Of a stretch of 38,473 nucleotides of DNA, positions 1 through 38,473 are shown one piece after another; the first letter of the stretch is position 1, and every line of letters starts with the position of its first letter. A model generated the notes under the pieces. That model was not told the origin of the DNA. It did no database searches and worked only from the letters and a program-made list of their open reading frames with translations. Position numbers and translations under genes: made by a program. This DNA is from a candidate division WWE3 bacterium GW2011_GWC2_41_23. Its GTDB lineage: Bacteria; Patescibacteriota; WWE3; UBA101185; UBA10185. Location of the stretch: assembly GCA_000996895.1 (NCBI GenBank), contig LCBB01000004.1:1-38473 (forward strand). The letters are read 5' to 3'.

Positions 1-105
1 TGTTCTAAGTTTAGGCTGAAGTCTGCGGACAAGAATACATGTTTTGGTCGCAAGAAAATATTCAGCTACATGAAAAATAAACTGAAGAAACAAGGGTACG
101 TCTAG
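1..105 (+). CDS. 3' end of a lysine-rich protein running in from outside the window
   Basis: Frame 1 open from base 1 (CSKFRLKSADKNTCFGRKKIFSYMKNKLKKQGYV*), stop at 103-105, followed directly by a terminator hairpin. Confidence 0.4.
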   Translation, partial: CSKFRLKSADKNTCFGRKKIFSYMKNKLKKQGYV

Positions 106-110
106 AAAAT

Positions 111-155
111 GAGCTCCTTTTGATTGTGATAAACACAAAAGGAGCTCTTCTTTTT
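111..155. terminator. Rho-independent terminator, possibly bidirectional
   Basis: Perfect 12-bp inverted repeat gagctccttttg (111-122)/caaaaggagctc (136-147) followed by ttcttttt. Confidence 0.75.
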
Positions 156-164
156 GGCGCGAAA

Positions 165-308
165 CTATTTCGGTGATTTTGCCCACTGTGTTTCTTTGTT
201 TCCCCAAACATCCGGCCAATCGCGTTTGTAGTGGGCATAATTACCGCGTTTGTCCTTCCTTGTCTTTGCACGCTCAATCAACCCCTGCATAGCTTTCGCT
301 CCTTTCAT
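165..308 (-). CDS. 47-aa basic small protein (MKGAKAMQGLIERAKTRKDKRGNYAHYKRDWPDVWGNKETQWAKSPK), absent from the ORF track
   Basis: Minus-strand ORF with ggaggg SD; upstream promoter-like TTGACT(379-384)-N16-TATAAT(356-361) on minus strand; ends near the 111-155 terminator. Confidence 0.55.
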   Translation of the reverse strand: MKGAKAMQGLIERAKTRKDKRGNYAHYKRDWPDVWGNKETQWAKSPK

Positions 309-355
309 TATTGCACCCTCCTTTCTTGTGTACTCACCGTATTATAGGCTGACCA

Positions 356-384
356 TATTATAGTTATACAATTTTAATAGTCAA
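356..384 (-). promoter_or_regulatory. sigma70-like promoter for the 47-aa ORF
   Basis: Minus strand TTGACT - 16 bp - TATAAT. Confidence 0.5.
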
Positions 385-496
385 CTTAGGAGGTTTTTAT
401 TGGTGGAGATACCAACTAGATTTGGCTGGCACTAGTTGACTATGTAGGGAACTTCTATTCACAATCTCGTACAGGACCCGGTAGTATAATGAACTT

Positions 497-1015
497 GTGA
501 ATCAAGAAACACTAAATCAGATAAATGAAAAAAAATTAAAATATCATCAAGTAATAGGGGAGATAGTCGTCGATTTCGGAATGCTTGAGTCATGGTTAAG
601 TTTTCATATTTGGGAATTAATTGGTGCTTATGGAGATGCCAATACCTCACAGCTCATAGGAAAAAGGGTAACTAAGGATTTGCATTTTAAAGGAAAGGTT
701 AGTTTATTTGAGTCGCTCTGTGTTGAGCGATATAAGAATAAATCCCCGGACGAGCTTAGAAATATAGTTAAAATTCTTTCAGATTGTGAGAAAGAAAGAA
801 ATGAAATAGTCCATTCAGATTGGTATATAGGGTACGGAAATATAGATGAAGGAATTCCACCAAGCACACACCGCATTCATGAAAAAAGAGCATTCGTTAA
901 AAATAAACACTATGATTTTACGAAATCAATGAAGGATGTCGATTTAGAGGAACTTAAAGACATTGACGGAAAGATGAAGGAAGCTCTTAGGGCTATTACA
1001 ATGTTTATGCTTTAA
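497..1015 (+). CDS. HEPN-like hypothetical protein (GTG start)
   Basis: 172-aa ORF; RNEIVH motif fits the HEPN RX4-6H pattern; TATAAT at 485-490 just upstream of the GTG. Confidence 0.6.
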   Translation: MNQETLNQINEKKLKYHQVIGEIVVDFGMLESWLSFHIWELIGAYGDANTSQLIGKRVTKDLHFKGKVSLFESLCVERYKNKSPDELRNIVKILSDCEKERNEIVHSDWYIGYGNIDEGIPPSTHRIHEKRAFVKNKHYDFTKSMKDVDLEELKDIDGKMKEALRAITMFML

Positions 1016-1973
1016 CTTGTCCGCTAGATTCTTCTTTTAATCCAAATCGTTCTTTTCTTTTTTGACTTAAAAAAGTTTCTAAATTTAGTAGTATAAAACT
1101 TTGCGGAAAGTGCCTTCGTGTTCGTGATATGAAATCAGCAGTAAGTTTTCTATCGGAAATTATATAACTATTTGCCCTCCTAAGTACTCTGCTATTAACC
1201 TCATCTACAAAATTGTAATCAATCTCTTTGTAGCCATTTTCACCTATGTTATTAACTAATATAGCCATTTGAGGCGTAATTGGAATCACGGTTTCCGCAG
1301 TTATATCCATTGGTGTTGGAGGGTAGAAGTTATTGAGCATGGTAAAGGAAAGCATTGTTACAGGAAAATCCGATGTGATAAAAAACAGGTCTGCAAAAAC
1401 CGGATTGATTGTTAATATTTGAAAATCACATATTTGATAACGATTAAAATCCATGGCTGAAGCCAAGGAAGTTGTAAACATAAAATTCTGTTTAAGTGCT
1501 GCTTCTAACTCTTTCCTAAGTTCAGAAGGTTCCTTCACATTATGTGCTTCTTCCAAAGCTATAGTATGTTCTAGTAATTGATTAATGAATTCGTCAGCAT
1601 TCTGTTTATTTAGGGGTGTTCTCATTTCAAGAGCACTTAAATATCGTGCAACTACTTCTTTTTCCGTACTTGTTATTTCAAGCCCCTTCAAGAGTTTGTT
1701 ATCTACAATAATTTTATATTTACCCTCTAATTCTGCTAGTGCGTTTTCGATTGCGTTTAGAGGAAATGCAGGACTTTCGTAAAGGTAGTTATCTTTACAA
1801 AACTTTTCGGGTGAGATATTTTTGGCCGTTACCCTATTAATATTTGTTAGAATTTGTTGTTTATTTTCATAAACCCACAGAGTAGATTTCTTGGGTGTTG
1901 TGTTGTCTGTAAAATAGTTAAGATAGCTTTTGTTTGGGATATAATGTTCCCCCTTAGTCCTTTGTTTATGCAT
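1005..1973 (-). CDS. DUF4238 family protein
   Basis: N-terminal KGEHYIPNKSYLNYF...LWVYE and overall layout match DUF4238. Confidence 0.75.
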   Translation of the reverse strand: MHKQRTKGEHYIPNKSYLNYFTDNTTPKKSTLWVYENKQQILTNINRVTAKNISPEKFCKDNYLYESPAFPLNAIENALAELEGKYKIIVDNKLLKGLEITSTEKEVVARYLSALEMRTPLNKQNADEFINQLLEHTIALEEAHNVKEPSELRKELEAALKQNFMFTTSLASAMDFNRYQICDFQILTINPVFADLFFITSDFPVTMLSFTMLNNFYPPTPMDITAETVIPITPQMAILVNNIGENGYKEIDYNFVDEVNSRVLRRANSYIISDRKLTADFISRTRRHFPQSFILLNLETFLSQKRKERFGLKEESSGQVKA

Positions 1974-3219
1974 TTGAATTATCCCCTCTCCATTTAAAAG
2001 CTCTCCTAAACCCGGCCTTTTCTGCTTCTTCTACTGCTTGGCAATACATTTCACCTTTCTTTATTTCTATGCGAGTGTTATCGTATTGTTGGTCAAAAGG
2101 TAAGTGATAAATTCTAGCCCCATCTACCATAGAAATATTACATTTTATACAGGGGTAACCCTTTACCATCTTGCACTTCTCCTGTAACTCAATGTTTAGC
2201 TCTTTAGCAAATCTCCTAGCTAGTTCTGATAACTCTGTTGTAGTATAGAAAATTGCTCTGACTTGTTTATTTGGGTTTTGGTCTCTGTATTGAAATACGG
2301 TACCGAAGAATTGAAAAATATGTTTTTCATAAATAGTTTTGAATTGTGACCAATTCTTACACTGAATTATTACGATTTCGTTACCTTTTGTGCAAACCAA
2401 GTCCCGACCTAAATCTTCGTAACCGTGAAATATTCCTGTGTATTCAACATCGTAACCTTTTTGCTCGTAAAGGTACCCAACATACCTCTCGTACATTCTT
2501 CCGATTAGCCATTTTGACATTGGTCTTTTCCAATAGCGGTCTAATGCCGTTTGATTTCTCTCTGTTGTGGAAAGTTTTCTATACTCTTCCTTAGCTAAAA
2601 AGTTTGTAACGGGGTCTTGCTGTTCTTCCTCATTGTATTCCCTAATAGAATCGTCATTCTCATCAATTATTTCCTCCTTAAAATCAAGGAGAAATGGAGC
2701 AATACTTTCGTAGTACTCAATCAGAGCTTTAGTGGTCCTTTGATTAAATTCAGCTTCTCTTCTTCTGCTAGCCTCAATCTTTACCATTTCTGACGCAGAC
2801 ACGGCAGGGTGTGATTTATGCCTCAGGTATCCGGAGAGTTCTTCATCAATCAATTCTTCGTAATAGGATATGTTGGTAAACAGGCTAGGAAATCCGGATG
2901 CCCGCTCTTTGAGTAGTTGTCTCCACATATTCTCCTCATGTGTAGCAACTTTGAGGTTTTGTTCTAAATCCTCAATTTTGTGAGAAGAGTCAACACTAAT
3001 TCTCTGTAACTCAGCCTTATATTCCTTTTCACTACTTTCCACAAGCTCTTTATAAGTTCCGTAAGCTACTACAAATAGAAATAATCCAATAGCCCCTATA
3101 CCCAAGAATAAATAGCTAGTCAGTAAATAATAGATTAAATAAGGAACAGCGAGAAATACTGAAACGAAACCGTATACAAAAATATTAGTTAAGAATTTAC
3201 CAGCGAACTTTTCAAACAT
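1966..3219 (-). CDS. Membrane-anchored PD-(D/E)XK (Mrr-like) restriction endonuclease
   Basis: N-terminal hydrophobic segments; C-terminal GYEDLGRDLVCTKGNEIVIIQCKNW is a D...(E/Q)xK nuclease core. Confidence 0.75.
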   Translation of the reverse strand: MFEKFAGKFLTNIFVYGFVSVFLAVPYLIYYLLTSYLFLGIGAIGLFLFVVAYGTYKELVESSEKEYKAELQRISVDSSHKIEDLEQNLKVATHEENMWRQLLKERASGFPSLFTNISYYEELIDEELSGYLRHKSHPAVSASEMVKIEASRRREAEFNQRTTKALIEYYESIAPFLLDFKEEIIDENDDSIREYNEEEQQDPVTNFLAKEEYRKLSTTERNQTALDRYWKRPMSKWLIGRMYERYVGYLYEQKGYDVEYTGIFHGYEDLGRDLVCTKGNEIVIIQCKNWSQFKTIYEKHIFQFFGTVFQYRDQNPNKQVRAIFYTTTELSELARRFAKELNIELQEKCKMVKGYPCIKCNISMVDGARIYHLPFDQQYDNTRIEIKKGEMYCQAVEEAEKAGFRRAFKWRGDNSNA

Positions 3220-3246
3220 ATAGACCCTGACTAATTATAGCTTTTT

Positions 3247-4335
3247 CTAGAGAGAATGGCTTATATCTTGTATTAAGTTTTGATATTGTTTAAGAAAATA
3301 TTGTATTTTATCCTCGGTATAGATACTATTTACCTGGAATCCTCTCATTTCGTAAACACCATCGGTTGTTACATAGACCCAAACCCAAAAGACTTTATCA
3401 GGTTTATCGGGGAATATGATATTAATTTCTTTACCGCCTGCTAGGCCGTTTTTAATATCCATAACCACGAACCTACCTTTAAAATATTCACTAGAATAGC
3501 TATTTAACCCCGATTTACCATCCCCTAGACCCTCTAAAACGGTTTCAGACAGCATTTTTGGGTCTTTAAGGTAACTATTTAAAGTTGTTCTTATCTGTAT
3601 TACGAAGGGGTCCTCGTAAGTATCGTAGTAGCTTTGGAGTCCGGGGTCTGTCTGAGAATTCTTTGGTTTTTCAATGTCGCTTACATAAATCTCTGATGTA
3701 TTACCAACAAGTATTTTTCTAATCTCTGCTTGTAACTCTTTAATACTTTTATATGCTCTACCATAGTTACTGTTAGCCAGAGTGAGTTCACCTTCATTAT
3801 TTGTTTCATAGTATCTAATTAGTGATGTATTAGCATAAGAAGCGTTCTTTATAGCTTTAGAGACATTATCAATGCTTGTCTTGAGAAGTGAATCATTTTC
3901 GTCAAAATAATAAAATGTTTTTGAATCTTTAGATAAACCAATTTTGCTGTTAAAAAGTGTAAGTGCATTATTATATGAATTTCTTGTACTATCTATGTTC
4001 CCTAAAATCTCAATTATTTTTAATTTATCTGTGTCGCTCACTTCTTTTTTCAAATAATATTCTGATTCTGAATCCATCAGTTTTGAAATACGAATTAACA
4101 CATCGTAGCTGTCGGTTAATAGATTTTTATAATCCTCGTTTGTTAATCTACTCATGGTGGGGATAACGACAACTGCATTTTTCGAGACGCCTGCCTCGTA
4201 AGGGCTCGTATCACTCTTAAGAACTTTTAGGGTATTTACTAGGTAGATGGACGCAACAGCTATAACAAATAGAAGTATCAACTCCAGCAAGATTATTTTC
4301 TTACTCAATATTTTCTTTAGTTGTTCTTTTAACAT
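3247..4335 (-). CDS. Hypothetical protein with one N-terminal TM helix, first gene of minus-strand operon
   Basis: 362-aa ORF; N-terminal hydrophobic helix; ATG immediately follows the structured leader and a U6 tract. Confidence 0.65.
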   Translation of the reverse strand: MLKEQLKKILSKKIILLELILLFVIAVASIYLVNTLKVLKSDTSPYEAGVSKNAVVVIPTMSRLTNEDYKNLLTDSYDVLIRISKLMDSESEYYLKKEVSDTDKLKIIEILGNIDSTRNSYNNALTLFNSKIGLSKDSKTFYYFDENDSLLKTSIDNVSKAIKNASYANTSLIRYYETNNEGELTLANSNYGRAYKSIKELQAEIRKILVGNTSEIYVSDIEKPKNSQTDPGLQSYYDTYEDPFVIQIRTTLNSYLKDPKMLSETVLEGLGDGKSGLNSYSSEYFKGRFVVMDIKNGLAGGKEINIIFPDKPDKVFWVWVYVTTDGVYEMRGFQVNSIYTEDKIQYFLKQYQNLIQDISHSL

Positions 4336-4446
4336 AAAAAAGGGACTACCTTCTTCGTAGTCCTAGCTTGTCAGCATTGAACCCTCGGAAAGGTAGCCCC
4401 TTCTTAGGTTCAATGCCTTTTAAGTCGGCAAGACTGACAAGCTAGG
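4336..4446 (-). ncRNA. Structured leader RNA (pseudoknot family member 4, minus strand)
   Basis: Minus strand: A cctagcttgtcag (4446-4434)/A' ctgacaagctagg (4374-4362), 13 bp; B cattgaacc (4415-4407)/B' ggttcaatg (4383-4375), 9 bp; C ggggctacctt (4400-4390)/C' aaggtagtccc (4352-4342), 11 bp with one G.U; then TTTTTT and ATG. Confidence 0.75.
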
Positions 4447-4458
4447 TTTTCTGTATAG

Positions 4459-4464
4459 ATTATA
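4459..4464 (-). promoter_or_regulatory. -10 box (TATAAT) placing the TSS just before leader 4
   Basis: Perfect TATAAT on minus strand, 12 nt before stem A. Confidence 0.5.
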
Positions 4465-4762
4465 CTTCCAATAGGCTATCTAGCATATATCGTGATAAAA
4501 GGCGTAAGGACAACATCCAACAGTTCCTATGTATCCTATTGAAAAAATCTCTTGAGATGTGAGGGTGACAAGACATTTCCTATGTTAACTTATCAATATT
4601 GAAACTACCCGTACCCCATCTCTAATCGTATTAAATAACCAATAATCGTTGTTATATATGATTAATATTCACCTTCTTCAATAGGCTATATAGGCTTTTA
4701 CTACGCCATTAAACTATTGTCGTAGTTTTGACTTAAATCATAAATAATTGCAGTATAAATTT

Positions 4763-4951
4763 ATGAATAAATTAACAATAGACACCAAGCTTATAAGAAT
4801 AGATTCTGCATTGCATAAGTCTATTAAAAGGAAAGCAGCTGAAGAAACTGTGAGTATAAAAAGTCTGGTAGAAAAAAGTATAAAGGAATTTTTAGCAAAT
4901 ATGCATGAAGAGAAAAAGGAGGATTCCAGGAAATGTCCGGTGTTCCCATAA
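4763..4951 (+). CDS. Small ribbon-helix-helix-like DNA-binding protein
   Basis: MNKLTIDTKLIRIDSALHKSIKRKAAEETVSIKSLVEKSIKEFL resembles RHH/Arc-type; internal ATG of the 4748 ORF preferred. Confidence 0.6.
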   Translation: MNKLTIDTKLIRIDSALHKSIKRKAAEETVSIKSLVEKSIKEFLANMHEEKKEDSRKCPVFP

Positions 4952-5118
4952 CATGGTTAACAGAAGAGCTGATGAATAGGATTAGATGCCTATTCGAACC
5001 AAGGTATGGGAGAGCTCTTTCGGATGGGGAAGTTGTTCTCATTGCGGATAATCTAACCAGCCTTTTTGAAGTTATGTTGAAACCAGGTCAATACAAAAAA
5101 GGATTTATAAATGGCTAA
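4933..5118 (+). CDS. Small hypothetical protein
   Basis: Overlaps upstream RHH ORF and downstream initiator ORF in a compact operon. Confidence 0.5.
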   Translation: MSGVPITWLTEELMNRIRCLFEPRYGRALSDGEVVLIADNLTSLFEVMLKPGQYKKGFING

Positions 5119-5866
5119 AGCAAGGATGATACACAATAAAATATCGCTATCTTTACAGGTAAACGAGCTATCAGATAAAGCGGCACTACTTTTTACCTGG
5201 GCTATTAGCCACGCAGATGATGATGGAAGAATGATAGGTGATGCAAAAACTATGCATGCCAGAATTGTCCCATTGCGTAAGTGGTCAGTCAGTCTGCTTG
5301 AAAAACTGTTAGAAGAAATTACGAATAAGGGACTTTGGCAAAGATGGAAGCAGAATAATTTGTGGTATATCGAATTCCCAACATGGAAAAGGTATCAACA
5401 AATAAGAAATGATAGATATTCTTCTTCTCTACTACCTGCATTCTCAACGAAAAATGGGGATTTTGGTATCCAGAATGACAACCAACCGACAACACAATCT
5501 AATATAGTTAAATCTAATCCAATTGAATTTAGTAAAGGCGAAGATAGTGAAGTGGTAACTCCATCGCAAATATCTTATAAGGAGGGAGAAGAAGACTATG
5601 TAACGCAGGGAGTGGTGAATCCCAGGAATTTTAAGCCTGCTAATAAGAAAGAGGCTGCGGCTTTAATTGCTTGGAAAAAGCTCGAGTCTCGTAATCCAAT
5701 GGCTTTTACAACCACTTATCTTAAAGCCTGTAGAAAAGGTTTACCGGAATGGAAATTCTACGACTTTTCTAGCGAGATTGACCAAGATAAAACAATAAAT
5801 AATAAGGGAGCCGTTTTTAACGCAAAAGTTGATGAATACTTTAATAGCAAGCAAAATGCGGTATAA
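5111..5866 (+). CDS. Phage-type replication initiator (N-terminal replisome-organizer-like winged helix)
   Basis: RMIHNKISLSLQVNELSDKAALLFTWAISHADDDGRMIGDAKTMHARIVP...WYIEFPTWKRYQQIRNDRYS matches phage replication-organizer N-terminal domain. Confidence 0.7.
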   Translation: MAKARMIHNKISLSLQVNELSDKAALLFTWAISHADDDGRMIGDAKTMHARIVPLRKWSVSLLEKLLEEITNKGLWQRWKQNNLWYIEFPTWKRYQQIRNDRYSSSLLPAFSTKNGDFGIQNDNQPTTQSNIVKSNPIEFSKGEDSEVVTPSQISYKEGEEDYVTQGVVNPRNFKPANKKEAAALIAWKKLESRNPMAFTTTYLKACRKGLPEWKFYDFSSEIDQDKTINNKGAVFNAKVDEYFNSKQNAV

Positions 5867-5867
5867 T
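5862..5867 (+). promoter_or_regulatory. -10 box (TATAAT) for leader 1, embedding the stop codon of the upstream ORF
   Basis: TATAAT 5 nt before stem A; TAA stop at 5864-5866 lies inside it. Confidence 0.5.
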
Positions 5868-5872
5868 TAGCA

Positions 5873-5979
5873 TGTAGCCAACTTAATAGGATTGTTCTTT
5901 TTAATGACCGTCTTAGGACAACTGAGAGCAATCTTTTGTTGGCTACACCTAGGGCGGTCATTTATTTTTCGAAAGTATT
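5873..5979 (+). ncRNA. Structured leader RNA (pseudoknot family member 1)
   Basis: A tgtagccaac (5873-5882)/A' gttggctaca (5938-5947); B gattgttct (5890-5898)/B' agagcaatc (5925-5933); C aatgaccgtcttagg (5903-5917)/C' cctagggcggtcatt (5948-5962), 15 pairs incl. 2 G.U; then tatttttc and recombinase ATG. Confidence 0.8.
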
Positions 5980-7560
5980 ATGAACGATTTAAGATACATA
6001 CAATATGCGAGAAAGTCGTCTGAGGCCAAAGAAAGGCAAGCTCTTTCCATTCCAGAACAAATAGAGGAGTGCAATAAATGCATTAAGGAAGAGGGCTTAA
6101 ACATTGTTAGAAGTATTCAGGAAAGTAAGTCTGCGTATAAGCCAAATAATAGGCCAGAGTTTGACGAGATGCTAAGAATGATTAGAGCTGATGAAGCAGA
6201 TGCCATATTAACCTGGAAGCCTGACAGACTTTGTAGAAACCCTGAAGAAGGTGGCAAAATTCTTCAGCTACTTCAAAACGGAATTATAAAAGAAATCAGA
6301 ACACCCTTAGGAGACATCTATACCCCAGAATCTGACCAATTGATTCTCTTAATTCATTTCGGTATGGCTAATCAGTACTCAAAAAACATAAGCCAGAATG
6401 TAAAGAGAAGTTGGTCCGGCAAGCTAAATCGTGGCGAGTACTTTAGAGAAGCACCGTTAGGGTACGAAAACTACGGTGAAGTTAAAGGTAGAAGAAGCAT
6501 AAGACCCCACAGTTTCGAAGCTCCTATTATGAAGGAAGCCTTCGAACTTGCATCGGTTGGTGCATTTTCGCTTAGTTATATAGCCAAAGAGTTATATGGA
6601 AAAGGATTAAAAACTAAAAAAGGAAAGGAAATTAGTAAAAGTCACTTATACCAACTACTAACTAACCCCGTCTATTACGGTTACTTTTACTTTAAGGGAG
6701 AGCTTTTCAAAGGGAGTTACACACCAATAATTACTAAAGATTTGTTTGAACAAGCTCAAATTGCATTAGGTAATCGAAGCAAGCCAAAGGTAAACTCTTG
6801 GAAAAGTCCATACAACTGCCTTATAACATGTGCTTACTGTGGCTGTAGTATTACCACAACTGTAAAAAAGAAATACTACAAAGGAACTAACCGAACTGCT
6901 ATATATACTTATCATAACTGCACTAAAAGACATGGTGCATGCCCACAGAAGCCAATCATGACCACTAAATTAGAAGAGATGTTGTCAGGAGTAGTTGACG
7001 CTATTTGTATTGATACGGAGGTTTGGTCTCTTGGAATGGAATTATTAAAGGCAAAATATAGTAATCTTGCTAACCAACACAACTCACAACTTGAGCATTT
7101 CAGAGGCGAATACAACCGGTTAGAAGACCGTCTAAACAGACTTATCACAATGCGAGCTGATGAGGAGTTGTCAGCAGAAGAGTTCAAAGCCCAAAAGAAT
7201 TTAATACTTGATGAGCGTTCAAAAGTAGAGAACCGGATAAATGACACTAAATTTTCCTCTGATAATTGGTTGGAACGCACCGAAGAGTTCTTAAACACGG
7301 CATTTCATGCCAAGGAAATCATCGAAGGTGATGATATTTTGAAAAAAAGAAAGTTGATAACTACTGTATGTTGCGACCTGAAGCTAAAGGATGGAGATGT
7401 TGATGTGGCATATAGAAAACCCTTTGATATACTCTTAAATCCGATGTACCGTACTGATTGGCTGCGAACGGTTGACAATGTTCGAAACTATTTCAAGGAA
7501 CAGGATAACCTATTGGACATTCAAATTGCAGTATTAGAGCCCGCTCCGGCTTTTTCCTAA
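5980..7560 (+). CDS. Large serine recombinase 1
   Basis: YARKSSEAKERQALSIPEQ resolvase N-terminus, recombinase domain, zinc ribbon (CAYCGCS...HNCTKR), coiled coil. Confidence 0.95.
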   Translation: MNDLRYIQYARKSSEAKERQALSIPEQIEECNKCIKEEGLNIVRSIQESKSAYKPNNRPEFDEMLRMIRADEADAILTWKPDRLCRNPEEGGKILQLLQNGIIKEIRTPLGDIYTPESDQLILLIHFGMANQYSKNISQNVKRSWSGKLNRGEYFREAPLGYENYGEVKGRRSIRPHSFEAPIMKEAFELASVGAFSLSYIAKELYGKGLKTKKGKEISKSHLYQLLTNPVYYGYFYFKGELFKGSYTPIITKDLFEQAQIALGNRSKPKVNSWKSPYNCLITCAYCGCSITTTVKKKYYKGTNRTAIYTYHNCTKRHGACPQKPIMTTKLEEMLSGVVDAICIDTEVWSLGMELLKAKYSNLANQHNSQLEHFRGEYNRLEDRLNRLITMRADEELSAEEFKAQKNLILDERSKVENRINDTKFSSDNWLERTEEFLNTAFHAKEIIEGDDILKKRKLITTVCCDLKLKDGDVDVAYRKPFDILLNPMYRTDWLRTVDNVRNYFKEQDNLLDIQIAVLEPAPAFS

Positions 7561-7706
7561 TCGCTTGGGGTCGGTGGTGGAAGCTAAGTTGAACCAAATA
7601 CTGAATACTTTAAAAATATTACTTAGTATCCATGATGTCATATCCGCTGTTCAATAAAACTAAGCAGCTGTTTGCTTAGAGCATCGTCTACTGCTAATAT
7701 CTTGAC

Positions 7707-8588
7707 ATGTTTCAAGATAAACAACTATTTATCTATATCGTAATAGCGCTTACTTCTTATCTTTTTGGTTTAGGTCTTAAAAATAAATACTTCATAAAGT
7801 TACAGCATTCGTTCGTTAGGCATTCATTACCACTAACAGCAATATTGTTTATTATGGGGTTTTTTACAAAATACAATAATCTCCAACAAGCTATATTTAC
7901 ATTCGCGAGTGTTTATTTTGGTCTTTGGCTTCAAAGTCAATCACAAAAAATGCAGCAAAAAAGAGTAGAAAAGTACTATTCAGGTTTATTGTGGCACGAG
8001 CTTCGGTTTATTATTTTTAGGTTAGAAAATGTACAGAAAAACTTCACATTTTATTTAGAAAATCCGGATTTTTTAACACCTGCATACGGTAGGTATAGTA
8101 GCATTGTCGATATGATTGTGACAGTAAAATACTCTACTCATATGGCATTTCTCAACTCCAATGCAGTTTCAACACTAACAGAAGATGCTGTATATAATGC
8201 TATTGAGATAGCCTACGACAATCTTGAGCACTTAAAAGCACATGTCAGAATAATTGATTCCGATTTTAAAAATAAAACCCAACTGTATAACGAAATATTA
8301 AAAGGTAATCCTAACAAGCACTTAATAGAAGTTTTATTAAATGATATAAAAATGAAACTTAGAAGCGTAGCAGAGGAAGTTGCTATAACAAAAAGAAGTG
8401 CTGTTATGGCAAATGCTGTACTTAATGAGCACCTAAACAGCATGGGCGTGGTATCTGATACATCGGAGCTAAGGACAAGTATTCTGCTGCCCGAAGATAT
8501 TACTTTTATTGAGCAATCGATTAGAGCTGTACCAATTAGTATAGAGGATGTGGAAAATCGTCTTAAGCAAGAACCTGAACAGCAGTAG
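7707..8588 (+). CDS. Membrane protein of unknown function (N-terminal TM helices)
   Basis: 293-aa ORF with 2-3 hydrophobic helices then a soluble helical region. Confidence 0.65.
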   Translation: MFQDKQLFIYIVIALTSYLFGLGLKNKYFIKLQHSFVRHSLPLTAILFIMGFFTKYNNLQQAIFTFASVYFGLWLQSQSQKMQQKRVEKYYSGLLWHELRFIIFRLENVQKNFTFYLENPDFLTPAYGRYSSIVDMIVTVKYSTHMAFLNSNAVSTLTEDAVYNAIEIAYDNLEHLKAHVRIIDSDFKNKTQLYNEILKGNPNKHLIEVLLNDIKMKLRSVAEEVAITKRSAVMANAVLNEHLNSMGVVSDTSELRTSILLPEDITFIEQSIRAVPISIEDVENRLKQEPEQQ

Positions 8589-8605
8589 CTGTATCAAAAT
8601 CCTTA

Positions 8606-8779
8606 ATGGTGAACCTAGCACTTGTAGAATGGAAGACTCTGATAGAGTCACTAGTTGCCGTTACTAACAAGGTTGAGAAGATTGTTCCGTTGCAGAACCA
8701 GCATCTCTATGCAACGCGCCATCTATATTTTTTAAAGCTTGTTCAAACATATTTATATACCTTTATGAGTCTATTTTAA
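8606..8779 (+). CDS. 57-aa small ORF (MVNLALVEWKTLIESLVAVTNKVEKIVPLQNQHLYATRHLYFLKLVQTYLYTFMSLF), absent from the ORF track
   Basis: Open frame 17 nt after the 7707-8588 stop; amphipathic, protein-like composition. Confidence 0.35.
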   Translation: MVNLALVEWKTLIESLVAVTNKVEKIVPLQNQHLYATRHLYFLKLVQTYLYTFMSLF

Positions 8780-8835
8780 CTGATTTTTCGCGTTTTGGGG
8801 ATAAACAAAGTGCGGAACACTTTAAAGATGCTCTG

Positions 8836-8884
8836 GCAGGGCGAAACATTATCATCAGTTACGATGAGGCGCCATTTCGCCCCA
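8836..8884. terminator. Structured hairpin between convergent genes
   Basis: gggcgaaa (8839-8846)/tttcgccc (8875-8882) with inner tcatc/gatga stem. Confidence 0.45.
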
Positions 8885-8912
8885 CCAAAAATACTTTTTA
8901 TGCTAAACTAAA

Positions 8913-9203
8913 TTAGCATTCAGGTAGTTTGAGCAGGTTATCCGTATATGTATTGTCTGCTTTAGTCTGCAAGAATTTTGTATTGTGTACGCTGATCCGT
9001 ACATAACAAAAAGCCTTATTTCCGTAAGAGTCCTTAACATATGCTGAATTGCCTTTTTCCATCCAACTAACCATTGTAGGTCGGTCGGTTTTTCCTGACT
9101 TATTATCGGCTTCATCAACCCAACAATAAGCTTTTATAGCTTCATGTGGATTTTCATGATTGCCGTTGTCTTTTTCTATTCCTTTAATTCTGACTGATCC
9201 CAT
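8913..9203 (-). CDS. DUF3892 family protein
   Basis: MGSVRIKGIEKDNGNHENPHEAIKAYCWVDE...AYVKDSYGNKAFCYV...FLQTKADNTYTDNLLKLPEC matches DUF3892; aggaggtg SD. Confidence 0.8.
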   Translation of the reverse strand: MGSVRIKGIEKDNGNHENPHEAIKAYCWVDEADNKSGKTDRPTMVSWMEKGNSAYVKDSYGNKAFCYVRISVHNTKFLQTKADNTYTDNLLKLPEC

Positions 9204-9401
9204 AAATCTTTTCCGGTCACACCTCCTTAAACCTCACCGATCTGAGGTGTAACATCAACATGGCCATGTTAATATGTCACCGCATCTTGTGTAGGTACAA
9301 ATTTAGACTATCCGATGTATCTTACAACTTAGGGACGGTTAAAGTCAATGGAAACTTGCCATTTTGACCTTAGTATTGTATGCTCTACCTACGGAGTTAA
9401 T

Positions 9402-9755
9402 ATGATTAAAAAAGAATTATTAGGAAGAAAAATCAAGGAATACCGCCTTAAAGCAGGAAAGTCACAGGATGAACTTGGCAGGTTTTTGGGTAAATCACAT
9501 GCAGCTATTTCTGACCTTGAGAGAGGTGTGACAGAAGTCACTGTTAAAGATCTCTCAATTATTGCTGAATTCTTAGGGGTTGCTTTAGAGACCCTACTGG
9601 AAGATGTTAAAGAAGATCAAAAAGTACTATCTTTTAGTCCACTTGTTAATTACAGAGACAGCAAGGATATGACCTCAGAGGAAAAATCAAAGGCAGACAA
9701 AGTTTCAAACGAGTTTATAAAATTTATAAACGATAATAGAGATGACCTCAAATAA
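9402..9755 (+). CDS. Xre-family HTH regulator
   Basis: LLGRKIKEYRLKAGKSQDELGRFLGKSHAAISDLERG... HTH; internal ATG preferred to the 9348 start. Confidence 0.85.
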   Translation: MIKKELLGRKIKEYRLKAGKSQDELGRFLGKSHAAISDLERGVTEVTVKDLSIIAEFLGVALETLLEDVKEDQKVLSFSPLVNYRDSKDMTSEEKSKADKVSNEFIKFINDNRDDLK

Positions 9756-10251
9756 TCGCGATAAAGCTCAAAACATATTAAAGTTAGCCGGAGTAACAGA
9801 ATCTCCTGTTGATATTGTAATGGTAGCAAAAGCATTGAATATCAAAGTAGTACCCTATGATTTCCCAGATAAAAGACGCGGGATGGTATATCTTGATGAA
9901 ACTATAAAGGTTATTGGTGTAAACAAAAACAATCCACAAAATCTTCAAAGATTTACAATTGCTCATGAACTTGGGCACTACCTCAATGGGCACGCCCATT
10001 ACGATTCCGTTTATACGGAAAATGAGAAATTTAAATTTGCAGATGCACATTTTCAACAAGAAAAAGAGGCTGATTTGTTTGCAGCAGAACTTCTTATGCC
10101 AAAAGAATTTCTAATAAAAGATTTGGACACTATTGGTTTAGATATTAAAAAACTTACAGAAAAATATCAGGTGAGCGAACAGGCAATGCATATTAGGTTG
10201 TCGTCTTTGGGCTTAATAGACAAATACGCTCAAAGAAAAAACACTGACTAA
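9742..10251 (+). CDS. ImmA/IrrE-family metallopeptidase
   Basis: RFTIAHELGHYLNGH (HExxH) and ADLFAAELLMPKE; overlaps the Xre ORF. Confidence 0.9.
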   Translation: MTSNNRDKAQNILKLAGVTESPVDIVMVAKALNIKVVPYDFPDKRRGMVYLDETIKVIGVNKNNPQNLQRFTIAHELGHYLNGHAHYDSVYTENEKFKFADAHFQQEKEADLFAAELLMPKEFLIKDLDTIGLDIKKLTEKYQVSEQAMHIRLSSLGLIDKYAQRKNTD

Positions 10252-10291
10252 ATATAAAGTTTACTTGCTAATTCTTCTATATACACCGATC

Positions 10292-10590
10292 CTAACAAAC
10301 AAGTAGCCCATTTTTTCTGGTTATTTTACTTTTGTCATAGAAAGAACCGGCGAGTGACCCCGCTATAGCTCCTTGCGTATCCGTATCTCCTCCAAGAAAG
10401 ATAGCCTTAGCTATTCAATCCTCATAATTGTCCGTTTTTAAAAAACAATACAGGGAAATTATGAAAGTATTTAAGGAGTATCCAGTTGTGCTAAGTGAGT
10501 GCTCGCCCACAGCATTAAAATCTATTCTAAGGGCTTCCTGGAGCTTTGCAGGGCAATCCAGATAGGCAAATTGGAAAGTAATTTATATCG
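10292..10590 (-). pseudogene. ADP-ribosylglycohydrolase (ARH/DraG-like) C-terminal remnant with in-frame TGA
   Basis: Minus-strand translation ...GEHSLSTTGYSLNTFIISLYCFLKTDNYED*IAKAIFLGGDTDTQGAIAGSLAGSFYDKSKI; GGDTDT at 10376-10393; TGA at 10415-10417. Confidence 0.75.
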
Positions 10591-10598
10591 GACGCTTA

Positions 10599-11075
10599 CT
10601 ATGGCAAATAATCCATCCTTATCATAATACCCGGATATTCCTTAGAAACACTATCGATCACATTTACCATGTTTTTTCTATCTAAAGGAGGTTTAATAGC
10701 CCTTTTTAACAGGATCCCCCAGGACCTCAGATTATATATGGTTTTTTCCTCGTCCCATGATGGAAGCTCCGCAACGAGGGTACCCACACCGTATAGTTTA
10801 GCCAACGTAAGTGCCGCACGCATTGCTTGGTGGAACAGGGATCCATACATTCTGTCTTCAGGATTTTGTGAGTTAACAATAGGCACAAAAATAGTATGTG
10901 AAGTTTCTTGAGAGGTCCCACGAGTAATTATGGCATTTCCAAGTTGGCAGTAACCGATAGAAGACAACTCCTGCATTAATTCCGTCAAATCATTATCCAT
11001 GATTCTACGTGTAGAATAGTTCGCGTTTTTATTTGTCAGATCTACGTCTGAAAATATTATTTTAGCTATTTTCAT
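10599..11075 (-). CDS. Hypothetical protein, weakly macro-domain-like
   Basis: GNAIITRGTSQETSHTIFVPIVN...LFHQAMRAALTLAKLYGVGTLVAELPSW resembles macro-fold strand/helix pattern; start overlaps upstream stop. Confidence 0.5.
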   Translation of the reverse strand: MKIAKIIFSDVDLTNKNANYSTRRIMDNDLTELMQELSSIGYCQLGNAIITRGTSQETSHTIFVPIVNSQNPEDRMYGSLFHQAMRAALTLAKLYGVGTLVAELPSWDEEKTIYNLRSWGILLKRAIKPPLDRKNMVNVIDSVSKEYPGIMIRMDYLP

Positions 11076-11680
11076 ATAACTTATAGTCTCCTTTGATCGT
11101 ATCCCAAAAAGTTGGCGCAAGAGCTATAGCCTCGAAAATAAAATCTTTAATTATTGGATCTATCACTAATACACCGGATCCAGATATAGGTTTAAACATT
11201 ATTGTATCAGTATTTTTACCAAACCATTGATTTAATAAGATTGTGATAACATTATCAAAGCCATCCTTAGCATCTTTTCCTTCTGATAAAGCGGCTATAT
11301 AGTCTACTACCTCGTTTGTTGAATACCCGGTTTTGTCAACCGCTAGTTCGTCAAATGTATATTGTGTTAATCTTTCTGCTTGTTCTTTTGGAAATAAATT
11401 TCCAATTTGGTTTATCCCTAAAGCGATTAATACCAGCCCCAAGTCTAGCGATGCCACCTCATCTGTTTCAGTAACTAATTTACCCCGAACGTAAGGAGCC
11501 ATTCTTTTTGCTTTAATATCAGGCCACATATTAGATGCATTCTTCATAGTGATAGCAACAAAAGCTTTCGAAGCTGTACGTTCATCCAATAATTTACCCA
11601 AATCTACTTTTTTTTGTTCTTCTAGCGCTTCATTTAACAAATCCTTAAGCTTTTTAAGGTCAAAACGTTTATTAATCATA
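11062..11680 (-). CDS. Hypothetical protein
   Basis: Start MINKRFDLKKLKDLL preferred within the longer 11805 ORF; coupled to 10599-11075. Confidence 0.55.
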
Positions 11681-12021
11681 TTAATATTGGGGAAATTTAT
11701 GCGTAAACAACATAAGCTCCCCGCTAGCCGGTAACCATTGCAGATTACCCATATAAGTTTCCCCATATGACCGAGTAAGTTGCTAAACGGAGAGCTTCCG
11801 TTCACTTACTCGGACTTTTTCACCATGCCTTAGAGGTTTAGGTGACTATATTCAATTACAGTATTAATTTATCACGTTTTTATACATAATTTAATAGATA
11901 TAAGTAGTTTTAGTGTTTTTGTAAAAAAATAGAATACTGTAATAGCAATGTATTTCGAATTTTCCGGTGCCTATAAAAAAAGAGTGGATCGATAAGAATT
12001 GATTGGAAAGAGAGTTTTGCG

Positions 12022-12780
12022 GTGCGTGGAGTGGGATTGATGAATGAGTTTTTCGGTGCTATAAAAAGGACTTTTATATTGAGTTATAATCGATTTGTCG
12101 ACATGGAATTAAAACCTAACCGTGAGCTTAATAAGATTGGAGTTACAAATGCCTCATTTAATAGAATGTTGAGTTTGTTAGAAGATAGTTCGTTTAAGGA
12201 TTTAATAGAGAGTTTGAGGTTATCATTGAAACCTACTCCTGGTAATGGCAAAAAAATGCTTGGGAACATCAAAGCAGTGAAAGATACTATTGCGGAATTT
12301 CTTCTTGCTAAAAAGTACCCTCTTAGCTGGTTAGATCCAGTATTTAATATGCTACGCGAAAAAAATAGTATCGATTTTCCACTGGATGACGGGATCAGTA
12401 TAAGGGTTGCTGACGAAGCTATTACTGCAAATAACCCTCAGGACCTGGTTTTCGTCATTCATGAAGAAACTTCTGCGATAAAAAGAAAAATTAGTATTGA
12501 AATAACTGGGAATGTAAGCATAAACCGCATTGTTGAGTTTATTAAGAATAATGCTTATCTGATAAGCATTTACCAAAAAGGTTTAGAGTTACCGGATACC
12601 CTGGATAACAAAAAGTCTTCTGGAGACATTGCATACAAAATCTATGCTATGAAAAACAGGGGAATGTCATTCTCAGAGATTGCTGGTTCCTCTGAAATGG
12701 AAGATTTGGCCCTTATCGACGAGAACACTATCAGAACAATTTATTATAGATACTTAGATCTATTAAAGCCTTCAAAATAG
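12022..12780 (+). CDS. Hypothetical protein, possible C-terminal HTH
   Basis: 252-aa ORF; C-terminal IYAMKNRGMSFSEIAGSSEMEDLALIDENTIRTIYYRYLDLL resembles an HTH. Confidence 0.5.
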   Translation: MRGVGLMNEFFGAIKRTFILSYNRFVDMELKPNRELNKIGVTNASFNRMLSLLEDSSFKDLIESLRLSLKPTPGNGKKMLGNIKAVKDTIAEFLLAKKYPLSWLDPVFNMLREKNSIDFPLDDGISIRVADEAITANNPQDLVFVIHEETSAIKRKISIEITGNVSINRIVEFIKNNAYLISIYQKGLELPDTLDNKKSSGDIAYKIYAMKNRGMSFSEIAGSSEMEDLALIDENTIRTIYYRYLDLLKPSK

Positions 12781-12835
12781 TTTCACTTACGTATACATAA
12801 CTGAAACTGACCAGACTTATTATTGTTGGTACCCT

Positions 12836-13075
12836 TTGGGTATGAATTCTCCGGAAGTAGAAACAGTCTTAAAACTGAATAAAGATAAAAAGGGTCTTGT
12901 AAGTAAACAAATCGACAAAAAAAGAACTAAACAGATACGAATTGATGTTGGGTACCATAAACTTATCAAAGTTTACGCCGCAAACGAAGGAAAGAGCATT
13001 AAGGGGCTTGTAGAGGGTATTTTAGCTGATAGTCTACCCTTCATAAATTATGGATCGGAGGAGGTAGAGTTATGA
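12836..13075 (+). CDS. Small ribbon-helix-helix-like protein
   Basis: KQIRIDVGYHKLIKVYAANEGKSIKGLVEGILADSL; overlaps the primase ATG (ATGA). Confidence 0.6.
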   Translation: MGMNSPEVETVLKLNKDKKGLVSKQIDKKRTKQIRIDVGYHKLIKVYAANEGKSIKGLVEGILADSLPFINYGSEEVEL

Positions 13076-15375
13076 GTCCTGTTGATTATGTGAAAATTTA
13101 CTTAGAATTAGATTGGTCCCTGATCCCCATCATCCCTAAAACAAAAAAACCTCCAATACCGTGGACAGAGTTTCAAACCAGAAGGGCTACTTTAGCAGAA
13201 GTTACGAATTGGATAAATAAAGGATGGTATTTGGCAGTTGTCACGGGGGACATTTCAGGTGTTTTGGTAGTAGATGATGACCGAGTTAAACACGGCCTAA
13301 AGGAGTGGGATCTGACGTCGCCTGTGATTGCTATATCTGAATCCAAAGGAAAGCACTACTACTTCCGTTATGATCGAGATATACACTCTCACTCTAATGC
13401 AACTTTACGTATAGACCTCAAAGGTTGGCATAGCTATGCGTTAGTACCGCCTTTTAATGGGCGACAGTGGATCTCTCAGGATTTTGATAACCTTACACCT
13501 CTTTCCGACGAAATAGTTCGTTTAATCCATTTCGATGATTGCAAGTTTGGAAAAAGCGGAATTCGTAAACCATTGAACATGGCAGACTTTGTAGACATAG
13601 AGGAAGGAGCTCGAAACGATAGTCTCTATAAACTTGCGTGTTCAGTATTCAACAAATTAGACAAAGATACAGGGACAAGAGTGTTAGTTGGAGTGAACCT
13701 GACATATAAACCACCACTTGGCGAAAGCGAATTTAATCACCAGGTATCACAGGCTTGGGAATTTATTCAATCTTCTATAGAAAAACAAGGATCGCCTAAG
13801 AGTGCTGATTTATCTGAACGCCGAACCGATACCTCAAACGCAGAGAAAATAAACGAGCTATTTGGAAGTAATGTTCGTTTTGATCATAGAAGAAAGAGGT
13901 GGTTGATATGGAAAGGACATAGATGGCAACCAGATATAGACGGTGATATTAGCCGAAAAGCAATGCAAGCAGCGAAAAAAAGATATCACGAAGTAGCTGA
14001 GATTGACGATTACGAAAAACGAAAAAAAGCAGTTGCGTGGGCTATGCAAAGCGAAAACAAAACACGTCTCGATGCGGCAATAGGTATTGCTAAGAGTCTT
14101 GTTCCAATTGCAGACTCTGGCGATAACTGGGATACCAACCCCATGCTACTTTCCTGCCCAAATGGCATTGTTGACCTAACAACAGCAACGCTGCGAGAAG
14201 GAAGGTCGGAAGATAGAATAACAATGGCTACAGCAGTTAATTTTGATCCTAACGCCGCATGCCCATTGTGGGAAAAGTTTATCAACGAAGTATTTGAGAA
14301 TAACGAAGAACTTATCCGTTACGTTAACAAATCACTTGGATATAGTATTAGCGGAAATGTCCGGGAGCAGGTTGTCTTCTTCTGTTTTGGAGTTGGTGCG
14401 AATGGGAAATCTGTACTATTTTCGACCATTCGTGAGATATTGAAGGATTATGCCTACAGTGCACCTGCTTCCATGTTCCAACGTAACTCGATGGCAACTG
14501 CCACTAACGACGTAGCATCTATAGAGTTTAGAAGATTCCTGATGAGTAGCGAGATTCTCTCTTCTACAAAAATTAACGAATTGCGTTTAAAGAAGTGGTC
14601 CGGTGGTGATCAAGAAACAGCCCGATACCTCTACAGTGAGTTCTTTTCTTTTTACCCAGTCTGCAAGATATGGTTATTTGTGAACCATAAACCACAGGTT
14701 GAAGACGACTCTTTTGGGTTCTGGCGTCGAATGCGACTTATTCCATTTAACAGAGTATTCAAACTATCCGAGCAAGATAAAGACTTGCCACAAAAGCTGA
14801 AGGGCGAGTTTCCAGGGATTCTAAACTGGCTTGTAAAGGGGTGCCTACTCTGGCAAAAGGAAGGATTGTTGCCGTTACCGGAGATTATCAGCGAGGCAAC
14901 AGGTGCCTATCAGCAGGAAAACGACGATCTCGCCGAGTTTGTATCAGATGCCTGTGTTGAGTCTGACGAAATAGTAACAAAGGCGTCAGTTCTATATACG
15001 GCCTACAAAAAATGGGCAGAGGAACAAAAATTGACCGGAAAAGATCTTTTCAGTAAAACCGCCTTTGGTCGCCGAATGGGAGATAGATTTCCCAAAAAAC
15101 GGGAGAAAACAGGAATTTGCTATCGAGGTATAGGGATAAAAAACGATCTAATTAGTCAAAATAATGTAGGGTTGTATGCTGGTTTGACGCCAAAGTGTAT
15201 GGTTGGTACTCAAAACACTAAAACCTCTTATATAAATCCTTGCAAAGGAAGTTTACTAAAAAACGCCACAAACCCTACATACCATACACCAGCGGAGGAT
15301 GACACGGTTTTAGATCCCAGTTCTGTCTTTGATGGAAACCTGCCAGATTTGGACTCTGTGGAGGAACAGCAATGA
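13072..15375 (+). CDS. Prim-pol / D5-type primase-helicase
   Basis: N-terminal prim-pol (WSLIPIIPKTKKPPIPWTEFQ...VVTGDISGVLVVDDD) plus D5/SF3 helicase Walker A (FGVGANGKSVLF). Confidence 0.9.
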   Translation: MSPVDYVKIYLELDWSLIPIIPKTKKPPIPWTEFQTRRATLAEVTNWINKGWYLAVVTGDISGVLVVDDDRVKHGLKEWDLTSPVIAISESKGKHYYFRYDRDIHSHSNATLRIDLKGWHSYALVPPFNGRQWISQDFDNLTPLSDEIVRLIHFDDCKFGKSGIRKPLNMADFVDIEEGARNDSLYKLACSVFNKLDKDTGTRVLVGVNLTYKPPLGESEFNHQVSQAWEFIQSSIEKQGSPKSADLSERRTDTSNAEKINELFGSNVRFDHRRKRWLIWKGHRWQPDIDGDISRKAMQAAKKRYHEVAEIDDYEKRKKAVAWAMQSENKTRLDAAIGIAKSLVPIADSGDNWDTNPMLLSCPNGIVDLTTATLREGRSEDRITMATAVNFDPNAACPLWEKFINEVFENNEELIRYVNKSLGYSISGNVREQVVFFCFGVGANGKSVLFSTIREILKDYAYSAPASMFQRNSMATATNDVASIEFRRFLMSSEILSSTKINELRLKKWSGGDQETARYLYSEFFSFYPVCKIWLFVNHKPQVEDDSFGFWRRMRLIPFNRVFKLSEQDKDLPQKLKGEFPGILNWLVKGCLLWQKEGLLPLPEIISEATGAYQQENDDLAEFVSDACVESDEIVTKASVLYTAYKKWAEEQKLTGKDLFSKTAFGRRMGDRFPKKREKTGICYRGIGIKNDLISQNNVGLYAGLTPKCMVGTQNTKTSYINPCKGSLLKNATNPTYHTPAEDDTVLDPSSVFDGNLPDLDSVEEQQ

Positions 15376-15605
15376 AGATCATTAGATTAAAGCGACCTGA
15401 ACTTAACTCGATTAGCTTGAATACATCCATTGAGAATATGTTAGGAGGTATACCCGGGTTTTATATAACCATGTCCATTGGGCAATGGGACAACTTCCTT
15501 GACGAGGGTTACTACCGCCAAGATGCAACGTTGATTGAATTGAATGACAACGAATATCCAGTTGCTGCTTATAGACTTGAAAAAGGAGCTAATACAAATG
15601 CTTAG
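15372..15605 (+). CDS. Small hypothetical protein
   Basis: 77-aa ORF overlapping primase stop (ATGA) and next start. Confidence 0.5.
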   Translation: MKIIRLKRPELNSISLNTSIENMLGGIPGFYITMSIGQWDNFLDEGYYRQDATLIELNDNEYPVAAYRLEKGANTNA

Positions 15606-15807
15606 TAAAGCTGCTTTAGAATCATTTAAGAAGATATACTTTGAAGAATTCAAAGTATTACTTTCTGATGAAACAGCAGACATGAAAGGTAAGGAACTGC
15701 TGCAGTTTATTAGCTTGATATATAAACCAACTACACAAAACAATTCGATCGCAGTGACCACAGCTGATACAAATACTTCAAATTCTAAAAATATGGTTGT
15801 ACAATAA
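15598..15807 (+). CDS. Small hypothetical protein
   Basis: aaaggag SD then MLSKAALESFKKIYFEEFKVLL...; internal start of the 15544 ORF. Confidence 0.55.
   Translation: MLSKAALESFKKIYFEEFKVLLSDETADMKGKELLQFISLIYKPTTQNNSIAVTTADTNTSNSKNMVVQ
15800..15805 (+). promoter_or_regulatory. -10 box (TACAAT) for leader 2
   Basis: TACAAT 5 nt before stem A; upstream ORF stop TAA at 15805-15807. Confidence 0.4.
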
Positions 15808-15810
15808 ATC

Positions 15811-15895
15811 TGCGGTCAGATATAGGTAAAGTTTTTTAATGCCCTCATCGGACAGAACTTTACCGTTCTGATCGCACCGGTGGGGGCTTTAATTT
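15811..15895 (+). ncRNA. Structured leader RNA (pseudoknot family member 2)
   Basis: A tgcggtcaga (15811-15820)/A' tctgatcgca (15867-15876), 1 G.U; B ggtaaagtt (15825-15833)/B' aactttacc (15856-15864); C gccctcatcgg (15841-15851)/C' ccggtgggggc (15877-15887), 2 G.U; then tttaattt and ATG. Confidence 0.8.
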
Positions 15896-17638
15896 ATGTA
15901 CGAAGAAAAAACAGAAAAACTAAAATACTTTATATACTGTAGAAAAAGTAGCGATTCTGAAGATAAACAAATACTTTCTCTTCCGGCACAAGTCCGCGAG
16001 TTAAAAGAATTAGCTGTCAAATTAGGTTTAACAGTTGTAGATGTATACGAAGAATCTATGTCTGCTTTTAAGCCTGGCAGACCTAAATATGCAGACATGC
16101 TAAGAAGAATTGAAGCAAAAGAGGCAGACGGAATCATAGTGTGGCAACCAAATCGTATTGCAAGAAACTCAAGAGATGGAGGTGAGTTTATCTATTTAAT
16201 GGACTTAGGAAACATTAAAGAATTGAAGACGCCCTCAAAGTCATATTTTAATACTCCAGATGACAAATTCTTTTTAAACTTTGAATTTAGTATGGCTAAA
16301 AAGGACTCTGACGATAAAAGTGTAAATGTAAAGCGAGGAAACAGAGAGAAGTTTTTTACAGAAAAAGAATGGGCAGGTCCTGCAAAGCAAGGATACTTAA
16401 ACTACACAGATCCGTTTACAAAAAGAACGTGTATCGTTGCAGACCCTGATAGGTTTCCCCTACTCCAGAAAGCCGGAAAACTAATTTTAAGCGGTACATA
16501 TAGTCCTATGTTGATATTGCTAACTCTTAATGAAGACTGGGGTTACCTTACGAGAAAGACTGCAAAATTAGGTGGTAAACCGATGAGTAAAACTACTTTT
16601 TACAGATTCCTTGCTGATCCATACTACTACGGTTTAATGGTCAGAAAAGAGGGTGAGATCTATGGAAATCAGCCAAGAATGTTTACGCAAGAGGAATTTG
16701 AAAAAATGCAGATATTTTTAGGTAAGAAAAAAAGACCACACACCAAAAAAACTAATCATTTTGCGTTTAAGGAGATTTTAACCTGTGGAGAGTGCGACGG
16801 TTCTATAACATGCGAAGAAAAGTGGCAAATAATATGCCCTACCTGTAAAGAGAAGTTCACTAAGGGTATTAGGTCTAATAATTGTCCGAGGTGTATGACG
16901 CCGATAGACGAGATGGTCAATCCGAAAATACTTTGTTACGTCTATTACCACTGCACAAAACGTGTTCACAAGAATTGCACACAAGGTAGCATTGAACTAA
17001 AAAGGCTAACTAAGATAGTTGATAAAGAGTTAAGTAACTACGAAATATCCCCGAGATTCAAAGATTGGGCTATCGAACATCTTAATGAGTTAAACAAGGA
17101 TGAAACAACCGACAGGGAAGTTGTTAGGGGTAATTTAAAAGTTGCTTATGATGACTGTGTAAAGAAGTTAGATAATCTCATTCAACTAAAAATAATGCCT
17201 CAAAATATCGATGGGTCGGTGCTATCTGATGAGGAATTTGCTGCAAAACGAGTTCCACTACTTAAAGAGAAAGAACAACTGTGGGAAAAGCTAAACAACA
17301 CTGACCAAAGAATTGATGACTGGCACGATCTTTCAATTAGAGCCTTCAATTTTGCATGTTACGCACGCTATTGGTTTGAACACGGTGATTTGCATCAAAA
17401 GACTGAGATACTTAACTCACTTGGTCAGAACCTAAAGATATTTGATAGAACATTGTTGATAGACGGACAAAAACACTGGTTTATGATCCAAAAAGGTAAG
17501 GAAGATGTATATAATCTCGCAAAGAAGTTAGAACCTGAGAAATGGCTTGATATACTGGCTCAAAAGGAGCTTCCGGAGGTGCTTAGTAAATCCTGGCTGT
17601 TCATCGGGGAACAAGTTCGAACTGCTATTTTAGTGTAA
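15896..17638 (+). CDS. Large serine recombinase 2
   Basis: YCRKSSDSEDKQILSLPAQ resolvase N-terminus; zinc ribbon with inserted second CxxC pair. Confidence 0.95.
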   Translation: MYEEKTEKLKYFIYCRKSSDSEDKQILSLPAQVRELKELAVKLGLTVVDVYEESMSAFKPGRPKYADMLRRIEAKEADGIIVWQPNRIARNSRDGGEFIYLMDLGNIKELKTPSKSYFNTPDDKFFLNFEFSMAKKDSDDKSVNVKRGNREKFFTEKEWAGPAKQGYLNYTDPFTKRTCIVADPDRFPLLQKAGKLILSGTYSPMLILLTLNEDWGYLTRKTAKLGGKPMSKTTFYRFLADPYYYGLMVRKEGEIYGNQPRMFTQEEFEKMQIFLGKKKRPHTKKTNHFAFKEILTCGECDGSITCEEKWQIICPTCKEKFTKGIRSNNCPRCMTPIDEMVNPKILCYVYYHCTKRVHKNCTQGSIELKRLTKIVDKELSNYEISPRFKDWAIEHLNELNKDETTDREVVRGNLKVAYDDCVKKLDNLIQLKIMPQNIDGSVLSDEEFAAKRVPLLKEKEQLWEKLNNTDQRIDDWHDLSIRAFNFACYARYWFEHGDLHQKTEILNSLGQNLKIFDRTLLIDGQKHWFMIQKGKEDVYNLAKKLEPEKWLDILAQKELPEVLSKSWLFIGEQVRTAILV

Positions 17639-17644
17639 AACCAC

Positions 17645-17929
17645 TTAGTACACTGTTTGAGGTTTTATATTGCAGTTAATTCGAATCCAGTCTAAGTCGT
17701 AGTCCCCCATTTCTTGTCTTTCTCCATCAATAACAAAATATTGGCGTAAGTTCACTGTTTTATCATCTTTAACACTTGGCATTTGGTTATCAATCCATGC
17801 ATCTGGACACACTCTTTTTTTACCGGAAATTATAGATGTGTTGCGGGTTTTAAGAATTAGTAGAACAAAGGTCAGCGATACAACAACCAGGAGTATGCTA
17901 AATATGATTCTTTTTATAGGACTGCTCAC
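17645..17929 (-). CDS. Small membrane/secreted protein
   Basis: 94-aa ORF with N-terminal TM; overlaps stop of the giant ORF by 4 nt. Confidence 0.6.
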   Translation of the reverse strand: MSSPIKRIIFSILLVVVSLTFVLLILKTRNTSIISGKKRVCPDAWIDNQMPSVKDDKTVNLRQYFVIDGERQEMGDYDLDWIRINCNIKPQTVY

Positions 17930-20900
17930 TTTCTTTTTCGTCTAAGAATAATTATGGTACCAATACTTAAAACAACCAAGCTAGGAATGATATATCTCCA
18001 AATATTTGATTTACGAGTTTCTTCAACAACACTGGGATTATCTTTCTCTACATCTTCCAAACCTAGTACATTCTTTGTCTCATCACCTGATTCAAGAACC
18101 TCGTCAGTAGCCGCAAGAGTTGTGGGACTCTCGTAGGTATTGATAATGACCTTTTCCTGAGTTGATGGAATCTCTATTGATATTGTCTTCGTGTTGCTTC
18201 TGTTACCAGCCCCGTCCTCAGAAACTAGTTTGAAGTAATATGTTTTACCTTCTTTAACATCATTTACTGTCACATCTTCATCGTCCCTATCATTTTCTGC
18301 TATTCTTGAGTCGCTATTTTTGTCAAAGCTTTCACTGTATCCAAGATATACAAACACTTTGTCTATATCGCTGTCATTATTTTCCCAAGTTAATTTTATT
18401 GTTTTATCATCGCTGTCGTAGCCTACTCCAACGTTTTCAGGCCTATCTGGGGCTTCTGTATCTTCTTCTACGGCCTTTTTGGTTGTAAAGCTTAGCTCAT
18501 CACCTACAACTTCAGGTGACCCATGCGAGACCGCTCTGTAATAATATGTTGTTTCGGCAGTTAATGGACTAATAGTTACATTATGACTAATTACCATAGG
18601 CGAACCATCCGTCTCAATAGTTGAATAAGCATAACCATAGTTTGGAGCTGTACCTAAAGTTGGATGTGACGCCGTATCATATATTACTCTACTAGTGCTC
18701 AGATGATCTGTCGTCCATGTAATTGTTATGCTGGTACTCTCAAGATTAGTAGAACTTTCCCCTGAAATAACTGGAGGAGGTAATACTGTAATATCTATGG
18801 TAGCTTCATTACTGTCATATTCTCCATCGTTTGTTTGGTATGTAAAACTATCGTTGCCTATATAACCCGTATCAGGTGTATATGTTACTTGATTTCCTGA
18901 GACCGTTGATAAGGAACCATTTGTTGGGTCAGAATTAATCGAATAGACAAGTGGATCATTTTCAATGTCATTGCCTAATAGGGTTATCGATATCGCTGCC
19001 TCTTGAGTAGTTGAGTATGCATCAGCGCTCACGGTTGGTGCATCATTTACAGGATTAATGGTTAGATTAACAAAACCCGTGTCTGTTAGAGTACCGTCTG
19101 ACAGAGTGTATTCAAAACTTGCTGCTCCGTTATAGTTATTTACCGGAGTGAATATAATATTTGAACCGTCTATATAAACTGTACCGTGTGTTGGGGTTGA
19201 AACTCCGATAACAGAAAGTGTATCAAGATCAACGTCGGTATCGTTTGTAATTAAGTCATTTTTAGCTAATATCAACTGCGTATCTTCGTCAAAAGATGCG
19301 TTATCTTGATTTGCTTCTGGAGCGTCATTCACCGAATTCACAGTAATATTTACAGTTACGATATTGCTATCAGCCAGACCATCATTAACTTTGTATGTAA
19401 ATGTATCAACCCCATTATAATTCGTATCCGGTGTATAAGTTAATTCATTTCCTGAAATTGTTCCCAAAGTTCCATGATTTGCACCGGTTTCAACTGTATA
19501 TGTAAGAGTGTTTGCTGGAATATCAGCATCGCTAGCATTTAAAATAATGCTTTTTGAAACGTCTTCATTTGTTGATGTGTTTACATCTTGTGCAACTGGA
19601 GAGGTGTTAACTTCATTAACTGTAATCTCTATTTCCTCAGAATCAGTGTAAATTCCATCAGTTACATTAACAGTAACATTATAAGTATTAGGTCCTTGTA
19701 CCTCTGTAGGTGTAAAACTAAAATTGCCTGTATCAGATTCTATTGAAGCTCCTGTTGGTGCATTTGTTAGAGAAAGTTCAAGAGCATCGCTTGTATCAGA
19801 ATCGTTTGCTGTAACCGTAAAGCTAAGTTCTGCTAACTCATCAATAGATTTATCGCCAATTACATCAAGAGCTGGTAGATCATTTATAGCATTGATTGTG
19901 ATAGTAACTGTACCTGTGTTACTTTCAAAATTACCATCGTCCACCTTGAATGTAAATGAATCGCCACCAAAGTAGTTTTCATTAGGAGTGTAAATGACTT
20001 GATTTCCGTAAGGTCCTCCAAGCGCTCCGTTAGATGTACTATCTATTATTGTATAAGATAAACTATCACCCTCAATATCTGTACCTACTAAGTATATTGA
20101 AACTGAATTATCCTCGTCTGTAACAGCAGTACCATCATTAACAGAAGGCGCATCATTTATAGGATTAACTGTTACTAAAACGGTAGTTGTATCTGTTAAC
20201 GAACCGTCGGAAACAGTGTAATCAAAGCTTGCTGATCCAAAATAATTAGAAGTTGGAGTGAATATAACATTAGAGCCATCAATAGATACCAATCCGTTTA
20301 CTGGGTTAGAAATTGAACTTAAAACTAATGAGATATCGTCAACATCAGTGTCATTTTCAATTAGAGTCTCTTTTGAAACGGACAAAGTATTATCTTCATC
20401 AACAGAAGCAGAGTCGGGATTTGCTACGGGGGCGTCATTGAAGGCGGTAACAGTTATAAATACAGTTGCGGTATTGCTATCCGTTTCGCCATCATTTGCT
20501 TTATAAGTAAAGGAATCGTCGCCGTAAAAATTTGCATTTGGTGTATAAGTAGCACTGTCATTCAAAATTGAAATCGTACCGTTAGATGGATCTGTTACCT
20601 TTGCATACGTAATGGATTGCGTAGGAATATCAGAATCTGTAGCATTAAGCGTTATAATTTTTTCCAAATCTTCCGATGTTGCGGCATTAACATCGTTCAC
20701 TAAAGGAGCTACATTTATCTCATTAACGGTTACAGTTATTATTTCAGTATCTATGCTTACCCCATCCGTAACATTTACATCAAACGTGTATTCCTGAGGA
20801 CCTTGTGACTCTGAAGGAGTAAAGCTGAAATAACCACTGTTAGTATCTATAGTGGCTCCCGTGGGCTCATCACTAAGGTAATAGGTTAAAGAACTATCAG

Positions 20901-23900
20901 GATCTGTAGCAGTTGCTGTGAAAGTAAGTTCAGTTAATTCGTCTACCGATTTATTGCCAATTTCATCTAACACCGGAGGGTCATTAAACTCTGTCACGGT
21001 TATATCAATTGTCGCGATGTTACTATCTAACAACCCATCATTTACTTTAAAAGTAAAAGAATCGTTGCCTTCGTAATTTTCGTTAGGGCTGTAGTCTACT
21101 TGACTACCAACTATACTACCCAACGAACCATTAGATGGGTTATCTACGATAATATAGCTTATTGAATCCCCATCAACGTCACTTCCCGTCAAGGTAATTG
21201 TAACAACGCCATCTTCCTCCGCAGAAGCTGTACCCAAGTTAGCTACAGGAGCGTCATTAATTGGGTTTATTGTAACGGTGACTGTTGCTTTATCAGTTAA
21301 CTCACCATCAGAAACAGTGTAATCAAAATATGCAGTACCGTTAAAATTACTGTCAGGAGTGAATACAACGTTATCACCATCTATAGCAACACTACCATTT
21401 ACAGGGGTTGATACATTACTTAAAGTTAAAGTAACATCATCTACATCTGTATCATTTGTTAATAGGCCACTTTCTGCGATTATTGTGTCTTCATCTTCAT
21501 TACCAGAGGCACTGTCTGGGTTTGCATCGGGACCATCATTAATTGCGTTTACTGTAATGTGAACTGTTTCTGAACTACTATCGGTAACGCCATCGTTAGC
21601 TTTATAAGTAAAGGCATCATCACCATAATAGTTTGTGTCAGCCGTGTACGTTACCTGATCCCCAGCAATTGACACTAATCCGTGCGATGGGTCGGTTACA
21701 GAATAATTTAATGTTTGCGTTGGTATATCTGTGTCATTACCTTCGAGAGTAATAACTTTAGCAGTGTCTTCATTAGTAGTAGCCCACAATTCGTTAACAA
21801 CCGAAGCCACATTTACCTCGTTCACGGTAACGGTTATTGTTTCGACATCACTATCTAATCCATCGGTAACATTTATATCAACATTATAGGTATTTGATCC
21901 CTGGCTCTCTACGGGTGTAAAACTAAATTCTCCTGTAGATGAATTGATAGAAGCCCCTGTTGGTGCATTGGAAAGTGAGAAGGATAAAACGTCTTCTGTG
22001 TCCACCTCAACTGCTGTAGCAGTGAAGTTAAGTTCATTAAACTCATCAATCGTTTTATCTCCTACTGTATTTAAAACCGGAGCATCATTAATTGGGTTTA
22101 TAGTAATAGATACCGAAGCGGTATCAGTCAATTCACCGTCTGTTACAGTGTAAGAAAAGCTTGCAGAGCCGTTATAATTTGAGCTTGGTGTGAATACAAC
22201 ATTATCACCATCTATTTCAACTGTACCGTTTACAGGATCAAAAACTATTGATAACGAAAGGCTATCTTCATCTACATCCTCGTCATTAGCTAGTAAAGAC
22301 GCTTTAGTTATGACCAAAGCGGAATCTTCATCAGTAGAGCTGCTATCGTCATATGCCACTGGCGCATCATTAATTGAATTTACTGTAATTGTTACAAGTC
22401 CTGTGTCTGTCAAACTACCATCAGATATTAAATATTCATAGGTTGCTTGTCCATTAAAATTCTCAGGTGGCGTGAATTCAATTGTACTGCTATTAAATGT
22501 GAGAACACTCCCTGTAGGTGTAACATTGCTTACACTTAAAATACTGAAGTCATCTGTTGTATTATCCGGATCGGTATCATTTGATAATAGATATGCATGA
22601 TTTACCAAAAGTGTGGAATCCTCGTTAACATCCAAATTATCATCAGTGGCAATAGGGCTATTGTTTATCTCGTTAACTGTTACTGAAAAACTTTCAGTAG
22701 CAATATTGTTTATTTCAAAACCATCATCTACTTGGATAGTAAAATCAAATACGCTGCCTCCCTGACTTTCATCAGGAGTAAAGTTAAATTCACCTGTTTC
22801 AGTGTTTATTGACGAATTATCAACAGAAGAATTTGTAAGTGAATACGAAGGTGCTCCACCATCTACATCTGTTACAACAGGAGTAATTTGTAAATTATAA
22901 TATTCGTCAATCGTTTGGTTTGGGATACTTTCTATAACTGGCGCATCATTAATGCCTGTAATTGTTAAGGATACCAAAGCGTCGTTACTATCTACAGACC
23001 CATCATTTACTACAAATTCAAAAGAATCACTGCCATTGTATCCGGGATTTGGTGTATAGGTTGCAACATTACCGTCGATATCTACATTACCGTGCACAGG
23101 AACAGTACTAACTATAAATGTAAGAATATCGTCTTCGGGATCTGTGCCATTTAAGCCTATATCCACTGAATTATCTTCATCAGTTTCGGCTGTTGTTCCA
23201 TATGCTGTAGGAGCGTCATTTACCGCTACTATATTAACCGTTACATTCTCAGTCGCAGAGAATGATGGATCTGCACCATCCTCTACTTTAATAGATAAAA
23301 CGCACGAAGCAGATGGTACGGGTCCATTAGGAGTAAATGAATAGTAACCTGTGTTTGTATCTAATGATCCGTTGCATGTATCTAACTCTGTTTTGCTCCA
23401 ACTGGCACTTGGTCCATCTGGGTCTGTTACTTCAGCATCATATGTATAAAGAATATCTTCGGTGGCCGTTATTGGTGCGGTACTATCTATAGACGGGGCA
23501 TCGTTTATAGAATTTACGGTAATGTTTACTGTGGCACTGTTGGTTAAATATCCATCCGAAACAGTATATTCAAAGCTTGCGGATCCAAAATAATCTGTAG
23601 ATGGTGTAAATACAATATTAGCCCCATCTATATAAACAGTTCCATTAATTGGTTTAGAAACACTTTGAACATTTAATAAGGAGTGATCGTCATCAACATC
23701 AGTATCGTTAGTTAATACTTCATCCTTAGTTAAGATTAATTGTGTGTCTTCATCTGTGGAAGCTGAGTCAGAATTAGCTGTTGGTGCATCATTGATAGGA
23801 TCAACTGTAATAGTTACAGTTGCATTCTCACTATAATCTGTACCATCACTTATTTTATAAACAAAGGTATCGATACCATAATAGTTGGTGTTAGGTGCAT

Positions 23901-26900
23901 AACTAAATGAGCCATTATTATTTAGTGATAAGTCACCGTTAGTTACATCAGAGACAAGAGCCGTGGATATACTTGAATTTTCAGGGTCACTATCATTACT
24001 CAGTATTCCTGGAGCTGTAACATTAAGAACAGAGTCTTCATCAGTTGAATAATCATCGCCTGTACTAATTGGTAAATCATTTACAGCAGTTACTGTTACT
24101 GTAGTTGTTTGAGTATCAGACAGATTTGGTGATCCGTAGTCACTTATGGTTACAGAAACTTCACATGTAGAAATTGGGGTTGGTCCAACTGGTGTAAATG
24201 TATAAACTCCCGAAGAAGAATCTAGCGAACCATTACAAGTATCTGATGCTGATTTTGTCCACACAGCACTGGGTCCGTCTACATCTGTTTCGTCAGCATC
24301 GTATGTGTAAAGCGTATCTTCTGTAGCTGAGTTTGGCGCGGTTGTATTAATTGAAGGTGCGTCATTAATTGAGTCTACCGTAATTGAGACTGTGGCAAAG
24401 TCACTGTCGGCACTGCCATCGTTAACTTTGTATGTAAATGAATCAGAACCATTATATTCGGAATTTGGAGTATATGTTGTTTGCCCACTACTAATAGGTC
24501 CTAAACTTCCATGGGTTGGGCTTGTTCCCAAAATGTAGCTAAATGTGTTTCCTGGAAGATCGGGATCAGTTACATTTAATGTAATGTCTTTTGATCTATC
24601 TTCATCTGTTGAAACACTAAAGTCATTTACGACAGGAACTACATTAACCTCGTTTACTGTGATAGTAATGTCTTCTGTATCACTTGTATTACCGTCTGTT
24701 ACTGAAACGGTTAAATTATATGAATTAGGTCCTTGGCTTTCTGTTGGAGTGAAGGTGAAGAATCCTGATGTTGACCCAATAGAAGCTCCTGTTGGTGCAT
24801 TTATAAGCGAGTATGTTAGTGAACTATCTGGATCAGCTGCGCTTGCAGTGAATGTGAGTGTATCAAGTTCATCGATAATTTTATTCCCAATCGCATCAAG
24901 TATCGGAGTATCATTTATAGCCCCAACAGTAATACTTACGGTTGCAGTGTTACTATCAAGAAACCCATCGCTTGCTTTAAATGTAAAGGAGTCTCCGCCA
25001 ACGTAATCAGTATTAGGTACGTAGTTTACTTGAGTACCTGAAATTATTTCTAAAGAGCCATGTGTTGGCGCGTCTATTAAGTTAAAGCTGAGGCTATCTT
25101 CATCAATATCATTGCCAGTGAGCGTAACTAATACCTCAGTGTCTTCATCAATAGAAATTGATTGAGAATTGGCAGTAGGTGCGTCATTCACAGAATTAAC
25201 AGATATACTCACTGTAGCTGTATTACTATCAGCATTCCCATCGTTAGCTTTATATGTAAATGAATCAGGCCCGTTGTAATTTTCGTTTGGTGTGTATAAA
25301 ACTTGATTTCCGGATACTGTGCCAAGATTCCCATGACTTGCGCCAACTACAATTGAGTAACTTAAAGAATTTGCTGGTTCATCAGTATCTGTAGCATTCA
25401 GGGTTATTGCTTTGCTGTCATCTTCATCTAATGAATCACTTACGCCGTAAGAAACAGGTACTACATTAACCTCATTTACAGTTATTGTAATGTCTTCGTA
25501 ATCAATGTTTGACCCATCTGTCACAGAAACAGTCATATAATAGTTATCGGGTCCTTGGCTTTCTGTTGGAGTGAAGGTAAATACACCACTAGTTGGGTTT
25601 ATTGATGCTCCACTTGGTTCATCTGTAAGATAGTAAGTTGTAGAGGGCCCATCTGGATCAGTGGCAGAAGCTGTGAATGTTAACTGTGTTAATTCATCAA
25701 CAGTCTTATTGCCAATTGGGTCAAGTACAGGTAGTACCTCATTAACATTAATAGTGTATGTCTTTGAAGTTGTACCATCTTGAGCAGTAACTATTAATTC
25801 ATTGCCAGTTAATATTGGGTCGTTTAGATTCGTATCACTCCAAGTTTGATTGGGCTCATCCTTTGTTAATGCTGCTAAAAATGTTGCCTCTGAGGTATTA
25901 AATGGGACGTTAGAAATAGTATCGAGTTCAACTGTATAAACTCCTGAAGATACTGTAGCTATGGTGCTAGGAGACTCTACTGTTACGGTAACAACATAAT
26001 CCTGTGTAGTACTATTAACAGCGGTTACCGTATATGTAACAGGGCTCGAGAAATCCTGTGCTACTTCGGAGGGCGGACTTACCATTTCCCCAGTATGTGT
26101 AATTGTTGGAAGTAACGAAGATATGTTGGTTCCATAGGGTACTACAAGGGAAATTGTATGTTCGTTTTCATTGATAATACCGGTAATTCCCAAGGAATTA
26201 AAGTTAAATGAAACGATATCCTTTGAGCCATTTAGTGATCTAACGGCATTATAAGCATTTATCCTTTTTCCTGTAACGGTTTTACCAACTAAGCTCGGTT
26301 TTGTATCCCCAGTATTTAAAATTGCATTCTTTACTTCATCATAAGTTAGTGAACTATCTATACTCCATAATAGTGCCGCAAGACCCGCTGTGTATGGTGC
26401 AGCAAACGAGGTCCCGTCTACAAATTCGTATTCATATGAACCAGCTGCTCTTTTAAGTAGAACAATGTCGTCTATTAAACAACCATCCCCGTATGTTCCT
26501 TTATCGGAATCGGAATCTGTTACCCATCTAAATCTTAATTTAAAATTACTTGTATAAAAATCCGATGCGATCGATGCTGTCATGTAAGCGGATGCGTAGC
26601 CGCCATCATCCAGTTCATCACCATTGAGAATATCTATCATGGGTTCATCATATTTTCCTTCCCCCCACCCAAGATCTACCTCACTAAAGTTTGTTCCGTC
26701 AGAACTTGCTTCAACAACCATATAATCATGCCAACCATCTAATGGATACTCAGTATCGCACTCTGTATAGAAACCAATAGCAACATCACTCGCTCCATCT
26801 AGATTCACTGTTGAAGTTGTTATTTTACTATTGTTATTTTCTGAATATGGATATTCTAAATCCCCATAGAGTACCTTCCAACCTGGTCCCCAAATGTCGC

Positions 26901-28659
26901 TATAGTCTATGGTTGCAAAAGTACCATCTTCTGTCCATCCACTGGGTATAAATGGAATAATGACTGATTCAAAATCCTCGTCAAGTACAGTAGAATCATT
27001 AAAAGATAACGAAGTTGAATATATATTTTCACCTGGTGCCCCAACGTCTACAAATGTAGAGCTATAATTTGAAAAGTTAGACAACCCGTCATTCTGATCA
27101 GTTGATGCCACTGAAATGATATTATTAAGGTTAAGGTCTGACGGGTAGGCGTGCGTGTAGTCATTGTTGGAAGCTTCGTTTCCAGCCGCAGCTATAAAAA
27201 TTCCTCCATAATTTAGGAATCTATTTATTGCGTCGTATTCAGCTTGTGAATATGCAGTACCTGCAAAGCTAGCGTTTATAACTTTAGCTCCGTTTTGAAT
27301 TGCAAAATCAATTGCCATAACCTCTGAAGCGACATCGAAGCCGTGTTTCAAAGCCATAATCTTAGCTCTAAGAGTGACCCCTAATATTCCCTGATTATTA
27401 TTTCTTGATGCGGCAATTATTCCTGCAGAATATGTCCCGTGAATGCTGTCTGTGGGTTGGGGATCCTTGTCGTTGTCTTCAAAATCGTACCCGTGTAAAC
27501 AACCTCCAAGGTTATTTCCGGAAATATCCTTACAATTAGATCCATCCCACATGTTTCCAACCAAATCAGGATGGTTATATGCAACACCACTATCAATTAC
27601 TGCTACTATAACGTCAGTAGAACCTTCATCCACCAACCAAGCTTCTGGAGCATCAATATCAGAGTCCAATGTCCCTATCACATTATTAACTGTTTGACCT
27701 GTATTATCTAAACCCCACAAATTTTGTTTATAGGTGTCATTACTATTGATCGTTTGGGGATATCTTAAATAATTTGGCTCTGCATACTCAACTCTTTTGT
27801 CTTCTCTTAATTCTTTTATTTTATCTTCTACCGATTTGTTATCTTTAATTCTAAGTAATGAAATATTGCCAGATCTAGACTCTTTAACTTTTTCTAATTT
27901 CTTAGTAAGAGCAAAAACACTAGCTTTAGCTCTACCAAGTGTTCGTTCTAGGTCTATCTCGCTATCTCTATACTTTACCAATACCTCCCCCGGCATGTAT
28001 TCCAAATTCTCAGAGGGAACTCTATTAAAAAGGTCTCTATTCTCTTCTTTTGATTTCTTTTCACCGTGTCGCTGATTTAACCTGAGCATTTCATCGTCAC
28101 TTTGCACTGCTGTATTTTGTTCAATAGTAGGATCTCGTGTAACCTCACTATTTTCACTTGTCTCCCCAGTCAGTTCAGACATAATTGTTTCATCTGGGAG
28201 AACTTCAATTGGAATTATTTCATCAGTATCATTTGGGATTTCATTCGGGCCTTGTTCAGATACAGTTGTTTCCTGAGGAGACAATGTATCTTCGGTCAGT
28301 TCTAGTGCTGTTGGTTCGCTACCAGGACTTAGAATTTCAAGGGAATCGCTATATGTTACCTCACCCACAGGCTCCGGTTGCTCATCACTATCAGATGGCA
28401 GAACGCCCGGTTCTGAATCAAGCAGACTTTCAGTTGGGACAGCCTCAACAGCTTCACTATTGGGATCAGAACCAGTAATTGCTTCTAATTGCTCCGGAGG
28501 TGTAAATTCTTGGTCCCCAGACAACTCTAAAATAGTATTGGATGTTTGAGCAAATACCGGCGTAAAATAAAGAATTGGATAAAAGTTCTGAAAAATTAAT
28601 GAAAATATTACAAATTGGTTTAACAACCTATGTGCTATTTTCTTATGTTTAATTTTCAT
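17926..28659 (-). CDS. Giant surface protein: S8 subtilisin-like peptidase, ~25 cadherin/Ig-like repeats, two Fn3-like domains, C-terminal TM anchor
   Basis: Signal peptide; prodomain (MPGEVLVKYRD...VEYAEPNYLR); D (VAVIDSGVAYNHPDL), H (SIHGTYSAG), S (DGTSFAAPYTAG); repeated xITVNxxNDAP modules; C-terminal IIPSLVVLSIGTIIILRRKRK. Confidence 0.95.
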   Translation of the reverse strand: MKIKHKKIAHRLLNQFVIFSLIFQNFYPILYFTPVFAQTSNTILELSGDQEFTPPEQLEAITGSDPNSEAVEAVPTESLLDSEPGVLPSDSDEQPEPVGEVTYSDSLEILSPGSEPTALELTEDTLSPQETTVSEQGPNEIPNDTDEIIPIEVLPDETIMSELTGETSENSEVTRDPTIEQNTAVQSDDEMLRLNQRHGEKKSKEENRDLFNRVPSENLEYMPGEVLVKYRDSEIDLERTLGRAKASVFALTKKLEKVKESRSGNISLLRIKDNKSVEDKIKELREDKRVEYAEPNYLRYPQTINSNDTYKQNLWGLDNTGQTVNNVIGTLDSDIDAPEAWLVDEGSTDVIVAVIDSGVAYNHPDLVGNMWDGSNCKDISGNNLGGCLHGYDFEDNDKDPQPTDSIHGTYSAGIIAASRNNNQGILGVTLRAKIMALKHGFDVASEVMAIDFAIQNGAKVINASFAGTAYSQAEYDAINRFLNYGGIFIAAAGNEASNNDYTHAYPSDLNLNNIISVASTDQNDGLSNFSNYSSTFVDVGAPGENIYSTSLSFNDSTVLDEDFESVIIPFIPSGWTEDGTFATIDYSDIWGPGWKVLYGDLEYPYSENNNSKITTSTVNLDGASDVAIGFYTECDTEYPLDGWHDYMVVEASSDGTNFSEVDLGWGEGKYDEPMIDILNGDELDDGGYASAYMTASIASDFYTSNFKLRFRWVTDSDSDKGTYGDGCLIDDIVLLKRAAGSYEYEFVDGTSFAAPYTAGLAALLWSIDSSLTYDEVKNAILNTGDTKPSLVGKTVTGKRINAYNAVRSLNGSKDIVSFNFNSLGITGIINENEHTISLVVPYGTNISSLLPTITHTGEMVSPPSEVAQDFSSPVTYTVTAVNSTTQDYVVTVTVESPSTIATVSSGVYTVELDTISNVPFNTSEATFLAALTKDEPNQTWSDTNLNDPILTGNELIVTAQDGTTSKTYTINVNEVLPVLDPIGNKTVDELTQLTFTASATDPDGPSTTYYLTDEPSGASINPTSGVFTFTPTESQGPDNYYMTVSVTDGSNIDYEDITITVNEVNVVPVSYGVSDSLDEDDSKAITLNATDTDEPANSLSYSIVVGASHGNLGTVSGNQVLYTPNENYNGPDSFTYKANDGNADSNTATVSISVNSVNDAPTANSQSISIDEDTEVLVTLTGNDIDEDSLSFNLIDAPTHGSLEIISGTQVNYVPNTDYVGGDSFTFKASDGFLDSNTATVSITVGAINDTPILDAIGNKIIDELDTLTFTASAADPDSSLTYSLINAPTGASIGSTSGFFTFTPTESQGPNSYNLTVSVTDGNTSDTEDITITVNEVNVVPVVNDFSVSTDEDRSKDITLNVTDPDLPGNTFSYILGTSPTHGSLGPISSGQTTYTPNSEYNGSDSFTYKVNDGSADSDFATVSITVDSINDAPSINTTAPNSATEDTLYTYDADETDVDGPSAVWTKSASDTCNGSLDSSSGVYTFTPVGPTPISTCEVSVTISDYGSPNLSDTQTTTVTVTAVNDLPISTGDDYSTDEDSVLNVTAPGILSNDSDPENSSISTALVSDVTNGDLSLNNNGSFSYAPNTNYYGIDTFVYKISDGTDYSENATVTITVDPINDAPTANSDSASTDEDTQLILTKDEVLTNDTDVDDDHSLLNVQSVSKPINGTVYIDGANIVFTPSTDYFGSASFEYTVSDGYLTNSATVNITVNSINDAPSIDSTAPITATEDILYTYDAEVTDPDGPSASWSKTELDTCNGSLDTNTGYYSFTPNGPVPSASCVLSIKVEDGADPSFSATENVTVNIVAVNDAPTAYGTTAETDEDNSVDIGLNGTDPEDDILTFIVSTVPVHGNVDIDGNVATYTPNPGYNGSDSFEFVVNDGSVDSNDALVSLTITGINDAPVIESIPNQTIDEYYNLQITPVVTDVDGGAPSYSLTNSSVDNSSINTETGEFNFTPDESQGGSVFDFTIQVDDGFEINNIATESFSVTVNEINNSPIATDDNLDVNEDSTLLVNHAYLLSNDTDPDNTTDDFSILSVSNVTPTGSVLTFNSSTIEFTPPENFNGQATYEYLISDGSLTDTGLVTITVNSINDAPVAYDDSSSTDEDSALVITKASLLANDEDVDEDSLSLSIVFDPVNGTVEIDGDNVVFTPSSNYNGSASFSYTVTDGELTDTASVSITINPINDAPVLNTVGDKTIDEFNELNFTATAVEVDTEDVLSFSLSNAPTGASINSSTGEFSFTPVESQGSNTYNVDINVTDGLDSDVETITVTVNEVNVASVVNELWATTNEDTAKVITLEGNDTDIPTQTLNYSVTDPSHGLVSIAGDQVTYTADTNYYGDDAFTYKANDGVTDSSSETVHITVNAINDGPDANPDSASGNEDEDTIIAESGLLTNDTDVDDVTLTLSNVSTPVNGSVAIDGDNVVFTPDSNFNGTAYFDYTVSDGELTDKATVTVTINPINDAPVANLGTASAEEDGVVTITLTGSDVDGDSISYIIVDNPSNGSLGSIVGSQVDYSPNENYEGNDSFTFKVNDGLLDSNIATIDITVTEFNDPPVLDEIGNKSVDELTELTFTATATDPDSSLTYYLSDEPTGATIDTNSGYFSFTPSESQGPQEYTFDVNVTDGVSIDTEIITVTVNEINVAPLVNDVNAATSEDLEKIITLNATDSDIPTQSITYAKVTDPSNGTISILNDSATYTPNANFYGDDSFTYKANDGETDSNTATVFITVTAFNDAPVANPDSASVDEDNTLSVSKETLIENDTDVDDISLVLSSISNPVNGLVSIDGSNVIFTPTSNYFGSASFDYTVSDGSLTDTTTVLVTVNPINDAPSVNDGTAVTDEDNSVSIYLVGTDIEGDSLSYTIIDSTSNGALGGPYGNQVIYTPNENYFGGDSFTFKVDDGNFESNTGTVTITINAINDLPALDVIGDKSIDELAELSFTVTANDSDTSDALELSLTNAPTGASIESDTGNFSFTPTEVQGPNTYNVTVNVTDGIYTDSEEIEITVNEVNTSPVAQDVNTSTNEDVSKSIILNASDADIPANTLTYTVETGANHGTLGTISGNELTYTPDTNYNGVDTFTYKVNDGLADSNIVTVNITVNSVNDAPEANQDNASFDEDTQLILAKNDLITNDTDVDLDTLSVIGVSTPTHGTVYIDGSNIIFTPVNNYNGAASFEYTLSDGTLTDTGFVNLTINPVNDAPTVSADAYSTTQEAAISITLLGNDIENDPLVYSINSDPTNGSLSTVSGNQVTYTPDTGYIGNDSFTYQTNDGEYDSNEATIDITVLPPPVISGESSTNLESTSITITWTTDHLSTSRVIYDTASHPTLGTAPNYGYAYSTIETDGSPMVISHNVTISPLTAETTYYYRAVSHGSPEVVGDELSFTTKKAVEEDTEAPDRPENVGVGYDSDDKTIKLTWENNDSDIDKVFVYLGYSESFDKNSDSRIAENDRDDEDVTVNDVKEGKTYYFKLVSEDGAGNRSNTKTISIEIPSTQEKVIINTYESPTTLAATDEVLESGDETKNVLGLEDVEKDNPSVVEETRKSNIWRYIIPSLVVLSIGTIIILRRKRK
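18771..22077 (-). repeat. Three tandem copies of a four-module ~1.1-kb superrepeat inside the giant gene
   Basis: Homologous boundaries (VLNTVGDKTIDE, VLDEIGNKSVDE, ALDVIGDKSIDE, then end) at ~22077, 20973, 19872, 18771: spacing 1104, 1101, 1101 bp by hand count. Confidence 0.8.
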
Positions 28660-28794
28660 CTTAATTTATAGTACTTTTAGGTACTACCTATATAATATAT
28701 TGCTAGGGCGGGAGATACAAGAGATTTATACACCAATTAGGAAGCATATGCAAACCTATAGTTGGTATTCCAAAGTGATCTTCGTTCTGCTTGT

Positions 28795-28814
28795 TTTTTG
28801 TAGTATTTTGTAGT
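28795..28814 (-). promoter_or_regulatory. Operator-like 10-bp direct repeat (ACTACAAAAT ACTACAAAAA)
   Basis: Matches ACTACGAAGT ACTACGAAAC at 32010-32029. Confidence 0.5.
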
Positions 28815-28855
28815 TTTTTACAACAATAGGTGCCTTTTTAAGATAAAATGTAGCC

Positions 28856-29347
28856 ATGAACATACTTGAAACAAAATCCTATGTGGAGAGCTTTATAGCG
28901 TCTTCAAATGGAAAGAAATATACGCCAGATGAGATGATTAATATGATAAAAAAATATACAAATATTACGCTTGGCGATGAAAACCCTGTATCAGGAACTC
29001 CAAGTCTTGGATATATTAACTCCAATATTAAAGGGGTTTATTACATAATTTACTGTGATGCGTGTAATGCAAAGTGTAGAAAATCCTACCCTACTATTCT
29101 AAACATTAACGGGAATAAGGTCATGAAGTTTTTATGCGGTAGCTGTGCGGGTAAGAAATATGAGCGTAAAAAGGAGTATGAACGAAAAGCTTTAGAATAT
29201 CTACTTCACCCCGAAAAGCTTGGTTCTATGAACTACCGTAATCTTTCACTTAAACAAAGCCTAGCGATATTAGAAGCAGGTTTTATTGAAGATAAGATAA
29301 GGGAACGAGCCGAAAAGAACGCATCAAAGTATTTAGGCGATAGCTGA
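28856..29347 (+). CDS. Zinc-ribbon hypothetical protein, first gene of element 3
   Basis: CDACNAKC...LCGSCAGKK paired CxxC motifs; AT-rich -10 just upstream. Confidence 0.6.
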   Translation: MNILETKSYVESFIASSNGKKYTPDEMINMIKKYTNITLGDENPVSGTPSLGYINSNIKGVYYIIYCDACNAKCRKSYPTILNINGNKVMKFLCGSCAGKKYERKKEYERKALEYLLHPEKLGSMNYRNLSLKQSLAILEAGFIEDKIRERAEKNASKYLGDS

Positions 29348-29415
29348 TTGCACATATAAATTAATTGTGTTTTTTCATTGTTCCTGTGCAGTATTAGCGG
29401 TATAATTGTGTTAGT

Positions 29416-29844
29416 ATGACGGAAAAAAACGAAATGCAAAACAATGAGGAATTAAAGAGTAAATTTATACAAGAGCGTGCAATCGGCAAATCTTTTAAGG
29501 AGATATCAACAGAACTAAATTTACCAGTTGAGACCCTTGTAGTTTGGGCAAAAACTTTGAAGTATGACATCGGTAATCAAAAAGCTATTGAGATGGATGA
29601 GCTCTCAAATAAGTTTAGAATAACGAAAAGACGAAGAATAGAGCTTATTGGCAGCATCCTTACTAAAATGCAGGACGAACTCGACACACGGGATTACAAA
29701 GATGTTCCAACCGATAAACTGTTTGATTATCTTCTCAAGTACTCTGCAGAACTCAACAGGGAATATACACCGCCTGTATTTACCGAAATCGTCTCAGGTA
29801 TGGGTCCTAGTATATGGGAAACCGAAATAACGTGGACTGGCTAG
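29416..29844 (+). CDS. HTH protein, small-terminase/recombinase-HTH-like
   Basis: FIQERAIGKSFKEISTELNLPVETLVVWAKTLKYDI HTH. Confidence 0.55.
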   Translation: MTEKNEMQNNEELKSKFIQERAIGKSFKEISTELNLPVETLVVWAKTLKYDIGNQKAIEMDELSNKFRITKRRRIELIGSILTKMQDELDTRDYKDVPTDKLFDYLLKYSAELNREYTPPVFTEIVSGMGPSIWETEITWTG

Positions 29845-29888
29845 AATCTAAATTGTAAAAATATATCTGCCCAAATATTAAAATTAAT

Positions 29889-32006
29889 ATGAACAAAGAC
29901 AGGTTATTTGAGAATCTAGTAAATAAGAATAATTTAGAAAAAGCATTTGACTATCTTTTAGTTGAAATAGAGAACTCTAGTCTTGCAATTGACCCTATAT
30001 GGACCCCCGCACTGCAAGCAATAAAAAAAAACAGAAAAACATATTTCAACGCACTAAGTGAACTCCTTATAAACGGATACTTCCAAGCAGACAAAGCAAG
30101 ATATTTTAAATTTCCGAAAGACAATTTGGGAATTAGGCCGGTCGCAATACTATCTATAACAGACAGGATTATCTACCAAGCTATATTTCTTAAGCCCGTA
30201 TTAGGTAACGTCTTAAAGACTAAATATACACAACCGCCTTGTTATACACCAAACCTATCGTCAGAAACAGAAAAAACATATTTAGAAGACTGGCACCAGA
30301 AATGGGATGATTACATTAACGATCAAGTTAAAGCATATAGAGACGGTTATATATACAAAGTAGACCTTGATGTGAAATCATTTTTCGATAACATCAACCA
30401 CGAACTAATAAAAGATTTTTTAGTGAAAGAATGTAATGTAAACGGAACAAAGGTATTAGAGATACTTATGAACCTGCTTTCGACCTGGGCACATAAACCT
30501 GGTTTTGGTGTTCCCCAAGGACCTGAAGCTTCTATATTCATCGCATCGGCTTTTCTCTCGCAACTTGATGATAAAGGTATTTCGTTAAGCTCGGAGTTAG
30601 AGTTTAGACAATTTAGATACAATGACGACATTTGTTTGATGGCAAAAACCCCCGAAGTATTACACCAACTAATAGAAGTACTTTCAAATTATCTTTTTGA
30701 TATATTTCTAGAACTAAATGGTAAAACTTCATTTTGTCTACTGGACGAGGGCGAACTATTAAAGTTAGCAAAACGACGCATTTACTCACCTTATGGTATT
30801 AATGAAGATTCTTTATACACAGTACTTAACATTGAGAACTCCATACCAGATTATTTAATCAAACTTAGAAATAATCGGCAATTAGAACAGTATGAGGTAT
30901 CAGCACTTAAATATTATCTTAAAGGCGCAAAGAATAGAGCTTACTGTACCCGTTTTATCGACCTGCTTGATAAATCTCACTCACTCTCACTTTACATTTG
31001 TAGGTATGTCCAAAAATTTGTAGACGATGCGTCTGTTTATAATTACTTGTGTAAAACATATAGCGAAAAACACTTATATTCATGGTCTAAATTTTGGGTG
31101 CTTAAAACGCTAATTTCATCTAAACACTTTCAAGATAAGAAAAATTTAGAAAGTTCTAAAACCCTTGTATTAAACGGCCTGAACGATAAAAGTTGGGAAA
31201 TAAGGTCATTGTGCCTGTATATTGCCGAATTATTTGGATTTATAAGCGATTCAAGTGCGCTAATCAGTAAACTCCACAAATCAGCAGATAACATCTTTGA
31301 AAAAAGTATGACCACTTATTTATTGGGAAGTAAGAATGAATCAGGGATGATGTCTGACTTACTAAGAAGTAACTGCACAGATTTACAAATAATTGCTTTT
31401 AGTGCCCTAAATAAACCAGACTTATCAAACTTACCCAATGACCTATCACCATTTAGCCAATATTTATTAAAAATTAACAACACTAGTACTGTATCCAGTA
31501 GTACATCAGTTATTCAACACTCTCTGCTTGATTTAGTAAGTGAGTGTGGGGCTGTGCATATAAGTTTAGATACAACTAAACTAAGCAAAGAGCTTGGGTT
31601 AACTTGGAATCAAAATAATAGCGGGAAGCTTAAAAGGTCTAAAAAAATTGTACATTGGGTAGAACTAAACTATTCTGGAGAACTAGTGATGGACAGTGCT
31701 TATATTCTATCGAAGCCGAATATTGATAGTGAAAATGAATGTTTCATTTCCTATGTTATCAATCGTTCTGGCAAGAATATAACTAAAAAAGATATTGAGA
31801 ATGACCAAAATATTAAGATAACAAGGTCTTTTAACAACATATTAAATGATTTGGGTTTTAAGGGTGAGATAAAAAAGCTGTTCTTCCCGATAACAAGTGC
31901 GGGAGAAGTGAGGTTTTTCAGAAAGTTGAAGCAGATAGATGTCACATCGTCCTCCATAGACGAAAAGAAACTGGAGAAACAACTCAAAAAACTCAGACCC
32001 TTTTAA
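29889..32006 (+). CDS. Reverse transcriptase with YNDD active site and ~400-aa C-terminal extension (Abi/UG/DRT-like)
   Basis: RT motifs: VDLDVKSFFDNINHELI, GVPQGPEASIFIA, FRQFRYNDDICLMA (YNDD at 30618-30629); C-terminal HEAT-like helical region. Confidence 0.85.
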   Translation: MNKDRLFENLVNKNNLEKAFDYLLVEIENSSLAIDPIWTPALQAIKKNRKTYFNALSELLINGYFQADKARYFKFPKDNLGIRPVAILSITDRIIYQAIFLKPVLGNVLKTKYTQPPCYTPNLSSETEKTYLEDWHQKWDDYINDQVKAYRDGYIYKVDLDVKSFFDNINHELIKDFLVKECNVNGTKVLEILMNLLSTWAHKPGFGVPQGPEASIFIASAFLSQLDDKGISLSSELEFRQFRYNDDICLMAKTPEVLHQLIEVLSNYLFDIFLELNGKTSFCLLDEGELLKLAKRRIYSPYGINEDSLYTVLNIENSIPDYLIKLRNNRQLEQYEVSALKYYLKGAKNRAYCTRFIDLLDKSHSLSLYICRYVQKFVDDASVYNYLCKTYSEKHLYSWSKFWVLKTLISSKHFQDKKNLESSKTLVLNGLNDKSWEIRSLCLYIAELFGFISDSSALISKLHKSADNIFEKSMTTYLLGSKNESGMMSDLLRSNCTDLQIIAFSALNKPDLSNLPNDLSPFSQYLLKINNTSTVSSSTSVIQHSLLDLVSECGAVHISLDTTKLSKELGLTWNQNNSGKLKRSKKIVHWVELNYSGELVMDSAYILSKPNIDSENECFISYVINRSGKNITKKDIENDQNIKITRSFNNILNDLGFKGEIKKLFFPITSAGEVRFFRKLKQIDVTSSSIDEKKLEKQLKKLRPF

Positions 32007-32009
32007 AAG

Positions 32010-32039
32010 ACTACGAAGTACTACGAAACCCTATGAAAC
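32010..32039 (+). promoter_or_regulatory. Operator-like 10-bp direct repeats (ACTACGAAGT ACTACGAAAC CCTATGAAAC)
   Basis: Two good and one degenerate 10-bp repeat between RT stop and next gene. Confidence 0.5.
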
Positions 32040-32077
32040 AGGGCATTTATACCCCATACCGTTGATATTCTGTCATT

Positions 32078-32335
32078 GTGAACGACAGAATTAATAATAA
32101 ACAAATTAATACATATAGAAGCACCGATTTAGCAATCACAAGCTTTTTATCGCTTTCCTTTAATCTCATAGCATTGGAAAAAGTTGAGGGTAATCGTTAT
32201 GAATTTGTGTTTGAACGTACACCAGAACTAGAGAAAGCAATAGAATCCTTTTTCAACAATACCGCAAAAGTTAGTCCCACAGATTATTTCAATTCAATAA
32301 AAAGTATCAAATCGAGGATTTATTCCAGGAGTTAA
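32078..32335 (+). CDS. Small hypothetical protein (GTG start)
   Basis: 85-aa ORF; start lies inside attctgtcattgtgaacgacagaat inverted repeat. Confidence 0.5.
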   Translation: MNDRINNKQINTYRSTDLAITSFLSLSFNLIALEKVEGNRYEFVFERTPELEKAIESFFNNTAKVSPTDYFNSIKSIKSRIYSRS

Positions 32336-32337
32336 AG

Positions 32338-32544
32338 ATGTTGCCTGTTCAAGCAGTTATTGAGTGGAAAGAAATATACAAGAAGACAACAGGAGTTGAC
32401 CTAAGCATTGAGGACGCCACGGAAAGGGCAAATAGGATGTTTAGATTTTTATCGAATATTACGAAGCCGAAAAGAAGTAGAAAATTAAAAATTTTTGAAG
32501 GGGGTGATAAAGATGGCAAGAAAACTAACAGTAAAAAAGTCTGA
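32338..32544 (+). CDS. Small hypothetical protein
   Basis: 68-aa ORF overlapping the next gene. Confidence 0.5.
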   Translation: MLPVQAVIEWKEIYKKTTGVDLSIEDATERANRMFRFLSNITKPKRSRKLKIFEGGDKDGKKTNSKKV

Positions 32545-32896
32545 ATCTATCAAGCCAATTCCAGGTGATGTTTATCCTGCTAAATTGGTCCGAATTGATG
32601 ACGGAGAAGGAGGTTTTGGCGAGTATTACAAATTTGTTTTCGAGATATCAGAAGAATCTGCGTATCAAGGGGAACAAAGAACATTGCTTGCAAGCCGTAA
32701 GCTATCCAGAAGTCCGAAAGGCGAAAGTAAGCTTCTAAACATTTTAGAGGTATTAGCAGGCAACAAACTGGAGTTGGAAGAAGAAGTTGATGTTGACGAT
32801 TATGTTGGAAAGAAATGCCGAATCTTGGTTGAGGAACCAAAAGAAAGAGACGGCATGATTATCCAAAATGTCACGCAAGTTCTACCTACAAAGTAG
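32513..32896 (+). CDS. Phage-type DUF669-like / ssDNA-binding-like protein
   Basis: MARKLTVKKSESIKPIPGDVYPAKLVRIDDGEGGFGEYYKFVFEI...GKKCRILVEEP; gggggtg SD. Confidence 0.6.
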   Translation: MARKLTVKKSESIKPIPGDVYPAKLVRIDDGEGGFGEYYKFVFEISEESAYQGEQRTLLASRKLSRSPKGESKLLNILEVLAGNKLELEEEVDVDDYVGKKCRILVEEPKERDGMIIQNVTQVLPTK

Positions 32897-32962
32897 TATT
32901 TAATTTTGGTCGGGGGCATTTGCTTGTACCAAGTGTCCCCTACCTACAAAGAGATTTAACAA

Positions 32963-35317
32963 ATGAATTATACCAATAATGAATATATAAAAGAACCTGC
33001 GGAGTTCCTAACCGATTGGGGTATCAATTATTCTGATACCAAAAAGGAACTTCGAACCCTGTGTTTATTTAGTGACTGCGATTCGGATAAATCTGACTAC
33101 AAACTAGGTCATCTATATATTTCGTCAACCACAGGGCAATATAATTGTAAAAAATGTAATGCTACGGGAAATCTCGTGACATTAGCAAAACATTTAGGCA
33201 TTGATGTTGCTACCCTATATCAGAAGCAAGGCAGGATTAAAGCACGGACTAAAAAGGCGGAGGTAAAAAACGGGCAACCTGAAAAGGTTTACGATGACGA
33301 TTTAACTAATGAAGCAGTCGAATGTCATGAGGAGCTTACTACTGCTCATCGCCAATACTTTGTAGACAGGGGGTTATCCAATGAAACAATTGATAAATAC
33401 CTGCTAGGAGAAGCCGAGGTGGGTGGTTTGCAATGGTTAACAATACCCATATTTGATGAAAATAATCGAGTAATATTTTTTAAGCTAAGAAGACTGCCAG
33501 AACAGGAAGAAACTAATCCTACAAAATATAGATATACGAAAGACGCCGAAGCTAGTGTTTACGGTGTAGAAATTCTAAAAGATGTGTTAAATGAGCCAGT
33601 CATTATTACCGAAGGTGAACTTGATTGTCTTGTATTAAGGGATTTAGGTTTTAAGGCTGTATCTTCTACTGGTGGTGCAGGTACTTTCAAAAATAAATGG
33701 GTAGATTACTTTGATAAGGTCTCTGCTGTATTTTTTGCATTTGATAATGATGAAGTTGGAATTCGTGAAGCCGTTAATCACGCCAAACTGTTTAGAAACA
33801 AAGACGTCTATATAGTAGATATACCTAAAATTGAAGGCATAAAAGACATTTCTAACTACAGAACAAGTCAAAAGACTAAGGAAGATTTTGAAAAATTACT
33901 AAAAGAAGCTAGAAAGTATGACCCCTATAAGTTAGAGTTTTCAGGTATTCAGTTTGCAGATGCTTTAACAGAATTTATTCCCGCACAGTATTTCACTTCG
34001 AATAATGCATATTTGACCCTACAACTGAATGTTAAAAATGAGGATACCGTGGATAAAGAGACCTATGTAATCAACTCTGAAAGGCAAATAGTCCCTTTAG
34101 GTTTATTTCTTAAGACGAATAACTATCTTTCTACAAGAGAACCAAAATTTCCTCAAAGATGGTCAACTGAATCATTGGATAGATATTTGAAGAAAAACGA
34201 TATATCATTAGACTACTTTTCTTTACTTGATAAAACCGTCGGGACGCTAAAATATTATCTGGACCTTAATCACGAGGATTGGTATCTGGTTGTAGCTCTC
34301 TGGGTTTGGGGAACATACTTTTATAGGCTTTTCGGTTCATATCCCTATTTCAACATCAATGGACTTATGAACTCAGGCAAGACAAAACTGCTTGAGTTAT
34401 GCAGTGAGCTGGCTTTCAATGGTAAATTCTTAATGGGTAGCACTCCTGCTTTTGTTATAAGGGAAATACACGAAAATAGTTCTACGATATTTTTAGATGA
34501 GGTGGAAAGCCTAAAAAAGGCTTCTACACCTGAAGCACAAACATTGTCCTTAATGCTTAATTCTGGTTACAAGGCAGGTCCACGAGTTGGAAAAATGCAA
34601 CCTACAGGTACAAAGGGTTGGGATTCAAAAGAATACGACCCCTACTCCCCTAAAATGATTGCAGGCATAAGCGATGTGTCCGAAACATTACAATCCCGTT
34701 CCTTAAACTTAACTATGCTTGCAAGCAACAATAAGGAAATTAAAAACCGAGAGCTTGAAACAACTTCACGTTCTTTCAAGGAGTTAAGAGACGGTTACTA
34801 CTTATCCGTGATGGACCTGCATAAAGAAATGTTCAAAACATATAAGACATTAACAGAAACCAATATTCAGGGACGAAATTGGGAAGTGTGGCGACCCATT
34901 TTTACATTGGCAAAAGTTATTGATGATAGAACCCAGCGAGATGGTTTAACCTACAACTTGGTTAGAGATTTTGCTTTAGACCGAATACATATCGCATCTA
35001 GTGTATCTGCCGATGACCAAACTGTAATTCAGCTACTTTTAGCCTTAAAAGACATGATGGAAAGTGAGACAAAACGAGAGGCATTTTATCCGACAATAAA
35101 TCTTAAGACTTTTTTGAAAACAGAGCATGCCGATGACTTTGGATGGCTAGAAAGCACTAACTATATAGGCGTATTGCTTAGAAGGTCTGGTGTAGTTCTA
35201 CAAGGGTCTGAAATAAGACGATTAGGCGGTAAACCAATGAGAGGTTATCTTTTGAACCTAGATGTAATAAATGAGCGACTAAAAGCCTTGGGATTTGAAT
35301 ATGGCGAAATCAAGTAA
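32963..35317 (+). CDS. CHC2 zinc-finger / toprim primase with C-terminal helicase-like ATPase
   Basis: YNCKKCNATGNLVTLAKHLG; toprim EGELDCLVLRDLGFKAVSSTGGAG...FAFDNDEVG; Walker-like NINGLMNSGKTKLLEL. Confidence 0.85.
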   Translation: MNYTNNEYIKEPAEFLTDWGINYSDTKKELRTLCLFSDCDSDKSDYKLGHLYISSTTGQYNCKKCNATGNLVTLAKHLGIDVATLYQKQGRIKARTKKAEVKNGQPEKVYDDDLTNEAVECHEELTTAHRQYFVDRGLSNETIDKYLLGEAEVGGLQWLTIPIFDENNRVIFFKLRRLPEQEETNPTKYRYTKDAEASVYGVEILKDVLNEPVIITEGELDCLVLRDLGFKAVSSTGGAGTFKNKWVDYFDKVSAVFFAFDNDEVGIREAVNHAKLFRNKDVYIVDIPKIEGIKDISNYRTSQKTKEDFEKLLKEARKYDPYKLEFSGIQFADALTEFIPAQYFTSNNAYLTLQLNVKNEDTVDKETYVINSERQIVPLGLFLKTNNYLSTREPKFPQRWSTESLDRYLKKNDISLDYFSLLDKTVGTLKYYLDLNHEDWYLVVALWVWGTYFYRLFGSYPYFNINGLMNSGKTKLLELCSELAFNGKFLMGSTPAFVIREIHENSSTIFLDEVESLKKASTPEAQTLSLMLNSGYKAGPRVGKMQPTGTKGWDSKEYDPYSPKMIAGISDVSETLQSRSLNLTMLASNNKEIKNRELETTSRSFKELRDGYYLSVMDLHKEMFKTYKTLTETNIQGRNWEVWRPIFTLAKVIDDRTQRDGLTYNLVRDFALDRIHIASSVSADDQTVIQLLLALKDMMESETKREAFYPTINLKTFLKTEHADDFGWLESTNYIGVLLRRSGVVLQGSEIRRLGGKPMRGYLLNLDVINERLKALGFEYGEIK

Positions 35318-35320
35318 CAT

Positions 35321-35461
35321 TTGTAACACCTACGCTTATACATTGTCACAGCGACAATATTTCCCGTTACAAAAATGTTACACATCAAGATGTAGTATTT
35401 GTAACATTTCTGTTACAGGCTTATTTGTTGTCGCTAAAGGATATTATGTTTAATGTAACAA
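35321..35461. repeat. Iteron-like cluster of TGTAACA/TGTTACA motifs
   Basis: ttgtaaca (35321), cgttacaaaaatgttaca (~35364-35381), tttgtaaca (35398), tgttaca (35411), tgtaaca (~35454); plus attgtcacagcgacaat. Confidence 0.6.
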
Positions 35462-35700
35462 AAATACAAAAATATGAGGACTTAACAAAACTTAACATTT
35501 CAGAGCTTATGGTATATGAGATTGAACTTCAGTCTTACCTTCAAACACACGAGCCCGATATGTCAAAACAAGGAACAGTGGATGTAAATGACAGACCTTT
35601 TGACAGACAACTTTATGAAGAAAAGAAGCAACAATGGTATTCAATTTGGGTCGAGTATTTTACGCGACCTGTTGAGGAAGGACTAGATATTAAGTTATAA
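35446..35700 (+). CDS. Small hypothetical protein preceding recombinase 3
   Basis: MFNVTKIQKYEDLTKLNISELMVYEIELQSYLQ...; internal ATG preferred. Confidence 0.5.
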   Translation: MFNVTKIQKYEDLTKLNISELMVYEIELQSYLQTHEPDMSKQGTVDVNDRPFDRQLYEEKKQQWYSIWVEYFTRPVEEGLDIKL

Positions 35701-35701
35701 T
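35696..35701 (+). promoter_or_regulatory. -10 box (TATAAT) for leader 3, embedding the upstream stop codon
   Basis: TATAAT 6 nt before stem A; TAA stop 35698-35700 inside it. Confidence 0.5.
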
Positions 35702-35707
35702 TTTAGT

Positions 35708-35802
35708 GTTGAATAGATTTAGTTACGAATGTGTAAATAGCCGTATTGGTATAAATGCATTCGTGCATCTATTCAACAACCAGTACGGCTTTTTATATTA
35801 AT
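35708..35802 (+). ncRNA. Structured leader RNA (pseudoknot family member 3)
   Basis: A gttgaataga (35708-35717)/A' tctattcaac (35768-35777); B acgaatg (35725-35731)/B' cattcgt (35758-35764); C agccgtattggt (35739-35750)/C' accagtacggct (35779-35790), 1 G.U; then tttttatattaat and ATG. Confidence 0.8.
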
Positions 35803-37449
35803 ATGGATTTTTTAGTAAACAAAGATATACAAAATAAAAACGGCATTGAATACTGTAGAAAATCTACGGAGTCAGAAGACCGCCAAGCCTTTTCTCTTAA
35901 AGACCAACATGATGTCAATTTTAAAGTAGCGGAAAGATATGGTGTAAAAGTTAAAAAATCGCTTCAGGAATCAATGTCTGCCAAGAAAAGAGGAAGACCG
36001 TTTTTCAATGAAATGGTTGCAAGTGTTGAAAGTGGTAAATATGAAGTCATTGTATGTTGGGCATTAAACCGTTTAGCCCGTAATTCAGTTGATGGTGCGA
36101 TGCTAATTGAGTTGATGGATAATAAAAAGCTTCATGCAATTCTAACTCCTGGAAAAGTCTACTATAACAGTGGCGACGACAAGCTGTTACTTCAAATAGA
36201 ATTTGGATTAGCTAAGAAATATTCCGATGATTTAGGACCTACTGTGTTAAGAGGTATGTATTCAAAGCTTAAGCGTGGTTGGTATCCTGGTCCTGCAAAG
36301 CCTGGTTATATCAATAGAAAAGAAAAAGGCGAAATAATACAGGTAATAGATGAAGAACGATTTCCACTATTAAGAAAGGGTATTGAAATGTACCTAGAAG
36401 GAGCAAGAGTCGAACATGTACTTGAGCTACTAAATGATAAGTGGGGTTATAAAACCATACAAACTGAAAAAACAGGAAATAAACCTTTATCAATATCAAG
36501 CTTTTATCGAATACTAAACGACAGTTTTTACTTTGGAAAAATAGTGTGGAACGGTGAGGAAGGTGAGCTTAATCCCGAAGTACCAAAACTTGTGTCCGAG
36601 AAAGAGTTCTGGGATATACAACGAAGACTTGGTGCAAAAGGTATTTCAAGACCTTCAAAACACATGGAAGTCCCCTACCGAAGCATCATTAAATGTTCAG
36701 AGTGTGGAAGCGCCATAATCACTTACCCCAAAATTAAGAAACTAGCTTCAGGAGAAACAGTAGTTTATTTATATGCTAAATGTTCAAGCAAAAAACATTG
36801 TACACAGAAGCACATCTCCGTTTCAAAAATTGAAAAGCAACTTAATGAGATTGTGAAAACCGTAGAAGTGTCTCAAGACTTCCATGATTGGTTTTTGAAA
36901 TGGCTAAAACACGACCATCAAGTTGAAACTACTGAAACCGAAGTTCTACTACAAAGAATAGACGCACAGATTGAAATCCAACATAAACGAAGAAATAATT
37001 TATTTGAGATGAGACTTAATGGCGAAGCGGTTGAAGTTGAGTATAGGACCAAGAAAGAAGAAATCGAAGTTGAAATCAAAAGATTGGAAAAAGAAAGAGC
37101 GGGGGTTAAGTACGCGTCTGACGATTGGATTAAAAGAGCTGAAAAACGCATTAACTACGCTTTATACGCAAGAGACACTTTAGAAAATGGTGATTACTTA
37201 CAAAAATCAAGTGTACTTTCGGATTTGGGTTCGAACTTTTTGCTAAAAGAGGGTTTACTCTTTGCTGACATAGACCCGATGCTTGCCGTCTTCAAAAAAC
37301 ACTATGAAATTGTTAATAAGGATTTAATAGGGTTCGAACTGGAAGATAAGTTGTTAAATCAAGCTAACTCTGAAATTTTGAAATCATGGCTGGGGGATAG
37401 GGATTCGAACCCCAATAGGCGGGACCAAAACCCGCAGTCCTACCGTTAG
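35803..37449 (+). CDS. Large serine recombinase 3
   Basis: EYCRKSTESEDRQAFSLKDQ resolvase N-terminus, zinc ribbon (CSECGSA...CSSKKHC); ATG at 35803 preferred (35755 start would lie inside the leader); last residues are antisense tRNA. Confidence 0.9.
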   Translation: MDFLVNKDIQNKNGIEYCRKSTESEDRQAFSLKDQHDVNFKVAERYGVKVKKSLQESMSAKKRGRPFFNEMVASVESGKYEVIVCWALNRLARNSVDGAMLIELMDNKKLHAILTPGKVYYNSGDDKLLLQIEFGLAKKYSDDLGPTVLRGMYSKLKRGWYPGPAKPGYINRKEKGEIIQVIDEERFPLLRKGIEMYLEGARVEHVLELLNDKWGYKTIQTEKTGNKPLSISSFYRILNDSFYFGKIVWNGEEGELNPEVPKLVSEKEFWDIQRRLGAKGISRPSKHMEVPYRSIIKCSECGSAIITYPKIKKLASGETVVYLYAKCSSKKHCTQKHISVSKIEKQLNEIVKTVEVSQDFHDWFLKWLKHDHQVETTETEVLLQRIDAQIEIQHKRRNNLFEMRLNGEAVEVEYRTKKEEIEVEIKRLEKERAGVKYASDDWIKRAEKRINYALYARDTLENGDYLQKSSVLSDLGSNFLLKEGLLFADIDPMLAVFKKHYEIVNKDLIGFELEDKLLNQANSEILKSWLGDRDSNPNRRDQNPQSYR

Positions 37450-37460
37450 ACGATCCCCCA
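37387..37460 (-). tRNA. tRNA-Gln (anticodon UUG) with encoded CCA
   Basis: Minus strand TGGGGGATCGTCTAACGGTAGGACTGCGGGTTTTGGTCCCGCCTATTGGGGTTCGAATCCCTATCCCCCAGCCA; acceptor, anticodon and T arms pair. Confidence 0.95.
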
Positions 37461-37507
37461 ACGACAAACTATTATAGCATCTGCGAAACCCTCTCCGACC
37501 ACAGTAA

Positions 37508-38323
37508 TTACCGCTCCAACAACCCTCTCAACCTCCCCATCTCCGCTGCCATCGCCTCTTCTCCGCACAACACCGTTCCTTTTTCTTTCACAAAATTCTT
37601 AAATAGATTAAACTTTCCTTCCGGGATCTTTGGGTTTAAAGCAATATCGGCGTCCTCTAAATTCTTTTTAGCCATTTGGTTAAGTAACATTTGATAAGAC
37701 AGTCTGAAAATCTCCCTCGCATTTAATTTCATTTGCCCTTCCATCGCCGCGGTCAGTGGAAAAATGTTTCCGTACAGGTTGACGCCGATTACAATATCAG
37801 CTCCCATTCTTCTAACCTCTTCCGTAGGTATGGGTGTTGAATTTCCTCCGTCTACCAATCTTTTACCGTTAATATCTACAGGCGCCAGAACAATGGGTAT
37901 TGAAATACTCGCCCTTATAGCCGTCGCCAAATTGCCCCCATCAAGATATACAGTTTCTCCGGTTAAAATATCGGTCGTCGCAGCTTTAAAAGGGATTTTC
38001 AAGTCTTCAATCTTTGCCCCGCGCAGATAATTTTCCAAAAATGCCACGAACTTGTTTCCTTTCAACAAGCCAAGCTCCGCCCTGGGATCCGATAAAGCGT
38101 GAAACATATCCAGGTAACCAATATTATCAACGATCTTCTCAAGTTCTCCGATATTTCCATAATAAGCATACAAACCCCCGACAAGAGCTCCGATACTCGA
38201 ACCTGTTATGTAATCAATGGAAATTCCGTTCTTTTCGAGAACTTTTAAAACCCCGATATGCGCAAGGCCTCTCCAGCCCCCGCTTCCCAAAGCCAAACCG
38301 ATCTTTACTTTTTTTCTGCTCAT
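37508..38323 (-). CDS. Patatin-like phospholipase
   Basis: GLALGSGGWRGLAHIGVLKVLEKNGISIDYITGSSIGALVGGLYA (GxSxG) and DGGNSTPIP (DG) catalytic dyad. Confidence 0.95.
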   Translation of the reverse strand: MSRKKVKIGLALGSGGWRGLAHIGVLKVLEKNGISIDYITGSSIGALVGGLYAYYGNIGELEKIVDNIGYLDMFHALSDPRAELGLLKGNKFVAFLENYLRGAKIEDLKIPFKAATTDILTGETVYLDGGNLATAIRASISIPIVLAPVDINGKRLVDGGNSTPIPTEEVRRMGADIVIGVNLYGNIFPLTAAMEGQMKLNAREIFRLSYQMLLNQMAKKNLEDADIALNPKIPEGKFNLFKNFVKEKGTVLCGEEAMAAEMGRLRGLLER

Positions 38324-38473
38324 TTTATTTCAACAAAAGTTTCATCAATTAAATTCCCGAACCCGTCTTCCATCGTAAGCTTATACTCTCCCGGGTTTAA
38401 GTTGCTAATATCTCCGAAGATCTCGTAATAAACATAAGTTTCCTCTTCGGTGAATTCATTGTCCCTTAAGACC
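38320..38473 (-). CDS. 3' end of a hypothetical protein, translationally coupled to the patatin gene
   Basis: Minus-strand frame VLRDNEFTEEETYVYYEIFGDISNLNPGEYKLTMEDGFGNLIDETFVEIK*; TGA overlaps patatin ATG. Confidence 0.6.
   Translation of the reverse strand, partial: VLRDNEFTEEETYVYYEIFGDISNLNPGEYKLTMEDGFGNLIDETFVEIK

What the first reader, a model, noticed from the sequence alone, without database searches (positions are those of the whole stretch)
5862..5979. Leader 1: 15-bp loop-to-tail helix before serine recombinase 1
C (5903-5917) and C' (5948-5962) form 15 consecutive pairs (two G.U) while A/A' (10 bp) and B/B' (9+ bp) enclose C. C' begins on the base after A' ends, allowing coaxial stacking. 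The stop codon of the upstream replication gene lies inside the -10 box, so the leader RNA would be a new transcript rather than readthrough.
Basis: partly seen in the sequence, partly recalled or inferred. Interest (0 to 1): 0.75.

Follow-up and report, generated by a model that had tools for sequence, protein, structure and literature searches.

The report
Conserved pseudoknot leader of serine recombinases
The stretch before this mobile-element integrase gene encodes a real, evolutionarily conserved folded RNA that starts its messenger RNA and sits against its start codon; the same fold precedes many integrases in Patescibacteria and is in no RNA catalogue I could search, but what it senses or does is not yet known.

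Summary
Helices A (5873-5882/5938-5947), B (5888-5899/5924-5935) and C (5903-5917/5948-5962) are present. The window's three recombinase leaders are its three best matches to this topology (scores 83, 77, 75; next 54; shuffles up to 56). A covariance model found 49 candidates (47 with a convincing C helix) in Patescibacteria; 35 precede a large serine recombinase (LSR) gene, 33 of them directly. All three helices covary: C is 97.6% paired over 42 distinct sequences, with two-sided changes at 12 of 14 pairs. Rfam 15 has no matching family. The module is spread over the LSR tree with at least 10 gains or losses. C' usually ends 1-25 nt before the start codon, so I favour translational control of integrase synthesis by forming or melting C:C'; mechanism and trigger are inferred. 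Simultaneous formation of A, B and C is not proven: A/B and C alone are nearly isoenergetic, and A'-C' has no linker. A terminator, a coding uORF and an att site are disfavoured. A second subtype carries a boxA-like tail and is unexplained.

The parts
5862..5867 (+). -10 box TATAAT of the leader promoter; overlaps the TAA stop (5864-5866) of the upstream rep-like ORF
   Evidence: same spacing (-11 from helix A) in 42 of 47 relatives
5873..5882 (+). helix A, 5' strand; first base is the predicted transcription start
   Evidence: covariation; promoter spacing
5883..5887 (+). 5-nt side of the asymmetric A/B internal loop (TTAAT); 2 nt on the other side
   Evidence: sequence; similar asymmetry in many relatives
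5888..5899 (+). helix B, 5' strand
   Evidence: covariation
5900..5902 (+). U-rich loop L1 before C
   Evidence: U run before C in most relatives
5903..5917 (+). helix C, 5' strand, in the loop of B
   Evidence: covariation over 42 sequences
5918..5923 (+). loop L2 (ACAACT); ACA(A) recurs in many relatives
5924..5935 (+). helix B, 3' strand (B')
5938..5947 (+). helix A, 3' strand (A')
5948..5962 (+). helix C, 3' strand (C'), tail; 17 nt before the start codon
5980..7560 (+). large serine recombinase 1 (526 aa), controlled gene
   Evidence: Pfam Resolvase, Recombinase; PHROG integrase E 4.4e-71
5111..5866 (+). upstream gene, replication-initiation-like
   Evidence: PHROG 16167 E 1.3e-8
15800..15805 (+). 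-10 box TACAAT of leader 2
15811..15890 (+). leader 2: A 15811-15820/15867-15876, B 15825-15835/15854-15864, C 15838-15851/15877-15890 (one U.U); recombinase start at 15896
35696..35701 (+). -10 box TATAAT of leader 3
35707..35790 (+). leader 3: A 35707-35718/35767-35778, B 35724-35734/35755-35765, C 35739-35750/35779-35790; recombinase start at 35803
   Evidence: (found by model R2, not in its training set)

Best explanation
This is a cis-acting structured leader RNA, one of a family not in Rfam 15, that forms the 5' end of large serine recombinase (LSR) mRNAs in Patescibacteria. The transcript starts at the first base of helix A. A and B form a hairpin as the RNA emerges, presenting C in its loop; the tail C' then pairs with C, giving a loop-to-tail pseudoknot (or, if A/B opens, a competing long C hairpin). 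C' lies just upstream of the recombinase start codon, so forming or melting C:C' most likely sets how well ribosomes start, keeping integrase synthesis low until a signal or bound factor shifts the balance. Shown: the three covarying helices, the fixed promoter spacing, the position before LSR genes, the closeness to the start codon. Inferred: simultaneous formation, the translational step, C:C' as the OFF state, and the trigger, which is unknown.
For: Covariation: C 97.6% paired against 76.8% shuffled, 12 of 14 pairs with two-sided changes, covariation score 0.654 against 0.230 and at most 0.18 when slid; A and B 94.4% paired, 14 of 18 pairs with two-sided changes (RNAalifold 17 of 18). Context: 34 of 49 hits precede an ORF homologous to the window's LSRs; one more (L092) is an LSR by its N-terminal sequence. 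Model R2 recovered leader 3 and L005 without training on them. Promoter: -10 hexamer at -11 in 42 of 47. Distance from C' to ATG is 1-25 nt in nearly all directly placed copies (44 twice, 71 once). In leader 2 and several others G-rich C' lies at Shine-Dalgarno distance. No intrinsic terminator by scan. The module is not merely inherited with one LSR: at least 10 label changes on the LSR tree.
Against: No expression or probing data. In some relatives the start codon is 40-71 nt from C' and three of them have their own G-rich site, and in the boxA-like subtype the LSR, if present, is 240-400 nt away, so occlusion of the start site cannot be universal. C' of leader 1 holds no clear Shine-Dalgarno sequence. 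The covariation does not tell a pseudoknot from two alternating folds. The structure could serve mRNA stability instead.
Confidence: 0.5

Rival explanations
1. Transcription attenuator: C:C' is the stem of an intrinsic terminator and A/B the alternative; termination before the recombinase is the regulated step.
For: C alone and A+B are close in energy in many members; leader 1 and a few others have several U after C'.
Against: Most members have only two or three U and then AAGU or GAGU after C'; no terminator found by scan; the loop between C and C' is 30 nt; A', B' and C' share no bases, unlike usual terminator/antiterminator pairs.
Confidence: 0.13
2. Promoter-proximal antitermination or processing element: the pseudoknot modifies RNA polymerase, as HK022 put RNAs do (my knowledge), and boxA-like copies are its fuller form.
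For: It is at the very 5' end in all members; subtype II has GTTCTTTAAAAT soon after C', and rRNA leaders of two of these genomes hold similar words (GATCTTTAAAAATT, GGCTCTTTGAAAA).
Against: Directly placed leaders lack the boxA-like word and go straight into the gene with nothing obvious to antiterminate; in L079, L102 and L074 the word is one arm of a long inverted repeat, so it may not be boxA.
Confidence: 0.1
3. Upstream open reading frame control: ribosomes start at the AUG inside C and melt the structure.
For: A start codon (35 ATG, 3 GTG) sits at the same place in C in 38 of 46 members, and 13 of 46 reading frames end exactly at the end of C'.
Against: The start codon is lost in 8 members including leader 3; many frames stop early; ending at C' is no more frequent than frame chance; codons 2 and 3 change through compensatory base pairs, not synonymously.
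Confidence: 0.07
4. Antisense-controlled pseudoknot as in IncI/IncB plasmid rep leaders, with a counter-transcript competing for the loop.
For: Same topology (hairpin loop to downstream tail) and a mobile-element setting with a rep-like gene next door.
Against: No antisense promoter identified: the scan around leader 1 found only a minus-strand site at 5784-5755, no more than shuffles give, and it would transcribe away from the leader; the pairing is 14-15 bp rather than short; no conserved leader peptide.
Confidence: 0.07
5. A DNA site (recombinase att site or single-stranded replication structure) rather than RNA.
For: It mostly travels with recombinases; some solo copies lie near tRNA genes that such elements target.
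Against: Fixed promoter geometry and strand; G.U pairs used freely (UG is the commonest pair at two positions); pseudoknot order, not a palindrome; the tRNA genes that look like integration targets lie at the other end of several recombinase genes.
Confidence: 0.04

Closest known systems
preQ1 riboswitches acting on translation (H-type and HL-out pseudoknots; review PMC11625349)
   Same: Leader pseudoknot whose last helix pairs the tail next to the start codon; works at translation in several classes.
   Different: No sequence or Rfam match; a far longer loop-to-tail helix (14-18 bp), a long two-part stem, no known ligand, linked to recombinases rather than queuosine genes.
IncI-alpha ColIb-P9 repZ and IncB/IncL-M rep leader pseudoknots (Asano and Mizobuchi 1998, listed in PMC10724649)
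   Same: Mobile-element leader in which a hairpin loop pairs with a downstream tail to switch translation.
   Different: There a short pairing activates rep and needs a leader peptide and an antisense RNA (my knowledge); here no conserved uORF or antisense was found and the gene is an integrase.
HMP-PP (thiS) riboswitch with terminator-embedded aptamer (title and abstract PMC6478431)
   Same: Compact leader in which aptamer and expression platform overlap.
   Different: C' here is not followed by a proper U tract in most members.
IS110 bridge RNA (my knowledge)
   Same: Structured RNA beside a recombinase gene of a mobile element.
   Different: Different recombinase class; no target-like loops identified; here the RNA is the 5' end of the recombinase mRNA.

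Membership tests
Any of the 4227 Rfam 15 families | Score above the family's gathering threshold | tested here: not met
   No Rfam match overlaps a leader in the window or in 13 related loci; best sub-threshold matches at leader 1 are chance level
H-type pseudoknot leader (structural kind) | Hairpin whose loop pairs with the 3' tail, both conserved | tested here: met
   Covariation of A, B and C
H-type pseudoknot leader (structural kind) | Both stems formed at once in the same molecule | not testable with these tools
   Needs probing or a structure; energies only show close alternatives
preQ1 riboswitch | Conserved aptamer core recognised by Rfam models | tested here: not met
Intrinsic-terminator attenuator | GC-rich stem followed at once by a run of about 6-8 U | tested here: not met
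   Scan finds none at leader 1, though it allows loops of 3-8 only; most members lack the U run
IncI-alpha/IncB rep leader system | Translated leader peptide needed for pseudoknot formation | tested here: not met
   No conserved reading frame
IncI-alpha/IncB rep leader system | Antisense RNA against the loop | tested here: inconclusive
   Promoter scan near leader 1 gives nothing above shuffles; no RNA-seq available
IS110 bridge RNA | IS110-type DEDD transposase partner | tested here: not met
   Partner has Resolvase and Recombinase domains
Large serine recombinase (downstream gene) | Resolvase N-terminal, Recombinase and zinc-ribbon domains | tested here: met
   zinc ribbon of recombinase 1 and 3 is below its curated cut-off, and only Resolvase is found for recombinase 2

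The most novel reading that the evidence does not exclude
The RNA is more than a leader: it is a dedicated RNA partner of Patescibacterial serine recombinases, binding the recombinase as it is made (autoregulation or an RNP), which would explain solo promoter-pseudoknot copies left near tRNA genes without a recombinase.
Probability: 0.07. Interest if true: 0.92.

Novelty: new variant of a known kind. Interest (0 to 1): 0.62.

Why it matters
Large serine recombinases are major genome-engineering enzymes, but how their synthesis is held in check in nature is little known. A dedicated, covarying leader RNA across a whole radiation of uncultured bacteria would show that integrase expression is under RNA control, give a handle for mapping mobile elements in Patescibacteria, and offer a testable switch (C against C').

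Tried and rejected
Viral contig searches with all three recombinases and with an exact core DNA pattern found no relative; phage and plasmid records have no similar leader DNA. A coding uORF was rejected. An intrinsic terminator is disfavoured. A larger pseudoknot of the same order in L038 (about 158-265) is not directly before the recombinase there and was not counted. Weak R2 hits L009 and L107 lack a C helix and were dropped; L106 looks decayed. Literature: no paper found linking Patescibacteria, serine recombinases and noncoding RNA; Weinberg 2017, which I believe first described many such motifs, was not held.

Full report
Observation. Leader 1 is as described. Helix A is 5873-5882/5938-5947, B is 5888-5899/5924-5935 (12 bp), C is 5903-5917/5948-5962 (15 bp with two G.U), and C' begins on the base after A'. 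The TAA of ORF 5111-5866 lies within TATAAT at 5862-5867. The nested part alone folds at -32.6 kcal/mol, z -3.45. A scan for the order A B C B' A' C' puts the three recombinase leaders of the window first, second and third (83.0, 77.2, 75.2), against at most 54.2 elsewhere on either strand and 55.8 in shuffled windows; 1500 local shuffles reach only 52.4.

Relatives. The window lies in a small genome (837 kb, 96.65% complete); the closest recombinase relative comes from a WWE3 genome and most others from Patescibacteria. Some recombinase relatives there carry the same leader with different letters. A covariance model from three members (R1) found more in 48 genomes of the class; a second model from 18 members (R2) found matches in 31 of 389 genomes of the phylum. 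R2 also found leader 3 and L005, which were not used to build it. Of 49 hits, 47 have a convincing C helix. A downstream ORF homologous to the window recombinases follows 34 of 49, and L092 is a further recombinase by its start. In 33 of these 35 the gene begins directly after the leader; in L079 and L102 it follows after about 401 and 243 nt.

Structure. For C, 42 distinct sequences give 97.6% standard pairs against 76.8% when shuffled; 12 of 14 pairs change on both sides; the covariation score is 0.654 against 0.230 shuffled and no more than 0.18 when slid. The rows were cut out by a script that seeks pairing, and a few were put in register by hand, which leans towards pairing; the two-sided changes and the earlier set of 20 do not depend on those few rows. 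For A and B, 94.4% of cells pair and 14 of 18 pairs change on both sides; RNAalifold on 51 rows recovers A and B by itself, 17 of 18 pairs with two-sided changes. Unpaired parts are conserved too: U residues before C and ACA(A) after it. The linker between A' and C' is 0 to 2 nt in most.

Promoter. A TATAAT-like hexamer begins exactly 11 nt before helix A in 42 of 47 members; 39 of 47 match at five or six positions; TTG is at the right place for a 17-bp spacer in 15. The transcript therefore begins at about the first base of A. The generic promoter scan misses it at leader 1 for want of a good -35.

Gene position. C' ends 1-25 nt before the recombinase ATG in nearly all directly placed copies, 44 nt in two and 71 nt in one. 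In several (leader 2, L086, L095, L104) the G-rich part of C' lies where a Shine-Dalgarno sequence would. Pairing of C' should therefore hinder initiation. This is inference, not shown.

Can all three helices form together? A and B make about 22 bp in leader 1, and C' starts with no linker after A'. Laid out straight, L1 (3 nt) and L2 (6 nt) cannot span this. If the asymmetric internal loop between A and B (5 and 2 nt) folds B back along A, the loop end of B comes close to the A/C junction and the fold looks feasible. This is my own geometric argument and was not modelled. The alternatives A+B and C alone are close in energy (leader 1 -31.9 and -27.8; leader 2 -29.3 and -27.5; leader 3 -27.0 and -28.0), so a two-state switch is equally open. 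That A', B' and C' share no bases speaks for the pseudoknot.

History. On a tree of 62 recombinases the presence of the leader needs at least 10 changes, fewer than the 20.8 expected for random labels: an old module, clustered with lineages but gained or lost often. The three recombinases of the window are distant from each other on this tree, yet all three have it. Absence was judged by failing to find the topology or a model hit in the fetched loci, so some divergent leaders may be missed.

Subtype II. About a dozen copies are followed by GTTCTTTAAAATTTTTGCGTTTTTTC or a close variant. In L079, L102 and L074 (L074 without a pseudoknot) this is one arm of a roughly 300-nt inverted-repeat structure that ends beside a recombinase start. 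Others have no recombinase; five lie within about 300 nt of a convergent tRNA, and where checked the neighbours look like ordinary chromosomal genes (EamA, DUF5680, SBP_bac_5). The word resembles boxA, and rRNA leaders of two of these genomes hold similar words, but the resemblance is weak evidence. These copies may be remnants or non-autonomous derivatives.

Known families. No Rfam family matches. LOOT RNA occurs elsewhere in the window and is a separate element on the other strand. The nearest workings are translational pseudoknot leaders such as preQ1 riboswitches (PMC11625349) and the rep leaders of IncI-type plasmids (references in PMC10724649). It is not a member of either by the tests in the table.

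Verdict. A real, conserved, apparently undescribed leader RNA family of large serine recombinases (existence about 0.95, cis-leader of the recombinase mRNA about 0.9). Translational control is the most likely mode (about 0.5); the trigger is unknown.

Noticed in passing
window 15811-15890 and 35707-35790: The other two serine recombinases have leaders of the same architecture with different sequence; the start of recombinase 3 is probably 35803, not the first in-frame ATG at 35755, which lies inside the leader.
   Followed up: yes
window 37387-37460 (-): tRNA-Gln (ttg) overlaps the 3' end of recombinase 3; tRNA genes also adjoin or overlap the 3' ends of related recombinases (L002, L005, L064), suggesting integration at tRNA 3' ends.
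   Followed up: partly
window 11730-11844 (-): LOOT RNA (Rfam RF03000, 70.8 bits) over the start of a protein of unknown function.
   Followed up: partly
window 29889-32006: Reverse transcriptase most similar to the UG19 group of defence reverse transcriptases (PADLOC E 3.7e-50).
   Followed up: partly
window 17926-28659 (-): A single 3577-aa ORF on the opposite strand inside the mobile region.
   Followed up: no
L038 158-265: A larger RNA-like region with the same A-B-C-B'-A'-C' order (14, 13 and 17 bp) in another genome, about 1.2 kb upstream of a recombinase and followed by another gene.
   Followed up: partly
L079, L102, L074 and relatives: A roughly 300-nt inverted-repeat structure with a boxA-like arm upstream of a recombinase (with promoter and pseudoknot before it in L079 and L102); solo copies of its 5' part lie near tRNA genes.
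   Followed up: partly
window 9742-10251: IrrE-like metallopeptidase next to an HTH regulator (9348-9755), resembling capP-type or phage regulatory pairs.
   Followed up: no
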